Positions 1 through 64,000 of a stretch of 64,000 nt of DNA are shown one piece after another. Numbering within the stretch: position 1 is the first letter of the stretch; each line of letters begins with the position of its first letter. This DNA is from Pseudomonas sp. KU26590 (lineage in GTDB: Bacteria > Pseudomonadota > Gammaproteobacteria > Pseudomonadales > Pseudomonadaceae): assembly GCF_026153515.1 (NCBI RefSeq), contig NZ_CP110644.1, forward strand, positions 3,439,501 to 3,503,500. The letters are read 5' to 3'. The notes below the pieces were generated by a model. The model made no database searches, was not told where the DNA came from, and worked only from the letters and a program-made list of their open reading frames with translations. Both the position numbers and the translations under genes were made by a program.

Positions 1-5
1 GCTCC

Positions 6-899
6 ATGCCCCTCCCCGAAGACCTGCGGGTCTTCCTCACCGTGATCCGCAAGGCCGGTTTTGCAGCGGCCGCCGATGAGCTTGGCGTGTCGGCGGCTTA
101 CGTCAGCAAACGTATCCAGATCCTCGAAAAGACCCTGGCGACCCGTTTGCTGCACCGTACCAGTCGCCGTATCACGTTGACCGACGATGGCGAGCGTGTA
201 AAAGGCTGGGCGGCGCGGATCCTGGAAGACTTTCAGCATCTGTCCGACCAGTTGATCGATGCCCATGACAACCCCTGTGGCCGACTGCATATCTGCAGCA
301 CCTTCGGATTTGGCCGCCATCACGTGGCACCCGCGCTGGCGTTGCTGACCGACCGATACCCTGAGCTGGAAATCCGCCTGGACCTGTTCGACCGGGTGGT
401 GGATATCGTCAACGAAGGCTTCGATCTGGAAATTCGCGTGGGTGACGACATTCCCGGCCAGCACATAGGGCGTCAGTTGGTCAGCAACCGACGCATCCTG
501 TGCGCGGCCCCCGGCTACCTCGAACGCCATGGAGCACCCCAGCAACTGAGTGACCTGGAGCACCATGAGTGCCTCGTTTTGAAGGAGCGCGATAACGCGT
601 TCGGGGTCTGGGTGCTGGAGCGCGACGGCCAGCAGGAAAGCGTGCGGGTAGGCGGCCCCTTGTCATCCAACAGCGGCGAGATCGTGTTGCAGTGGGCGTT
701 GCATGGGCGAGGTGTGTTCCTGCGTTCGCTGTGGGATGTGAAACCATTACTCGAGCAGGGCAGGCTGGTTCAGGTGCTCCACGATTACGGGCAAAGCGCC
801 AACGTGTGGGCCGTCTACCCCACGCGGCTTGCTCACTCGGGAAAGCTGCGGGCCTGCGTCAAATTTCTTGTGGCGCACTTCGCGCAGCTGTCGATCTGA
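6..899 (+). CDS. LysR-family transcriptional regulator (DmlR/TtdR-like)
   Basis: This is a DNA-binding regulator of about 297 residues, the usual LysR length. The N-terminal winged helix-turn-helix covers roughly residues 5-64, with the typical stretch SAAYVSKRIQILEK followed by LLHRTSRRITLT. The remainder is a LysR substrate-binding domain; the TSRR pattern and overall style resemble the DmlR/TtdR branch, which often controls genes for dicarboxylic or hydroxy acids. It points towards the leuD-like gene, 60 bp away on the opposite strand, so the two converge. A role in controlling the leuCD-like pair or the hexarate genes is inferred from position only. Only five bases lie upstream, so the promoter is outside the window and a slightly earlier start cannot be excluded. 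Confidence 0.85.
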   Translation: MPLPEDLRVFLTVIRKAGFAAAADELGVSAAYVSKRIQILEKTLATRLLHRTSRRITLTDDGERVKGWAARILEDFQHLSDQLIDAHDNPCGRLHICSTFGFGRHHVAPALALLTDRYPELEIRLDLFDRVVDIVNEGFDLEIRVGDDIPGQHIGRQLVSNRRILCAAPGYLERHGAPQQLSDLEHHECLVLKERDNAFGVWVLERDGQQESVRVGGPLSSNSGEIVLQWALHGRGVFLRSLWDVKPLLEQGRLVQVLHDYGQSANVWAVYPTRLAHSGKLRACVKFLVAHFAQLSI

Positions 900-959
900 A
901 CAAGGCGGGCCGCACAGGATTGTGCGACCGACCGCGCATCTATCGAGATACCCCTTACT

Positions 960-1574
960 TCAAGACAGCCACGGGTTTGCGACCAGATGCTCGCGTTCAA
1001 ACGCCAGTATCTGGTCGCTGCGCTGCAGGGTGCTGCCGATGGCATCCAGTCCAAGCAACAGTGCGGTTTTGCGCAGCGTGTCGATCTGGAAGCGAACCAC
1101 TTCATGGCCGTGCAGCAGGATGGTTTGTTCTTGCAGGTCGATCGATATCTCGGACGTCTCCGGCTGCCCGACGATCTCGCCGATGCGTTGCACGGTGGCC
1201 GCCTCAAGGCTGATCAGCAGCACACCGTTACGCTGGCAGTTGTCGTAAAAAATGCCGGCGAAGCTCGTGCCAATCAGCGCACGAATGCCCCTCTGCTTGA
1301 GGCCCCACACGGCATGTTCTCGGCTGGAACCGCAGCCAAAGTTAGGGCCAACCACCATGAAGCGCGCACGCTGCCAGGCGGGTTGGTTGAGCACAAATGC
1401 AGGGTCTGGCTGCCCTGAGGGCAAAAAGCGCACGTCATGAAACAGCCCCTGGTCCAGGCCGTTGCGATCAATCCCTTTGAGGAATTGCTTGGGCATGATC
1501 ACGTCAGTGTCGATATTGGCCGCCAACATCGGCGCGGCGGCGCCGGTGACGCGGGTGAAGGGGTTCATGCTCAT
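960..1574 (-). CDS. Aconitase-superfamily hydro-lyase small subunit (LeuD-like)
   Basis: This is the swivel-domain subunit that pairs with a LeuC-like catalytic subunit to form a [4Fe-4S] hydro-lyase. The family signature NIDTDVIMPKQFLKGI lies near the N-terminus, and FGCGSSREHAVWGL in the middle is the substrate-binding loop. The protein is about 204 residues, normal for LeuD. The ATG at 1574-1572 overlaps the leuC-like TGA as ATGA, so the two are translationally coupled; a second in-frame ATG lies two codons on, at 1568. Annotation as 3-isopropylmalate dehydratase is by family only. The setting in a hexarate locus suggests a paralogue acting on another 2-hydroxy acid, for example a dimethylmalate- or citramalate-type substrate. 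Confidence 0.85.
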   Translation of the reverse strand: MSMNPFTRVTGAAAPMLAANIDTDVIMPKQFLKGIDRNGLDQGLFHDVRFLPSGQPDPAFVLNQPAWQRARFMVVGPNFGCGSSREHAVWGLKQRGIRALIGTSFAGIFYDNCQRNGVLLISLEAATVQRIGEIVGQPETSEISIDLQEQTILLHGHEVVRFQIDTLRKTALLLGLDAIGSTLQRSDQILAFEREHLVANPWLS

Positions 1575-3019
1575 ACGCGTTCTCCGGATTGCCGGACATC
1601 CGTCAGATGCCCGCTGATTGCAGCCGCTGCCACCATTGCCGGGCTCATCAAGTGGGTGCGTGCTCCAGCACCCTGGCGGCCTTCGAAATTGCGATTGGTA
1701 CTCGACGCGCAGCGGTTGCCCGGGGCGAGCACATCGTCGTTCATGGCCAGGCACATGGAGCAGCCCGATTGACGCCATTCGAATCCGGCATCCCGAAAAA
1801 TGGCTGCCAGCCCCTCCGCTTCAGCCTGATCGCGAACGGCGGTGGAGCCTGGCACGACCATCGCCCGCACGTGCGTTGCCACTCGCCTGCCGCGGATCAC
1901 GCTGGCTGCATCACGCAGGTCTTCAATACGGGCATTCGTGCAGGATCCGATGAATGCATGGCTGATGACGATTTCATTCAAAGGCTCGCCCGCCGTGAGT
2001 CCCATGTAGGTCAGGGCGCGCTGCATGTCGCGGCGCAGGATGAGATCACTGACCTGCAGCGGGTCCGGAACCCGTGCATCAATGGCCCCGACCTGATCGG
2101 GGCTCGTACCCCATGTGATCATCGGGAGGAGGGTGCTGACGTCGAGCGTTACCTCATGGTCAAACACGGCACCGGGGTCGCTGCACAAGCTGCGCCACAC
2201 CTCCACCGCACGCCGCCATTGATCACCCTTTGGCGCGCGCGGCTTGCCTTCAAGGTAGTCAAACACCTTCTGGTCCGGTGCCATGAACGCGCCACGCGCG
2301 CCGGCTTCGACGGCCATGTTGCAGATGGTCATGCGCGCTTCGACGCTGAGGGCATCAATGGTCGATCCGGCAAACTCGATGGCAAAACCCGTGGCCCCGG
2401 AGGCGCCGATCTGACCGATCAGGGCCATGATGACGTCCTTGGAGGTCAGGCCAGGCGGCAAGGCACCCATGACGCTGACGCGCATGGTTTTCAGGCGTTT
2501 GTAGACGAGTGTTTGCGTGGCCAGGAGATGCTCGATCTCAGACGTGCCGATGCCAAACCCGAAGGCACCGAGTGCCCCGTAAGTCGTGGTGTGACTGTCG
2601 CCCGCAGCAATGACCATCCCGGGGAGAATGAAGCCCTGTTCGGGGGCGACGACGTGCTCGATGCCCTGGCGCTTATCAAGGATGTCCAGCAGTTCGATGC
2701 CGAAATCCTCACAGTTCTCGGCCAGATAGGACACCTGCCGCGCACCGCCCGCATCGGGCATCACGGCGGTGCGTTCAGGCGCGGTCGGGTTGACGTGATC
2801 GACTACCGCCAATGCCGTACCCGGGCGCCATACCGTTCGCCCGGCTTGACGCAAACCGCTGAACGCCTGAGGACTGGTGTATTCGTTGATGACCTGACGA
2901 TCGATGTACAGCAGTACATGACCCTGGTCGTCCAGCGAGCACACCATGTGCGCATCGATGTGCTTTTGATAGAGGGTTTTGGGGCTGTTCATGATGAACT
3001 CTCGGATGGGGACACTCAC
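1571..3019 (-). CDS. Aconitase-superfamily hydro-lyase large subunit (LeuC-like)
   Basis: This is the catalytic subunit of a dehydratase/isomerase carrying a [4Fe-4S] cluster. The three cluster ligands are visible as Cys360 (IGSCTNARIEDL) and Cys420/Cys423 (SGCSMCLAMN); their 60-and-3 residue spacing matches LeuC. The substrate and metal loop GDSHTTTYGALGAFGFGIG is intact near residue 140. The GTG start at 3019 is preceded by AAGG at a good distance; an internal ATG at 2992 is a weaker alternative. The gene leads a two-gene operon with the leuD-like subunit and stands divergent from a hexarate permease. Whether it makes leucine precursors is doubtful, because the neighbours are all sugar-acid genes. 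Confidence 0.85.
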   Translation of the reverse strand: MSVPIREFIMNSPKTLYQKHIDAHMVCSLDDQGHVLLYIDRQVINEYTSPQAFSGLRQAGRTVWRPGTALAVVDHVNPTAPERTAVMPDAGGARQVSYLAENCEDFGIELLDILDKRQGIEHVVAPEQGFILPGMVIAAGDSHTTTYGALGAFGFGIGTSEIEHLLATQTLVYKRLKTMRVSVMGALPPGLTSKDVIMALIGQIGASGATGFAIEFAGSTIDALSVEARMTICNMAVEAGARGAFMAPDQKVFDYLEGKPRAPKGDQWRRAVEVWRSLCSDPGAVFDHEVTLDVSTLLPMITWGTSPDQVGAIDARVPDPLQVSDLILRRDMQRALTYMGLTAGEPLNEIVISHAFIGSCTNARIEDLRDAASVIRGRRVATHVRAMVVPGSTAVRDQAEAEGLAAIFRDAGFEWRQSGCSMCLAMNDDVLAPGNRCASSTNRNFEGRQGAGARTHLMSPAMVAAAAISGHLTDVRQSGERV

Positions 3020-3179
3020 GGGGACACCTTCAACAGGATAGGGACCGGGGTGTTGCCATCAAGAGCAGGTTCGCAATCCATGAATCTACGGTTCGTGTGC
3101 GACCGACGAGATGAGTCGGCCGCTGAATAACCTTTCGATCACCGCCTCACGGGCGCAAAAGTGATAAACGGTCAGTTAA

Positions 3180-3270
3180 TGATTGCGCAATCAATGTAGT
3201 ATTTTCGTTGGCTGGGTGTGATCTGTGAGGTGAGCACTCTTTTTTTAGCTTCGCATGATTGCGCAATCAT
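3180..3270. promoter_or_regulatory. Divergent promoter region with two identical dyad operators
   Basis: The 321-bp gap between the leuC-like gene and the permease contains two perfect palindromes. TGATTGCGCAATCA lies at 3180-3193 and ATGATTGCGCAATCAT at 3255-3270, with centres 76 bp apart, about seven helical turns. The identical 14-bp core and the phasing are directly visible and suggest a dimeric repressor binding both sites, perhaps with looping. Symmetric GC-centred sites occur in LacI- and GntR-type operators, so the LacI-family gene at 6170 is the obvious candidate; the LysR gene at 6 is less likely. No other gene is seen in this gap. Confidence 0.7.
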
Positions 3271-3340
3271 CGGCTGCCGACGCTCAGGTTGACGGGGCTG
3301 CCAACGCCACCTGCCACACATCACAATAAGGAAAATAAAA

Positions 3341-4711
3341 GTGATCCAGAACACGCTGCAACCCAGGACAAACGTCCGCTATCTCATGCTTGCGATGATA
3401 TTTATCGTGACTGTTTTCAATTACGTCGACCGCGCGACGTTGTCGATTGCTGCCCCCTCCATGCGCACTGACCTGAGCTTCGACGCCGTCACCATGGGCA
3501 TCGCTTTCTCCGCATTCGGCTGGGCTTACACCAGCATGCAAATCCCCGGAGGCATCGTCCTCGACCGGTACGGCTCCCGCGCGGTGCTCGGATTGAGCTT
3601 GATTATCTGGTCGGCGCTGACCTATCTGCAGGGCTACGTCGACCTGTTCAGCTCCGCATTTCTGGTGCTGTTTGTGCTGCGCTTTCTGATGGGGGTCGCT
3701 GAATCCCCGGCGTTTCCGGCTAATAACCGCCTGACCGTCATGTGGTTTCCTCGCCATGAACGTGGCCTGGCGACGGCGGTTTTCCAGTCGGCGCAATATT
3801 TCGCCCTCGCTGTTTTCACGCCTCTGATGGTGCTGTTGCTCAACAGCTTCGGCTGGCAGCACGTGTTTTTCTGGACGGGCGGGGCAGGGATCCTGATCGG
3901 TCTGCTGTGGTTCAGGATGGTCCGTGAGCCGCGCAGTGACAAACGCGCCAATCAGGCCGAAATCGATTACATCGAGGCAGGCGGTGGGTTGCCTGACATG
4001 GGTGACGTAAAGACCCCCTTCAGTTGGAAGCGCGTTCGTGCGATCGGCGGTAACCGGATGATGCTGGGGGTGTACCTCGGCCAGTTCTGTCTGACGTCGA
4101 TCACCTGGTTTTTCCTGACCTGGTTTCCGACTTATCTGATTGAAGCCAAAGGCATGACCATGCTCAAAGTGGGCCTCGTCGCGGCCATCCCGCCCATCGC
4201 CGGCTGCCTGGGTGGCATGATCGGTGGCATCTGGTCCGACTGGATGCTCAAGAAGGGCTTCAGCCTGACGACCGCCCGCAAGACTCCGATTATCTGTGGG
4301 CTGTTGCTGTCCAGCAGCATCGTCATTGCCAACTACACCCAGTCTGTCGCGCTCGTGATCGCTGTGATGTCGCTGGCGTTTTTCGCCAAGGGCGTCGGCA
4401 ATCTCGGTTGGTGCATTGTCGGGGACGTCTCGCCCAAACGTGCCATGGGCATCAGCGGTGCAATGTTCAACTTCTGCGGCAACATCGCCAGCATCGTGAC
4501 GCCCATTGCCATCGGCGTGCTGGTCAACCAGATGGGATCGTTCGATTCGGCACTGATCTACGTCGCCGCCATGGGCCTGCTCGGTGCATTCGCCTACCTG
4601 GTCATTGTCGGGCCGCTGACTCGTCTGGAGATCGACGACCTCGACGACGATGCGGTGGCTCCGGTTGTCGAGGCGCCCACAAAACCGGATCTCGCGAACT
4701 CTCGCGCGTGA
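3341..4711 (+). CDS. MFS hexarate permease (GarP/GudP-like, anion:cation symporter family)
   Basis: This is an inner-membrane 12-helix transporter of the ACS family, which includes the glucarate/galactarate permeases GudP and GarP. The early motif FNYVDRATLSIAAPSM and the loop DRYGSRAVLG between helices 2 and 3 are family hallmarks, as is MGVAESPAFPANNRL in helix 4. The 456-residue length is normal. It starts at GTG 3341 behind AAGGA. Its partner downstream, 40 bp away, is an enolase-superfamily dehydratase, so uptake of L-talarate, galactarate or glucarate is likely. The upstream gap carries the two palindromes. The acidic C-terminal tail (DDLDDD) is not conserved in the core fold. Confidence 0.85.
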   Translation: MIQNTLQPRTNVRYLMLAMIFIVTVFNYVDRATLSIAAPSMRTDLSFDAVTMGIAFSAFGWAYTSMQIPGGIVLDRYGSRAVLGLSLIIWSALTYLQGYVDLFSSAFLVLFVLRFLMGVAESPAFPANNRLTVMWFPRHERGLATAVFQSAQYFALAVFTPLMVLLLNSFGWQHVFFWTGGAGILIGLLWFRMVREPRSDKRANQAEIDYIEAGGGLPDMGDVKTPFSWKRVRAIGGNRMMLGVYLGQFCLTSITWFFLTWFPTYLIEAKGMTMLKVGLVAAIPPIAGCLGGMIGGIWSDWMLKKGFSLTTARKTPIICGLLLSSSIVIANYTQSVALVIAVMSLAFFAKGVGNLGWCIVGDVSPKRAMGISGAMFNFCGNIASIVTPIAIGVLVNQMGSFDSALIYVAAMGLLGAFAYLVIVGPLTRLEIDDLDDDAVAPVVEAPTKPDLANSRA

Positions 4712-4751
4712 ATTTCCCAACAGACACTTCTTCAAGACCAAGGAACGCACC

Positions 4752-5912
4752 ATGCCCGTAGAACAAAAACACACCACGTCTTCCGACGATGACCAGATTG
4801 CCTGGGTGAAAGTGTCGTCGGTGTTCTTGCCTCTGGCCAACCCGATCAGCGACGCCAAGGTGCTGACCGGCCGGCAGAAGCCGATGACCGAAATCGCCAT
4901 TCTGGTGGCCGAGATCGAAACCAGAGATGGCCACCGGGGCCTGGGTTTCAGCTACTCCAAACGTGCCGGCGGCCCGGGCCAGTTTGCCCATGCCAATGAG
5001 ATTGCGCCTGCGTTGATCGGAGAAAACCCCAGCGACATCGCCAAGCTGTGGACCAAATTGTGCTGGGCGGGGGCTTCGGTGGGCCGCAGCGGTCTGTCGA
5101 CTCAGGCCATCGGCGCCTTTGACGTTGCGTTGTGGGACCTGAAAGCCAAACGCGCCAACTTGTCGCTCGCCCGCTTGCTCGGCGCTCATCGGGATTCGGT
5201 GCGCTGCTACAACACATCAGGCGGCTTCCTGCATACGCCGCTGGATCAGTTGCTGCACAACACCGATATGTCGCGGGAAAAGGGCATCGGCGGCATCAAG
5301 CTGAAGGTGGGGCAACCCGATTGGGCGCTTGATCTGCACAGGGTTGCGAGCGTGCGCAAACATCTGGGTGATGACTTCCCGTTGATGGTCGATGCCAATC
5401 AGCAGTGGGATCGTCCGACTGCGCAGCGAATGTGCCGGCGCTTCGAGGAATTCAACCTGATCTGGATCGAGGAACCGCTCGATTGCTACGACGCCGAAGG
5501 GCACGCGGCGCTGGCCCAACAGTTTGATACACCGATCGCGACAGGGGAGATGCTCACCAGCGTTGCGGAGCACGCTGAGTTCATTAATAAGCGCGGCGCC
5601 GACTTTCTCATGCCGGACGCCCCACGGGTGGGTGGTATCACGCCGTATCTGAAGGTCGCGGCCATGGCCGAGCAGGCCGGGATAATGCTGGCGCCGCATT
5701 TTGCCATGGAACTGCATGTTCACCTGGCCGCTGCCTACCCAACGGAGCCATGGGTCGAGCATTTCGAATGGCTGGAACCGTTGTTCAACGAGCGCCTGGA
5801 AACCCGCGACGGACGCATGCTGGTGCCGAACCGCCCAGGCCTCGGGCTCTCTCTGAGCGAGCAAACCCGCGCGTGGACCGCGCAGGTCGCTGAGGTGGGT
5901 TCGCGGCCCTGA
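4752..5912 (+). CDS. Enolase-superfamily L-talarate/galactarate dehydratase-like protein
   Basis: This is a mandelate-racemase subgroup enzyme expected to dehydrate a hexarate to 5-keto-4-deoxy-glucarate. The active-site pieces can be read in order: the catalytic lysines in GGIKLKVGQPD, metal ligands in VDANQQWDR, IEEPLDCYD and ATGEML, and a C-terminal histidine in LAPHFAMELHVHLA. The C-terminal part (DFLMPDAPRVGGI, then WVEHFEWLEPLFNER) resembles characterised L-talarate/galactarate dehydratases more than GudD. The protein is 386 residues from ATG 4752. It follows the permease with a 40-bp gap and probably shares its transcript. Related acid-sugar dehydratases cannot be excluded by reading alone. 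Confidence 0.8.
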   Translation: MPVEQKHTTSSDDDQIAWVKVSSVFLPLANPISDAKVLTGRQKPMTEIAILVAEIETRDGHRGLGFSYSKRAGGPGQFAHANEIAPALIGENPSDIAKLWTKLCWAGASVGRSGLSTQAIGAFDVALWDLKAKRANLSLARLLGAHRDSVRCYNTSGGFLHTPLDQLLHNTDMSREKGIGGIKLKVGQPDWALDLHRVASVRKHLGDDFPLMVDANQQWDRPTAQRMCRRFEEFNLIWIEEPLDCYDAEGHAALAQQFDTPIATGEMLTSVAEHAEFINKRGADFLMPDAPRVGGITPYLKVAAMAEQAGIMLAPHFAMELHVHLAAAYPTEPWVEHFEWLEPLFNERLETRDGRMLVPNRPGLGLSLSEQTRAWTAQVAEVGSRP

Positions 5913-5933
5913 CCGGCGATATTCGGCAAGGGC

Positions 5934-5963
5934 GTGGCAGCGGTGGGCTGGACCCGCTGCCAC
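5934..5963. terminator. 10-bp perfect inverted repeat after the dehydratase gene
   Basis: Arms GTGGCAGCGG (5934-5943) and CCGCTGCCAC (5954-5963) enclose a 10-base loop just downstream of the dehydratase stop. There is no T-run, so this may be a factor-dependent terminator or an mRNA-stabilising hairpin. The rest of the 5913-6169 gap shows nothing else clear. Confidence 0.4.
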
Positions 5964-6169
5964 GCTCGTTGTATGCCACTTCGATGAGATGGACCGCCGC
6001 AGCGCAGCGTCCGGCCATCACGCTGCTCGATATCCGTATTCAGTTCCCGGTCGGGTGAGCGGGCCATTTATTTAACCGGGTGCTTGTCGCCCCAAGCTTT
6101 GTTAAATTCCCCCTCGACACAGCTTGTCTCAGAGCTGAGCCAACCCCAGTGTTGAATTCGGAATCCTTC

Positions 6170-7222
6170 ATGCCCAAGAAACCAGGCGGGCCTGCCCAGC
6201 AGGAACTGTCGTCCGTGCCGAAAAAACCCTCCAGCCCTACCTTGATTGATGTTGCCAAAGTAGCGGGCGTGTCGCCCATGACGGTTTCGCGGGCGTTGCA
6301 CCGGCCTGATCTGGTGAGCGAGGACACCCGCGAGAAGGTGCGCGAAGCCGTTCGAAAGACCGGCTATGTGCCGAACATGCTGGCGGGAGGGCTGGCGAGC
6401 AACAAGAGTCGTCTGGTGGCGATCTTTTTGCCCACCATCGCCAACAGCATTTTCGCCGACACGGTTCAAGCCTTGATGGACCGACTGACTCAAGCAGGCT
6501 ATCAGACCCTCCTCGGGCTTACCGGGTACGACGCGGAGCAGGAAGAAAAACTCCTGGAGGCGGTATTGGGACGTCGACCGGACGGTATCGTGCTGACCGG
6601 TACTTTACACACCGCATCCAGTCGCACCCGATTGGCTCAAGCAGGTATTCCCGTAGTGGAAGCATGGGACTTGAGCGAAGATCCCATCGACATGCTGGTG
6701 GGCTTCTCCCACGAACGCGTTGGTGAAGAAACGGCTCGGCATTTGCTGCACAAAGGCTACAAGCGCTTTTCTGTCGTGGCGATCAGCGATCCCCGGGGTA
6801 TGCGTCGGTGCAATAGCCTGATCGCCGAACTCAAAAAGCACGGCATCACCGACGTGCCCATGCAACTGCTCGCACCTCCGGCAACGTTGCAAGTGGGACG
6901 GGAAGGGCTGGCAGGACTGCTCGGCCGAGGCATCAGCACCGACGTCGTTGTGTGCAGCTCCGACACCGTCGCTCAGGGGGTTCTGGCCGAGGCGGCAAGT
7001 CGTGGCCTTCAGGTTCCCGGGGATCTGGCGGTCATGGGCTTTGGTGATCTCAGCAGCGCAGCTCAGGTTTACCCTGCGTTGTCGACGGTCAGCGTCAATG
7101 GGAGTCGCATCGGGTTACAAGTTGCCCAGGCCTTGCTGGATCGGTTTCATGAACACACCTCCAGCAGCAGTCGTATTCGCGTCGACACCGGTTTTGCATT
7201 GATCGACCGCGCCAGTACTTGA
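6170..7222 (+). CDS. LacI-family transcriptional repressor (GntR/gluconate-type)
   Basis: This is a LacI-type regulator: the N-terminal helix-turn-helix is seen as TLIDVAKVAGVSPMTVSRAL, followed by a hinge and a periplasmic-binding-protein-like effector domain ending in VMGFGDLSSAAQVYPALSTV. The chosen ATG at 6170 gives 350 residues with a short 24-residue leader before the HTH; an upstream GTG in the same frame (6080) would add 30 unconvincing residues. The family usually represses sugar or sugar-acid genes and is released by the substrate or a catabolic intermediate. Lying directly after the permease and dehydratase, it is the best candidate to bind the two dyads at 3180-3270; this is inference. 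Confidence 0.85.
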   Translation: MPKKPGGPAQQELSSVPKKPSSPTLIDVAKVAGVSPMTVSRALHRPDLVSEDTREKVREAVRKTGYVPNMLAGGLASNKSRLVAIFLPTIANSIFADTVQALMDRLTQAGYQTLLGLTGYDAEQEEKLLEAVLGRRPDGIVLTGTLHTASSRTRLAQAGIPVVEAWDLSEDPIDMLVGFSHERVGEETARHLLHKGYKRFSVVAISDPRGMRRCNSLIAELKKHGITDVPMQLLAPPATLQVGREGLAGLLGRGISTDVVVCSSDTVAQGVLAEAASRGLQVPGDLAVMGFGDLSSAAQVYPALSTVSVNGSRIGLQVAQALLDRFHEHTSSSSRIRVDTGFALIDRAST

Positions 7223-7291
7223 TGGGCGATTCTGTTAATCAGCCTGTGCCACGAGCAACGCCTCATCCTTCTCCTGGCTTTTGGATCTAAA

Positions 7292-7618
7292 GTGACGAAT
7301 CTCCTGTTCATCTGTAGTCGTAACCAGTGGCGAAGCCCTACAGCGGAAGCGATGTGGCGCCGTCGACCCGGTTTCAATGTGCGTTCGGCGGGCACCAGTT
7401 CCAGTGCACGCAAGCAAGTTGGGCCTGCGGACATTCGCTGGGCAGAAGTGATCTTCGTCATGGAGCGTAAACACCTGCAGCGGCTTCGCGCAGAGTACGC
7501 TCGGCTTCTTGAACACAAGCTCATCCACGTTCTGGAGATCCCTGACGATTTTCAATATATGGATGCCGAACTGGTGGACCTGCTGGAGAGTGGGGTGGGT
7601 GAGTACCTCGGGCGGTAG
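7292..7618 (+). CDS. Low-molecular-weight protein tyrosine phosphatase-like protein
   Basis: This is a small 108-residue protein that begins with FICSRNQWRSPTAEAMW, matching the phosphatase loop (C-X5-R-S) of low-molecular-weight tyrosine phosphatases and arsenate reductases: Cys at residue 8 and Arg at residue 14. Family members are often about 150 residues; this short version is common in Pseudomonas and lacks the canonical C-terminal DPY motif, though an IPDDFQYMD stretch may replace it. Translation begins at GTG 7292. It is followed by a strong bidirectional terminator. Substrate is unknown and there is no obvious partner among its sugar-acid neighbours. Confidence 0.75.
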   Translation: MTNLLFICSRNQWRSPTAEAMWRRRPGFNVRSAGTSSSARKQVGPADIRWAEVIFVMERKHLQRLRAEYARLLEHKLIHVLEIPDDFQYMDAELVDLLESGVGEYLGR

Positions 7619-7652
7619 GCACTTCGCCGGCGAGTTGCGATTAACGGATGAT

Positions 7653-7679
7653 AAAAACCGCCCCAATCGGGCGGTTTTT
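7653..7679. terminator. Bidirectional rho-independent terminator
   Basis: Perfect 11-bp arms AAAAACCGCCC (7653-7663) and GGGCGGTTTTT (7669-7679) flank a five-base loop. A-tract and T-tract on either side let it serve both the phosphatase gene (+) and the dehydrogenase operon (-), which converge here. Confidence 0.92.
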
Positions 7680-7701
7680 CATGGCTCCCTCGGCTTGGCC
7701 G

Positions 7702-9282
7702 TCAAAGTGCCCCATTCGACTGTTGCCCATCCACCAACCGCTGAATGCCCAACGGGTTAGCGTCTTGCAACGCAGGGGGCAGCAAAGCATCCGGGTAATT
7801 CTGGAAACATACCGGGCGCAGGAAGCGATCAATCGCCAATGTCCCCACCGACGTCCCGCGCGCGTCCGACGTCGCCGGGTACGGCCCGCCATGCACCATC
7901 GTCTCGGTGACTTCCACGCCCGTCGGATAGCCGTTCAACAGAATCCGGCCGACCTTCTCCTGCAAAAACTCGGTCAGCCAGCGGTATTCCATCAGCTCAT
8001 CCGCTTCGCCGAAGACGGTGGCCGTCAGTTGCCCGCGCAGGCCATTGAGCGCTGCGGCCAGTTGCGCCTGATCGGCGACTTCGATAACGATGGTGGCCGG
8101 CCCGAATACCTCTTCCTGAAGCAGTTCGTCACCGCTGAGCAGCAGGCTGACGTCGGCTTTGAACAACTGCGGTTGGGCCTGGCTACCCTGTTGCGGACTT
8201 CCCGCCAGATGCGTCACGCCCGGGTGCGCGAGCAAGTGTTGCAGCCCCTTGCTGTAGCTGGCCAGGGTTCCAGCGTTGAGCATGGTCTGCGCCGGTTGAT
8301 CGTCCATTCGCGCAGTGAAGCGCTCCAAGAACGCCGTGAAATCGGCCGACTGCACGCCGATGATCAGCCCGGGGTTGGTGCAAAACTGCCCGCAACCCAA
8401 GGTCACCGAGGCGGCGAGCTCATTGGCGATCGTGTCGCCACGCACCTTTAGCGCCTGGGGGAGAATGATTACCGGGTTGATGCTCGACATTTCGGCGAAT
8501 ACCGGAATCGGCTGGGGACGCTCGGCCGCCATCTTGCACAAGGCGTTGCCGCCTTTGAGAGAGCCGGTGAACCCCACGGCTTGAATCGATGGATGCTTGA
8601 CCAGCCACTCGCCGACGCCCCCGCCATAGATCATGTTGAACACACCGTCGGGCATACCGGTGCGCGCCGCTGCACGCATGATCGCGTCCGCCACCCATTC
8701 AGCGGTCGCCATGTGGCCGCTGTGCGCTTTGAATACGACCGGGCAGCCCGCCGCCAGGGCAGAAGCGGTATCCCCACCGGCAGTGGAAAACGCGAGGGGG
8801 AAGTTGCTCGCGCCGAACACAGCGACCGGGCCCACGGCGATTCGGAACTGACGCAGATCGGGGCGGGGCAGGGGTTTACGATCCGGCAAGGCGCGATCAA
8901 TGCGCGCACCGTAAAAGTCACCCCGACGCAGCACGTTGGCGAACAGGCGCATTTGCCCGCTGGTGCGACCACGCTCGCCCTGGATACGTCCGGCAGGCAA
9001 CGCCGTCTCACGGCAGACGGTGCTGACGAAATCGTCGCCCAACGCATCCAGCTCGTCGGCGATGGTGTCCAGAAATTCGGCGCGGCAGGACGCTGGCAGA
9101 TTGCGATAAATCGGGTAGGCAGCAGCGGCCGCCTTGGCTGCCGCGTTGACTTCGCCTTGCGTCGCCTGGATGAACTGGCCTGGGAGTGCCTCGCCTGTGG
9201 TGGCATCGGAACTTTGCAACTGCACACTGCCAGCGCCGAGTCGCTGTCCACCGATGTAGTTCAGACCGAGAATCTGCGTCAT
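7702..9282 (-). CDS. 2,5-dioxovalerate (alpha-ketoglutarate semialdehyde) dehydrogenase
   Basis: This aldehyde dehydrogenase oxidises 2-oxoglutarate semialdehyde to 2-oxoglutarate, the last step of oxidative hexarate and pentonate breakdown. Visible features are the cofactor-binding FGASNFPLAF, the AVGFTGSLKGGNALC segment and the catalytic cysteine in GCGQFCTNPGL. The chosen ATG at 9282 has AGGAG seven bases upstream and gives 526 residues, normal for this branch of the superfamily and longer than ordinary 480-residue ALDHs. It is the last gene of a four-gene operon reading leftwards (GguC/AraD1-like, MFS permease, galactarate dehydratase, ALDH). Substrate assignment rests on this context plus family resemblance. 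Confidence 0.88.
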   Translation of the reverse strand: MTQILGLNYIGGQRLGAGSVQLQSSDATTGEALPGQFIQATQGEVNAAAKAAAAAYPIYRNLPASCRAEFLDTIADELDALGDDFVSTVCRETALPAGRIQGERGRTSGQMRLFANVLRRGDFYGARIDRALPDRKPLPRPDLRQFRIAVGPVAVFGASNFPLAFSTAGGDTASALAAGCPVVFKAHSGHMATAEWVADAIMRAAARTGMPDGVFNMIYGGGVGEWLVKHPSIQAVGFTGSLKGGNALCKMAAERPQPIPVFAEMSSINPVIILPQALKVRGDTIANELAASVTLGCGQFCTNPGLIIGVQSADFTAFLERFTARMDDQPAQTMLNAGTLASYSKGLQHLLAHPGVTHLAGSPQQGSQAQPQLFKADVSLLLSGDELLQEEVFGPATIVIEVADQAQLAAALNGLRGQLTATVFGEADELMEYRWLTEFLQEKVGRILLNGYPTGVEVTETMVHGGPYPATSDARGTSVGTLAIDRFLRPVCFQNYPDALLPPALQDANPLGIQRLVDGQQSNGAL

Positions 9283-9389
9283 GTCAGGGCTCCTGATTGG
9301 ATGAGTAAATGTCGGGACACCCGCTGAACCAAGCGGCTCCCCACCGTGCTGGACGATGGGAGCCGGAGTGCCGAAGTAAATGAGAGGTC

Positions 9390-10945
9390 TTACGTGATCG
9401 CGCCGATCTGCCACGGCACGAACTCGTTCTGGCCGTAGCCATGCTGTTCGCTTTTGCTTTTGTCACCCGAGGCGATGCGCAGCATCATGCGGAAGATGTA
9501 TTCGCCGCGTTCCTCGATGGTCATGGTGCCGTCGGCAATCCCGCCGCAGTTGACGTCCATGTCTTCTTCCTGGGTTTCCCACAGACGGTTGTTGGTGGCG
9601 AGCTTGATGGACGGCGAGGGCGCACAGCCATACGCCGAACCGCGCCCCGTGGTGAAGGCAATCAGGTTGGCCCCGCCAGCGACCTGGCCGGTGGCGGAGA
9701 TCGGGTCGTAGCCGGGGGTGTCCATGAACACCAGGCCATGTGCCCTGATGGTTTCAGCGTATTCGTAGACATCCACCAGATCGGTGGAGCCCGCTTTGGC
9801 GACGGCCCCCAGGGATTTTTCCAGAATGGTGGTCAAGCCTCCGGCTTTGTTGCCCGCCGAAGGGTTGTTGTTCAGCTCGGCGTCCATACGCTTGCAATAG
9901 GCTTCCCACCAGTGAATGCGGGCGATGAGCTTTTCACCGACTGTCTGGCTGACGGCGCGGCGGGTCAGCAAGTGCTCGGCGCCGTAGACCTCTGGCGTTT
10001 CCGACAGAATCGCGGTGCCACCGGCTGCTACCAGGCGGTCGACTGCGTTGCCCAATGCAGGGTTCGCCGTGATGCCCGAATAACCGTCCGACCCACCGCA
10101 CTGCAGGCCGATGATCAGGTGGCTGGCGCTGACGGGTTCGCGTTTGACGTGGTTGGCTTCTGCCAGCAGTGACTTCACTTGCGCGATGCCACTGGCGATG
10201 GTTTTCGACGTGCCGCCTGTGCCCTGAATGGTGAACGTGCGCAGCGAATGGCTGCTGGTCAGGCCCTGGGCTGCCAGCAGATCGGGAATCTGATTCGTCT
10301 CACAACCCAGGCCGATCATCAGCACCGAGGCAAAGTTCGGGTGAACGGCATATCCCCCAATGTCCTGCGCAGCATGGCCAGCGCCTCGCCACCCGGATCG
10401 ACGGCGCAGCCCACGCCATGGGTGAGTGCGACGACGCCGTCGACGTTGGGGTATTCAATCAATGCCTCAGGATGAATGTCGCGGCGGAAATAGTCGGCGA
10501 TCGCCCGCGCCACTGTGGCGGAGCAATTGACCGACGTCAGGATGCCGATGTAGTTGCGAGTCGCCACACGGCCATCGGCGCGCACGATGCCCATGAACGT
10601 CTCCGCTATAGGGGCAGGGCTGCCTTTGGCGTCAACACCGAACGCGTAGTCCCGAGAGAAATCGCCCATGGCGACGTTGTGGACATGCACGTGTTGTCCC
10701 GCTTCGATGGACTGGCTGGCGAAGCCGATGATTTGACCGTAGCGGCGCACGGGTTGGCCCACGTCGATATGACGCGCCGCGACTTTGTGACCGGAAGGCA
10801 CAGGCTCAAGCACCTCGATACCTTCGGCTTTAAGCACCAGACCTTTGACCAGCGGTTGCCGGGCGATCAACACATCGTCCAGCGCGTTGAGTCTGATCAC
10901 GGCATTGGCAGCGGTTTCGCTGCCTGTTGTTGTTATGAGCTGCAT
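9390..10945 (-). pseudogene. garD: Galactarate dehydratase (GarD/UxaA family), frameshifted
   Basis: The locus encodes a galactarate dehydratase, which turns galactarate into 5-keto-4-deoxy-D-glucarate. The first part (10945 to about 10355) reads well from an N-terminal SAF domain through RNYIGILTSVNCSATVA and ALTHGVGCAV. It then shifts frame at a five-C run on the + strand (10354-10358) and stops at 10319. The correct continuation, VLMIGLGCETNQ onwards, follows in the other frame to 9390 and includes LQCGGSDGYSGITANPALG and GYDPISATGQVAGGANL. One extra G in the coding strand would restore LGGYAVHPNFASVLMIG. Total length would then be about 517 residues, as expected. Either a real recent inactivation or a homopolymer sequencing error explains it. 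Confidence 0.85.
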
Positions 10946-11000
10946 GACGATTGCCTCGGTTATTCAGTGAGCGCAATGGGAATGGGCAGAACAGGGCAGG

Positions 11001-12326
11001 TCACGCCAATCCACGTTCGCGGTAATCAATCAGACTGGAGAACAGCACCAATCCCAAGGCCATGGCGACGAAGAAAATCAGCGCCAGGAAGTACGAACCG
11101 GTGTATTGCACGATCAAGCCAATCAGGATGGGCACAATCACGCCAACCATGTTGCCGCAGAAGTTCATGCTGCCGCCCAACACACCCGCTTTGGACTGGC
11201 CGCCGAGGATCGCCGGCAGGCACCAGTACATGCCGCACCAGCGAATGAAAAACAGCGCCACGCACAGCAGCGAGATGACCACGACGGCGTCACTGCTATA
11301 CGCCACGGCGAGAATGCACAGGGCGGCAATGGCCGCAGAGCCTGCGAACATGCTGCGCATGACAGTGTTGGGTTGACCACCGGCCGCTTTCCATTTGTCG
11401 GCCACCCAGCCGCCAAACAGTTCACCGATGAACCCGCACATGAAGATCAGAAAGGTCGCGCCGCCCATGGCCTTGATGTCCAGGTTATGGGCCTGGTGCA
11501 AGTAGCTCGGCATCCAGGTGAGCAGGCCGTAGAACACACTGTTGTAGCAAGCGAAGCCCGCGAACATGGCCAGCACTGAACGGCTCTTCAGCAGTTCCTT
11601 GAGGATCGCCTTGCGCCCGCCCGTGGCTTTTCTGGCCGCTTCATTAGCGTCAGTGATGTACGCCAGCTCTGCAGCATTGACCTTAGGGTGCTCACTGGGG
11701 TGGTTCCTGATGTACCACCATGCCCATACGCCCACGACCATGGTGCCCAGGCCGGCGATGACGAAAGCTATCCGCCAGGAGCCAAACCAGGTGATCAATC
11801 CCGCAATCAGGATCGCGCCCAGTGCAGTGCCGAGCGGTGCGCCGCCATCGACCAGGGTCGCACCGCGACCGCGCTCATTGGGCGTCAGCCAGGCACCGTT
11901 GAGCTTGGCCCCGGCCGGCATGATCGGCGACTCTGCGACACCCAGGCCGATGCGCGTGATGAGCAGCGTGATCCAGTTGTGTGCGCCGCCCGCCAAGGCC
12001 TGGAACAGACCCCAGCCAATGGTGGCGATGCCGACAATGTTGCGGGTCTGAAAACGGTCAAGCAGCATGCCGCCAGGGATCTGCATGAGCGCATACGACC
12101 AGAAGAACGCGCTGAGCATCAAACCTTCCAGCGCCGGCGTCATGTTGAAATCAGCCGAGATCAGCGGCAGCGCAACGGACAGCGAAGCCCGGTCGATGTA
12201 GTTGATGGCGGAGAGCAGCAGCAGGAGCAGGAATATCCTCCACCGCACGGTGGTGGGACGGGCGCTCGTGGCACTCGTCGAGGCAGTCGCCGTGACGACC
12301 TGTACATTGCCAGTGGTCATGTTCAT
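11001..12326 (-). CDS. MFS hexarate permease (GudP/GarP-like)
   Basis: This is a second ACS-family major facilitator of 441 residues with 12 predicted membrane helices. The SAINYIDRASLSVALPLI stretch in helix 1, LLDRFQTRNIVG between helices 2 and 3, and GLGVAESPIMPAGAKLNGAW in helix 4 fit glucarate, galactarate or related sugar-acid permeases. It sits between the GguC/AraD1-like gene and galactarate dehydratase in one leftward operon, so its likely load is galactarate or glucarate. It is only distantly similar to the first permease at 3341, so the window holds two non-identical hexarate carriers. The N-terminal 25 residues are Thr/Ser/Ala-rich and cytoplasmic. Confidence 0.85.
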   Translation of the reverse strand: MNMTTGNVQVVTATASTSATSARPTTVRWRIFLLLLLLSAINYIDRASLSVALPLISADFNMTPALEGLMLSAFFWSYALMQIPGGMLLDRFQTRNIVGIATIGWGLFQALAGGAHNWITLLITRIGLGVAESPIMPAGAKLNGAWLTPNERGRGATLVDGGAPLGTALGAILIAGLITWFGSWRIAFVIAGLGTMVVGVWAWWYIRNHPSEHPKVNAAELAYITDANEAARKATGGRKAILKELLKSRSVLAMFAGFACYNSVFYGLLTWMPSYLHQAHNLDIKAMGGATFLIFMCGFIGELFGGWVADKWKAAGGQPNTVMRSMFAGSAAIAALCILAVAYSSDAVVVISLLCVALFFIRWCGMYWCLPAILGGQSKAGVLGGSMNFCGNMVGVIVPILIGLIVQYTGSYFLALIFFVAMALGLVLFSSLIDYRERGLA

Positions 12327-12389
12327 CTCACTCTTATGTTTATTATGAAATGCATCCGTTGCTAAGGGCCCGGTGCAGGGCCTGCCCCG

Positions 12390-13388
12390 TCAGAGCGATC
12401 TTGTTTCTCCAATGTTGAACGCTGAGGCGACGACTTCGAAGGTGTTGCACAGGGGTTTTCCGAACTCGTTCATGCTGATCTCGAACCGATCACCCGGCTG
12501 AGTTTTGACGTTGTCTGCGACCGAAAGGGTGGCCGTGCCGAAGAAGTGCACATGCACATCGCCCGGGCGCAGGAACTGGGTGTACTTGAAGTGGTGGTAT
12601 TCCAGGTTCTCCAGGCTGTGGCACATGTTGTCCTCGCCGCTGAGAAACTCTTTCTCCCAGAGCACCTTGCCGTCGCGCCAGATCCGGCTGGTGCCCGCCA
12701 GGTGTCGGGGCAACTCACCGACGCGCAGCTCCGGCCCATAGGCGCAGTTACGCAGCTTGGAATGCGCCAGATACAGGTAATTGCGTCGCTCCATGACGTG
12801 GTCGGAGAACTCGTTGCCCAAGGCGAAGCCCAGGCGGTACGGCGTGCCGTCATGGCCGATCACGTACAGGCCGGTCAGCTCGGGTTCTTCGCCCGCATCT
12901 TCGGCGAATTCGGGCGACTGGAACGCCTGGTTCGGGCGTACCACAATCGAACCGTCGCCCTTGTAGAACCATTCTGGCTGAACGCCCACAGCACCTGCCG
13001 CCGGACGGCCGCCATCGATACCCCATTGAAACATCTGAGCGGTGTCCGTCAGCGCAGCCTGATTGTCGGCTTTTTCCTGGTGCATCTTGTCCCGAGTCGA
13101 AGCGCTTCCCAGGTGCGTCAGGCCAGTGCCGCTGATCAGGCAGTGGGCCGGGTCTTCATGGTCCAGTGGCGGCAGGACGCGGTGGGTTTCCAGCAGTTGG
13201 GTATAACCTTCGGCACACAGTGAGGTGCCCGCGCTCTGTACTTCCTGCTGCAGGCTGTGGCCATTGGCAATGGCGGCAAGGGCAAGAGTGCGCGTGCTGG
13301 ATATGCCGTTGACCACCTGAATCGAGTCGCCCTCGACCACGCCGACACGGCGCTGGCCCGCAGAATCTTCGAACTGGATTAAACGCAT
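12390..13388 (-). CDS. GguC/AraD1-family fumarylacetoacetase-fold protein
   Basis: The protein (332 residues) belongs to the FAH fold, where metal-dependent hydrolases, hydratases and dehydratases act on 2-keto acids. Visible features are ISGTGLTHLGSASTRDKMHQ in the first half, EPELTGLYVIG with acidic metal ligands, FALGNEFSDHVMERRNYLYL and a C-terminal RPGDVHVHFFGTATLS. This pattern matches the GguC/AraD1 group, found next to sugar-acid catabolism genes and reported or proposed to dehydrate 2-keto-3-deoxy sugar acids. It is the first gene of the leftward hexarate operon. ATG 13388 was preferred over an upstream in-frame start because conservation begins with MRLIQFED. No kdgD-type gene is present, so this could supply the next dehydration; this is inference. 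Confidence 0.8.
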   Translation of the reverse strand: MRLIQFEDSAGQRRVGVVEGDSIQVVNGISSTRTLALAAIANGHSLQQEVQSAGTSLCAEGYTQLLETHRVLPPLDHEDPAHCLISGTGLTHLGSASTRDKMHQEKADNQAALTDTAQMFQWGIDGGRPAAGAVGVQPEWFYKGDGSIVVRPNQAFQSPEFAEDAGEEPELTGLYVIGHDGTPYRLGFALGNEFSDHVMERRNYLYLAHSKLRNCAYGPELRVGELPRHLAGTSRIWRDGKVLWEKEFLSGEDNMCHSLENLEYHHFKYTQFLRPGDVHVHFFGTATLSVADNVKTQPGDRFEISMNEFGKPLCNTFEVVASAFNIGETRSL

Positions 13389-13491
13389 GGTGAGGCCTCG
13401 GCTTGTTGTTATGGTTGAGGCCACTTTAAATTTCCAGGCTGCTGCTGCCTAATGAGAGTTACGACCCAAGCGATAACTTTTAGGTATACCC

Positions 13492-14436
13492 ATGCTGCCG
13501 TCCTTCTCATCCATGGTGTCTCGCCTGCGACTCAAGCAGCTGCGCCTGTTGATTGCCCTCGACGAGCATGGCTCGGTGCGCAAAGCGTCCGAGATCATGG
13601 CGTTGTCGCAACCGGGCGCGACCAAGGCATTGCAGGAAATCGAGACCGTTTTTGGCTCAAGCCTCTTCGAGCGCACGAGCAAGGGGCTGGAGGCCAACGA
13701 TCTTGGCCGCTGCGTGATTCGTTATGCCCGCTTGATTCACACTGACCTTGAGCACCTGCGCGAAGAAATGGTCGGCATCCTCAAAGGGCAAGGCGGGCGC
13801 CTGACCATCGGCACCATCATGGGCGCCGTGCCAACGCTGGTGGACAGCCTGGCGCGACTGCGCGACAAACAGCCGGAACTGTCGATCTCCATCGTCGAAG
13901 ACACCAGTTCAAGGCTGTTGAGTTTGCTGGACCAGGGCAGGCTGGATGTCGCGATCTGCCGAACCAGCGTCAGCCCACGTCCAGGCGCTTATCAAACCCG
14001 CTTCCGCGCACAGGAGCCGCTGGTGGTGGTGGCGAATCCGGCGCATCGCCTGGCACAGGCGCCGAAGCTGCAGTTGGACGACTTGATGGACAGCCGCTGG
14101 GTAGTCTTCCCGGTCAACATGCCCATGCGCTTGACGCTCGAGCGCGAGTTTCGCCAAGTGGGGCTGAGTTTTCCGCTTTACGCGATCGAGACGTCTTCGA
14201 CCTTCACGACGTTGTCGCTGTTGCTCAAAGACCCGAATCTGGTGGCCGTCATGCCAAACGATGTCGCTCAGATGGCGCTGGATCACGGGATGTTGGTGAA
14301 ATTGGCGCTGACGATTCAATCCACCAGTGAGCCTTATGAGATCGTGACTCGATCGAATGTGGAGTACACGGCGTCGATGGTGTTGCTGATTGAGGAGATG
14401 ACGGGGGTGAGGTTGGGTTCATCAAAGGATGAGTAG
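13492..14436 (+). CDS. LysR-family regulator of the hexarate operon
   Basis: This is a 314-residue LysR protein. The winged helix-turn-helix spans roughly residues 8-68 (LKQLRLLIALDEHGSVRKAS, then QPGATKALQEIETVFG) and is followed by a ligand-binding domain. The first residues match regulators of aromatic and sugar-acid operons. It stands back to back with the GguC/AraD1-like gene across a 103-bp gap, the classic LysR arrangement in which one shared region serves both promoters and the regulator responds to a pathway intermediate. An ATA/TAT dyad within 13469-13486, just before the start, could be part of its site; this is a weak observation. Confidence 0.85.
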   Translation: MLPSFSSMVSRLRLKQLRLLIALDEHGSVRKASEIMALSQPGATKALQEIETVFGSSLFERTSKGLEANDLGRCVIRYARLIHTDLEHLREEMVGILKGQGGRLTIGTIMGAVPTLVDSLARLRDKQPELSISIVEDTSSRLLSLLDQGRLDVAICRTSVSPRPGAYQTRFRAQEPLVVVANPAHRLAQAPKLQLDDLMDSRWVVFPVNMPMRLTLEREFRQVGLSFPLYAIETSSTFTTLSLLLKDPNLVAVMPNDVAQMALDHGMLVKLALTIQSTSEPYEIVTRSNVEYTASMVLLIEEMTGVRLGSSKDE

Positions 14437-14534
14437 GCTCGCCCGCCATAAAGCATCAGCCTGGAAGGATGGGGTCTGGTTGGCAGCAACAGCTTGCAAG
14501 CTGAGCGGTGTCATCTGTGCGGTACAGGGTAGGC

Positions 14535-14993
14535 CTAAAGCCTGCGCTGCATTAGCGAATGCTCTTTGCCCCAGGCACGAAACGACTCTAGATACTCCCA
14601 TCCGCGCTTTGCGTAATAGTGACGTCGGTCCTGTGTGTGCAAATACAGTTTCTGATGTCCAGTTTCTTTTGCGTTAGAGCAGACCTCTGTAATTAGTTGT
14701 TCGGCCAAGCCACGCTTCCTTGCCGATGGTGCAACAAGGACACACGCAAGCCACGGCCCGAGTTCTGAGTAATCGGGCGAGTCGTGTTTGGCCAAGGCGG
14801 CCCCTCCGAGGAGCTGACCATTTTCCAGCGCGATCACGGCTCGCCAGTTCCCGTCATTCTGGCCATCTCTGAATTCTTGCTGCCAATCATGGAGCGCCTG
14901 AGTAGCGAACTCATACGCGAACTGTTCATGCAGCCACGATGCGAATGTGTCGCTATAGTCCATGTGATCACACAGCAAGACGGTCTGGAACAT
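14535..14993 (-). CDS. GNAT-family N-acetyltransferase
   Basis: The protein (152 residues) shows a GNAT core. GGAALAKHDSPDYSELGPWL forms the central strands, VLVAPSARKRGLAEQLITEV is motif A with the acetyl-CoA-binding loop, and LYLHTQDRRHYYAKRGWEYL is motif B. The acceptor substrate cannot be told. A second ATG ten codons downstream (MDYSDTF) could also be the start. It lies alone between the LysR gene and the mvaT-like gene, on the opposite strand to both, and shows no sign of an operon. Confidence 0.8.
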   Translation of the reverse strand: MFQTVLLCDHMDYSDTFASWLHEQFAYEFATQALHDWQQEFRDGQNDGNWRAVIALENGQLLGGAALAKHDSPDYSELGPWLACVLVAPSARKRGLAEQLITEVCSNAKETGHQKLYLHTQDRRHYYAKRGWEYLESFRAWGKEHSLMQRRL

Positions 14994-15088
14994 GTGATTA
15001 ATCGTTGAGGTGAGCAGGTTTGTAGCGAATGACTCATTACCGGCGTTAAGCTAACATCGGTCACATCAAAACGACCTTGGAGATTTAC

Positions 15089-15457
15089 ATGTCCCGCCTC
15101 GCAGAGTTTCGCAAGCTTGAACAACAACTCGCCGCCCAGCTCGCCGAACTTGAAACCCTGAAAAATGATAGCGGTTTGAAGAAAGAAATCGAATTTGAAA
15201 CCAAACTGCGCGGCCTGCTCGGCGAGTACGGCTTCAGCTTGAGAGAGATAGTCGGCATTCTCGATCCCCAGGCAGCCAGCGGCCGGAAGTCTGCTCCAGT
15301 GGCTGCCGAGAAAAAGACACGTAAGGCTCGAGAGATGAAGGTGTATAAAAACCCGCTGACAGGTGAGGTCGTAGAAACCAAGGGCGGCAACCACAAGCTT
15401 CTGAAAGCCTGGAAAGGTCAGTTCGGCGACGAGGTTGAGAATTGGTTGGTTAAATGA
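15089..15457 (+). CDS. MvaT/MvaU-type H-NS-like xenogeneic silencer
   Basis: This is a 122-residue nucleoid protein of the Pseudomonas MvaT group. The N-terminal half is a coiled coil for dimerisation (LAEFRKLEQQLAAQLAELET). The C-terminal DNA-binding domain carries KNPLTGEVVETKGGNHKLLK, including the Lys-Gly-Gly-Asn loop that inserts into the minor groove of AT-rich DNA. ATG 15089 has GGAG six bases upstream; an in-frame ATG four codons earlier has no site. A strong terminator follows, so the gene is monocistronic. Such proteins repress AT-rich foreign DNA, and the AT-rich island at 26.7-30.9 kb in this window is a natural target (inference). Confidence 0.92.
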   Translation: MSRLAEFRKLEQQLAAQLAELETLKNDSGLKKEIEFETKLRGLLGEYGFSLREIVGILDPQAASGRKSAPVAAEKKTRKAREMKVYKNPLTGEVVETKGGNHKLLKAWKGQFGDEVENWLVK

Positions 15458-15474
15458 CCCGTAGAAGATGAAAC

Positions 15475-15497
15475 AGCCGTCGTGAGACGGCTTTTTT
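15475..15497 (+). terminator. Rho-independent terminator of the mvaT-like gene
   Basis: Arms AGCCGTC and GACGGCT around a four-base GTGA loop are followed by a run of six to seven T residues, 18 bp after the stop codon. Confidence 0.92.
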
Positions 15498-15584
15498 CTG
15501 GCTGCCATTTCGCTCTGATGTGAGCCATGGAGCGCTTGAAGACGCGGTCAAAGGCAGGAACTACCAAGCCTGCGTATTTAGCGG

Positions 15585-16211
15585 TCAGCCCGCGAACTTG
15601 TAATCGCCGCCTTTTTTGATCGCATTGATATAGGCCGGACGCGCCTGGAACCGGTCTATCCACGCGGCGAGGCTAGGGTAGTCTTGCAGCATGCCTTGGG
15701 ACTTTGCGAACTCGCCAATAAAGCTCATTTGGAAATCCGCGCCGCTGATTTCTTCACCCAATAAATACGGGGTAAGTTTCAACGCGTTCTCCAGATAACC
15801 TAGGTAGTTGGCCAGCTCAGATTCGATTCGCGGCTGCAGCGGCTTGCCAGCTTCCCCAAGACGCCCGACATAAAGGCTAAGCATCAGCGGCAGCATGGCC
15901 GACCCTTCGGCGAAATGTAACCATTGCACATATTCGTCATAGGTTGCGGTGGCCGGGTCAGGTTGCAAGCGGCCGTCGCCGTGGCGGCGGATCAGATAAT
16001 CGACAATAGCACCGGATTCGATCAGCACATGAGGGCCGTCCTGAATAACCGGTGATTTGCCCAGCGGGTTTATGGCTTTCAGTTCAGGGGGCGCGAGGTT
16101 GGTCTTGGCATCTCTTTGGTAGTGCTTGATTTCGTAGGGCAGGGCGAGTTCTTCGAGTAGCCAGAGGATGCGCTGCGAACGGGAATTATTGAGATGGTGA
16201 ACGATGATCAT
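15585..16211 (-). CDS. Glutathione S-transferase
   Basis: This is a 208-residue soluble GST. The thioredoxin-like N-terminal domain has NNSRSQRILWLLEELALPYE, with the serine expected to activate glutathione, and NPLGKSPVIQDG containing the cis-proline; GPHVLIESGAIVDYL supplies the Glu-Ser that binds the gamma-glutamyl group. The all-helical C-terminal domain includes LLGEEISGADFQMSF, the N-capping box motif. ATG 16211 is preceded by AGGGAA. It is a lone gene, and its substrate is unknown. Confidence 0.88.
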   Translation of the reverse strand: MIIVHHLNNSRSQRILWLLEELALPYEIKHYQRDAKTNLAPPELKAINPLGKSPVIQDGPHVLIESGAIVDYLIRRHGDGRLQPDPATATYDEYVQWLHFAEGSAMLPLMLSLYVGRLGEAGKPLQPRIESELANYLGYLENALKLTPYLLGEEISGADFQMSFIGEFAKSQGMLQDYPSLAAWIDRFQARPAYINAIKKGGDYKFAG

Positions 16212-16467
16212 GAAGTTCCCTATAAGGTGGAAAGGTGTGTAGGGACAGACTGTTCTGTCGCACTGTGGTTCTAAATGGTTGCGAAATCAGCAGTCAGTAG
16301 CATCCTCTCGAAGGCTGCGCCTCGATCATGGTGCAAAACCTGATTCGCGAGGAATCCAGAGGCTCATCCTCGCTGAACTAATCACTGCGCCCGCCCCCTA
16401 ATTCTGCGCACGTTGCGCCAATCCCAGGCTGATCCTGGGTCACTCACACACGAAGGTTTGGTGAATC

Positions 16468-16716
16468 ATGAAGAGCGAACAGGTAGAAGGCGTTGTAGAG
16501 CAGGTTGCCGGCAAAGCACAGAGCGCAGTAGGGAAGCTGTTTGGTGATTCGAAGCTGGAGGCGGAAGGTACCGGTCGCCAGGCTTCTGGTCAGTTGACCC
16601 AGGCCTATGGCGATGCCATGGACAGCGTAGCTGCGTTTGTTAAAGAAAAACCAGTCGCTGCGGTTGCAATTGGTGGAATAGCTTTGCTGATTCTAGACCG
16701 TCTCTTGCGCCGCTGA
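16468..16716 (+). CDS. CsbD-like stress protein with C-terminal membrane helix
   Basis: This is an 82-residue protein. The first two thirds resemble CsbD family proteins (EQVAGKAQSAVGKLFGDSKL, then GTGRQASGQL), which are small general-stress proteins of unknown biochemical role. The end is a hydrophobic helix (AVAIGGIALLILDRLL) closed by two arginines, so the protein is probably anchored in the inner membrane, like ElaB/YqjD-type proteins. It is flanked by a 256-bp empty gap upstream, in which no feature beyond a short GAGGAtcc/TCCTC imperfect dyad was seen, and by a terminator downstream. Confidence 0.8.
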   Translation: MKSEQVEGVVEQVAGKAQSAVGKLFGDSKLEAEGTGRQASGQLTQAYGDAMDSVAAFVKEKPVAAVAIGGIALLILDRLLRR

Positions 16717-16767
16717 GTGAGGAGAGAGGGAAGTTCCGATAGGGGCGTCCCCGTTAAATCTTCATCT

Positions 16768-16807
16768 GCCCCCGAGGTCTGCCCGCTAGCAGCTTCGGGG
16801 GCTTTTT
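16768..16807 (+). terminator. Rho-independent terminator of the csbD-like gene
   Basis: Arms GCCCCCGA (16768-16775) and TCGGGGGC (16795-16802) flank a 19-base loop and are followed by TTTTT. Confidence 0.8.
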
Positions 16808-16872
16808 GCCGTTTCTCGATCTCGCTGACTCTCAACGGGGATCAAGTCCGGCTCACCAAAAGGATGAGCTGA

Positions 16873-18996
16873 TTATGGAATGGAATAGTCCAGGCCAATG
16901 GCTTCATCATTGGCGTCCCTCGCCACCCACATTTTGTAGTCGCCGCTCCTGATCTCGAAGCTGCCAGTGTCGTATTGAGCCAGTATCCTCGGCTCCGGCT
17001 TAATTTCTACCGCTGCGCGCTCGCCTGCCTTCAAGAACACCTTCTGGAAGCCTGCCAGCCGCTTCGCAAAGCCCGAAGTCCCCAGTTTCTGAACATAAAC
17101 CTGCACCGCGATGGCTCCGTCACGCTCGCCTGTATTTTCCACATCGGCCGTGATGGTTAGCGGTTCACGGCGAGTGATCCGACATTCCGATAGTTCGAAA
17201 CGTGTGTAGGACAGCCCATAGCCGAATGGGAAGAGCGGAGCCAAGCCTTCTCTGGCAAACCACCGGTATCCAACGTCCGAACCTTCAATGTCGTAGTCGA
17301 TAGGGATGATATCTCCTATGCGCGGCATACCCGGGTTTGAGGTGGTGGTGGCCGGGTCGATCTGGCCGGGTCGGGGGAGTTGTTGCTCACTGGCCGGGAA
17401 GGTAACAGGAAGGTGACCGGATGGATTCACCCGGCCAAACAGTGCGCCGGCAATCGCCGGCCCACCGCCTGAACCCGGATACCATGCGGCCAGCACCGCC
17501 GAAACCTTATCAAGCCACGGCATCAGCACAGGGCCACCGCTCTGGAGCACCACGATAGTTTTGGGGTTCACTGCAGCGAGTGCTTCGATCAAAGCGTCCT
17601 GATCATCTGGCAACCCCAGCCCCTTGGCATCAAGCGCTTCAGAGCGCCACTCCTGGGCGAAGATAACAACTGCGTCTGCGATACGCGCTTGCGCGACGGC
17701 AACCGCCTTGTCGGTGCCGTCAAGAAAATCTACCTGTTGCGCAGCGCTTTCTTCGCGGATGGCCTGGAGCGGCGAGGAGGGCTGGTAGACCTTATTAACC
17801 TGCATGCCCATGATGTCGGTACCGGGCAGCGACAGACTACCGATAGGCGTCACGCAGGAAGAGCCGCCGCCACACAGCACCCCATGATCGGCGTGCGCAC
17901 CAACAACCAGTAACCGCTTGGCACGTTGGGGCAACGGTAGCGCGGCATCAGTATTTTTCAGCAGCACGATACCTTCTTCAGCTTGGCGTTGCGCAACGAG
18001 TCTGTGATGGCTGTAATCAATTGGTTGGGGCAGGGCGGTAGGTTGGTCGAGAGCGCCTACTGAGATCAGGCTGCGCAGGATTCGCGTGACCATGTCATCA
18101 ATGCGGCTTTGAGGAACGTGACCATCGGTCACTGCTTGACGCAGTGCTTGGCCAAAGTAGTGGGCGTCATCCAGGTTAGCGCCAGACTGCACATCCAGTC
18201 CTGCGAGCGCGGCCTTGATCGTTGAGTGGGTGGCCCCCCAGTCGGACATCACCCATCCGGGATAGCGCCAATCACGCTTTAGCACTTCGTTCAGCAGGAA
18301 TGCATTCTGCGAAGCGTATTCGCCGTTGATGAGGTTGTAGCCAGGCATGATTGAGCCCGGTTGGCCGATTTCGATAGCGAGCTGAAAAGCCAGGAGGTCC
18401 GATTCACGCAGCGCGGCTTCACTCAGGTTAGAGCTGACCATCACTCGGCCGGTTTCCTGAGCGTTGACGGCAAAGTGCTTGAGTGTCGAGACTACGCCTT
18501 CTGACTGGATCCCTGCGATGGAGTGACCGGCGATGACGCCGGTGAGCAGAGGGTCTTCCGAGACGTATTCGAAATTGCGCCCGCCGCGGGGTTCTCGAAT
18601 CAGATTTGCGCCCCCAGCCAGCTGTACGTTGAAGCCTTTGGATCTGGCTTCACGCCCTACGAGTGCGCCTGATTCGAACGCTACCTCAGGATTAAACGTC
18701 GCGCCGAGCAGCAGCGAGCTAGGCAAACCGGTGGCGTGATCACCCGGGCGGACATCGGCCAGGTTACCGACGCCCAGGCTCGCATCCGATTGCTGCATGG
18801 GCGGGATGCCAAGCCGTGGAATGCCTGGAAAGAAACCGGCCGATCCCAAAGCGCCTTCAGGCTTTTCAGTATCGCCCAAGGGAATAGCCATCGGGCCGGA
18901 CAGCCATGAAAACTTTTCGTCATCGGTCATTTGCGCCACCAATACGCGCGCTTGTTCATCGGCGTTCTGGTCGTGCAGTTCGGCTGTGCTAGTCAC
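16873..18996 (-). CDS. Glycoside hydrolase family 3 beta-glucosidase-like enzyme
   Basis: This is a large GH3 enzyme of about 707 residues. The TIM-barrel domain carries KHFAVNAQETGR and the nucleophile aspartate in WVMSDWGATHS; the alpha/beta sandwich domain (GIVLLKNTDAALPLP, PKTIVVLQSGGPVLMPWL) and the C-terminal fibronectin-III-like domain (PFGYGLSYTRFE, then AVQVYVQ) follow in the usual order. No signal peptide is visible. The start is uncertain: GTG 18996 is used here, and the frame stays open upstream with an ATG at 19104. The first seven codons lie in a 153-bp sequence repeated at 26333, and IS66 debris lies just beyond, so the native 5' end may have been replaced. It likely hydrolyses oligo- or aryl-glucosides. 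Confidence 0.85.
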   Translation of the reverse strand: MTSTAELHDQNADEQARVLVAQMTDDEKFSWLSGPMAIPLGDTEKPEGALGSAGFFPGIPRLGIPPMQQSDASLGVGNLADVRPGDHATGLPSSLLLGATFNPEVAFESGALVGREARSKGFNVQLAGGANLIREPRGGRNFEYVSEDPLLTGVIAGHSIAGIQSEGVVSTLKHFAVNAQETGRVMVSSNLSEAALRESDLLAFQLAIEIGQPGSIMPGYNLINGEYASQNAFLLNEVLKRDWRYPGWVMSDWGATHSTIKAALAGLDVQSGANLDDAHYFGQALRQAVTDGHVPQSRIDDMVTRILRSLISVGALDQPTALPQPIDYSHHRLVAQRQAEEGIVLLKNTDAALPLPQRAKRLLVVGAHADHGVLCGGGSSCVTPIGSLSLPGTDIMGMQVNKVYQPSSPLQAIREESAAQQVDFLDGTDKAVAVAQARIADAVVIFAQEWRSEALDAKGLGLPDDQDALIEALAAVNPKTIVVLQSGGPVLMPWLDKVSAVLAAWYPGSGGGPAIAGALFGRVNPSGHLPVTFPASEQQLPRPGQIDPATTTSNPGMPRIGDIIPIDYDIEGSDVGYRWFAREGLAPLFPFGYGLSYTRFELSECRITRREPLTITADVENTGERDGAIAVQVYVQKLGTSGFAKRLAGFQKVFLKAGERAAVEIKPEPRILAQYDTGSFEIRSGDYKMWVARDANDEAIGLDYSIP

Positions 18997-19127
18997 GTCA
19001 GTGCCCCGTAATGGATATACGGTTCTGAGTGGTGTCTGGCTTGGGGGTTCCCAGCGATGTCCCTCAGCCTCCGACAGAGTGACTGCCTGCAGGGCGAGAG
19101 ACATGACCCTCTGGCGTTGGCATCCTG
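18975..19127. repeat. 153-bp dispersed direct repeat, copy A
   Basis: This stretch aligns without gaps to 26333-26485 in the same orientation, with about 12 mismatches by eye (about 92% identity). It covers the start codon and promoter region of the GH3 gene. The mismatches do not favour third codon positions of the GH3 frame, so the shared segment is probably not coding. Confidence 0.9.
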
Positions 19128-19287
19128 ACACACGATTTAATAGAGCCAGCGCAATGAAGGCTGGTTGCTTGGCAGCGCTTGCACCCGAATCCACTTATGG
19201 ACGAGGTTGCGTTGATGCCCTGGCTCAGTGCGACGCTGGCAATCGAGGCGCCGGGCTGGGCGCACTCTTGGATACCCTGGGCATTGA

Positions 19288-19392
19288 AGTGGTGATACGT
19301 ACATGTATCTAAAAGATGTCCTCACGCGCCTGCAGACGCAGCGCGCGAGTGGAATCGATCAACTGCTGCCGCATAGGTGGCAGCCGATCTAG
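19288..19392 (+). pseudogene. IS66-family TnpC, 3'-terminal remnant
   Basis: In the forward frame ending at the TAG at 19390-19392, this stretch reads MYLKDVLTRLQTQRASGIDQ and then LLPHRWQPI, which matches the C-terminus of IS66-family TnpC transposases. The frame is blocked by a stop at 19285-19287, so only about 34 codons survive. The rest of the 19128-19452 gap shows no gene. It marks an old insertion-sequence boundary at the left edge of the accessory island. Confidence 0.6.
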
Positions 19393-19452
19393 TCACGCAA
19401 AGCGTGATGGCAGCACATAGCCAGGAGCGTGTTGTCCATAGCCATCAGCTCA

Positions 19453-19872
19453 TTAAGACGCGCGTCGACTTTCCAGAATAGAGAAAAAGGACATGCCGGC
19501 CAGCATGGCTAAAAAGAATATGAGGGCTTGCCAATGCCAGGTAAGTAAAAGCGCGACGGCTGGCCCAGGGCAGATTCCCGCAATTCCCCACCCTATACCG
19601 AACAACAGGCTGCCACCCATCAAGCGTGCGTCCAACTCGTTTTTCAATGGTAACTGCATGCGGGCTCCCAGCAAGGATTGCCTTTTTTTACGCGCCCAAT
19701 TTAGAGGGATGACCGCTACTGAGATGGCCCCTCCCATAACCAGTGCGAGTGACGGATCCCAGGCCCCAGCCACATCAAGAAAGGCCAATACCTTAGCGGG
19801 GTTCGCCATGCCTGCCAGTAGCAGACCCAATCCAAATATCAAGCCTGCAAAAAATGCAGCCAACTTGATCAT
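19453..19872 (-). CDS. YeeE/YedE-family transporter subunit (PmpB/DUF6691-like)
   Basis: This is a 139-residue, four-helix inner-membrane protein. The GLGLLLAGMANPAKVLAFLD and GIGWGIAGICPGPAV motifs are those of the second half of YeeE/YedE (TsuA-type) sulphur transporters, including the conserved cysteine in ICPGPA. ATG 19872 begins two bases after the stop of its partner, so the two are co-translated. Together they make the split, two-gene version of a YeeE protein, as in PmpA/PmpB. Import of thiosulphate or a related sulphur compound is inferred from the family. The persulfide dioxygenase and ArsR-type regulator often found alongside are absent. Confidence 0.8.
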   Translation of the reverse strand: MIKLAAFFAGLIFGLGLLLAGMANPAKVLAFLDVAGAWDPSLALVMGGAISVAVIPLNWARKKRQSLLGARMQLPLKNELDARLMGGSLLFGIGWGIAGICPGPAVALLLTWHWQALIFFLAMLAGMSFFSILESRRAS

Positions 19873-19874
19873 CT

Positions 19875-20309
19875 TTAAACTCCCAGCACATGGCGACTGC
19901 CGTATACCGTCGCAAATCCAGTAGTCATAAAGCACGCCGTTGCTACGATGGAGCGAGGTGATAGTCGGGATACCCCACATACTCCGTGGCCGCTCGTACA
20001 GCCCGAACCGTAACGCGTTCCCACGCCAACGAGCAGACCCGCTACGACGAGGGCAGGCCACTCTGCATTAATCTCTATCGTTGGCAAGACAGTGAATGCT
20101 CCCCACAGCAATGGCGAAATCACCAGGCCAAGCAGAAATAATGCTTTCTCGCTCCAGCCTTCACTGGCAAATTGCATCACGCCTCCAAGCAAGCCGCTGA
20201 TGCCTGCGATACGGCCATTTGCGAGAACGAACAAGCTGATGGCCGTTCCTATCAAGGCTCCACCGCCCAATGAAGTCCATGGCGTGAAGTTGATCCAATC
20301 AATGCTCAT
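19875..20309 (-). CDS. YeeE/YedE-family transporter subunit (PmpA-like)
   Basis: This is a 144-residue membrane protein carrying [20 protein letters not shown] and [22 protein letters not shown] residues near the end (the actual stretch reads [20 protein letters not shown]). This cysteine-containing SGH motif is the substrate-relay signature of YeeE/TsuA thiosulphate transporters. ATG 20309 gives the usual N-terminus; a start six codons upstream is less likely. It forms a two-gene operon with the PmpB-like subunit. The 218-bp gap to the DHA2 gene holds no obvious gene. Confidence 0.82.
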
Positions 20310-20527
20310 TTTGTATCTCCTGCACAAAGGGGCCGTTAAAGGACGTTGATAAGCGAAGCATAATCACAGGCATAAATACCATTCGTACGGCTCGGGGTAT
20401 CTGCGGGGGAAAATTCCCTGAGGCCAGACAGAAAGCGGTGATTAAACAAGATGTCGTTGGCAGATGCTTACTTTGCCAACGCAAAAAATGTAGCTGGTAT
20501 TACTGATCCAATCGATCTAGCGGGTCG

Positions 20528-22030
20528 TCATGGCTGCCTGTGCAATGAGGATCCCAAGGGTAGTTCTTCAAGAAACAGGCTTAAGACAAACGCCATTACG
20601 GCTGCAGCCGCCGCGCCCAGGAATACTGGATGCAGTGCATTGGCGAATGCAGACAGCATTGACTGACGCACCGTGTCCGGCGCAGAGGCGATGGCGTTCA
20701 AGCTGAACGCGCTCACGTGCACACCGGTTGCAGCGATAGCACTCAGCCCAGAGGCGAGTCCCGTTGCGAAAACCGCTCCAAATACCGATACGCCAAGCGA
20801 CCCACCGATTTGCCGGAACATACTGGAGCTCGCCGTTGCAATGCCGACCATGGCTCCCTCCACTGCATTCTGGGTAGCGGTGATACCGACACTCTGAACG
20901 GGGCCAATCCCGGCTCCTACCATCGTCAGATAAACTGCTACGCGCCAAGTGGGTGTATCCAACTGCATCAGCCCCAGACACAGCAAGCCTGCGGCCATGA
21001 CTGCAGTCGCCACTACCGGAAGATATTTGTAGCGACCGGTCTTGGTGACTAGCCAGCCGGACAGCGTTGCGGACACGATCATGCCCCCCATCATGGGCAG
21101 CAGCTGTAACCCTGACTGCGTTGGACTGACGCCTTTGACCGTCTGCAAATACAAGGGGATAAAAGTAGTGCAGCAGAACATGCCCATAGCGACCAAGGCA
21201 CCGATACTGCTGGTCAGTACAAACGTTTTGCTCTCGAACAGTCTCAGTGGCAGCAAGGGCTCGGCAGATCGCGCCTCGACAGCGATAAAGACAGCCGTCA
21301 AAACGACAGTCGCGGTCAGAAGCCCCAGCACCTCAAACGAAATCCAGGGAGCAACCTTTCCACCCAGGCTGGTTGCAATGACGAAAGATGCGAGTGCCGC
21401 CGTCAACAGGATGATGCCGGCATAATCTATAGATTGTTTTTTTGATTCTGAGCGTGGCTTGAGCGCCAGTGTGATAACGCCAAGTGCCAGGAGCCCCAAT
21501 GGCAGGTTGAGCAGGAAAATCCAGTGCCAGCCAAGCCGGTCGACAAGCACACCTCCCAGCAATGGGCCAGCGGCAGTAGCAAGGCCGAACACAGCGCCCA
21601 GGATGCCTTGAACTTTGCCTCGTTGACGTGGGGCAATGATGTCCGCAACAACCGTCATGGCAACGACCATGAGACCGCCACCACCTAGACCCTGCACCAC
21701 TCGCGCAACAACGAGAAAAGGCATCGAAGACGCAGCAGCGCATAGCCCCGACCCAGCCAAAAAAATCACAATGGCCACTTGAAGCACTATTTTGCGCCCA
21801 TAAAGATCTCCAAACTTGCCGTAGAGCGGCGCCGCAACGGTGGAGCTAACGAGATAGGCAATAATGACCAGCGTAAGCTGATCAACACCGCCAAGATCAG
21901 CAACAATGGTTGGGAGTGCAATGGAGACGATAGTCTGGCTCAGAGACGAAAGGAAAAGCGTCAATGCTATTGCCGTGATGATCAAACCAACCGGCTGGGC
22001 CTCTGTTTCCTGTGATTGTGAAATAAGCAT
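20528..22030 (-). CDS. DHA2-family (EmrB/QacA-type) MFS multidrug efflux pump
   Basis: This is a 14-helix major facilitator of 500 residues. Helix 1 shows LSSLSQTIVSIALPTIVADL, the DHA2 signature with substrates entering from the membrane; the A-motif is GKFGDLYGRKIVLQ, and GGGGLMVVAMTVVADIIAPR lies in helix 4 and the following loop, with motif C (GAVFGLATAAGPLLGG) in helix 5. Proton-driven export of drugs or dyes is the family role. It stands divergent from a MarR-family gene across 121 bp, a standard arrangement for a locally repressed pump. ATG 22030 was taken because upstream in-frame sequence runs through the promoter gap. Confidence 0.88.
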   Translation of the reverse strand: MLISQSQETEAQPVGLIITAIALTLFLSSLSQTIVSIALPTIVADLGGVDQLTLVIIAYLVSSTVAAPLYGKFGDLYGRKIVLQVAIVIFLAGSGLCAAASSMPFLVVARVVQGLGGGGLMVVAMTVVADIIAPRQRGKVQGILGAVFGLATAAGPLLGGVLVDRLGWHWIFLLNLPLGLLALGVITLALKPRSESKKQSIDYAGIILLTAALASFVIATSLGGKVAPWISFEVLGLLTATVVLTAVFIAVEARSAEPLLPLRLFESKTFVLTSSIGALVAMGMFCCTTFIPLYLQTVKGVSPTQSGLQLLPMMGGMIVSATLSGWLVTKTGRYKYLPVVATAVMAAGLLCLGLMQLDTPTWRVAVYLTMVGAGIGPVQSVGITATQNAVEGAMVGIATASSSMFRQIGGSLGVSVFGAVFATGLASGLSAIAATGVHVSAFSLNAIASAPDTVRQSMLSAFANALHPVFLGAAAAAVMAFVLSLFLEELPLGSSLHRQP

Positions 22031-22084
22031 TCGGACACTCCATGAAAGTGCTATGAAGGGCAATCCCCTACCACCACGAGACAC

Positions 22085-22099
22085 GCGTATTGAATATGC
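22085..22099. promoter_or_regulatory. Candidate MarR operator between efflux pump and regulator
   Basis: The 15-bp near-palindrome GCGTATTGAATATGC has seven-base arms matching at six positions around a central G. It sits in the middle of the divergent gap, where a MarR dimer would block both promoters. The assignment to MarR is inference. Confidence 0.45.
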
Positions 22100-22151
22100 G
22101 CCGCCTCTCACGTACTTTACCTGACGCAATATACGACTTCAGGATATTTCG

Positions 22152-22625
22152 ATGATCGAACAAATTCCCGTTAAAGGCAACTCCGCGCGAGAGGAAATCG
22201 TTCGCGTTGGCAGAGCTCTTCGCGCAGTGGTGCAGAATTTTGAAGAACGCAGACTTCAAGCGGCTAAGCGCCACCATCTTCATCCAACGGATTTTTCATG
22301 CGTGGGTTATTTGTATCGGCAGAAAAAAGCAGTCAGTCCGAAAGACATCGGCCCCGTTCTTGGGCTATCCGCAAGCTCGGTGACGTCGCTGCTGGACAGG
22401 CTTGAACAGAACGGATACGTGCGCAGGGTGTTTCACCCAAGCGACCGACGTAGCGTACTGATTGAGTTGGACGAAAAAGCGGCAGCGGACTTGATAGATC
22501 TATACGTGGGCATGCAAGAGAACTATGTTTCAGTGGCCAGCGATTTTTCCAGCGATCAACTGCTCACCATTGCCGAGTTTCTTGAAAAAATCAGTCAACT
22601 CCCGCCGAAGCAAGAAAACCTTTAA
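22152..22625 (+). CDS. MarR-family transcriptional repressor
   Basis: This is a 157-residue winged-helix regulator. The DNA-binding part reads LGLSASSVTSLLDRLEQNGY followed by the wing VRRVFHPSDRRSVLIELDEK, whose Asp-Arg-Arg motif is the MarR hallmark. Terminal helices would form the dimer interface. It is divergent from the DHA2 pump and probably represses it and itself until a ligand binds. Its stop codon overlaps by four bases the stop of the histidine-kinase gene coming the other way, so no terminator separates them. Confidence 0.88.
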   Translation: MIEQIPVKGNSAREEIVRVGRALRAVVQNFEERRLQAAKRHHLHPTDFSCVGYLYRQKKAVSPKDIGPVLGLSASSVTSLLDRLEQNGYVRRVFHPSDRRSVLIELDEKAAADLIDLYVGMQENYVSVASDFSSDQLLTIAEFLEKISQLPPKQENL

Positions 22626-24031
22626 ACGGTGCTAGAGGAGGAACTAGGTTCCTGATGCGAGATGATCTCGGTGGTGACATCTGGAAACATGACACAAATG
22701 GATAAGCCGCAACCATTCAGCCCTTCGTAAGTTTCAATGGTCGCGCGGTGATGCAGGGCAATCCCTGCGACCAGGGACAGGCCAATTCCGCTTCCTCGTT
22801 TCTCCGTGCCCATCGCGCGATAGAATCTATCGAATATTAATTTTTGCTCTGCTGGCGGCACGCCAGGGCCGTTATCAGCCACTTTAAGGTAGACACGCTT
22901 TTCTGAAGAGGCCATGTACCCACAGCTAACGGTTACATGGCCCCCCCTCAGGGTGTAGCGCAGCCCATTGTCGATAAGGTTACGGAGTAGAACGCCGATT
23001 TCGTCGATATCGCACCGTACCATGCACGGAGAAATATCGAGCGACAGATTACGGTCTTGTTGAGACGCGTATATATCGAACTCATGTGCAACGTGCAGTA
23101 CCAATTCGCTCAGATCAGCAAGGCAGTGGTTAGGCGCTCGTGTGCCGGCACTTAGTCTTGCCAAGTCCAACAGTTGTTCAGACAGACGGGAGCTATGCTG
23201 AGCAACCGTTAGAAGCTTCGATAAAGCCACATCTTTGTCCACTGCGAGTGGAGCGCGCAGCGCAATCTGAGCTTGCGCCTGCAGAGCGGCTAGCGGCGTA
23301 CGCAGCTCATGTGCCGCGTTACCGATGAACTGTCGCTCGTCCTGAACAGCCTCTTCAAGTCGCTGGAGTATGTGATTGAACGACGCTACCAGCGAGTGAA
23401 GTTCTATCGGCAATGCCGATGACGGTAACTGTGTCAGATCGAAACTTTGCCTCTCCCGCATCGCCGTTCCCAACGCAACAACGGGCCTGAGCGTATTGTG
23501 TACTACGAACCACATCAGCACGCCCGCCAGAAGCAGCAGCAAGGTTGCGAGCGCAACTGCGATCAACGTTTCACCCCGAATTTCCTGATCAACAATGCTG
23601 TGCAGATTGGCGACTTGCACGTTGACCTGGCCTTTACTGTCGACCACGGAGTAGACGCGCCAGCGCTTCCCGCCAATGACAGTTGAAGTCGCACCGTCGG
23701 CGAAGTCAGGGCGCAGTGCTTCTTTTGGCGCGTTAGGTGTACTTGCTACTAAATCACGCTGATTAAACCAGACTTGGAAAACCAGATTTTCGCGATCAGC
23801 AAATGCCGAGTTCTTGGGGAGCATTCCAGGAGATTGCCTTACGCCTACTTTGCTGTTGGCCGGTATGGTCATGAGGATCTGCGTCGCGATGACCTGCAGT
23901 TTCTCGTCCCAAGTGCTCGTTCCGTTATGGGTGAAGTAAGCGGAAAGTATGATCAGCGCCCCAACCCAGCAGAGCGCAATCACAACGGCTATTACCAACA
24001 TCATTCGCGCATACAGAGACTTAGGCTTCAT
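22622..24031 (-). CDS. Sensor histidine kinase (QseC/PmrB-like)
   Basis: This is a 469-residue inner-membrane kinase. One helix near residues 9-29 and a second near 155-180 bracket a periplasmic sensor domain of about 125 residues. A HAMP-like linker and the H-box FIGNAAHELRTPL follow, then the N-box LIDNGLRYT, G1 DNGPGVPP and G2 GSGIGLSLV. The start ATG overlaps the response regulator's TGA (ATGA), so the two are coupled. The set lies downstream of a MipA-like outer-membrane gene on the same strand. The stimulus is unknown; QseC/PmrB-type kinases sense cations, peptides or hormones. Confidence 0.9.
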   Translation of the reverse strand: MKPKSLYARMMLVIAVVIALCWVGALIILSAYFTHNGTSTWDEKLQVIATQILMTIPANSKVGVRQSPGMLPKNSAFADRENLVFQVWFNQRDLVASTPNAPKEALRPDFADGATSTVIGGKRWRVYSVVDSKGQVNVQVANLHSIVDQEIRGETLIAVALATLLLLLAGVLMWFVVHNTLRPVVALGTAMRERQSFDLTQLPSSALPIELHSLVASFNHILQRLEEAVQDERQFIGNAAHELRTPLAALQAQAQIALRAPLAVDKDVALSKLLTVAQHSSRLSEQLLDLARLSAGTRAPNHCLADLSELVLHVAHEFDIYASQQDRNLSLDISPCMVRCDIDEIGVLLRNLIDNGLRYTLRGGHVTVSCGYMASSEKRVYLKVADNGPGVPPAEQKLIFDRFYRAMGTEKRGSGIGLSLVAGIALHHRATIETYEGLNGCGLSICVMFPDVTTEIISHQEPSSSSSTV

Positions 24032-24693
24032 TGCGTTGATTGCCCAATTATGTAGCCATGCCCATGCACCGTGCGAATCAGACTATCGCCGAGCTTGCGA
24101 CGTAGCTGATGGATGAATACCGCAATGGTGTTGCTTTCCACCAGGTTGGTGACGCCGTAAACCCTGTCCTGCAAATAGTCACGCGTGACCACGTGGCCAA
24201 GACGATCAAGCAGGGCCAGCAGCGTGCGGTATTCCTGCGCACTCAATGGCACGTCAACACCCGCCTTGCTTACCAGTCTGCGACTGCGGTCGACTTGAAT
24301 ATCGCCGAGAGTAAACAGTGGGATGACCCGCCCTTGACTACGGCGTAAGACGGAACGTAAACGAGCCCACAGCTCGTCAAACTGAAACGGCTTGACCAAG
24401 TAGTCGTCCGCGCCAGCATCCAGTCCCTGGATACGTTCACTCAGTTGCCCGCGCGCCGTCAGTATCAACACAGGCGTTGCATCACAGTTAAGGCGCATTG
24501 AGCGCAAAACCGTAAGCCCCGAATGACCAGGCAATCCTATATCCAGCATGACAGCTGCGTACGCGTGATCGACCAGGGCTATGCGTGCGGTTTGAGCATC
24601 GCAGGCATGATCGATGCTCCAGCCAGCCTGACGAGCACCATCGCAAATGGCCTCGCCGAGCATGGCGTCATCTTCTACAAGGAGGAGGTGCAT
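24028..24693 (-). CDS. OmpR-family response regulator (QseB/PmrA-like)
   Basis: This is a 221-residue two-domain regulator. The receiver has the acidic pocket VEDDAM, the phospho-acceptor aspartate in VMLDIGLPG and the switch lysine in ADDYLVKPF. The C-terminal winged helix contains LSAQEYRTLLALL and IAVFIHQLRRKLG. The length is typical. It is coupled to the downstream kinase by an ATGA overlap and lies 83 bp after the MipA-like gene, which it may control. An AT-rich stretch at 25676-25715, upstream of the mipA-like gene, holds a TTCTTAA-type half-site, a possible target (weak). Confidence 0.9.
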   Translation of the reverse strand: MHLLLVEDDAMLGEAICDGARQAGWSIDHACDAQTARIALVDHAYAAVMLDIGLPGHSGLTVLRSMRLNCDATPVLILTARGQLSERIQGLDAGADDYLVKPFQFDELWARLRSVLRRSQGRVIPLFTLGDIQVDRSRRLVSKAGVDVPLSAQEYRTLLALLDRLGHVVTRDYLQDRVYGVTNLVESNTIAVFIHQLRRKLGDSLIRTVHGHGYIIGQSTQ

Positions 24694-24776
24694 AGGCGTG
24701 CATTGGCCTCATGAATCGCAATTTTTCATCTTGATGCAACGTCATTAGTTTTTCATTAATAACGCACTCGATTTGC

Positions 24777-25592
24777 TCAAAATCGATAAACGTAGCCCGC
24801 GCGCGCGCCCGCTTGCTGCCCACGCTCAACCAAGGGGCTGTCCTTAATACCGCTGCCAAGCAAGGTTGTCCCCATATCCAGGAAAACCATCTGTTTGGAG
24901 GTGAACGAGTAGTCTGTCCGAAAGCCCAGCTCAATGTTGGTTGCCGACTCGCCACTGTACTGCGGTCGATCAGCACGCACTTCTGAAGGTCGCACACCGT
25001 AGTAATAATCGACAAATCTGCTGTCCATTATTTGCACTGCTGCCCGAGGGGTGAATCCCCAAGCGCCCATTGCCAACCGACGATCTACCTGCAGTTTGAA
25101 CCGCGTCCCATCGCTATTTCCGGAGCCGTCGACCAGTGCTTCCGCACTGACATTGGCTACATCGTTGCGCCAGATCGCCGCGCCGCCAAGCCAAATACTG
25201 TTTTTGCGCTCATCCATTCCTTCCAGGTAGGGTGAGTCGCTCTCTTCGTAGCCGTCATTGGCATAACGTGCACGCAGCCGAAAGTCGACTGGGCCGGCAG
25301 AGGGAAGCTTAATGTCTATGCTTGGAAAGCCCAGGCTTATCCATTTGTTTTCATAAGTCAGTATGGGAATGGGTTGAGCTTTGTCGTCAAAGTCGCGATA
25401 AGCACGACGCTCCATTGCTGCACCGAGCCCCATGCTCCACTGTGATCCGCCATCTTTGAATTTGTCCTGCTCATTTTGCGCCCATGCGCTGGGTAGAAGC
25501 GCCAAGCAAAGAGCTCCCGCGAACCAGCCTGCACGGGTAAGACGTTTGGGTACGGCTAGGCGGTAGGGCTGGAACGGCTGCACAGTTGTCAT
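24777..25592 (-). CDS. MipA/OmpV-family outer-membrane protein
   Basis: This is a 271-residue protein with a cleavable signal peptide (hydrophobic stretch GALCLALLPSAWA, cleavage likely after AWA). The mature part is a beta-rich barrel ending in an aromatic residue (AGYVYRF), typical of outer-membrane export. Family features include PIPILTYENKWISLGFPSID and FTPRAAVQIMDSRFVDYYYG. MipA/OmpV proteins are often induced with two-component systems under metal or antibiotic stress. It is the first gene of a leftward trio with the response regulator and kinase. Its upstream region runs into repeats. Confidence 0.85.
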   Translation of the reverse strand: MTTVQPFQPYRLAVPKRLTRAGWFAGALCLALLPSAWAQNEQDKFKDGGSQWSMGLGAAMERRAYRDFDDKAQPIPILTYENKWISLGFPSIDIKLPSAGPVDFRLRARYANDGYEESDSPYLEGMDERKNSIWLGGAAIWRNDVANVSAEALVDGSGNSDGTRFKLQVDRRLAMGAWGFTPRAAVQIMDSRFVDYYYGVRPSEVRADRPQYSGESATNIELGFRTDYSFTSKQMVFLDMGTTLLGSGIKDSPLVERGQQAGARAGYVYRF

Positions 25593-25862
25593 AGCGGATT
25601 CCCAAAATATGTAGAGTTGGCCGACAGTCGCGTTGATCGCGATACCGTGGCTGGGAAAGATGCGCCGGTGGGGTTAATAGTTTTTTATGATTGTTAAGAA
25701 TTTATTAGGTGGGGATTTAAAAGCGGTTTTGAGTGCGAGCCTCATTCCGGTTCCTCCTGGAATCGGATTCGATGTGTATGGGAAAAGCGTTCGAGTAACC
25801 CATAGCCAACGCATTGCGCTATCGACATGTTGGGTTGCACTTGATGCCGAAAATCGGCCATA

Positions 25863-25909
25863 GGGAGGAGGGCGAAACGTTTTCTTGGTCGGCGGATTTG
25901 CGCACGGCG
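25863..25909. repeat. 47-bp dispersed repeat, copy A
   Basis: Matches 32537-32583 in the same orientation with one mismatch. It precedes the 251-bp repeat in both places, with unrelated spacers of about 119 and 148 bp between the two blocks. Confidence 0.9.
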
Positions 25910-26028
25910 TACCTCCTTGATTGTCCATCCCGCCCCAAGCAACAGGACGTGCAACTGGCTCAAGGTGTGGCCGAACACTGACTGTATGAGCAGCGCTAAC
26001 TGCTAGTAGCAGCGCAAGCACAGGCCGC

Positions 26029-26279
26029 AAAGTCTTTCAGAAGGGGTCGGCTCCATCTTGCTTAGGGATCCCTGAGCCGTGACAGTCTGAGAGGATATCT
26101 TCGTTGTCGAAGCAAGGCCTGCAGCGGACGCAGATCATCAATGCTCAACTTTACTCTCCACGGCGTTTCCGGATCGCGGCGCGCGTATCGTTTGCAATGT
26201 AGCTAGGCTGTCTTGTCCTAGCGCAATCTGCGCACCAACCTCGTTGAGGCAAGACCAAGCGAGCTTCCCGTTGCGGCTA
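26029..26279. repeat. 251-bp dispersed direct repeat, copy A
   Basis: Aligns without gaps to 32732-32982, same orientation, with about eight mismatches by eye (about 97% identity). The two copies bracket the radical SAM cassette and the IS3 element, a span of about 6.7 kb. Confidence 0.92.
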
Positions 26280-26305
26280 TCTGATACCCGAACGACATGA
26301 CACAT
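26138..26305 (-). CDS. Small hypothetical ORF within the 251-bp repeat
   Basis: A 55-codon frame starts at ATG 26305 and includes RNGKLAWSCLNEVGAQIALG before a TGA at 26138. It resembles nothing I can name. In the second repeat copy the same frame lacks its start and first ten codons because the homology ends at 32982. Differences between the copies include at least one silent change, but the sample is too small to show selection. It may be a real small gene of which the right copy is a truncated duplicate, or chance. Confidence 0.3.
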   Translation of the reverse strand: MCHVVRVSDSRNGKLAWSCLNEVGAQIALGQDSLATLQTIRAPRSGNAVESKVEH

Positions 26306-26332
26306 GGCTTATATTGGCTTAGATGGAGGGGG

Positions 26333-26485
26333 GCAGTTCGGCTGTGCTAGTCACGTCAGTGCCCCGGAATGGATATAAGGTTCTGAGTGGTGTCTGGCTT
26401 GGGGGTTGCCAGCGATGTCCCGCAGCATTCGATAGAGTGACTGTCTGCTGGGCCAGAGACATGAACCTCTGGCTTTGGCATCCTG
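26333..26485. repeat. 153-bp dispersed direct repeat, copy B
   Basis: This is the partner of 18975-19127 (about 92% identity, no gaps). Here no GH3 gene follows; the sequence beyond both edges is unrelated to copy A. Confidence 0.9.
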
Positions 26486-26671
26486 GGCGATGTCAGATAT
26501 TCATACGCAAATCAGAAGCCCAAGAGTACTGGCTCAGCGCCCCTGAAATGAACGCAACTGTTCATCTATCAGTGTTCATAGACCTAGCGTTCCCCGTCAT
26601 TAGTCTCGTCGCCCCGACCGTTATCCTTGCATCCGGTGATGATGGAGGTATAGCACAATGCCGCTGTGCCG

Positions 26672-26754
26672 GCCGAACGCCGAAACCACCCGCGCCAGGG
26701 CGGTTTCGGTACCAGCGCGCATGTCCATGGGCTGGTTGGCGAGCCAGATGGAAT
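26672..26754 (-). pseudogene. IS66-family TnpB (Orf2), 5' remnant
   Basis: On the reverse strand this reads SIWLANQPMDMRAGTETALA followed by RVVSAFG, the well-conserved N-terminal segment of IS66 TnpB proteins. Homology stops after about 27 codons and the start is lost. It is a fragment abutting the stop of the radical SAM gene, and with the TnpC tail at 19288 it indicates IS66-type elements once flanked the 19.3-26.7 kb segment. Confidence 0.7.
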
Positions 26755-26762
26755 AGATGTTC

Positions 26763-28448
26763 CTAACTACCAGGGTGAATGTTTTTGATACTTATGAAAT
26801 CAGTGCGTAACTGTTGGGAGTCAGCGCTCGCAAACAACCGCTCAAATCTATCGCTCGAAATATAGTGAACCTCGTCATAGTCATCAATGAGCGCGTCATT
26901 ATTTAGCATTTTGGCCATGGCACCACGAGCTTGCGTAATCTCAAGTGGAGAATAATAATCGGTGTTGAGGGAGCCGAGATAGAAAGTAATGACTTCTGGA
27001 TCTACATTCAGATCATATGCCAATCGATCATGATGACGCTTAAAATCGACAGTTCCTGGCAGCAACGAGAGAATATAAACATTAAAATAGATCTGTACTT
27101 TCGAATTGAATGCTTTGCATACACTTCTTATTTCCTCAGATCTTAAATAGGTTAAACAAAGGTTGTGCTCATCATCTTCGGGGCGGCCGATAATGACATT
27201 GAATGAAAGTGAGTGCACGCCTGTATTAACAATGCTTTCTAAAACATTCTTTATCACGCCCAAAGGCTTTAATTTTCTAAACAGTTTGGATGATTCGTCA
27301 GTGAGGTTCTCCAGTGGCAGTGTGGCTCTATAACACCCGATCAGGTCACCATTGACGACGGTAGAATCAAACATAACTCGAATAAGCTCATGATCAACAA
27401 CGCCTTCATGCTCGAACTGCCCTAACTCTATGCCATTCGTAAACTCCCAACAAAAACCCATATCTCGTGCCAAATTGAACATGTCAAACAACTCATCTCT
27501 GCCATCATCGAATGCTGAATGACCAGAGGAATGCCGATGAATTCTTGAAAGAAGATTGTCTTCCTGAAGTAGGAGAGTACGAATTCCCTTAGATTTGAAA
27601 TACTCAAAATGCTGACGTATTTTTTCTAGCTGCATAAATCTAAAGCGCCCTTTTGTACTGGGCGTTGCGCAAAATGAACACGCCTGCGCGCACCCCCTGG
27701 AAGTTTCCACACTAATAAATGGACCTTGAATTCCAAAAGGAGGTTTACCTTCTCCGGTATCCGAGTAGCTTTCTAAATCCACTAACTCGAAATCCGGAGG
27801 TAGCATGTCATTTACGTCATAAGCACCTGATCGGGACAAGAAGGTTTTCGATGTATGCTGAATCGTTCCGTCTTTTGCACGAAATGCAATATTCGGGATG
27901 TTGTCAAAACTCCAATTCTTATCAATGCACTCGAGTAAATCGGCGAAGCATAGCTCACCCTCGCCCTTGACTACGACATGTGCGCCACAATCAATATGGA
28001 ATTCAGGAGCAACCGTAGCGTCCGTTCCTCCCAGAACAATCACTGCCCGAGGATTTTGAACGGCACAAAATCGAATAAAGTCAGCAACGATATTGCGAGA
28101 GTGTGTAAAATTCGAATTTATCCCAATAACGTCAGACGTAGTTATTTCCGAAACTACAGCTTCAAATGGTTGGCCGATTCTGTATTTCTCAAGTGTGATA
28201 TCACCAAGCTGTAACTCCCCATATTTAACCTTGCATCTATCTTCATAACTAGTAGCTCCTTGGGTCTGCATATCACAAATATGCAGATCAACCACTACAT
28301 TCCGCGCTGATAGGGTATTCCGAAGCCCAGCAACTAAAGCCGTTAATGGGGCTTTGTGCATATTCGTCCGGACCGTGCCTAGAAAACGATCATCGCCCTT
28401 TATACATTGCCCAGGTGCGGGGACTGAAAATAGAGTAACGCGGAGCAT
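26763..28448 (-). CDS. B12-binding-type radical SAM enzyme, function unknown
   Basis: The protein (561 residues from ATG 28448, which has AAGG seven bases upstream) combines a cobalamin-binding-like N-terminal domain with a radical SAM core. The first part has the Rossmann-like pattern DVIGINSNFTHS, AVIVLGGTDATVAPEF and HVVVKGEGELCFADLLECI typical of B12-dependent radical SAM proteins. The [4Fe-4S] ligands are in SRGCAQACSFCATPSTKG (C-X3-C-X2-C). A long C-terminal part with DEHNLCLTYLRSEEI follows. Such enzymes methylate, cyclise or otherwise alter unreactive carbons or thiols. It is the third gene of an AT-rich operon with a SAM methyltransferase and an EamA exporter. No known product is recognised. 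Confidence 0.8.
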   Translation of the reverse strand: MLRVTLFSVPAPGQCIKGDDRFLGTVRTNMHKAPLTALVAGLRNTLSARNVVVDLHICDMQTQGATSYEDRCKVKYGELQLGDITLEKYRIGQPFEAVVSEITTSDVIGINSNFTHSRNIVADFIRFCAVQNPRAVIVLGGTDATVAPEFHIDCGAHVVVKGEGELCFADLLECIDKNWSFDNIPNIAFRAKDGTIQHTSKTFLSRSGAYDVNDMLPPDFELVDLESYSDTGEGKPPFGIQGPFISVETSRGCAQACSFCATPSTKGRFRFMQLEKIRQHFEYFKSKGIRTLLLQEDNLLSRIHRHSSGHSAFDDGRDELFDMFNLARDMGFCWEFTNGIELGQFEHEGVVDHELIRVMFDSTVVNGDLIGCYRATLPLENLTDESSKLFRKLKPLGVIKNVLESIVNTGVHSLSFNVIIGRPEDDEHNLCLTYLRSEEIRSVCKAFNSKVQIYFNVYILSLLPGTVDFKRHHDRLAYDLNVDPEVITFYLGSLNTDYYSPLEITQARGAMAKMLNNDALIDDYDEVHYISSDRFERLFASADSQQLRTDFISIKNIHPGS

Positions 28449-28488
28449 TTTGACACCTTCCATAGTGAGTAGATAAATTAATCAGTAA

Positions 28489-29391
28489 TTACGAGTCTAA
28501 GACGGTCTTTACAGCTGTAGTTTTGGCCAAGCCCAGCATCACCCCAGCAATGACGAGAGCCATAGAAATGACTTGAGTGAAATATATATTTTCTTCTAGA
28601 AAAGCCACCGAAAATAATAACGTGAATATAGGGACCAGGTTAAAATACAGTGCCCCTTGAGCAACCGAGACTTTTGATATTCCGTAATTAAATAAAGTAT
28701 AGGCTGCTGCAGTCACAATCAATCCTAGATATAACACGGCAAGCGCGGCATTTAGCCCTATAGAGATACCACCTGCGGCCTCATAGGCTGCAAACGGCAG
28801 AAAGAATATTGCACCAGTGAAGCTCTGGATCGCAGCAAGTAGGAATGGCGAGTACATACCAGTTAAGCGTTTCAGCAAAACGGTGTATATGGCTGCGCAC
28901 GCCATAGCCAGAAGCTCTAGAAAATTTCCCAGGACTGGTGCGCTAGCCTCTCCCTCATGACTTCCGGTAAGGCATAAGACTAAAACACCTGCGGCAGCTA
29001 ATAACCCACCCGCGCACTGAAGAGTACTGGGTTTATCGTGATATATAAGATAAGAAAACAGCATTATCAAAACAGGTAGGAACGCAAATACCACACCAGC
29101 CTGTGAAGCGCTAGTATACTGTAGAGCTTTTGTCTCCAAGATAAAATACAGACACGGCTCGAAAAAGCTCATCACTAATAACAACCATCGATCCTTGATG
29201 GCTATCGACTTTCGAACACCAAACTTCCAAAACAAAGCAAAAAAACCACTGCCTAGGATCAGTCGCAAAAACATCAGTACAAATGGAGGCACTTCAATAA
29301 GTGCAATCTTTATTGCTACAAACGCACTGGCCCATAGCGCCATTGCCCCAGCCAAACTCATGAACACAAGTAGCTTAGATTTTCCGCACAT
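28489..29391 (-). CDS. DMT-superfamily (EamA) exporter
   Basis: This is a 300-residue protein with ten membrane helices formed by two EamA repeats. The first contains LWASAFVAIKIALIEVPPFV and the second begins around GNFLELLAMACAAIYTVLLK; the internal duplication is typical of drug/metabolite exporters such as RhtA and YdcZ relatives. It lies 40 bp upstream of the radical SAM gene and 54 bp after the methyltransferase on the same strand, so it probably exports the product of the two enzymes. Codon and base usage are AT-rich like its neighbours. No strong ribosome site is seen before ATG 29391; an internal ATG at codon 11 is possible. Confidence 0.82.
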   Translation of the reverse strand: MCGKSKLLVFMSLAGAMALWASAFVAIKIALIEVPPFVLMFLRLILGSGFFALFWKFGVRKSIAIKDRWLLLVMSFFEPCLYFILETKALQYTSASQAGVVFAFLPVLIMLFSYLIYHDKPSTLQCAGGLLAAAGVLVLCLTGSHEGEASAPVLGNFLELLAMACAAIYTVLLKRLTGMYSPFLLAAIQSFTGAIFFLPFAAYEAAGGISIGLNAALAVLYLGLIVTAAAYTLFNYGISKVSVAQGALYFNLVPIFTLLFSVAFLEENIYFTQVISMALVIAGVMLGLAKTTAVKTVLDS

Positions 29392-29445
29392 ACATTGCCA
29401 TATTCATTTCAAATAAATTGTGGGCCCACTGCATCAGTTCCTCTA

Positions 29446-30399
29446 CTATCCCTTCTGTAAGGAAAGTCGAGAGTCGACAACAGCTAAAATATGGTTGGCA
29501 AAATTAAGATAGCGAGAATCACGAGATACCCTTGCTTCCAATGAGAGAAGATCCTCGATTGGCAACGAATTGGCTGTCGAATCATCTCCGACCCATCGCG
29601 GGTCAGGAGTTAGTCGGGAAATTAATATATCTAGCCCCGTAAACTCGGCGCTAACAGAGTGCTGCATTAAAGCCGTTTGTAGTTGCTCATGAGAAATTAG
29701 GTTTGACCTGAGCACATGAAAGCCTCCAGCCTTGTCTAACGCATAAAGATGTTCATCCTTTCTATCGAAATGAATAATCTCTGTCATTGGTGCGGCATAG
29801 AAGGTTGGGTTGCTAAATGGCGGCTTAACCGAAAAATACAAAACTCCATTTGATGCACGCACTAGCTCACCAACCGAAAATGTAAGGTCTTTAGCAGGTA
29901 AATGATTGAGCACTGTGTGAAGGCACAAAACTAAGTCATACCCTCCAGACTTGATATGAGCTGGGAGACCCACAGAAAGATCACATAGCTCATAACTGAT
30001 CTCAGCGTTATTTTCACTAAACCGTGCTAGGAGGTCGTTAAAGTTTAACTTGGCAAGTGCTATCATGGAGGGCGATAGATCCAAGCATGCTATTTCCACT
30101 TTAACTGATCTAGTCATGCAGTAGTTGGCTATACGAAGGGCCCACGCCCCATCGCCACATCCAACGTCCAGTACGCGAATTGAGGCTTTTTTTATTTCTC
30201 TGCGTGCTTCGATGAGAACCTCAAGATACTTCTCTATCGACTGCCATGTCTGAATGTCACCCCAGGAAAACGTACGAGCGGTATCGGTTTCTTTAAGGCT
30301 TAGCAACTCGGTTAACGACGACGTACCGTTAGCATAATTTGTGTATGACGTTGAAAAGGAGTCGTAGAAACTTTTAACCTGGTCATTGGAATTTTTCAC
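29446..30399 (-). CDS. Class I SAM-dependent methyltransferase
   Basis: This is a 317-residue soluble methyltransferase. Motif I, the SAM-binding loop, reads RVLDVGCGDGAWALRIANYC; the next acidic strand is EIACLDLSPSMIALAKLNF, motif IV is YDLVLCLHTVLNHLP, and a post-motif strand GVLYFSVKPPFSNP follows. The N-terminal 70 residues (SFYDSFSTSYTNYANG) resemble the substrate-binding cap of small-molecule methyltransferases. Translation starts at GTG 30399 with AAGGAAG seven bases upstream. It is the first clear gene of the cassette with the exporter and radical SAM enzyme. Acceptor unknown. Confidence 0.82.
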   Translation of the reverse strand: MKNSNDQVKSFYDSFSTSYTNYANGTSSLTELLSLKETDTARTFSWGDIQTWQSIEKYLEVLIEARREIKKASIRVLDVGCGDGAWALRIANYCMTRSVKVEIACLDLSPSMIALAKLNFNDLLARFSENNAEISYELCDLSVGLPAHIKSGGYDLVLCLHTVLNHLPAKDLTFSVGELVRASNGVLYFSVKPPFSNPTFYAAPMTEIIHFDRKDEHLYALDKAGGFHVLRSNLISHEQLQTALMQHSVSAEFTGLDILISRLTPDPRWVGDDSTANSLPIEDLLSLEARVSRDSRYLNFANHILAVVDSRLSLQKG

Positions 30400-30876
30400 T
30401 GCGTGTCTTCCTTGATTTTTTTGAATCGGCGACTCAACCTATAATACTGGCTGATGCCCGTGGCGATCTTTGTTGATTTCGAGATAGGTGTCAAGCCTAT
30501 TCGATTGATGGCCAGCAAACATGAGGCTTCTGGGAGCGTCAGCACTTGTATGCCGTCCCGAAGCGTTTGCCTGCATAGATGCTTGATGTGGAACAAGATT
30601 TATGGCAGCACTGGTTCTGGAAGGAAGCAGATACTCGCTATGCTTAGCCGGAGTACTTGTAGATAGTGCCAGATACATGATTTTGTGCGCAAATGGCTAG
30701 GCAATCAAAGCGGTCAGGGCTATTGGGTTGATAACCCTAACAACCCGCCTGCGCCCAGCGCTTTGAGATTTGAGTTTTGAGTTTTGAGTTTTGACATATA
30801 GATTGGCTGATTTGGCTGATTTGGCTGGGAGTATAGGTATCTGTCTTCAGTAGACATTGCATTAGACGCGGCGTTT
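30400..30876. other. Upstream region of the radical SAM cassette
   Basis: This 477-bp gap between the methyltransferase and the IS3 element holds no confident gene. A 66-codon reverse-strand frame (30596-30396, TTG start directly after a stop, no ribosome site) ends in a TGA overlapping the methyltransferase GTG start; it may be the tail of a lost gene. Short tandem repeats lie at 30762-30828. The cassette's promoter should lie here or have been removed by the IS3 insertion. Confidence 0.5.
30762..30828. repeat. Two adjacent short tandem repeats
   Basis: A seven-base unit TTTGAGT is repeated about four to five times (30762-30797, first unit varied to TTTGAGA, last to TTTGAC), closely followed by about three copies of ATTTGGCTG (30801-30828). 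Such slippage-prone tracts near a promoter may cause length variation. Confidence 0.7.
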
Positions 30877-30906
30877 TTTAAAGGTAGTTGTCGCGTCACC
30901 GTCTAA

Positions 30907-31932
30907 CTATGCTGCTCTTTTCTCGACCTGTTGCTCTCGATCCGGATTCAGCAGCACGGTGCCGATCGGTTCCCAGTTACGCGTCCGGCCTGACCACCGT
31001 TCCGGTCTTTTTTCCTTGGCTCGTTCGTACAGCTCATGTCGCTGGGCCAAGACTTTATGATCCAGTCCTCGATGCCGCTCAGCCGGTGTGACGAACCGGA
31101 TACGGCTATGTCGGTGCTCGTTGTTGTACCACCGTATGAAGTCCCTCACCCAGCTGCGTGCGGCGTCCAAACTGGCAAAACCATCCTGCGGCCATTGCGG
31201 GCAGTATTTCAGTGTTCTAAACAACGACTCCGAGTACGGATTGTCGTTGCTGACACGCGGTCGGCCACGTGACGGGGTGATACCCAGGTCGTACATTTTG
31301 CTCAGCAGTGTCACCGATTTCATCGGCGCGCCGTTATCCGAGTGCAGCACCAGCGGGTCTTGTAAACACTGCTCACCGATCACGCTGCGTTGCAGCAGCG
31401 CAGCGGCTTTCTCGCCACTTTCCGCCTCATAGACTTCCCAGCCCACGGCCTTGCGGCTGTAAATATCCTCGATCAGATAGAGGTAATAAAACTGGCCGCG
31501 TATCGGCGACGGCAGGTACGTGATGTCCCACGACCACACTTGGTTCGGCGCTTTGGCCGCATGCGTCGTTGGTGCGGCGTACCGTCTGGGGCGCTGACTA
31601 CGGCCTCGATGTTGCTGTTGCCCCGTCGCTCGCAAGACACCATAGATCGTCGCCTCCGACGCCAGATAGCGCCCTTGATCGGCCAGGCGCGGCACGATCT
31701 GGCTTGGCGGCAAGTGGGCATACTGCGGGCTGTTACACAGCGTCACAATGGCCTGTCGCTCTGCCTCGGTCAGCGCATTTCGTGGCGTTGGCCGTGTGAC
31801 CGTCGTACGGGCGTCGGTCTGGATAGCGTCTGTTTGAGTCCACCGTTGCAAGGTGCGCAGCGACAGACCAACTTCCCGACAGGCCCTGATTTTTCTGGCT
31901 CCCGCCGCGACCGCTTCGCCCAGCCAGGCCAC
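30907..31932 (-). CDS. IS3-family transposase OrfB (DDE catalytic subunit)
   Basis: This is a 341-residue integrase-core protein. The catalytic acids are readable: first Asp in WSWDITYLPSP, second in LVLHSDNGAPM and Glu in NDNPYSESLFRTLKY. An N-terminal helix-turn-helix (REVGLSLRTLQRW) and a QIVPRLADQGRYLASEATIY segment precede it. The listed start is GTG 31932, but the frame is open upstream across the orfA stop, and a -1 shift near 31960 would join OrfA to OrfB, as is usual in this family. Intact and probably active. Confidence 0.88.
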   Translation of the reverse strand: MAWLGEAVAAGARKIRACREVGLSLRTLQRWTQTDAIQTDARTTVTRPTPRNALTEAERQAIVTLCNSPQYAHLPPSQIVPRLADQGRYLASEATIYGVLRATGQQQHRGRSQRPRRYAAPTTHAAKAPNQVWSWDITYLPSPIRGQFYYLYLIEDIYSRKAVGWEVYEAESGEKAAALLQRSVIGEQCLQDPLVLHSDNGAPMKSVTLLSKMYDLGITPSRGRPRVSNDNPYSESLFRTLKYCPQWPQDGFASLDAARSWVRDFIRWYNNEHRHSRIRFVTPAERHRGLDHKVLAQRHELYERAKEKRPERWSGRTRNWEPIGTVLLNPDREQQVEKRAA

Positions 31933-31958
31933 GAGTAACTGCCGCTCTGGCAGAGACG

Positions 31959-32519
31959 TTAGTTGGCCTCGTCGTCGGTCGTTCCCCAGTAGTCGTTGAG
32001 CTTTTTTCGCAGCACCAATAACGCGGCTGTTTCAGCGAGCGCCTTGTCTTTGCGGCGCAGTTCGCGCTCAAGTTCCTGGATGCGTTTCTTGTCTTTGCGC
32101 GCCTGGTCTCGTTCTTCTTTTTGCAGGGCCTTTTCCGATTTCTGGCCGGTGATGAAGGCTTGTCGCCAGGCCGTGATTTGCTCGGGGTAAAGGCCTTTGC
32201 GGCGGCAGTATTCACCCAGGTCGATCTCGGACAAACCGGCGGCTTCAAGCACGACAGCAAACTTGGTTTCGGCTGACCAGTTCTCGGTCAACGGCTTGTT
32301 TTCGGACACTGCACTTCCTTCAGAACTGAGCTGTTTGCGCCAGTTGGACAAAGACATTTCGCTGACCCCTTCGCGCCGGGAAACCTCGGCCATCGACAGG
32401 TTCAGCGGGGGAAGCAGCATTTTGAGTAATGCGGCTCTGCGTTCAGGTGAATAGTACGGCACGACCAGTCTCTTTCCGCCCCCGATATACTTTTTTAGGA
32501 AAAACCGGAGAGGCGACAA
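31959..32519 (-). CDS. IS3-family transposase OrfA (DNA-binding subunit)
   Basis: This is a 186-residue protein with two helix-turn-helix segments (SMAEVSRREGVSEMSLSNWR and LSEIDLGEYCRRKGLYPEQI) and a C-terminal coiled coil (KKRIQELERELRRKDKALAE) that acts as a leucine-zipper-like oligomerisation region in IS3 OrfA proteins. It is longer than the roughly 100-residue OrfA of many IS3 members, which fits the group with a duplicated HTH. It ends 26 bp before the listed orfB start, in the 0 frame relative to the -1 orfB frame. Confidence 0.85.
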   Translation of the reverse strand: MSPLRFFLKKYIGGGKRLVVPYYSPERRAALLKMLLPPLNLSMAEVSRREGVSEMSLSNWRKQLSSEGSAVSENKPLTENWSAETKFAVVLEAAGLSEIDLGEYCRRKGLYPEQITAWRQAFITGQKSEKALQKEERDQARKDKKRIQELERELRRKDKALAETAALLVLRKKLNDYWGTTDDEAN

Positions 32520-32536
32520 CTATCCTGACACCGGGG

Positions 32537-32583
32537 GGGAGGAGGGCGAAACGTTTTCTTGATCGGCGGATTTGCGCACGGCG
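32537..32583. repeat. 47-bp dispersed repeat, copy B
   Basis: Copy of 25863-25909 with a single G-to-A difference, six bases outside the IS3 right end. Confidence 0.9.
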
Positions 32584-32731
32584 ATCATACTAGCCTGGAT
32601 AGTTTTCAAATGTCGGCAGTCGCAAGGTTGTGCTCCCAGCATATGTCTATATTGGACTCGCTCGCAGCTCCACCAAACAAACCCCCACAGAAGTAAATGT
32701 GCAAATAGAGGAAGCATCTCATTTGATCCCT

Positions 32732-32982
32732 AAAGTCTTTCAGAAGGGGTCGGCACCATCTTGCTTAGGGATCCCTGAGCCGTGACAGTCTGAGAGGATA
32801 TCTTCGTTGTCGAAGCAAGGCATGCAGCGCAAGCAGATCATCAATGCTCAACTTTACTCTCCACGGTGTTTCCGGATCGCGGCACGCGTATCGTTTGCAA
32901 TGTAGCTAGGCTGTCTTGTCCAAGCGCATTCTGCGCACCAACCTCGTTGAGGCAAGACCAAGCGAGCTTCCCGTTGCGGCTA
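32732..32982. repeat. 251-bp dispersed direct repeat, copy B
   Basis: Partner of 26029-26279. Together with the 47-bp copy it makes the right border of the AT-rich cassette. The surrounding gap 32531-33099 contains no credible gene. Confidence 0.92.
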
Positions 32983-33099
32983 GTTGACGGGTGCGGTTCC
33001 AAAATCGGCGGTTATGCGTAGGTATATTCCGAGCCTGTCGAGTGTCCAGCGCGGTAGCTACTGTGGAGCTACTGCCACCTCATGCACTCAGAGAACGCA

Positions 33100-33231
33100 A
33101 TGATGAACAACAATAGCCCGCTCCAGCGTGATGGCGGAGATGAATTCGGTCGTGGTTTCACATGCTGCTCATCGGTGGTCGACATTATCCAATCCATTGA
33201 AAATGACCTCTCACTGCACGCTGGAGAATGA
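33100..33231 (+). CDS. Possible 43-residue small protein upstream of the lipoprotein pair
   Basis: A short frame beginning with two consecutive ATG codons at 33100 runs to a TGA ending at 33231, two bases before the preferred start of the lipoprotein gene, whose ribosome site lies inside it. The sequence (start MMNNNSPLQRDGGDEFGRGF) matches nothing I know. The close spacing suggests a leader or coupled small gene, but chance is possible. Confidence 0.35.
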   Translation: MMNNNSPLQRDGGDEFGRGFTCCSSVVDIIQSIENDLSLHAGE

Positions 33232-33233
33232 CC

Positions 33234-33491
33234 ATGAACATGAACGTGACCCGGTTGGGGACATCTTTGGGGTTGGTGATGGCAATCACACTGACATCCG
33301 GCTGCATGCAGCAACGCAATCGTGAGACTGAAGCACGCATCAGTGGTGCCGAGGACATGGCAGCAGCGGCGAGGGTGCATGCCAATGATGCCTACACCAA
33401 GGCTGAACAGGCGTTGAAGGTAGCCCTTGAAGCCCAGCATTCGGCAGACGATGCGAACAGGCGTGCGAGCCAGAGACTCGACAAAAAATGA
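33234..33491 (+). CDS. Alanine-zipper outer-membrane lipoprotein (Lpp/OprI-like)
   Basis: This is a lipoprotein of about 85 residues. The signal peptide LGTSLGLVMAITL ends in a lipobox LTSG-Cys. The mature part is a continuous helix with alanine-rich heptads (AARVHANDAYTKAEQALKVA) and ends in RLDKK, like Lpp/OprI, whose terminal lysine can be linked to peptidoglycan. ATG 33234 was chosen because GGAG lies seven bases upstream; ATG 33228 would be too close. The next gene overlaps its stop by four bases. Lpp-type proteins tether or shape the envelope. Confidence 0.85.
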   Translation: MNMNVTRLGTSLGLVMAITLTSGCMQQRNRETEARISGAEDMAAAARVHANDAYTKAEQALKVALEAQHSADDANRRASQRLDKK

Positions 33492-33907
33492 AACTGTTTG
33501 TGTGGCTCTCGCTGGTCGCACTGGCCGGCTGCCAGCAGCTCGCCGGCTCTGGGCCCCCTGAAGTGTCAGACGGTAGCACTGAACCCTTGATCGAAGTGGG
33601 CAAGTCCCGGGTGGAGGTTCCGGTGTCAAGCGCCGAGCGCAAAGCAGCTGAGGCGAAAGCGCTCACAGGGGTCGAGGGCCAGGGATGGGTATTCGATCCG
33701 CCGTTTGCCACCGCGCGCAACGATCACGGAGATGATCTGGCCGTATGCGGCCACGCCCATCAGCCCGGGAGCGAGAACACGCTTTTCTTTGCGTTCTACC
33801 AGGGTGAGTTGCTGCTATGGGACGAGAAGGCCCCGGCGGGGGTCAGCGTTGAGAATGAATTCCTGACGCTTATTTGCAGCGCCTCACCGTTGGTGACCCA
33901 TTTATAA
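33488..33907 (+). CDS. Hypothetical lipoprotein
   Basis: This is a 139-residue protein with a lipoprotein signal (VWLSLVALAGCQQ, cysteine at residue 15). After the lipid anchor comes a low-complexity linker, then a compact domain with GWVFDPPFATARNDHGDDLA and FFAFYQGELLLWDEKAPAGV that I do not recognise. ATG 33488 overlaps the preceding TGA, so it is coupled to the Lpp-like protein and probably works in the same envelope setting. Confidence 0.65.
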   Translation: MKLFVWLSLVALAGCQQLAGSGPPEVSDGSTEPLIEVGKSRVEVPVSSAERKAAEAKALTGVEGQGWVFDPPFATARNDHGDDLAVCGHAHQPGSENTLFFAFYQGELLLWDEKAPAGVSVENEFLTLICSASPLVTHL

Positions 33908-33991
33908 GCCGTGCGTTGACTGCGCTTCAGTTCGAAGTCGAAGGCGGCCTGGACGTGGACGTTGCGGTACGACCATGAGAGGTACCTCGAT

Positions 33992-34255
33992 ATGAGCAAA
34001 AAACACAGACGCACTGACGATGTTTTGTACGTCAACTCTGACGGCACCAGAGCGAAAATAGCGTTCATCTGGGGCCGCAAGAAAGATCCCGTTCCCAAAG
34101 GGCTGGATATCACCGTCAAGCTTCCTCATCGCAAAAGCCGCGACCTTGTCATTCACTATGATCACAAGGTGTATGGGACGGTGGGCCAGGCCCGGAAACA
34201 GGGCCTGATACTGGCGCAAGGAATAGTCGATCTCCTCAGTGAGCCGCTGGATTGA
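33992..34255 (+). CDS. Hypothetical small cytoplasmic protein
   Basis: An 87-residue frame starts at ATG 33992, with GAGAGG nine bases upstream; an earlier TTG start adds ten residues. The sequence is lysine- and arginine-rich at first (MSKKHRRTDD) with strands such as GTRAKIAFIWGRKKDP and VIHYDHKVYGTVGQARKQGL. No family is recognised and no signal or membrane segment is seen. It lies between the lipoprotein pair and the alcohol dehydrogenase, all on the same strand, with gaps of about 80 bp. Confidence 0.55.
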   Translation: MSKKHRRTDDVLYVNSDGTRAKIAFIWGRKKDPVPKGLDITVKLPHRKSRDLVIHYDHKVYGTVGQARKQGLILAQGIVDLLSEPLD

Positions 34256-34335
34256 CCTGTCACTTTGTAGGCCAGTCAACCTGGACGCTCGCACCGGCTT
34301 AAGCTGATTTGCGCACCCTCAACGGAGAGATGTCC

Positions 34336-35325
34336 ATGCACGCAATGGTATTGAACGCGTTAGGAGGCCAGCTGCAATGGACGGAGCTGCCGGACCGCAT
34401 CCCTGGCCCCGGCGAAGTTCGAATCAGGGTTTCAGCCTGTGGCGTTTGTCGAACTGACTTGCATGTAGTCGACGGTGAGCTGGCTAACCCTCGGTTACCC
34501 ATTATTCCTGGACATGAGGTGGTGGGTCGTATCGACGCCATAGGCCCTGGAGTTACAACGCTTGCTGTGGGAGAGCGAGTCGGCCTGCCCTGGTTGGGGC
34601 GGACCTGTGGTGCCTGTCCCTATTGCCTCACACACCGGGAAAACCTGTGTGATCACCCTGTGTTTACCGGCTATACGCGCGATGGCGGTTTTGCGACGGC
34701 TGTGATTGCCGATGCGCGGTACGTGTTTGCTTTGGGCGAATCGGGCAGCGACGCCGCTCTGGCGCCGCTGCTGTGTGCCGGACTCATCGGTGGACGGGCG
34801 TTGGCGATAGGGGGAGAAGGCAAGAAAATCGGTCTGTACGGATTCGGTGCTGCGGCACACATTGTGGCTCAAGTCGCGAAGTTTCAAGGGCGTACGGTGT
34901 ATGCCTTCACTCGGCCTGGTGATAGCGCGACTCAAGTGTTTGCTCGCGAGCTGGGCGTCCATTGGGCCGGAGGTTCTGATCAAACCGCGCCTGAGCAGCT
35001 GGACGTGGCAATCATATTCGCCCCTGTCGGCGCGCTGGTGCCTCTCGCGCTCAAGGCCGTGCGCAAAGGGGGACGTGTCGTCTGCGCTGGGATCCACATG
35101 AGCCCGATACCCGGTTTTACCTACGACCTTCTATGGGGTGAGCGCGAACTGGTGTCGGTAGCCAACCTCACGCGTGAGGACGGGATCAGTTTCTTGCGCC
35201 TGGCTGCACACGTGGGCGTTGTCACTCGTACATCGCTGTATCCCCTGACCGACGCCAATCGGGCGCTGGCTGACCTGCGCGCCGGCAGGTTCGAAGGTGC
35301 AGCGGTGCTGGTGGCGGATGAGTAG
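34336..35325 (+). CDS. Zinc-dependent alcohol dehydrogenase
   Basis: This is a 329-residue medium-chain dehydrogenase. Catalytic zinc ligands are seen in SACGVCRTDLHVVDGEL and IPGHEVVGRI; the four structural-zinc cysteines are in RTCGACPYCLTHRENLCDHP. The Rossmann domain has GLYGFGAAAHIVAQVAKFQG. The shape (short, with GFTRDGGFA-like loop GYTRDGGFATAV) matches AdhP/AdhA-like enzymes that interconvert primary alcohols and aldehydes with NAD(P). ATG 34336 has GGAGAG six bases upstream. Together with nearby Usp, Fnr-type and P-ATPase genes it fits the low-oxygen stress island; similar ADHs dispose of reducing power under oxygen limitation. Confidence 0.85.
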   Translation: MHAMVLNALGGQLQWTELPDRIPGPGEVRIRVSACGVCRTDLHVVDGELANPRLPIIPGHEVVGRIDAIGPGVTTLAVGERVGLPWLGRTCGACPYCLTHRENLCDHPVFTGYTRDGGFATAVIADARYVFALGESGSDAALAPLLCAGLIGGRALAIGGEGKKIGLYGFGAAAHIVAQVAKFQGRTVYAFTRPGDSATQVFARELGVHWAGGSDQTAPEQLDVAIIFAPVGALVPLALKAVRKGGRVVCAGIHMSPIPGFTYDLLWGERELVSVANLTREDGISFLRLAAHVGVVTRTSLYPLTDANRALADLRAGRFEGAAVLVADE

Positions 35326-35427
35326 TTTCCGAGGCTGTTGACGCTGGGGTGTTGGGTATAGGTTTCAGTGGCCGCGAACGGCGTGACCGTCTTGCCGGTA
35401 CCTCATTCATCAGCAGAGGCATGAGCC

Positions 35428-35571
35428 ATGAGAACCATCAGACAATTGAAAGCCGACGTGACCTTGAGCGGCACCGTCAAGCGCTGCCCTGAGCGTGAGT
35501 TGGGCCGCTATTCAGCCTGGAGCACGGCCGCGGTTCACGATGTCGTGAACACCATCGTCGTCGCCTATTAA
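35428..35571 (+). pseudogene. BON-domain protein fragment (third domain only)
   Basis: A 47-codon frame from ATG 35428 reads VTLSGTVKRCPERELGRYSA, then WSTAAVHDVVNTIVVAY. This is the C-terminal BON repeat of the three-domain protein encoded at 39105 (VTLSGRVDNWAERELARHTA), including the same terminal IVVAY. The first two repeats are missing. It starts with an ATG but has no good ribosome site. It is best read as the leftover of a duplicated BON gene; an expressed single-repeat protein is less likely. Confidence 0.6.
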
Positions 35572-35597
35572 TGCGCTTGATGCAGAGGAGTAGCGTC

Positions 35598-36080
35598 ATG
35601 ACTACGCAAGGTTCGTATGCCTACATTTTCGACACTCATGCTGAAGCGGAGACCGCTGTCCGTTCGCTGGGCCAATCCAGTTTCGACGTTAAGAAATTGT
35701 CGATCGTCGGTAAGGGCTACCACAGTGAAGAGCATCCCATTGGCTTTTATACCGTGGGTGACCGGATGAAAACCTGGGGCAGCATGGGGGTTTTCTGGGG
35801 CAGCATCTGGGGCTTGCTGGCGGCACCCGCCGTGTTCTTTCTGCCCGGTCTGGGTGTCATTGCCCTGGCAGGTCCGTTTGTCACGATGCTGGTGGGCGCG
35901 CTCGAGGGGGCGGTGGTAGTGGGTGGTCTTTCTGCGCTGGGCGCTGCGTTCATGAGCATCGGCGCGAGCAAAGACGATGTGATCAAGTACGACACCGCGC
36001 TCAATGCAGACAAGTATGTCTTGATCGTGCATGGCAGCCCTGACGACATTGCCCACGCCCGTTCGGTGCTGGATCACTGA
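35598..36080 (+). CDS. YflT-like general stress protein with glycine-rich membrane segment
   Basis: This is a 160-residue protein; ATG 35598 has GAGGAG seven bases upstream. The N-terminal part (SYAYIFDTHAEAETAVRSLG, then DVKKLSIVGKGYH) is a ferredoxin-like fold like YflT/DUF1269 stress proteins. The middle is a Gly/Ala-rich hydrophobic hairpin (MGVFWGSIWGLLAAPAVFFL and LVGALEGAVVVGGLSALGAA). The C-terminal strand KYVLIVHGSPDDIAHARSVL repeats the first fold. Role unknown; such proteins are common in stress islands next to Usp, BON and PRC genes. Confidence 0.7.
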   Translation: MTTQGSYAYIFDTHAEAETAVRSLGQSSFDVKKLSIVGKGYHSEEHPIGFYTVGDRMKTWGSMGVFWGSIWGLLAAPAVFFLPGLGVIALAGPFVTMLVGALEGAVVVGGLSALGAAFMSIGASKDDVIKYDTALNADKYVLIVHGSPDDIAHARSVLDH

Positions 36081-36159
36081 CCGAGCCGGCTGCAACGCCT
36101 TCCTGATCAGCGCGATTGCCAGCCAGTCGCGTTTTTCGCGTTCTCTGTGGAGACTCACC

Positions 36160-37542
36160 ATGAGCTACAGCAGCGTCAATCCATTCAACGGCGAGCTGAG
36201 TCAACGCTTTGCCGACATCAGCAATGCGCAACTGGAAGAAAAGCTGGCAACCGCTCAGCAGTGCTACCTGACATGGCGGCAAACCTCCTATGCCGATCGC
36301 GCTGTTGTCCTGAACCGCGCGGCAGGGTTGATGCGCGAACGTGTCGAGGAACTTGCCCACACCATGACTCTGGAGATGGGCAAGCGCATCAATGAGGCAC
36401 GCGGCGAAGTTCTGTTCAGCGCTGACATCCTGGCCTATTACGCCGAACATGCTGCTGATTTTTTGAGTCCGCAGATGCTGCACCCCCAACTGGGCGATGC
36501 GCACATGGAAAGCAGCCCGATCGGCGTGATCTACGGTATCGAACCGTGGAATTTTCCTTACTACCAATTGGCGCGCGTGGCCGGGCCGCATCTCATGGCG
36601 GGCAATGTCCTGGTCATCAAGCACGCTGGCTGTGTACCCCAATGCGCCATGGCGTTCGAGGCACTGCTGCTGGATGCAGGTGCCCCAACGGGCCTCTACA
36701 CCAACCTGCTCATTTCCCACCATCAGTCCGACCGGGTGGTGGATGACCCTCGGGTCAAGGGCGTTGCGCTCACCGGCAGTGTTGCTGCAGGGCGCAAGGT
36801 TGCGGCACGCGCCGGCCAGAATCTCAAACCTTCCTCCATGGAGCTGGGGGGCAGTGATGCCTTCATTGTGCTCGAGGACGCCGACCTGGATCTGGCCGTC
36901 CGCTGGGCCGTCTGGGGGCGCATGTACAACGGCGGTCAGACCTGCTGTGCGGCGAAACGATTCATCGTGGTCGAAGAGCTGGCTGCACCGTTCCTCGAAA
37001 AATTCCAGGCGGCGCTGGCGCTGCTCGTGCCGGGTGACCCGCTGGATGAGAAAACCACGCTGGGCCCTTTGTCGACCGAGTCGGCTTTGCAGCAGTTGCT
37101 CGTCCAGGTTGATCTGGCGGTGTCGAGTGGCGCGCGACTGGTGATGGGAGGCAAACGCATCGACCGGCCAGGCTCGTTCATGCAGCCCACCATTTTGACC
37201 GACGTCAGTCCTGACAACCCTGCCTTCAGGGATGAGTTTTTCGGTCCTGTGGCGATGTTCTTTCCCGTCGAGGATGAAGAGGCAGCCATCGCGCTGGCCA
37301 ACGATTCCGACTTCGGGCTGGGTGGTTCCGTGTTTACACGGGACATCGAGCGGGGGCGCAGAGTCGCCAGCCGCATCGAAACCGGCATGATGTTCATCAA
37401 CAACATCAACTGGTCGGATGCTGAACTTCCCTTTGGAGGCATCAAAGACTCGGGTTACGGACGGGAGCTTGGGGACATGGGCATACAAGCCTTCGTCAAC
37501 AAGAAACTGGTGCGCTATGCCAGCCTGCAAGCGCCGGTTTGA
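36160..37542 (+). CDS. NAD(P)-dependent succinate-semialdehyde-type aldehyde dehydrogenase
   Basis: This is a 460-residue aldehyde dehydrogenase. Key features are YGIEPWNFPYYQ at the cofactor site, KPSSMELGGSDAFIVL with the general-base glutamate, and GGQTCCAAKRF with the catalytic cysteine. The length and sequence match the short succinate-semialdehyde dehydrogenase branch (Sad/YneI-like). ATG 36160 follows GGAG. It is followed 10 bp later by a GNAT gene. It may clear semialdehydes or other reactive aldehydes made under stress and could act with the Zn-alcohol dehydrogenase. Exact substrate is not certain. Confidence 0.85.
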   Translation: MSYSSVNPFNGELSQRFADISNAQLEEKLATAQQCYLTWRQTSYADRAVVLNRAAGLMRERVEELAHTMTLEMGKRINEARGEVLFSADILAYYAEHAADFLSPQMLHPQLGDAHMESSPIGVIYGIEPWNFPYYQLARVAGPHLMAGNVLVIKHAGCVPQCAMAFEALLLDAGAPTGLYTNLLISHHQSDRVVDDPRVKGVALTGSVAAGRKVAARAGQNLKPSSMELGGSDAFIVLEDADLDLAVRWAVWGRMYNGGQTCCAAKRFIVVEELAAPFLEKFQAALALLVPGDPLDEKTTLGPLSTESALQQLLVQVDLAVSSGARLVMGGKRIDRPGSFMQPTILTDVSPDNPAFRDEFFGPVAMFFPVEDEEAAIALANDSDFGLGGSVFTRDIERGRRVASRIETGMMFINNINWSDAELPFGGIKDSGYGRELGDMGIQAFVNKKLVRYASLQAPV

Positions 37543-37552
37543 GGGAGGACCT

Positions 37553-38125
37553 ATGAGCATTGATTACGCGGTTGAGATGATAATGGCGAAACTAGAGCTG
37601 CAACCCCCCGATGAGCACTGGATTCAGGCGCTGAGCGATGGCAGTCATGTACTGATTCGCCCGCTGCATGCAGAAGACCGGGAGCGCGAGTTCGCGTTTA
37701 TCAACGGTCTGTCATCGAACTCTCGACGGTTCCGGTTTCTGGGGACTATCACGGAGGCGAGCAGCACGCTGCTCGACCAGCTGATGGACGTCGATCATAA
37801 ACGCCGTATGGCTTATGTTGCCCTGCTGCACCAGGGTGGGCAGTTGAAGGAAATCGGCGTCAGTCGTTATGCCGCTCTGGACAGTGGTTCGCGGTGTGAA
37901 TGTGCCGTGGTGGTTGCCGACGCATGGCAGCGCAGGGGGCTGGGGTTGTTGTTGATGGAGCACCTGATCAAAGCAGCGCGACGCAACCACTTTAAAACCA
38001 TGTCGTCCCTGGATCTGACAGACAACCATGCCATGCAACATCTGGCGAAGAAACTCGGCTTTGTCAGGTTTCACAAACCGGCCGAGTTCACCGACGTCAT
38101 CCACGAGCTGGACCTTCAGGCGTAA
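37553..38125 (+). CDS. GNAT-family N-acetyltransferase
   Basis: This is a 190-residue acetyltransferase with GSHVLIRPLHAEDREREFAF at the start, the acetyl-CoA loop in VVADAWQRRGLGLLLMEHLI and LDLTDNHAMQHLAKKLGFVR near the end. This form resembles the GNAT domain attached to some protein acetyltransferases of the Pat group, here alone. ATG 37553 has GGGAGG nearby and lies 10 bp after the aldehyde dehydrogenase, so the two are probably co-transcribed. A small dyad (GCGCCA/TGGCGC, 38134-38148) follows between it and the convergent VIT1-like gene. Confidence 0.82.
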   Translation: MSIDYAVEMIMAKLELQPPDEHWIQALSDGSHVLIRPLHAEDREREFAFINGLSSNSRRFRFLGTITEASSTLLDQLMDVDHKRRMAYVALLHQGGQLKEIGVSRYAALDSGSRCECAVVVADAWQRRGLGLLLMEHLIKAARRNHFKTMSSLDLTDNHAMQHLAKKLGFVRFHKPAEFTDVIHELDLQA

Positions 38126-38204
38126 CGCAAGATGCGCCACCTTGGCGCTATCTGAGGGTTATCACAGTCCCCAACAGCGCCCAGGTTTGGTACTGCCCTG
38201 CTTG

Positions 38205-38909
38205 CTATACGACCGCCCCGAACAGTCGGCCCACCAGCGCAGTGATCACCATTGCAAGTGCTCCCCAAAACGTCACGCGCCATGCACCCAGCAGCACAGA
38301 GGCTCCCCCGGCCTTTGCAGCGATGGCCCCGAGCACGGCCAGGAAAATCAGTGACATCAGCGATACCCAGAGAATCACCTGCGCCAGGGGGACCAGCACG
38401 CTGACTGCCACCGGCAAAATGGCGCCCACAATGAAGCTCATCGCAGATGCGGATGCGGCAGAGAAGGGCCGGGCGCTCAAGGCTTCCGAGATACCGAGTT
38501 CATCTCGGGCGTGGGAGCCCAGGGCATCGTGCGCCATCAGTTGGACTGCCACCTGTCTGGCCAGCTCAGGCGCTATGCCGCGCTTTACGTAAATGTCTGC
38601 CAGTTCGCGATGCTCAGCCTCAGGTGCGGTGTCGATTTCGCGCTTCTCTCTGGCAAGGTCCGCGTGTTCGGTGTCGGCTTGAGCATGCACTGAAACGTAC
38701 TCGCCGGCCGCCATGGACATCGCGCCTGCGACCAGACCGGCGATCCCCGTCACCATCATGGTCTGGTGCGTTGCGCCCGCTGCCGCGACCCCGATCAATA
38801 AGCTTCCCGTTGAGACAATGCCGTCATTTGCTCCGAGCACTGCGGCTCTGAGCCAGCCGATCCTGCTGCTGTTGTGGGTCTCGGCATGACGCTGCGTGAA
38901 TGTCCTCAT
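38205..38909 (-). CDS. VIT1/CCC1-family Fe/Mn transporter
   Basis: This is a 234-residue membrane protein. Features are WLRAAVLGANDGIVSTGSLL in helix 1, the GLVAGAMSMAAGEYVSVHAQ helix and a cytosolic stretch rich in Glu/Asp/His (ADTEHADLAREKREIDTAPE, then AEHRELADIYVKRGI) that binds metal in VIT1. C-terminal helices follow. The family moves iron or manganese out of the cytosol. It is transcribed alone, opposite to its neighbours; about 195 bp separate it from the divergent BON gene. Confidence 0.87.
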   Translation of the reverse strand: MRTFTQRHAETHNSSRIGWLRAAVLGANDGIVSTGSLLIGVAAAGATHQTMMVTGIAGLVAGAMSMAAGEYVSVHAQADTEHADLAREKREIDTAPEAEHRELADIYVKRGIAPELARQVAVQLMAHDALGSHARDELGISEALSARPFSAASASAMSFIVGAILPVAVSVLVPLAQVILWVSLMSLIFLAVLGAIAAKAGGASVLLGAWRVTFWGALAMVITALVGRLFGAVV

Positions 38910-39104
38910 TGTGGGGCCTGTGATGGGAAGGGGGACTCAGAGTGTAGGTAGTTTCCGAGGCTGCCCACGTGGCGATTTCGGGCCTAACGTGCGTGACTGT
39001 GCTCAATCTGACGCATGACCGGTCAGCGTATCAGGCACTCACTCTTCAAAGACGCATCGCGTCTCACCCAACCGCACATGCGGTACAAACGTCAGGGTCA
39101 ATTC

Positions 39105-39758
39105 ATGAAAACCGATAAGCAACTCAGAGATGACATCGTTGCCGAACTGCGCTGGGAGCCTTCGATTAATGCGGAACAGATCGGTGTAGAGGTGAAGGAC
39201 GGGGTGGTCACGTTGGCCGGCCATGTGAACAGCTTCGTCGAGAAGTGGTCCGCCGAAGAAGCGGCTCAGAGGGTATCAGGTGTTCGAGCGCTGGCAGTCG
39301 AAATGGACGTCAAGCTGCCAGGACTCAGCCAGCGCAATGATGGTGAGATTGCGGGCTCTGCTGAGAACGTACTGGAATGGACCAGCTACCTGCCAAAAGA
39401 CTCGATCAAGGTTCGGGTTGAAGGCGGCAGGGTCACGTTGTCTGGCGATGTACAGTGGGACTACCAACGCCGGGCGGCGCTGGACGCGGTTCGCAATCTC
39501 ATGGGTGTGACGGGGATCAGCAACAACATCGCGATCAAGTCGAAGGTCTCCGCCAACGGTGTGAAGGCCGACATCACCGAGGCCCTGAAGCGTCGGGCTA
39601 TCGTCGACTCGAATAAAATCCACGTTGACGTGCAAGGCGCCGATGTCACCCTTTCGGGGCGAGTCGATAACTGGGCCGAGCGTGAGCTGGCAAGGCACAC
39701 GGCGTGGGGTACTGCGGGTGTAGCAAACGTCCGGAACGATATCGTCGTCGCATACTGA
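39105..39758 (+). CDS. Three-repeat BON-domain protein
   Basis: This is a 217-residue protein made of three BON repeats at roughly residues 5-70, 78-145 and 150-217. Each has the pattern of a helix and the strand GVVTLAGHVNSF, GRVTLSGDVQWD and ADVTLSGRVDNW. No signal peptide is seen from ATG 39105, so it may be cytoplasmic, unlike OsmY. BON proteins are thought to bind phospholipid or help under osmotic shock. A near-paralogue is encoded at 44819 and a fragment at 35428. A strong hairpin follows the stop. Confidence 0.87.
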   Translation: MKTDKQLRDDIVAELRWEPSINAEQIGVEVKDGVVTLAGHVNSFVEKWSAEEAAQRVSGVRALAVEMDVKLPGLSQRNDGEIAGSAENVLEWTSYLPKDSIKVRVEGGRVTLSGDVQWDYQRRAALDAVRNLMGVTGISNNIAIKSKVSANGVKADITEALKRRAIVDSNKIHVDVQGADVTLSGRVDNWAERELARHTAWGTAGVANVRNDIVVAY

Positions 39759-39765
39759 CGGACGA

Positions 39766-39791
39766 CGGCAAGGTGGTGATCCGCCTTGCCG
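39766..39791. terminator. Strong hairpin between convergent genes
   Basis: Arms of 11 bases (CGGCAAGGTGG and CCGCCTTGCCG, one G-T pair) around TGAT begin seven bases after the BON stop. No T-run follows. It probably ends transcription from one or both convergent genes. Confidence 0.55.
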
Positions 39792-39859
39792 CACCCCTGG
39801 CTGTCATGACCTGCTCAAAGGGCTATGAAACGGCCGATCGAATTGATGACGCAGACTGA

Positions 39860-40978
39860 TCAAGACGACAAACTTGACCGAAACCGCAGCAATGTTATGC
39901 CGAAGAAAACCGACCCGATGACGATCAATGCGAGTAGGTCCGGCCACACCAGATCAAGGCCGGCGTCGCGGAACAATATCGCTGTGCTGAGGCTGACAAA
40001 ATGGGTGGAAGGCGAGAGCTGCATCACCCACTGCAGCCAGACGGGCATGCTTTCCAGTGGGGTGCTGCCCCCTGATAGCAGAAGCATCGGGATGATCACA
40101 GGGATCGCCAGCAGCCCGAACTGAGGCGTTGAGCGCGCCAGTGTGGCGAGGAAAATCCCCAGCGAGTTGGCGGCGAACAGATAGGTCGCGGTGGCGCTCA
40201 GGAATAACGTCAGCGATCCGGTCAGCGGCACGCCCAGTGCGTACCTGACCACCCACTCCAGCGACAACGCGGTGCAGCCTACGACGACCAATGCATTACT
40301 GCCGATTTTCGACAGCATGATTTCAAACGGGGTCAGTGGCATGACCAGCAGATGATCGAGGGTTCCGTGTTCGCGCTCCCTGAGCAGGGCAGTCCCCGTG
40401 AGCACGATCGCCATGATGGTGATGTTGTTGACGATCTGGATCACCGCCAGAAACCAGCCACCGTCCAGATTCGGGTTGAACATTGAGTGCGTGACAAGCT
40501 TGATCGGCGCAGCCGTTACGTCATGGTTCCGGGAGCGATAATCCTCAAGTTCCCTTTCGAAGATACGAGCAATATAGCCGGCGCCCATAAACGCCTGGCT
40601 CATCGCCGTGGCATCGACATTGATCTGTAACGTGGGGCCGCGCCCCGCGTTAAGGTCGGTTTGAAAGTGTGGCGGGATGTCGATGATGAAGGTGTAGCGT
40701 CCATTGTCCATCGCGCTGTCGAGCTGATCGTAGGGCAGCAGCACCGGGCGCTGAAACTCCGGCGGCAGTAAGGCTGCCGCCACCTGCCGTGACAGGTAGC
40801 TGCGATCCTCGTCGACGATCGCCACACTGGCGTGGTGAACCCCGATGACAGACCCCGCAGCCGGCATGTAGATCGCGACGCTGAACGCGTAGATCAGAAA
40901 CAGCAGCAGCACACGGTCATGACGCAGGCTGGTGAGTTCCTTGAACGTGAGCCAAAGGATGTGGGCCGGTTTGTTCAT
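39860..40978 (-). CDS. ABC-2-type transporter permease (YhhJ-like)
   Basis: This is a 372-residue permease with one N-terminal helix (DRVLLLFLIYAFSVAIYMPA), a large periplasmic domain (residues about 45-165) and a cluster of five helices at the C-terminus, the usual ABC-2 layout. LREREHGTLDHLLVMPLTPF is the conserved coupling region. ATG 40978 overlaps the stop of the RbbA-like gene as ATGA. With the upstream HlyD and RbbA-like genes it forms an operon in the order of E. coli yhiI-rbbA-yhhJ. It likely assembles with the RbbA-like protein as an exporter of unknown cargo. Confidence 0.87.
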   Translation of the reverse strand: MNKPAHILWLTFKELTSLRHDRVLLLFLIYAFSVAIYMPAAGSVIGVHHASVAIVDEDRSYLSRQVAAALLPPEFQRPVLLPYDQLDSAMDNGRYTFIIDIPPHFQTDLNAGRGPTLQINVDATAMSQAFMGAGYIARIFERELEDYRSRNHDVTAAPIKLVTHSMFNPNLDGGWFLAVIQIVNNITIMAIVLTGTALLREREHGTLDHLLVMPLTPFEIMLSKIGSNALVVVGCTALSLEWVVRYALGVPLTGSLTLFLSATATYLFAANSLGIFLATLARSTPQFGLLAIPVIIPMLLLSGGSTPLESMPVWLQWVMQLSPSTHFVSLSTAILFRDAGLDLVWPDLLALIVIGSVFFGITLLRFRSSLSS

Positions 40979-43701
40979 CACGGCTCCTGCTTTTTCAGCA
41001 TGAACAGGCTGATTGCGCTGAACGCCACGAAAAAACCGGCCAACGCCAGGCACTGGGGCCAGAGTTGCCTGATATCCAGGGCCTTGGTGAAGGTGCCGAC
41101 GGCGATGTCCAGAAAGTATCCGGCGGGGAACAGCGCCCCCATGATCGCCGCAGTCCCTTCCAGTGAGGAGCGGGGTACGATCAGCCCTGAAAACTGAATG
41201 GTCGGCAGACTGGTGATGATCATCGTGCCGAGAATGGCGGCAATCTGCGTGCGCGTAAAAGCAGAAATCAACAGCCCCATGCTGGTCGTTGCCAGTACGT
41301 ACAGCAACCCGCCCAACGCGAGTGTCAGCAGGCTACCTTTGAACGGAACCTGAAACAGCCAACGATTCATCGCTGTCAGGAGGCACAGATTGATCAGGCT
41401 GATAACGACATAGGGCATCTGTTTGCCCAGCAGAAACTCGAGCCGCGACAGGGGTGTGGCGAAGAAATTGGTAATCGATCCCAACTCCTTCTCGCGCACG
41501 ATGCCCAGTGCTGTGAGCATCGCTGGAATGAACGCCAGAATCAGCGCCATGACGCCAGGTCCGATGGCGTTGACGCTGACCACATCCTGGTTGTAGCGGA
41601 AGCGAACCTGCATATTCGCCGCCTGCCGAGGCGCCTTGGCGTGGCTGTTCAGCGCGAGCATTTGCTGAAGGTTCGCGGCGTGTACCGACTCCACATAGTT
41701 ACGAGCGGTCTCGGCGCGAAAGGGCATACCGCCTTCCAGCCACGCAGCCACCACAGGCTGGCGGCCGGCGTAGAGATCGCGACCGAACCCCGGTGGGATT
41801 TCCAGCGCCAGTTTGATCTCCGAGCGTTGCAGGCGTTGTTGCAACGCCACAGGGTCGTGAATAGGGGCCTGTTCAGAGAAATAACGAGAACCACGGAATG
41901 CCTCAAGGTAGGCGCGACTCTGGGGCGACTGGTCCTGGTCAAAGGTGGCGAACGCCAGGTTTTCCACGTCCAGCGAGATGCCGAAGCCGAAGATCACCAT
42001 CATGAACAAGGCGCCAACGAACGCGAATGTCAGGCGCACCCGGTCGCGCTGTAACTCCCGAGTCTCCTTGCTCGCAACCGCCAGCAAACGACGCAAACGA
42101 AAGCGCTGTGGTAGGCCTGGCGGCGCCTCGTCCTGAGCAAATCCCGCCTTACTCCCGGACGATGGGGCATTTGGCGCCTGGGCGTGTTCAAGACAGGCAA
42201 TAAACGCCAGTTCAAGGGTCGCTGCTGAATACTGCTTTTGCAGCTGGGCCGGGCTGCCACAGGCCAGCACTCTGCCTGCGTGCATGAACGAAATCCGGTC
42301 ACAGCGCATGGCTTCATTCATGAAGTGTGTCGACAGAAATATCGTCACCGCTTCATCGCGGGACAGCTCAGTCAGCAACACCCAGAAGGTATCCCGGGCC
42401 GCCGGATCCACACCCGACGTCGGTTCATCAAGGATCAGCACTTGCGGGCTGTGCAGCACCGCAACGGCCAGTGAAAGTCGCTGGCGCAGACCCAACGGCA
42501 ACGGGCCGGACGCTTGTGCGGCGACGTCGAGCAGTTCAAACCGGGCGAGCAGGGTGTCGATGCGGGCGGCGCTCTTGGCATGGGGCATGTCATAAAGGCG
42601 CGCATGTAGGTCGAGGTTCTGGCGCACCGTCAGCTCGCCATACAGGGAAAAGCTTTGGGACATGAAACCGACGTGCTTGCGGGTTTCCAGATCGCTGGCA
42701 TCCACCGGTTTTCCCAGCAACTTCGCCGTGCCCTGGGTCGCAGGAATTAATCCGGTGAGGACCTTCATCGTCGAGGTTTTACCGCAACCATTGGAGCCCA
42801 GAAAACCAAATATCTCGCCCCGGCCGATGGAAAAACTGACGTTATCCACGGCAGTGAAATCACCGAACCGAAGGGTCAGGTCGGTTGCTTCAATGGCGAC
42901 CTGCGGTGGGCCAGCGTCTTTTTTCCCCACTGCTGGCGCTGCCTGCCAGGGCGTTCTCTTGCCACCCTGAAAATGCGTGAAGGCATCGTCAAGCTTGCCG
43001 CTGGGCGTGGACGCGGCCAGATCGGCGCTGGGGCCTGATGCAATGAGGCGTCCTTGATCGAGCATCAGGCACTGTTCGAACTGTTCCGCCTCTTCCATGT
43101 ACGCAGTTGCCACAAGCAGCGTCAGCTGCGGCCGAAGGGCGCGCACCTGATCGATCAGTTGCCAAAAGCGCCGACGTGACAACGGGTCCACGCCGGTCGT
43201 AGGCTCATCGAGAATCAGCAGATCCGGCTCGTGAATCAGAGCGCAGCACAGGCCCAGCTTTTGCTTCATGCCTCCCGAAAGCTTGCCGGCAGGGCGGTCC
43301 TTGAATCTTTCAAGATCGGTGGCTGCCAGCAGATCGCTGAGTCGTGCTTCGGTACTTGGCCCCTGGAGGCTGAACAATGCCGCGAAGTAGCGCACGTTCT
43401 CGGCGATGCTCAAGTCCGGATACAGATTATTGCCCAGGCCCTGAGGCATGAATGCAATGCGCGCGTACAGCGTGTTGCGATGGGCGACATCGTTGATCAA
43501 ACCGTCCAGCACCCACAGTTGCCCGGTCTGCTGCTTTTTAACCCCGGCGATCAGCCCCAGCAGCGTGGACTTGCCTGCGCCGTCGGGACCGATGAGCCCG
43601 CAACGTATGCCGCGCGGCAGTTCAAGGTGGATGTCGGTCAACGCTTTCTGTGCGCCATAAGCATGGTTCAGTCCACTGGCTTTGATTGCCGGGCTTGTCA
43701 T
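40978..43701 (-). CDS. rbbA: RbbA-like fusion: two ABC ATPase domains plus ABC-2 permease
   Basis: This 907-residue protein has ATPase domain 1 (about 1-235; Walker A GPDGAGKST, signature LSGGM, Walker B LLILDEPT), ATPase domain 2 (about 270-500; Walker A GSNGCGKTS, Walker B VLILDEPT) and an ABC-2 permease (about 540-907). The second domain's signature is degenerate (PLGLRQRLS instead of LSGGQ), so the two sites are probably unequal. The whole layout matches E. coli RbbA/YhiH, described as a ribosome-associated ATPase but also placed among exporters. It is coupled by ATGA overlaps to both neighbours. In this setting an exporter role is more likely than a ribosomal one; that is inference. Confidence 0.9.
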   Translation of the reverse strand: MTSPAIKASGLNHAYGAQKALTDIHLELPRGIRCGLIGPDGAGKSTLLGLIAGVKKQQTGQLWVLDGLINDVAHRNTLYARIAFMPQGLGNNLYPDLSIAENVRYFAALFSLQGPSTEARLSDLLAATDLERFKDRPAGKLSGGMKQKLGLCCALIHEPDLLILDEPTTGVDPLSRRRFWQLIDQVRALRPQLTLLVATAYMEEAEQFEQCLMLDQGRLIASGPSADLAASTPSGKLDDAFTHFQGGKRTPWQAAPAVGKKDAGPPQVAIEATDLTLRFGDFTAVDNVSFSIGRGEIFGFLGSNGCGKTSTMKVLTGLIPATQGTAKLLGKPVDASDLETRKHVGFMSQSFSLYGELTVRQNLDLHARLYDMPHAKSAARIDTLLARFELLDVAAQASGPLPLGLRQRLSLAVAVLHSPQVLILDEPTSGVDPAARDTFWVLLTELSRDEAVTIFLSTHFMNEAMRCDRISFMHAGRVLACGSPAQLQKQYSAATLELAFIACLEHAQAPNAPSSGSKAGFAQDEAPPGLPQRFRLRRLLAVASKETRELQRDRVRLTFAFVGALFMMVIFGFGISLDVENLAFATFDQDQSPQSRAYLEAFRGSRYFSEQAPIHDPVALQQRLQRSEIKLALEIPPGFGRDLYAGRQPVVAAWLEGGMPFRAETARNYVESVHAANLQQMLALNSHAKAPRQAANMQVRFRYNQDVVSVNAIGPGVMALILAFIPAMLTALGIVREKELGSITNFFATPLSRLEFLLGKQMPYVVISLINLCLLTAMNRWLFQVPFKGSLLTLALGGLLYVLATTSMGLLISAFTRTQIAAILGTMIITSLPTIQFSGLIVPRSSLEGTAAIMGALFPAGYFLDIAVGTFTKALDIRQLWPQCLALAGFFVAFSAISLFMLKKQEP

Positions 43702-44807
43702 GGCAGCCGCGCGGGCCAGGCCGCAGTCGTTGTTCGCACATACCCCACGCCAGGCATGCCGGGTTTTGCCTGCAGGGTGTCGGCCGGGCTGACCAGCCGC
43801 GCCTTGACACGGAACACCAGTTTCTGCCGCTCGTCCCGGGTCTCTACCTCTTTCGGCGTGAACTGAGATTTGTCTTCGACGAAGGTAATGCGCGCCGGCA
43901 ATGGCTGACCGGGGAGGGCATCGAGAACGATTTTTGCGTCATCACCCACGGTCAACTTGCCGGCGGTAGCAGCTGGCAGATACAGGTTCATGTATTGGTC
44001 GCTGAGGTCGATGAGCACGAATACTTGCCCGCCCGCGCCCAGCACTTCGCCGGGTTCGGCCATGCGTAGCTGGATCAGACCGTCAATGGGGGCGCGCAGA
44101 CTGTTGTCGTCGATCTCGCTTTGCAGGCTCGCTGCCCGTGCCACTGCCTCGGCAATTGTTGCTTCGAGGGCCTGAACTTGAGCGCTGGCGGACCTGACCG
44201 CAGCACCACTGGTGTCGAACTGCGCTTGATGCTGATCGAACAGCTGAGCGCTGTAATAGCCGCGGTCGAACATCTGCTGTGCACGCCTGAGTTCCTGTCC
44301 TGCCAGCCGCTGCTCAGCCTGGCGCAGCTGCACGGTGGCTTGTGCCACCGCAACGTTCTGACGCGCCGCTGACACCCCCGCTTGTGCCTGGCGCAGCTGC
44401 GCTTCGAGGGTGCGTGTGTCCATCCGCGCCAGGAGTTGCCCGATGCTGACCTTGTCGCCTTCGTGCACCAGCACTTGTGCCAGTCGCCCAGCAGTCTTGC
44501 TGGCGATCTGCACTTCAGTCGCTTCCAGCCTTCCATTGGCGGCGTAGATATCCTTTGAGAGGGCAGGGTGGCTCCAGGACCAGTAACCAAACGCAGCGCC
44601 TGCCAGCATCAAGACCAGAACGACCAGTGCCGAGGCGACAAGCACGCGATGTTTCGTCAGCGCGGCATGCCACCCGGATTGCACGGGGGGCGTCACAGGT
44701 GCCGGGTTGGGCGTCGCCTGGTCTTTGTCGACAGGTTCAGGCGCCATTGGCGCTTTCGACACAGGCGCCTGCTTTTGCACAGCATCCAGATCAGTAGGCA
44801 ATGGCAT
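43698..44807 (-). CDS. HlyD-family membrane fusion protein (YhiI-like)
   Basis: This is a 369-residue periplasmic adaptor. A Pro-rich cytosolic tail is followed by one helix (LVASALVVLVLMLAGAAFGY), a lipoyl-like half (NGRLEATEVQIASKTAGRLA), a long coiled-coil hairpin (about 130-225), the returning lipoyl half (LRAPIDGLIQLRMAEPGEVL) and a beta-barrel. ATG 44807 was chosen because the earlier in-frame start leads into unrelated residues. Its stop overlaps the RbbA-like start (ATGA). It would link the inner-membrane ABC exporter to an outer-membrane channel encoded elsewhere. Confidence 0.88.
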   Translation of the reverse strand: MPLPTDLDAVQKQAPVSKAPMAPEPVDKDQATPNPAPVTPPVQSGWHAALTKHRVLVASALVVLVLMLAGAAFGYWSWSHPALSKDIYAANGRLEATEVQIASKTAGRLAQVLVHEGDKVSIGQLLARMDTRTLEAQLRQAQAGVSAARQNVAVAQATVQLRQAEQRLAGQELRRAQQMFDRGYYSAQLFDQHQAQFDTSGAAVRSASAQVQALEATIAEAVARAASLQSEIDDNSLRAPIDGLIQLRMAEPGEVLGAGGQVFVLIDLSDQYMNLYLPAATAGKLTVGDDAKIVLDALPGQPLPARITFVEDKSQFTPKEVETRDERQKLVFRVKARLVSPADTLQAKPGMPGVGYVRTTTAAWPARLP

Positions 44808-44818
44808 GCAGCACCCCG

Positions 44819-45466
44819 TCAGATGATGAGCAGACGGTTTTCGACGTTCGTGACGCCAGGTACTGCCCAGGCAGCTTGCTCGACCTCTTTGCGTTCGAGC
44901 CATCGCTCAACGGTGCCTTCCAGTTTGACCTCATTGCCCTCCACACGTACGTGGATCTTGCTGGCGTTCAGGTCCGAGCTTCTCGCCAGCGCCTCCTCGA
45001 TCATCCGCTTGATGTCTTGAGCATCAGCTTTGGGCCTTATGACCAGAAGGTTGTTAAGCCCCACGACGCCGTCCAGTTTCTGTATCGCCTTTTGCGCAGC
45101 CTCCTTCTGATATTGCCACTCCACGTTGCCCTCAAGCGTCACCCAACCCTGCTGCACCTTGACCTGTATTTGTTCGTCCGGGACTACGGTATTCCAGCGC
45201 AGCAGGTCCAGGCACCGCGAGGCCGTCACTTCGTCACCGAAACCCACTGCCGTTGTCGCGCGCACTTTCAGTTCCTCGGCGACAGCCCGCACCCCCTTGA
45301 CGCGCTTGACGGCCCGCTCTGTGGCGATCTTTTCAGCGTAGGTCCCTACATGACCCGTCAGGATGACGACGCCGTTTTCGATGGCGACGCCAATGGCGGC
45401 GGCATCGATGTGGGGCAAAAACTCAAGCTCGTCCAGAATGCTTCGGCGTAACGTCAAGTCGCTCAT
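44819..45466 (-). CDS. Three-repeat BON-domain protein, paralogue
   Basis: This is a 215-residue protein with three BON repeats, each containing the strand-turn pattern: GVVILTGHVGTY, GWVTLEGNVEWQ and NEVKLEGTVERW. It is clearly similar along its length to the BON protein at 39105, including similar spacing, but ends in NRLLII. There is no signal peptide from ATG 45466. It lies 11 bp upstream of the HlyD gene on the same strand, so it is probably the first gene of the exporter operon. The divergent gap to the Usp gene (143 bp) would hold the shared promoters. Confidence 0.87.
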   Translation of the reverse strand: MSDLTLRRSILDELEFLPHIDAAAIGVAIENGVVILTGHVGTYAEKIATERAVKRVKGVRAVAEELKVRATTAVGFGDEVTASRCLDLLRWNTVVPDEQIQVKVQQGWVTLEGNVEWQYQKEAAQKAIQKLDGVVGLNNLLVIRPKADAQDIKRMIEEALARSSDLNASKIHVRVEGNEVKLEGTVERWLERKEVEQAAWAVPGVTNVENRLLII

Positions 45467-45609
45467 GGTCAATCCTCTTGGCTGCAGGCACTGGCGCGCA
45501 GCCAAATCACCCGAAGCCACGCTGTAGTCATTGAACACTCGCCGGGAAATCAAACATTGAGGTTTGTCAGTGAAAGACGCTTTAGCCGCCAGGCGACGCG
45601 ATTTTCCTG

Positions 45610-46485
45610 ATGAACAATGACGGCTGGGGAAATGATCAGGATTTTAATCAACCTCTGATCTACATCAGATGCCCGGCGCGCTACACGCTCACACTCCGCT
45701 CGGGGCTTTTCAATCCTGAGGCACTGGCGAAACTGCGTGATGCCGACTTGCAGGTTCATCAGCACTGGCTCGAATCGCAAGTGCAAGAAGAGCGCAGCAA
45801 GGGCCTGGATGTCGATCTGCAACGGTTGGGGGCGGGGGATGTGTTCGAGGACATACAGCACTGCGTCAGAAGTGTCCGGCCCGTTATGTTGATCGAGGAC
45901 GTTCACCATGAAGCCTCACTGCAACGGCTCTTCTCCACGCCCCTGGATTGGAAGCTGTTGCGCCACTGCGCGTGCCCGGTTCAGCTTGTTACCCGTTCCA
46001 CGCATCCCTTGCCGGTCGAGATGCTGGCTGCGGTCAATCTCTATCGCATCGATGACGCCGACCTGCGCCTGAATCACCAGATACTCAACGTCGCGACACA
46101 GTTGGCCCTCCAGTGCCATGCCGTGCTGCACGTGCTGTATGTGTACGACTGGGCGGCGATTTACGCATCGGGCATGACCATCATGGGCGCCATACCGGTC
46201 GAGCCCGGGTTCCAGGAAGCCCTCAGTGACGCACACGAAGAGTCGTTTTCATTGTTATGTGCCCAGCATGGAATCTTGGAACGGCGTCGCCATTTCATGA
46301 CCGGCACCCCACAGCCCAAGATTGAAGCGTTCGCTCGACTAAACGACTTCGATCTGCGGGTGATGGGAACGATGCCGCGCCATGGTCTGGAACGGGTCAT
46401 GGGTGATACGGCAGAAGTGATCTTGGTACACGCGCCTTGCAGCGTACGGGTGGTCAAGGCCGGCCTGTTGAACATGGCATGCTGA
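45610..46485 (+). CDS. Tandem universal stress protein (UspE-like)
   Basis: This is a 291-residue protein of two Usp-like halves. The second half is the better preserved, with HAVLHVLYVYDWAAIYASGM and DLRVMGTMPRHGLERVMGDT followed by AEVILVHAPCSVRVVK; the glycine-rich nucleotide loop is partly degenerate (G-X2-X9-G pattern present as MGTMPRHGLERVMGDT). The first half is divergent. It stands divergent from the BON gene and ends two bases before the decayed Fnr-type gene on the other strand. Usp proteins rise on starvation and low oxygen, often under Anr/Fnr control, fitting this island. Confidence 0.8.
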   Translation: MNNDGWGNDQDFNQPLIYIRCPARYTLTLRSGLFNPEALAKLRDADLQVHQHWLESQVQEERSKGLDVDLQRLGAGDVFEDIQHCVRSVRPVMLIEDVHHEASLQRLFSTPLDWKLLRHCACPVQLVTRSTHPLPVEMLAAVNLYRIDDADLRLNHQILNVATQLALQCHAVLHVLYVYDWAAIYASGMTIMGAIPVEPGFQEALSDAHEESFSLLCAQHGILERRRHFMTGTPQPKIEAFARLNDFDLRVMGTMPRHGLERVMGDTAEVILVHAPCSVRVVKAGLLNMAC

Positions 46486-46486
46486 T

Positions 46487-46960
46487 TCAGAGCGTTTTTG
46501 GTCCGCAGCCACAGCCGTGTATCAACGCCTCCAGGCGCTTGAGGTCAAGGATCTCAACAGCGCGGCCGGAAATTCTGACCATGCTGTGGTCGCGCAGATA
46601 GGCGATGGCACGACAGATCGTTTCCAGGCGAAGTCCAAGGTATGAACCGATGTCTTCCCGCGTCATGCGCATGAGGTTGTGCTGCAACGAAGGCAGTTCA
46701 CGTGATAACCGTTCCAGGTGCGTAAAGCGAATAGGGCACACCTCACTGTCTTCCAGCGCGATGGCATCGCACACGTGACGACTGTCGCTGATTGCGTCGC
46801 AGCCGAGCAACTCTCCCGACATCTGAAACCCGGTCAGTTGATCGCGCCCGTCCTGGGAGGAAATCGTCGTCTTGAAAAAACCATAGCGCACCGCGTAAAG
46901 CGATCGCAGCGGATCGCCTGCGTGATAAAGCTATTTCGCCAGTGGACTGTGCATTTCCGG
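46487..46960 (-). pseudogene. Decayed Crp/Fnr-family (Anr/Dnr-like) regulator
   Basis: The remnant matches Fnr-type regulators: LYHAGDPLRSLYAVRYGFFK, DQLTGFQMSGELLGCDAISD and the recognition helix TREDIGSYLGLRLETICRAI are all recognisable. Two defects are visible. A TAG stop at 46931-46933, with what looks like one extra base, cuts off the N-terminus. About 45 residues, including the long dimer helix, are missing between LPSLQHNLMR and MTRED, which would be an in-frame deletion between similar Met-Arg-Met-like stretches. A cysteine-bearing stretch further upstream (to about 47040) may be the ruined Fe-S N-terminus. The remaining open frame (46487-46891) is unlikely to make a working regulator. 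Confidence 0.75.
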
Positions 46961-47214
46961 CGGCTGCGATACAGAGGTGGTGTGGATGGCGGAAGGCACT
47001 GGGTTGGCTTGCCGCCCATTGCTGCGCAGCATTTTCCCTTGGGCACGGCTGCACTAAGCATTCTCTCCTAAGACAGCCACCACCCCGATGTGCCGACCAT
47101 CGCACTGTGGAACTTTATTGAGCCAATGGCGTGAGGGAGCCCGCTGTCCAGTAAGCCTGAGCCTTCCTGACACAGCGACCGGTACTGGGCAGTTGGAGCC
47201 CAGCGATCGCCGGG

Positions 47215-49572
47215 TTAGCCGGATTTAAGCGCACTGAACCGAAGTCGCAAAGCGTTGCCCATTACGCAGACCGAGCTCAGGCTCATCGCCAATGCGCCGA
47301 TCATGGGCGACAAGAGCCAACCGGTGAAGGGGAACAGCACACCGGCCGCCAGGGGTATGCCCAGCATGTTGTAAAGGAGTGCGAACGTGAGGTTCTGCTT
47401 CATGTTGGCGACTGTGCTCACTGACAGCGCCCTTGCCGTCGCTATACCCAGCAGATCGCCTTTTACCAGCGTGAGCTGTGCGCTGTTCATCGCCACGTCA
47501 GTACCCGTGCCCATCGCAATGCCGACATTGGCTCTGGCCAGCGCTGGCGCGTCATTGATGCCATCGCCCGCCATCGCAACGATCCGGCCCTCTCGCTGAA
47601 GACGCTCCACCAGTTGCAGTTTGTCAGCCGGCTTGACCTCGCCATGGACTTCCTTGATACCCAGGCGCTTGCCCACGGCCTGCGCTGTAGTGAGGCCGTC
47701 GCCGGTGGCCATGATGATGCGCAAGCCCGATTGGCGCAGCGAATCCAGCGCGTCTGCCGTGGTGGCTTTGACCGGATCGGAGACCGCGAGCAGCCCCGCC
47801 AGTTTGCCGTCCACGGCCAGATGCATGACGCTGGCTCCGTCGGCGCGCAGTGCCTGGGCCTGGCTTGCCAGAGCCGACACATCGACACCCAGCTGCTCCA
47901 TCAGCGTCGGGTTGCCAATGGCGAGGGACTTTCCGTCCACGACACCCTTCACGCCGATGCCCGACGCTGAGTCGAATTGCTCGACCTTTTTCAGCTCCAG
48001 TTTGAGATCAAGCGCCGCCTTGACGATGGCTGCTGCCAAGGGGTGTTCACTGCCCTGATCAAGGCTGGCGGCAAGTTGCAGCACTTGGTTGTCGGCAAAG
48101 CCGTTGGCACCCAGGGCGCGTTCGAAAGTCGGCTTGCCTTCGGTCAGCGTACCGGTCTTGTCAACGATTAACGTATCGACCTTGCAGAGGTTTTCGATCG
48201 CTGCGGCATCGCGGAACAGCACACCTTGAGTGGCGCCACGGCCGGTCGCGACCATGATGGACATGGGGGTGGCCAGCCCGAGCGCGCAGGGGCAGGCAAT
48301 GATCAACACCGTCACCGCATTGATCAGACCGTACACCCAACTGGGCTGCGGGCCGAAGATGCCCCAGGCGAAGAACGTCAGCAACGCGATCCCTGCAACG
48401 CCATAGACGAAGTATTTGGACACGGTATCCGCCATGCGTTGCATGGGCGCTTTGGAACGCTGCGCCTGCGCCACCATCTGGACAATCTGCGAGAGCACAG
48501 TGGTCGCGCCCACGTGTTCGGAGCGCATCAGCAAAGCACCGCTGGTGTTGAGTGTGGCGCCAATGAGCTTGTCGCCAATGCCCTTGCTGACGGGCAAGGG
48601 TTCGCCGGTCAACATCGACTCGTCGAGCGAACTGCTGCCTTCGATGACCTCACCATCGACCGGCACCTTCTCGCCCGGACGCACGCGCAGTTGGTCACCT
48701 TCGTTCACCTCGGTCAGCGGCACGTCTTCTTCGGCGCCGTCAGCGTTCACCCGGCGGGCGGTTTTGGGCGCCAGGCCAAGCAGCGACTTGATCGCAGCCG
48801 ACGTCTTGGACCTGGCCTTGAGTTCAAGCAACTGGCCGAACAAGGTCAGCGAAATAATCACCACGGCGGCCTCAAAGTAGACCGCCACGCGGCCCATCGA
48901 GATAAAGGAGGGCGGAAAAACACCGGGCGCCAAAGTCGCCACAACGCTATAGAGAAAGGCTGCCCCGGTACCCAGGCTGATCAGTGTCCACATGTTGGGA
49001 CTGCGCTGCACCACGGACTGCGCGCCGCGTGCGAAGAACGGCCAGCCCGCCCATAGCACCACGGGTAAAGACAGGACCAACTCGACCCAACTCTGCGTGG
49101 TCATGTCGAACCCGCCAAGCGTATGACCGAACATGGAGAGCGTTGCGACGATCACAGTCAGCGGCAGCGTCCACCAAAAGCGTCGGGTAAAAGAGGCGAG
49201 TTCCGGATTCTCGTCATCATCAAGTTCCGGTACTACCGGCTCCAGCGCCATGCCGCACTTCGGGCAGTCGCCTGGATGTTCCTGCCGGATTTGCGGGTGC
49301 ATGGGGCAGGTGTACACCTTCGCCGCGGGTGCTGATGGCTCTTTGGCTGAACCCTTTGTTTGCCGGCTAAGCCCGATGTATCGGCCAGGCTCGGCGTTGA
49401 ACATGGTCAAACAGCGGGCGCTACAAAAGTAGAAACCTTTACCCTCATGTTCAGCCTTGTGCGGCGACTGCTCGGAGACCGTCATGCCGCAGACAGGGTC
49501 TGTGAGAGAGGAGCGCTCGGTCGAAGTTGCCTGATGCAGCGCGTCGTGGTCTGTGACCATTCGGGTATCCAT
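47215..49572 (-). CDS. Copper/heavy-metal P1B-type ATPase with YHS and metal-binding domains
   Basis: This is a 785-residue pump. A YHS domain ([20 protein letters not shown], about residues 22-68) and a heavy-metal-binding domain ([20 protein letters not shown], about 85-115) replace the usual CXXC HMA domain. Helices, the actuator TGE (MLTGEPLP), the ion-site CPC ([11 protein letters not shown]), phosphorylation DKTGT, the SEHPLA motif and [11 protein letters not shown] follow. It belongs to the SilP/CopA-like group, exporting Cu(I) or Ag(I). ATG 49572 is used; ATG 49560 is possible. An AACCCGCT/AGCGGGTT hairpin (49579-49604) lies just before the start. Confidence 0.9.
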
Positions 49573-49694
49573 GCCTTAAACCCGCTAGGCTTGGCGAGCG
49601 GGTTATCGTTGTGTAGTGAACTGGATGCGCCCATCCAACGCATCGGGCCCTGCCGACCAACGTGAGTTGAGCTGCGTCTGCGTGAGTGTCTTGA

Positions 49695-51770
49695 TCACGG
49701 CGTAATACCACGCGCGATTTGTTCGCGGGCGGCGCGCAAAACAGTGTCCAGCTCAAACCCGAAATGCGTCTGTACAGCCATCCCCGGGGCCGAGAGCCCG
49801 AAGCTGTGCATCGCGATGATCGTGCCGTGGCGGCCCACATAACGGTCCCAGCCCAGCGCCGAAGCGGCTTCCACCGAAACCCGCGCCAGGATGGCCTCGG
49901 GCAGTACGTGGTCGCGATAGGCTTCGTCCTGGGACTCGAACAGGTCCCATGACGGCATGCTGACAACGCGCGCCTTGATCCCTTCCACTTTCAGTTGCTC
50001 GTAGGCTGCAATACACAGGGCGACCTCACTGCCGCTCGCCAACAGCAGCACCTGCGCACGGCCGTCTTCTGGGTCGGCCAGCACATAGGCGCCACGTGCC
50101 AGGCCTTGAGCACTGGCATAGCGCGTGCGGTCCAGTGTAGGCAGAGCCTGTCGCGAGAGCACCAGGCTGGCCGGCCGGTCGTTGAGGGTCATGACCACGC
50201 GCCACGCCTGGACGACCTCATTGGCGTCGGCTGGCCGGATCGTCACCATGCCGGGCAAGGCGCGAAATGCAGCCAAATGCTCAACAGGTTGATGGGTAGG
50301 GCCATCTTCCCCCATGGCTATGGAGTCATGGGTCCACACGTAGATCACGGGCAGGCCCATCATGGCGGCAAGCCGAATCGCGCCGCGTGCATAGTCCGAA
50401 AACACAAGGAAACTGGCGGCGAAGGGACGCAGACCAGACAGCGCCATGCCGCTGGCGATGGCGCACATCGCGTGTTCGCGGATGCCGAAGTGAAAGTTTC
50501 GGCCCGAGGGTGAGGAGGGTTCAAAGGCGCCCGCGAAATCAAATCTCAGTGTCGTCTTGGTGGAAGGGGCCAAGTCTGCTGAACCGCCCAGCAGCCAGGG
50601 AACCTGCCGAGCGATACTGTTGAGCACACGGCCTGAAGCGTCTCGCGTTGCCACACCTTGGGCGTCGGGCGCGAAGTCCGGCATATGGGCGTCCCAGCCA
50701 TCAGGCAAGTGGCGAAGCTGCATCTGGTCGATTTGCAGTGCAAGATCGGGGTATTGCTCACGGTAGTTTTCAAAGCGCACACGCCATGCCGAGTGCTCAC
50801 TCGAACCGCGCTGCCCGAAGTGAGCTCTGAAATGCTCGCGCACGCCGGCAGGCACCGCGAAATTCTCGTCCGGATCAACGTCATAGAATTCTTTTGCGTC
50901 ACGTGACTCGTCCACGCCGAGCGGCTCGCCGTGAGCCTTGGCGCTGTCCTGCTTGTGAGGCGCGCCGTATCCGATATGACTATCGACGATGATCAGGGTT
51001 GGACGCTGGGCTGTGCACCTGAAGGTTTCCAGTGCCAGCGCCGTGGCTTCGATGTCGTTGGCGTCAGCCACATGGAGCACCTGCCAGCCGCAGGCGCTAA
51101 AACGCTCACCGACGTTTTCGGTAAAGGTGATGGCGGTCGATCCTTCGATGCTTATGCCGTTGCAGTCATAGATCCAGCACAGTCTGCTCAGCTTCAAATG
51201 GCCTGCCAGCGAGGCCGCTTCAGCGCTCAGGCCTTCCATCATGTCGCCGTCACCGGCCAATGCGACCACGCGATGATCAAACAGTGTAAAGCCAGGGCGG
51301 TTGTAGGTGGCTGCCAGCCAGGCTTGCGCGATGGCCATGCCAACACTGGTCGCCACCCCTTGGCCCAGCGGGCCGGTGGTGGTCTCTACGCCGGTGGTCC
51401 ATCCCTGTTCTGGATGCCCGGTACAACGGCTGCCTGCCTGACGAAAGCTTTGCAGATCGGCCATGGTGACCGCCAGGCCCTCTCGCTTTGGGTCCCGCTG
51501 CGTCGCGGACTTGATGCCGCACAGGTGTATGAGCCCGTACAACAGGGCGGACGCGTGACCGACCGACAGCACGAAACGGTCGCGATCAGGCCACGCGGCA
51601 TCTTCGGGGTCAAAGCGCAAAAAATGCTGCCACAGGCAGTAAGCCGTAGGCGCTGCGCCCATTGGGGTGCCAGGATGGCCGGAATCGGCCTTTTGCACCT
51701 GGTCGATGGCCAGGGTGCGCAGCGTGTTGATGCACAAGAGGTCGAGTGCTTGATCCGCACGGTCAGTCAT
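49695..51770 (-). CDS. tkt: Transketolase
   Basis: This is a 691-residue thiamine-diphosphate enzyme that moves two-carbon units between sugar phosphates in the pentose-phosphate pathway. The TPP-binding motif is [20 protein letters not shown], ending in YDCNGIS; the active-site region [17 protein letters not shown] and central [17 protein letters not shown] also match. Length is normal (about 665-700). Its ATG overlaps the pgi stop (ATGA). It is probably a second copy beside a core tkt elsewhere in the genome. Co-transcription with pgi and a PRC-barrel gene is unusual and suggests rerouting of carbon under stress. Confidence 0.93.
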
Positions 51771-53467
51771 CTGGATGTCTCGCGTAATTGACGATAGCGC
51801 TGGATGAGTGCCTGGGTGGAACTGTCGTGGCTGGGGGAGGGCTGTGCGGACGCGGCGAGCTCGGCGGCGGTTCGCTCAGCCAGAACCTTGCCCAGCTCAA
51901 CGCCCAACTGATCGAAGGAGTCAATGCCCCATATCGCGCCTTGGGTGAACACGCTGTGCTCGTACAACGCCACCAGCGCGCCCAATGAATGGGGTGTCAG
52001 CTTGCGCGCCAAAAGCGTATTGCTGGGGCGGTTGCCTTCGAAAACACGATGAGCAACCAGCCTTTCAGGCACGCCCTCGTCGCGACATGCTTGTGCTGTC
52101 TTGCCGAAGGCCAACGCCTGCGCTTGTGCAAACAGGTTCGCCATCAACAGGTCATGCTGGGTGTCGAACGGTTCATCCGCTGGCCCCATAGGGTTAAGGC
52201 TCTGCCCAAAACCAATGAAGTCACAGGGCACCCACCGTGTGCCCTGATGCAGCAGCTGGTAGAACGAATGCTGACCGTTGGTTCCCGGCGCACCCCATAT
52301 GATCGGCGACGTCTGACATCCGACAGGCTGTCCGTCGCGCCTGACCTGCTTGCCGTTGCTTTCCATGGTCAGTTGCTGCAGGTAAGCAGGCAAGTAGGCC
52401 AGGTATTGCTCGTAGGGCAGAACCGCCTGCGTCTGGGCGCCGAGGAAGTCATTGTTCCAGACGGCCAAGAGCCCCATCAACGCGGGCATGTTGTCTTTGA
52501 TCGGCGTATCGCGAAAGTGTTCGTCCATGGCCCGCATGCCCGCGAGCAGTTCACTGAAGTGTGACGGACCTATGGCGATCATGATCGACAGGCCGATTGC
52601 GGATGCCATCGAGTACCGGCCGCCAACCCAATTCCAGAGCGCAAACACGTGCTGCGGTGCGATGCCAAACGCCTTGGCCGCCTGCACGTTGCTGGAAACC
52701 GCGACGAAGTGATGGGCCACGGCCGACTCGTCCTGCAACTGACCCAGGCTCCAGGCGCGCGCAGCCTTGGCGTTGGTCAGTGTCTCCTGTGTACCAAAGC
52801 TTTTCGAACAGACGATAAAGAGCGTTTCGGTGGCATCCAGCTCATGGACGGCTTCTGCCAATGCCGTGCCGTCAACATTGGAAACGAACTGCATGTTCAG
52901 CCCGCGCTGGCTGTAGTGCTTCAGCGCCTCGCAGGCCATCTTCGGGCCGAGACTGGAGCCGCCGATGCCGATATTGATGACGTTGCGAATCGGTTGGCCG
53001 GTATGTCCACGCCAGACGCCGTTGCGGACCTGCTCACTGAAGCTGGACATCTGGCTCAAGACGGCATGCACCTGAGCGATGACATCGACGTCGCCGACCC
53101 ATAGCCGCTCGGTCACGGGCGCGCGCAAGGCCGTATGTAACACCGCGCGCTGCTCGGTGGTGTTGATGACCTCACCGGCGAACATCGCGGCGATACGCGC
53201 TGGCAACTCGCATTCATGGGCCAGCGCTATCAGCCCGTCCAGTGTTTCCTTGTCAATGCGGTTCTTGGCGTAGTTCAGGGTGAACCCCGCAGCCTCGACT
53301 GTGTAGCGTGTACCTCGACCAGGGTCCGCGGAAAAAAAATCGCGCAGGTGCGTGTCACCAATCCGTGCATGGTGATCCAAAAGCGCTTGCCAGGAAGCGC
53401 TGAGGGACGTCGCTTCGATGCTTTTGGTCGCGAGGTTGTGGGGGCGGCCTAGAGTTGGGGTGCTCAT
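51767..53467 (-). CDS. pgi: Glucose-6-phosphate isomerase
   Basis: This is a 566-residue enzyme that interconverts glucose-6-phosphate and fructose-6-phosphate. Family features are [18 protein letters not shown], the catalytic-glutamate motif in [11 protein letters not shown] and the C-terminal [17 protein letters not shown] 53467 overlaps the PRC-barrel gene's TGA as ATGA; the stop overlaps the tkt start the same way. The tight three-gene chain PRC-pgi-tkt is transcribed leftwards. Most likely this is an extra copy in the stress island, which would favour sugar-phosphate recycling (inference). Confidence 0.93.
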
Positions 53468-54276
53468 ACGAATGCCGTGTCGTCCTGCCAATACGGCCGG
53501 CGACCATGGTGAGCGTACAGCTGCACCTCGTCCTGACGGTTCAGGTACTTCGAAGGGTCGTATACCGGCGCTGTCTTTATCGCCTCACGGTTCATTTCAA
53601 CGGCCACCGTCTCCTCTGACCAATCGACGGCACCGATCCAGTGAGCCGCAAGCAGCACCTTATGCCCCATCCACCAGTTGCTGGTGTTGATGACCAGGTA
53701 ACGGATGACCCAGCTGTCATCGTCGATCAGAAACCCTTCGACATGGCCCACTTCGCCATCGGTGGCACTGATGTGGTAGCCGATGACCGCCTTGCAACTG
53801 CGCAGATGCACGTCGTCGTCACGATGCAGTGCGCGCTGGGCTCTCTGGCTGTCTTCAATGGCCTGTTCACGCGCGGCATTACCCCCGGGCACCGCGACGT
53901 AGCCAGGGTAAAGGCCCATAGGCACCATGCCGCCTCCCCAGATCCCCGCACCACCCCAATAATCGGCGTAGCCGTAATAGCCGAAGTATTCCACCTCATG
54001 TTGGCGGGAGACCGGCTTGTCGGTGTCTATGTCCGGGCTGTGCTCGACCTGATCCTTGGTAAGCGCCGCTGTCAGTCTGTGGGCGGGCCAGTCCGGTGTG
54101 TGCAGGGAGATGGGAGAGATCAATACGTTGCGACCCGCCATCCATGATCCGGTGTCCACAATGAGATAGCGAATCGTCCAGGCGTGATCGTCGTAGTAAA
54201 GGTCCCTGACGTGACCAACGTCCCCGTCGGTTGCACCGATAACGCACTTCTCGATGTCTTTCTGACTACGCAGCAT
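53464..54276 (-). CDS. Two-repeat PRC-barrel protein
   Basis: This is a 270-residue protein with two PRC-barrel domains at about residues 5-75 and 155-230. Each contains the pattern [20 protein letters not shown] or [20 protein letters not shown] and a following [10 protein letters not shown] or [11 protein letters not shown] Tyr/Gly-rich linker ([20 protein letters not shown]) joins them. No signal or membrane segment is seen. It is about half identical by eye to the PRC protein at 57030. PRC barrels dock onto protein complexes or rRNA-processing and photosynthetic partners. It leads the pgi-tkt operon; the 252-bp gap upstream should hold its promoter. Confidence 0.88.
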
Positions 54277-54528
54277 GGTCTGTCTTCCTTAAGAATTGTC
54301 GACCACCCGGCATCGCGATGATGCATTTGTGGTCAAGTCTGGAAGGGCGTCAGCGGGGAGAAGGGCGTTATGACATCCGCCGACATTGATTGACGCAATG
54401 AGTGGACTACAGCGACGACGGTATGGAAAGAATCCCGCGATGTCTGTTCGTTGCCGCACACATTGTGATGGCTCAATTCACGTTGCGACGGCCGCGGATG
54501 CCAGAGTGGCGCCACGGGCCGTCATCGC

Positions 54529-55251
54529 TCAGGCCTTGGAAGGAAGATAGGGAAGCAATCGGTCGGTTTCGGTTTTTACGACGGCATAGCACTCGCAGCT
54601 GAGTTGTTCCAGGCGCGGTCGATCAAGCACCTTGATATGCCCTCGGCAGTACTCGATCACACCCATGCGCTGCAGTTTGCCTGCGGCTTCGGTGACCCCC
54701 TCGCGACGCACCCCCAGCATGTTGGCGATCAGCTCCTGGGTCATGGTCAGTTGATTACTGGGCAGCCGATCCAGGGAAAGCAGCAGCCAGCGACACAGCT
54801 GCTGATCAATGGAATGATGACGATTGCAGACCGCCGTCTGCGCCATCTGAGTGATGAGCGCCTGGGTATAGCGCAGCATCAAATGCAGCATGTCTCCGTG
54901 TCGGTTGAACTCGTCTTTGAACAGCTGGCCCTGAAGTCGATAAGCATGTCCGGCACTCTGCACAATGGCTCTGCTCGGCGTGCTTTCACCCCCCATGAAA
55001 AGGGCCACGCCCACCAGCCCTTCGTTACCGACGACCGATATTTCCGCCGAGGCGCCGTTCTGCATCACATACAGCAGCGAGACAATAGAGTCGGTTGGAA
55101 AGTACACATGACGCATCGAGTCGCCCGACTCATAGATGACCATGCCCAAGGGCAGGGCCACCCACTCAAGGTGAGGGGTGATGCGTGCCTGAATCTCTTT
55201 CGGCAAAGCGCCAAGGAGGTGGTTCTGTTGAGGGAAAGGCGTTAAGGACAT
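54529..55251 (-). CDS. Crp/Fnr-family transcriptional regulator
   Basis: This is a 240-residue regulator with an N-terminal cyclic-nucleotide-binding-like barrel (about 20-140; MRHVYFPTDSIVSLLYVMQN and GLVGVALFMGG) and a C-terminal winged HTH (TMTQELIANMLGVRREGVTE, then LQRMGVIEYCRGHIKVLDR). There is no Fnr-type cysteine cluster at the N-terminus, so it is not an oxygen sensor of the Fe-S kind. The type is common beside stress genes and PRC/BON genes in proteobacteria. It may control the surrounding island in place of the ruined Fnr-type gene. It is preceded by a 258-bp gap with no gene seen. Confidence 0.88.
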   Translation of the reverse strand: MSLTPFPQQNHLLGALPKEIQARITPHLEWVALPLGMVIYESGDSMRHVYFPTDSIVSLLYVMQNGASAEISVVGNEGLVGVALFMGGESTPSRAIVQSAGHAYRLQGQLFKDEFNRHGDMLHLMLRYTQALITQMAQTAVCNRHHSIDQQLCRWLLLSLDRLPSNQLTMTQELIANMLGVRREGVTEAAGKLQRMGVIEYCRGHIKVLDRPRLEQLSCECYAVVKTETDRLLPYLPSKA

Positions 55252-55509
55252 GAATAGCTACCCGGTCGAAATGAACCGTAAGGTTCTTACGGTGAGAGAC
55301 CGGCCTTTCGATGTATATCAGCCCTCCATCCGCCTTGGCGCTCAGGTAGACACCCGCAAACGCTCAGGCCGAGAATTCAAAAACAGGATGATGATGAGTT
55401 TCAACACCGATCAACCAGTGATCAATCTGATCGACATGACAACATTCCTGACAATCCATGCATTTATAGCACATTGCCAAGAGCCCCCATTCGACTGGCG
55501 GGCCGGCGG

Positions 55510-56751
55510 CTAGGGGCCCGAGCAGGGGATGACGCGCTTGACCAGTTTTCCGATGGACATTCCCTGAATCAGGATCGAAAACACAACCACCAGGTAGGTC
55601 AGTGACACGACGACATCGCGCGCTTCCCCCGGGGGCAGTGATAAGGCGAGCGCCACCGATATACCGCCGCGCAAGCCACCCCAGGTCAGAACGCTCCACG
55701 ACCCCTCAGGTAGCCGGAATCGCTGGCCAAGCAGCGCAATGGGCAGCCCGACCGTCAGCAGCCGCGACAACAACGTCAGCACGATGACCATCATCCCCGT
55801 GGTGATCAGCGGATGGGAGAAAGGGATCAGCACCACTTCAAGGCCAATCAGCACAAACAGCACGGCGTTGAGGATTTCATCTATCAGCTCCCAGAACATG
55901 TCGACGTTTCGCTCTGTCTCCTCGGACATGGCATAGGAGCGGCCCTGATTACCAACAATCAACCCCATGACCACCATCGCCAACGGGCCTGAGACATGCA
56001 GGTGAGTCGCGAGGGCGTAGCCACCCAGCACAGCGGCCAGGGTGATCAGCACTTCTTCCTGATAGCTGTCGATGCTTTTGAGCATTCGGTAGGTGACGTA
56101 TCCGACAACGGCGCCCAGCAGCGCGCCACCACCGGCTTCCTTCAGCAGCAGCGTCGAGGCACCGATCACCGATGGCGCTTCACCGCTGGCGATCATCGCC
56201 ACTATCAGCGAGAACAGCACAACGCTCACGCCATCGTTGAACAGGGACTCGCCTGAAATCACCACTTCGACGCTGTCCGGAGCGCCAGCAGACTTGAGAA
56301 TGCCCATCACGGCGATCGGGTCGGTGGGCGAGATAAGCGCACCGAAAACCAGGCAATAGGACAGCGGCAGCACAAGGCTGGTCAGCGATAACAGCCACCA
56401 CAGACCAAAGCCAATGATTAGCGTCGATACGGTTGTTCCCACCAGTGCCAGGGATGCGACCTGCCACCGATAACTGCGCAGCTTCGACAGGTTCACGTGC
56501 AGCGCGCCGGCAAACAACAGCAACGACAACATGCCCTGCATCAGCAATTCGGAGAAGTCGATCGACTCCACCAGTGATTGCTCAAGGGTGTGCAACGCAT
56601 GAAACCCCAACGCATCGGAGGCCATATTCAGCAGCGACAGGCCCAGGGCAATGCCCATGACGCCAATCGCGGATGGCAAGCCGACGAACCGCCGGTTTAA
56701 GAAAGCGAGCACCGCTGTGATGCAGAGAAATACCGCAATAATGTCCAGCAT
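55510..56751 (-). CDS. CPA1-family Na+/H+ antiporter
   Basis: This is a 413-residue membrane protein with 11-13 helices. Family features are GALISPTDPIAVMGILKSAG, with the Asp of the ion site in the following SGESLFNDGVSVVLFSLIVA (conserved Asn-Asp), and GGLRGGISVALALSLPPG near the C-terminus. Unlike NhaP types with long tails, it ends soon after the last helix. It exchanges Na+ (or K+) for protons across the inner membrane. Placement beside the N-ATPase operon suggests a pair handling Na+/H+ circuits. The divergent 278-bp gap to the PRC gene should hold promoters for both. Confidence 0.9.
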   Translation of the reverse strand: MLDIIAVFLCITAVLAFLNRRFVGLPSAIGVMGIALGLSLLNMASDALGFHALHTLEQSLVESIDFSELLMQGMLSLLLFAGALHVNLSKLRSYRWQVASLALVGTTVSTLIIGFGLWWLLSLTSLVLPLSYCLVFGALISPTDPIAVMGILKSAGAPDSVEVVISGESLFNDGVSVVLFSLIVAMIASGEAPSVIGASTLLLKEAGGGALLGAVVGYVTYRMLKSIDSYQEEVLITLAAVLGGYALATHLHVSGPLAMVVMGLIVGNQGRSYAMSEETERNVDMFWELIDEILNAVLFVLIGLEVVLIPFSHPLITTGMMVIVLTLLSRLLTVGLPIALLGQRFRLPEGSWSVLTWGGLRGGISVALALSLPPGEARDVVVSLTYLVVVFSILIQGMSIGKLVKRVIPCSGP

Positions 56752-57029
56752 CGGCCTGAGGGCTCCTTATGAAACGGCGGGTGAGGGGGCGGTTCATGCC
56801 GTCAGTTCAACGGTAGCCGCTGTTGATTGAACCCATGGGCCCTACAGGATGTTACAGCACTGCGCCGCGTGCTTTGCGGGACAACCGACTTGCAGTCTGG
56901 TGAAGGGTGCGGCAGCGAACAGACGCGGCCAGGTGGTGCGCGCAGAGTGCTCGAACAGCGCCGGTGCATGCCGACAGAACCTTTGTCGGTGCCGGGCCAA
57001 TCCGTAGGCGCTCTGAAGAGGACATTCCC

Positions 57030-59653
<2,624 letters not shown>

Positions 59654-59657
<4 letters not shown>

Positions 59658-60010
59658 GTCAGCCTCCCGTGCGAAAGCCACCCGGGGACGGCGCTGCCAA
59701 ACCGACGCTGGCTGAACAGGTGGGCAACAAGGCTGCACGCAAACTCAGGGCGCGCCGTAACGATACGTCAGTGTGGTCTGGTCTGGGCATGATGGGGCTG
59801 ATCGGTTGGTCCGTGGTGGTGCCCACCCTGCTGGGTGCGGCCCTGGGCCTTTGGCTTGATCAGCGCTTTACCGGCGGGCGCTCCTGGACACTGGCGCTGC
59901 TGGTAGCGGGGTTAACGATAGGCTGCCTGAATGCCTGGCACTGGGTCAGCAGGGAAGATCAGATCATGCACGACACACCCGATGCAAAAGAGGAGGACGA
60001 TCATGAATGA
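59654..60010 (+). CDS. atpQ: N-ATPase accessory membrane protein AtpQ (AtpI-like)
   Basis: This is a 118-residue protein with two membrane helices (MGLIGWSVVVPTLLGAALGL and WTLALLVAGLTIGCLNAWHW), a basic N-terminal region and an acidic His-containing tail (DAKEEDDHE). The fold is AtpI-like; AtpI helps assemble the c-ring in other ATPases. Position after atpC identifies it as AtpQ of N-ATPase operons. It starts at GTG 59654, overlaps atpC by four bases and overlaps atpR by eight. Confidence 0.87.
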
Positions 60011-60326
60011 CGACCAGGGGTTACTCCTGATAACCACGGCATTGCTGGTAGGGGCGGCACTGGGCCTCGGCTTCTTTGGCGGTCTGTGGTGGACGGTACG
60101 CAGAGGCGCCGTTTCCGTCAGGCCCGCGCGCTGGTTTGTGAGCAGCCTCATCTTACGGACCACCCTCGTGCTGACCGGTTTCTACCTGGTGGGCGCGGAA
60201 CAGCCATTACGGCTGGGTGCTTGCCTACTGGGCTTCCTGCTGGCCCGGGTCGTCGTCCTTCGCGTCACCCGCTTGAAGGGCTGCGAGCAGGTGGCGGCGG
60301 CGTCCGGACCACCACCATGCGCCTGA
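60003..60326 (+). CDS. atpR: N-ATPase accessory membrane protein AtpR
   Basis: This is a 107-residue protein with three hydrophobic helices (LLLITTALLVGAALGLGFFG, WFVSSLILRTTLVLTGFYLV, LRLGACLLGFLLARVVVLRV). Arginines sit within or beside the membrane parts (SLILRTTL and LLARVVV). In N-ATPases AtpR has been proposed to contact c-subunit glutamates through such arginines and help ring assembly. ATG 60003 overlaps the end of atpQ and its end overlaps atpB by ten bases. AtpR is specific to this ATPase type and therefore diagnostic. Confidence 0.88.
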   Translation: MNDDQGLLLITTALLVGAALGLGFFGGLWWTVRRGAVSVRPARWFVSSLILRTTLVLTGFYLVGAEQPLRLGACLLGFLLARVVVLRVTRLKGCEQVAAASGPPPCA

Positions 60327-61018
60327 CACCTGACGCCTGGATTTTCTGGGAGCATGGTTTCTTCAAACTCAATGCCACCATTGTGTTCACGTGGGCGCTG
60401 ATGGTGGTGCTGGTTCTGGGCGCCGGATTCATCACGCGGCGTCTGGTCACGGGGCATCAACGCTCAGGCTGGCAGAATTTGCTGGAAATCGTGGTCACGG
60501 CCATCGTGGGCCAGATCAAAGACGTAGGCCTGAAAGCGCCGCGCCGCTATCTCGGATTTCTGGGCACGCTGTTCCTGTTCATTGCCGCCGCGACACTGGC
60601 GACGGTAATTCCCGGGTACGAGCCGCCCACCGCCTCGTTGTCGACCACCGTAGCCCTGGCGCTGTGTGTGCTGGTGGCTGTGCCGCTGTTTGGCATATCG
60701 GGTCAGGGGCTGGCGGGGTACTTGGCGTCGTACATGCGCCCGACGCCCATCATGCTGCCCTTCAATCTCATCAGTGAAATGTCCCGAACGCTGGCGCTGG
60801 CCGTTCGCTTGTTTGGCAACATGATGAGTGGCGCAATGATCATCGCCATCTTGTTATCGATCACCCCCCTGGTGTTCCCCATCGTCATGACGGTGCTGGG
60901 TTTGCTCACGGGCATGGTGCAGGCCTACATCTTTACCATTCTTGCCGCTGTTTACATCGCGGCGACCACAGGTAGCGGCAAAGCGGCGACAACGCCTGCC
61001 AAGGTCTCAGCCACCTGA
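60317..61018 (+). CDS. atpB: N-type ATPase subunit a
   Basis: This is a 233-residue stator subunit a. The essential stator arginine is Arg164 in LALAVRLFGNMMSG, facing the c-ring. FLGTLFLFIAAATLATVIPG and FTILAAVYIAATTGS mark the conserved fifth and last helices. It forms the ion half-channels. ATG 60317 overlaps atpR. Length and pattern fit the N-type a subunit, shorter than the roughly 270-residue E. coli version. Confidence 0.93.
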   Translation: MRLTPDAWIFWEHGFFKLNATIVFTWALMVVLVLGAGFITRRLVTGHQRSGWQNLLEIVVTAIVGQIKDVGLKAPRRYLGFLGTLFLFIAAATLATVIPGYEPPTASLSTTVALALCVLVAVPLFGISGQGLAGYLASYMRPTPIMLPFNLISEMSRTLALAVRLFGNMMSGAMIIAILLSITPLVFPIVMTVLGLLTGMVQAYIFTILAAVYIAATTGSGKAATTPAKVSAT

Positions 61019-61057
61019 ACCGTTGCTCAATTGCTGTCACCTCTGAAAAGGCGCTTT

Positions 61058-61348
61058 ATGGACTCTCTCACCTGGATTGCGGTTGCCTCCATCGTCATGG
61101 CCGGCCTGACCACTGGCTTCGGCACGATGGGGCCCGCCCTGTCCGAGGGCAAGGCAGTGTCCGTGGCCCTCAGTTCGCTGGCTCAGCAGCCGGACGCGTC
61201 GGCCACCATCACCCGCACATTGTTCGTCGGGCTGGCGATGATCGAGTCGACGGCTATTTACTGCTTCGTGGTGTCGATGATTCTGATCTTCGCGAACCCG
61301 TTCTGGAACGCCGCCGTTTCGGCAGCGACCCAAGCTGCGGGCCATTAG
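61058..61348 (+). CDS. atpE: N-type ATPase subunit c (rotor ring)
   Basis: This is a 96-residue hairpin with two helices. The ion-binding carboxylate is Glu63 in MIESTAIYCF, followed by serine as in Na+-type sites; a second glutamate, Glu30, sits in the first helix (GPALSEGKAV). Two-glutamate sites are typical of N-type rings. The Gln of classical Na+ rings is replaced by proline here. One characterised N-type ring, from Burkholderia pseudomallei, has 17 c subunits and was reported to be proton-specific, so ion choice cannot be settled from sequence. ATG 61058 follows AAGG. Confidence 0.93.
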   Translation: MDSLTWIAVASIVMAGLTTGFGTMGPALSEGKAVSVALSSLAQQPDASATITRTLFVGLAMIESTAIYCFVVSMILIFANPFWNAAVSAATQAAGH

Positions 61349-61351
61349 ACC

Positions 61352-62125
61352 GTGCTCATTGACTGGTTCACCGTCGGCGCTCAGGTGGTTAACTTCCTCA
61401 TCCTGGTATGGTTGATGAAACGCTTTCTTTACCAACCGGTGCTGAACGCTATCGCTGCGCGCGAGCAGAAGATCGCTGACGAACTCAACGATGCCGCCCA
61501 GACCAAGGCCAAAGCACACCAGCAGCAAGACGAGTTCGAGAAGAAGAACCAGGCCTTCGACGAGCAGCGTGCCGCGCTATTGCGCAAAGCGACGGATGAG
61601 GCCAATGCCGAACGTTCACGGTTGTTGGCCGACGCTCGAAAAACCGCTGCGCAGGCGAGTTCCGAGCAAGCGAAAGCGTTGATCAAGGAGACGCAGCGCT
61701 TGCACGATGACCTCGTGCGGCTGACGCAGGAGCAGGTGTACGACATCTCGCGCAGGGTGCTTGGCGACCTCGCTTCGGTAAGCCTGGAACAGCGCGCGTG
61801 CGAGGTGTTCATTCAGCGTCTTCAAGGGCTTGATGACACGGCGCGTGAGGCGCTAAGTGCGGCGCTCAAGGCCGCATCGCCGCACTCACCGGCTCTGTTG
61901 CGCAGCGCATTCGAGTTGCCGGTCGCTCAACAGAGCGCCATTCAGGCTGCCATCGACGAATCCTTCGGTCAGACGATCGCACTTGAGTTCCAGATCCTCC
62001 CTGAACTGGTCAGCGGTGTGGAGCTCAGCGTGAAGGGATTGAAGGTGGCGTGGAGCATCGCTGACTATCTCGAGGCGATCTCAACCACTCTGCAAGCACG
62101 TCTGGGCACAACGGAGCCTGTATGA
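61352..62125 (+). CDS. atpF: N-type ATPase subunit b (extended, delta-like C-terminus)
   Basis: This is a 257-residue peripheral-stalk subunit, about 100 residues longer than E. coli b. An N-terminal helix ([20 protein letters not shown]) is followed by a long coiled coil (about 35-140) and a globular C-terminus ([20 protein letters not shown] and [20 protein letters not shown]) that resembles the delta subunit. The operon has no atpH, so this part probably replaces delta. It starts at GTG 61352, three bases after the atpE stop, and overlaps atpA (ATGA). Confidence 0.92.
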
Positions 62126-63744
62126 CCGCTCCCTTGACTGCCCCTTTGCGCCTGCCATCGTCGGCTCAGGCAACACTGAGAAATGTCTTGCATGATGCGT
62201 TCGCCGGCCTGGGTGCGTGCCTGACAGCCTTCATACCCCAGATGGCAGTGCGGGAGGTGGGTACGATCGTCAGCGTCTCCACCGGCATCGCACGCGTCAG
62301 TGGCCTGTCGGGCCTTGGCTTTGAGGAGCTGCTGGTGTTTCCCGGTGGTTTATCCGGGATTGCATTCAACCTGGACGAGGAGGGCGTCGACGTGGTGCTG
62401 CTGGGCGATAGCGCCCACTTGCACGCGGGGCAGGAGGTCCTGCGCACCGGTCGCGTGATGGACGTGGCCGTAGGCGACGAATTACTGGGTCGGGTGATTG
62501 ACCCATTGGGGCGCCCGCTTGATGGTGGGGAGCCTGTCACCACCCTGCAGAGATTGCCGATCGAGCGGCCTGCGGCGGCGATTATGGACCGCGCCCCGGT
62601 CACCGAACCGCTGCAGAGCGGCCTGAAGGTCATCGACGCCATGATCCCCATTGGTCGCGGTCAGCGAGAGCTGATTCTGGGCGACCGTCAGACCGGAAAA
62701 ACGGCCATCGCACTGGACACGATCTTTAATCAGCGCGGCAAGGACGTGCTATGCGTCTACTGCGCGATCGGCCAGCGAGCATCGGCCGTTGCCAAGGCGG
62801 TAGCCAATCTGCGTGAGAGGGAAGCGCTGGCGTACACCGTGGTGGTGGTCGCAGAAGGCAACGAAGCGCCCGGGTTGTCCTACGTCGCGCCTTATGCGGC
62901 CACCAGCATCGCCGAGCATTTCATGGAGCAAGGCCGTGACGTACTGATTGTTTATGACGACCTGACCCACCATGCACGGGCCTACCGCGAACTGTCACTG
63001 CTGCTGCGTCGCCCGCCTGGGCGAGAGGCCTTTCCAGGGGATATCTTCTACATTCATTCGCGCATGCTTGAACGCGCGACGCATTTGAATGAGGAGCGCG
63101 GCGGCGGTTCGATGACGGCATTGCCCATCATCGAGACTGAAGCTCAGGATATTTCCGCTTACATTCCGACCAATCTCATTTCCATCACCGACGGGCAGAT
63201 TGTCTTGTCGCCCTCGCTGTTCGAACTGGGCGTCTTGCCGGCTGTCGATGTGGGTCAGTCTGTCTCGCGGGTCGGCGGGAAGGCCCAGCGCGCAGCCTAT
63301 CGCGCAGTGGCAGGCGACCTCAAGCTGGCCTACGCGCAATTTGAGGAGCTGGAGACGTTTGCGCGGTTCGGCGCCCGGCTCGATAAAGGCACTCATCAGG
63401 CAATCGATCACGGCAAACGCATCCGTGCCTGTCTGGCGCAAGCAGAGTTTTCGCCGGTGTCGGTGCCGGCTCAGATCGCGATATTGCTGGCGTTGAACGC
63501 TGCATTGTTCGACACGATTGCGCTCGAAAACATGAGCGATGCGCAGAAAGCCGTGCGGGAGGTAGCGGGTGGGTTACCGGATGATGTGAAAGCGCGGCTG
63601 GCGGGGACGGGCCAATTGCTCGACGCCGATCGCCAACAGCTCACCGATGCAGCACGCCAGGCCCTGACGGCTTTTCAGCGCGCAGGGGGGCAGCCTCCTG
63701 TTGTTGCAGCGGCCGAGCCGGCCGTCGGGGATCACCATGGATAG
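62122..63744 (+). CDS. atpA: N-type ATPase alpha subunit
   Basis: This is a 540-residue non-catalytic alpha subunit. Nucleotide-binding motifs are [18 protein letters not shown] (Walker A) and [20 protein letters not shown] (Walker B); the arginine finger region ISVTDGQI appears as [12 protein letters not shown] followed by [12 protein letters not shown]. It ends with an Ala/Pro-rich tail. ATG 62122 overlaps atpF. A 30-codon frame begins in its last codons and leads into atpG. Confidence 0.95.
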
Positions 63745-63829
63745 TGTGGTCCGATCCGATGACGCGTTCGCCGGCCACCGCGTGACGTCCCGAACACCAG
63801 TGACCGCATTCGCACGGGTGAATCGGTAA
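63737..63829 (+). CDS. Possible 30-residue leader ORF between atpA and atpG
   Basis: ATG 63737 lies inside the last codons of atpA, and the frame runs 30 codons to TAA 63827-63829, which overlaps the atpG start as TAATG. The product ([20 protein letters not shown] and ten more) is not recognised. Its main role may be to carry terminating ribosomes to atpG, since the 84-bp gap is the only long one in the operon besides atpB-atpE. It may equally be chance. Confidence 0.35.
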
Positions 63830-64000
63830 TGGCCAATACCATGAGCGGCCTGAGACGTCAGATCGCCAGCGCAGGTGACTTGAGGTCCGTCGTCCGGACC
63901 ATGAAAGCCTCAGCTGCCGCCGCTATCGGTCAGTACGAAAAGTCGGTAGCCGCGTTGGCCGATTACGCGTGCACCGTGGAACTGGGACTGAGCGTCTGTC
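63829..64000 (+). CDS. atpG: N-type ATPase gamma subunit, partial (cut by window end)
   Basis: The first 57 codons are visible. MSGLRRQIASAGDLRSVVRT, then MKASAAAAIGQYEKSV, is the start of the gamma rotor-shaft subunit, whose N-terminal helix pairs with the C-terminal one in the central stalk. ATG 63829 is the start; an internal ATG four codons on is possible. It should be about 290 residues and be the last gene of the N-ATPase operon. The remainder lies outside the window. Confidence 0.88.
   Translation, partial: MANTMSGLRRQIASAGDLRSVVRTMKASAAAAIGQYEKSVAALADYACTVELGLSVC

What the first reader, a model, noticed from the sequence alone, without database searches (positions are those of the whole stretch)
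26763..30399. AT-rich cassette: B12-type radical SAM enzyme, EamA exporter and SAM methyltransferase
Three same-strand genes with gaps of 40 and 54 bp form a compact unit whose base composition is clearly lower in GC than the flanks. A cobalamin-type radical SAM enzyme plus a classical methyltransferase plus an exporter is the pattern of a small-molecule or peptide modification and export system. I recognise no known pathway that matches this set. No precursor peptide, NRPS, PKS or aminotransferase gene is visible nearby, so the substrate may be a common metabolite or made elsewhere. This is the strongest candidate for an undescribed system in the window.
Basis: partly seen in the sequence, partly recalled or inferred. 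Interest (0 to 1): 0.88.

Follow-up and report, generated by a model that had tools for sequence, protein, structure and literature searches.

The report
Mobile three-gene metabolite methylation-export cassette
A foreign-looking block of three genes in a Pseudomonas genome encodes a radical enzyme, a methyl-transferring enzyme and an exporter that also sit together in a second Pseudomonas in a different order, so they probably make and export one small molecule whose identity is not known.

Summary
Three minus-strand genes (MT 30399-29446, EamA 29391-28489, B12-type radical SAM 28463-26763) form the lowest-GC 3.6 kb of the window (43.6% against 58.1%), among IS remnants and bracketed by a 251-bp direct repeat. 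In a second Pseudomonas (G232) orthologues of all three (52, 63, 76% identity) are adjacent again in another order and orientation, beside luxI/luxR; three more MT/radical-SAM pairs are implied by equal contig lengths. The radical SAM protein belongs to a sharply bounded, rare subfamily (63 proteins at 270 bits or more, next 73), meets no NCBIfam cut-off, has an intact CxxxCxxC, and folds over its full length like class B radical SAM enzymes. It is not MiaB/RimO or ArsL. The tempting match, VioG/VioH (methyl-azetidine-carboxylate), fails its test: the MT lacks two of three azetidine-synthase signatures. Best reading: a mobile pathway that C-methylates (or otherwise radically modifies) a small amino-acid-like metabolite, methylates it at a second site, and exports it. 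Cofactor, substrate and product are not shown. New variant of a known kind.

The parts
29446..30399 (-). Class I SAM-dependent methyltransferase, 317 aa, GTG start with AAGGAAG ahead of it; first gene of the unit
28489..29391 (-). EamA-type (drug/metabolite transporter superfamily) exporter, 300 aa, two EamA stretches
   Evidence: 157.7 bits to PF00892; orthologue in the G232 cassette at 62% identity, next best in G000 or G232 29%
26763..28448 (-). B12-binding-domain radical SAM protein, 561 aa from ATG 28448 (ORF reaches ATG 28463); CxxxCxxC at residues 253/257/260
26029..26279 (+). left copy of the 251-bp direct repeat (96.8% identical to the right copy)
   Evidence: no third copy reported in G000, where 3 of 23 first-look candidates were scored
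32732..32982 (+). right copy of the 251-bp direct repeat
25863..25909 (+). left copy of a 47-bp direct repeat in the same order as the 251-bp one; right copy at 32537-32583
   Evidence: 97.9% identity
30907..32519 (-). IS3-type transposase ORFs (30907-31932 rve/IS3; 31959-32519 HTH_Tnp_1) upstream of the cassette
   Evidence: NF033516 193.7 bits, cut-off 160, for the first ORF; PF01527 51.1 bits, cut-off 24.1, for the second
26624..26761 (-). short IS66 TnpB-like remnant directly downstream of the rSAM gene
   Evidence: PF05717 18.7 bits, E 0.0016, below the gathering cut-off of 26.6

Best explanation
A horizontally acquired, self-contained three-gene pathway for one exported small molecule. 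Shown: three orthologous genes kept together across a rearrangement, low GC, mobile-element setting, intact radical SAM cluster motif, class B fold. Inferred: the rSAM protein binds cobalamin and one [4Fe-4S] cluster, cleaves SAM to a 5'-deoxyadenosyl radical, abstracts hydrogen from an unactivated carbon of a small amino-acid-like metabolite and passes a methyl group from methylcobalamin to that carbon. The class I MT then (or before) methylates the same molecule at N, O or carboxyl. The EamA protein carries the product out. In the G232 relative the unit lies beside luxI/luxR, so there it is probably switched on at high cell density. The role would be an antimetabolite or a signal.
Confidence: 0.5

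Rival explanations
1. The pair works like VioG/VioH: the rSAM enzyme C-methylates the aminocarboxypropyl arm of SAM itself, and the MT-fold protein cyclises the methylated SAM to a methyl-azetidine-2-carboxylic acid that EamA exports as a proline mimic.
For: The published azeJ 'cluster III' pairs an AZE synthase with a B12-rSAM enzyme, clusters II-IV often carry drug/metabolite transporters, many are bounded by mobile elements, and VioG plus VioH give methyl-AZE in vivo (PMC11794875, parts 1-4 of 9 read). The SAM-methylating B12-rSAM enzyme Orf29 is established (PMC7277169, part 1 of 6 and 12 passages). The MT family keeps an N-terminal FY in 17 of 18 rows.
Against: AZE-synthase signatures stated to be in all AzeJ homologues include PFNxxGN and RxxYYxxC. 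The MT family has CLHTVLN in 18 of 18 rows, and [R/N/K/S]PTFYAxxM with Arg in 12 of 18 and Asn in the window's own protein. In my motif alignment (by eye) Phe134 corresponds to Leu and Tyr175 to Phe; F134L lost function and F134H and Y175F kept 11-23% activity in AzeJ. No AzeJ or VioH entry among 54 PDB profile hits at E up to 1.
Confidence: 0.1
2. The rSAM protein is not a methylase but a class B enzyme doing dehydration, rearrangement or ring contraction (AprD4- or OxsB-like); the MT does the only methylation.
Confidence: 0.22
3. It modifies a ribosomal peptide, and the precursor gene has been overlooked.
For: In Ruminiclostridium (L004) the subfamily member sits near a LanM-like gene, a class III aminotransferase, an MT and a protein weakly like the daptide RRE model (22.8 bits, cut-off 150).
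Against: No precursor-like ORF was noted beside the trio in the window (ORFs of 80 aa or more only) or in G232 (150 aa or more); short ORFs were not surveyed systematically. rSAM_ocin_1 gives 38.5 bits, cut-off 281.85. EamA proteins are small-molecule carriers (recalled).
Confidence: 0.08
4. Arsinothricin-like logic: the rSAM enzyme transfers a SAM-derived aminocarboxypropyl group to a small acceptor, the MT methylates it, the exporter ejects it (as in ArsL/ArsM/ArsQ).
For: Same three-part operon plan in arsQML (PMC8552651, 12 passages, one from the abstract).
Against: The window protein is not listed for ArsL NF040542 at E up to 0.001; five relatives reach 20-35 bits, cut-off 450. No ars genes were recognised nearby, by eye. 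ArsQ is GntP-like, not EamA.
Confidence: 0.04
5. The three genes are unrelated passengers in an IS-rich island.
For: Mosaic region with IS genes, a remnant and repeats.
Against: Orthologous trio adjacent in G232 in another arrangement.
Confidence: 0.06

Closest known systems
VioG/VioH and azeJ 'cluster III' (methyl-azetidine-2-carboxylate), PMC11794875
   Same: B12-type rSAM enzyme plus an MT-fold partner, often with a drug/metabolite transporter and mobile elements
   Different: The MT here lacks the PFNxxGN and RxxYYxxC signatures; no NRPS, tRNA-ligase-like or ATP-grasp gene was recognised among the neighbouring ORFs (partly by eye)
Orf29/Orf30 (Swb7/Swb6), norcoronamic acid, PMC7277169
   Same: A B12-type rSAM methylase working with one further enzyme to make a small amino acid
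   Different: The partner there is a PLP enzyme (ACC synthase); here it is a class I MT. The Orf29 sequence was not obtained, so the proteins were not compared
ArsQML, arsinothricin, PMC8552651
   Same: Minimal three-gene plan: rSAM enzyme, MT, exporter
   Different: ArsL and ArsQ belong to other families; no arsenic genes recognised here
Class B cobalamin radical SAM enzymes of known structure (CysS, TokK, OxsB, TsrM, MgmA) and AprD4
   Same: Rossmann domain plus radical SAM barrel along the full length
   Different: 12-17% identity in the structural alignments; separate subfamily by score gap; no shared substrate-binding feature identified

Membership tests
Class B (B12-binding) radical SAM enzymes | CxxxCxxC cluster motif | tested here: met
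   C253/C257/C260, invariant in 33 aligned rows; the string is present in 65 of 65 tree rows, 4 of them outgroups
Class B (B12-binding) radical SAM enzymes | N-terminal B12-binding Rossmann domain fused to a radical SAM barrel | tested here: met
Class B (B12-binding) radical SAM enzymes | binds cobalamin | not testable with these tools
   needs purified protein; AprD4 has the same architecture and (recalled) no cobalamin
MiaB/RimO methylthiotransferases | reaches the family models TIGR00089/01574/01125/01579 | tested here: not met
   21-31 bits against cut-offs 251-357; no UPF0004 or TRAM domain listed
ArsL (arsinothricin) | reaches NF040542 (cut-off 450 bits) | tested here: not met
   window protein not listed at E up to 0.001; five relatives 20-35 bits
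AzeJ/VioH azetidine synthases | FY motif at the N-terminus | tested here: met
   F11-Y12 in 17 of 18 rows, one row gapped; weak, as similar motifs are common in class I MTs (recalled)
AzeJ/VioH azetidine synthases | PFNxxGN motif | tested here: not met
   CLHTVLN in 18 of 18 rows
AzeJ/VioH azetidine synthases | RxxYYxxC motif | tested here: not met
   [R12/N3/K2/S1]PTFYAxxM in 18 rows; Asn in the window's own protein
AzeJ/VioH azetidine synthases | closest fold is AzeJ/VioH | tested here: inconclusive
   not among the 50 rows shown in either listing
Orf29/Swb7 SAM C-methylases | adjacent PLP-type ACC-synthase gene (as in the six clusters named in PMC7277169) | tested here: not met
   the genes next to the rSAM gene in the window and G232 are EamA and MT
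Orf29/Swb7 SAM C-methylases | sequence clade | not tested
   the Orf29 sequence was not obtained
RiPP-type B12 rSAM C-methyltransferases (TIGR03975) | reaches the family cut-off | tested here: not met
   38.5 bits, cut-off 281.85
EamA / drug-metabolite transporter superfamily | two EamA repeats | tested here: met
   157.7 bits, 2 stretches

The most novel reading that the evidence does not exclude
The cassette is a minimal, mobile, in G232 probably quorum-regulated pathway in which SAM, or a proteinogenic amino acid, is the substrate: an undescribed B12-rSAM subfamily C-methylates it and an MT of a small undescribed family completes a new non-proteinogenic amino acid that EamA secretes as an antimetabolite, without any NRPS or peptide carrier.
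Probability: 0.2. Interest if true: 0.75.

Novelty: new variant of a known kind. Interest (0 to 1): 0.5.

Why it matters
Few class B radical SAM enzymes have known substrates (recalled). Here a whole subfamily that reaches no NCBIfam cut-off sits in a pathway of just three genes, small enough to express whole in a laboratory strain and read out by mass spectrometry. If the product is a free non-proteinogenic amino acid, it would show such compounds being made and exported without an assembly line, and would give a genome-mining handle that, to my recollection, tools built around NRPS, PKS and RiPP cores do not look for.

Tried and rejected
Methylthiotransferase: rejected, scores far below cut-offs. 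ArsL/arsinothricin: rejected as membership. Azetidine synthase: tested by motif and not met; kept as a low-probability rival. AzeJ/VioH chains did not appear among the displayed PDB fold hits or among 54 profile hits; absence there proves nothing about fold. A PDB search with the distant MT relative P0138 gave 44 rows, mostly general methyltransferases, none of them AzeJ or VioH.

Searches that gave little. Plasmids with the rSAM protein: 22 records, none covering 80% of the query; the 20 listed are 20-26% identical. Plasmids with the MT: 6 records, 38-40% of the query covered; one was opened, a Vibrio plasmid stretch without annotation. Viral contigs: 50 loci, partial matches at 22-48% identity. 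Rfam on 25500-33500: 0 matches. Promoter-like sites: 7 found, 7.5 expected by shuffling. Palindrome scan of the L083 luxR-MT gap, the L083 region upstream of EamA and the window's region upstream of the MT: none. A lux-box-like pattern recalled by me gave three matches in L083 (5924, 16457, 16667), none in the luxR-MT gap, and none in the window's upstream region. LuxI/LuxR remnants in the window: tblastn at E up to 1 gave no hit. Own-genome LuxI: none. Empty-site test: 3 of 98 other Pseudomonas genomes matched the left flank plus repeat, two of them by 29-66 bp only, so no clean empty site was obtained. MT profile in 398 genomes of the family: only the window's own. rSAM protein in 144 relatives: only the window's own. 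Class of the Micromonospora genome: only that genome, of 394. Relatives of the Bacteroidetes genome: only itself, of 80. Relatives of the Ruminiclostridium genome: itself plus one E 6e-33 match, of 80; that locus, read, has no MT or EamA gene recognised in its 4 kb.

Limits. The protein search scored only the 7996 candidates sharing most words. Rows dropped: the tree used 56 of the 63 subfamily rows, those longer than 480 aa, plus 5 locus proteins and 4 outgroups, 65 in all; alignment A1 used 33 of the 63.
Full report
What is there. Close homologues start at the second ATG, 28448, which has a GGAAGGTG ahead of it, so the protein is 561 aa and the EamA-rSAM gap 40 nt. Pfam confirms the three domain assignments. 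Trio GC is 43.6% in a 58.1% window, and the lowest 3637-bp stretch of the whole window starts 3 bp from the trio.

Setting. Downstream lies a short IS66 TnpB-like remnant (26624-26761, E 0.0016, below Pfam's cut-off). Upstream, after about 500 bp without an ORF of 80 aa, lie IS3-type transposase ORFs. The block is bracketed by a 251-bp direct repeat (26029-26279 and 32732-32982, 96.8%), with a second 47-bp repeat in the same order. A search of G000 reported no further copy, though it scored only 3 of 23 first-look candidates. The left flank plus repeat is itself rare: apart from G000, 3 of 98 other Pseudomonas genomes matched, one of them over 930 bp around MipA at 79% and two by 29-66 bp only. 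This is a mosaic island; the repeat pair would fit integration by one crossover or a local duplication, but no empty site was obtained to decide.

It is a unit. The rSAM gene is rare: 2 of 398 sampled Pseudomonas genomes, one being the window's own; an overlapping sample of 298 gave the same two, and 144 relatives gave only the window's own. The MT profile matched 1 of 398 genomes of the family, the window's own. In the second genome, G232 (locus L083), luxI (6306-6896 minus), luxR (7024-7845 minus), MT (8092-9036 plus), rSAM (9122-10792 minus) and EamA (10917-11861 minus) lie side by side. Identities to the window are 52% (MT), 63% (EamA) and 76% (rSAM). EamA orthology is specific: 62% to the G232 cassette copy, 29% at most to any other EamA match of the two genomes. 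The genes have changed order and strand yet stayed together, which is hard to explain without a shared function. In G232 luxI, luxR, rSAM and EamA are 44-47% GC and MT 50%, while the two flanking genes measured are 54 and 58%, so the quorum pair appears to belong to that block. In the protein collection, 3 of 17 MT rows share their exact longest-contig length (4102, 10476, 25995) with an rSAM row, evidence that they lie on the same contigs; the other 14 do not, which is inconclusive because only the longest contig of a cluster is shown. The window genome gave no match to G232's LuxI.

Neighbours elsewhere. In R. hungatei (37% identity) the rSAM gene is followed on the same strand by an EamA gene of another lineage (21% identity to the window's), near a LanM-like gene, a class III aminotransferase, an MT and a protein weakly like the daptide RRE model (22.8 bits, cut-off 150). 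In Micromonospora two tandem copies follow an A-T-reductase NRPS-like gene, with an ATP-grasp gene downstream. In the Bacteroidetes MAG (49%) no MT or EamA gene was recognised nearby; a likely branched-chain amino-acid-type ABC transporter follows (my reading of the sequences, not tested by HMM; the two ORFs flanking the rSAM gene have no Pfam match). In these three genomes the MT profile gave no match in two and one partial match at E 6.6e-4 in the Bacteroidetes genome. So the rSAM subfamily is used in several contexts, and the trio as such was seen only in Pseudomonas.

The MT. It is a class I fold (pLDDT 78.1; best VIA hits include CmoM, TM1389, METTL6, DhpI, glycine N-methyltransferase and ToxA). 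Because a B12-rSAM enzyme, an MT-fold protein and a drug/metabolite transporter recur together in the published 'cluster III' of azetidine synthases (PMC11794875; parts 1-4 of 9 read), I tested that idea directly. The paper gives three signatures present in all AzeJ homologues: FY, PFNxxGN and RxxYYxxC. The MT family shows FY (17 of 18 rows), but CLHTVLN in place of PFNxxGN (18 of 18) and [R/N/K/S]PTFYAxxM in place of RxxYYxxC, with Asn in the window's own protein. By my motif alignment, made by eye, the essential Phe134 is Leu here, and F134L lost function in AzeJ. The MT is therefore not filed as an azetidine synthase; a separately evolved cyclase is not excluded.

Reading. The most economical account is a small mobile pathway: radical modification, most likely C-methylation, of a small amino-acid-like metabolite; methylation at a second position by the class I MT; export by EamA; in G232 probably under AHL quorum control. 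The amino-acid-like guess rests on finding no assembly-line gene beside the trio, on what DMT carriers usually carry (recalled), and on the analogy with MeACC, methyl-AZE and arsinothricin pathways; it is inference. Substrate, product, cofactor and order of steps are unknown.

Literature. Seven paper searches were run. I recognised no description of this trio in the rows they listed. The library holds open-licence papers only and each listing is capped, so this is not proof that it is undescribed. Papers opened: PMC11794875 (parts 1-4 of 9), PMC7277169 (part 1 of 6 plus 12 passages), PMC8552651 (12 passages), PMC10491745 (10 passages), PMC10301443 (3 passages; a figure legend lists EamA, rSAM and LanM-like genes around a clostridial Agr locus, which may bear on L004 but not on the window).

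Noticed in passing
26029-26279 and 32732-32982: 251-bp direct repeat, 96.8% identical, with a 47-bp partner repeat, bracketing the cassette plus IS3; no third copy reported in the genome.
   Followed up: partly
18975-19127 and 26333-26485: 153 bp from the start of a beta-glucosidase-like ORF (by eye) is repeated at 92% beside the cassette, a further sign of local rearrangement.
   Followed up: no
L005 5238-15108: Micromonospora cluster with an A-T-reductase NRPS-like gene, two tandem members of this rSAM subfamily and an ATP-grasp gene; product unknown.
   Followed up: partly
L004 3537-14744: Ruminiclostridium locus combining a class III aminotransferase, an MT, a protein weakly like the daptide RRE model (below cut-off), a LanM-like protein and an rSAM-EamA pair; possibly a peptide cluster.
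   Followed up: partly
L083 6306-7845: luxI and luxR genes inside the low-GC block beside the trio in G232.
   Followed up: partly
L083 5924, 16457, 16667: Three lux-box-like palindromic matches to a recalled pattern, outside the luxR-MT gap; may be chance.
   Followed up: no
53464-54276 and 56907-57845: Two related two-domain ORFs (PRC-barrel-like by eye, no HMM run) in opposite orientation, 68% identical at DNA level over about 590 bp.
   Followed up: no
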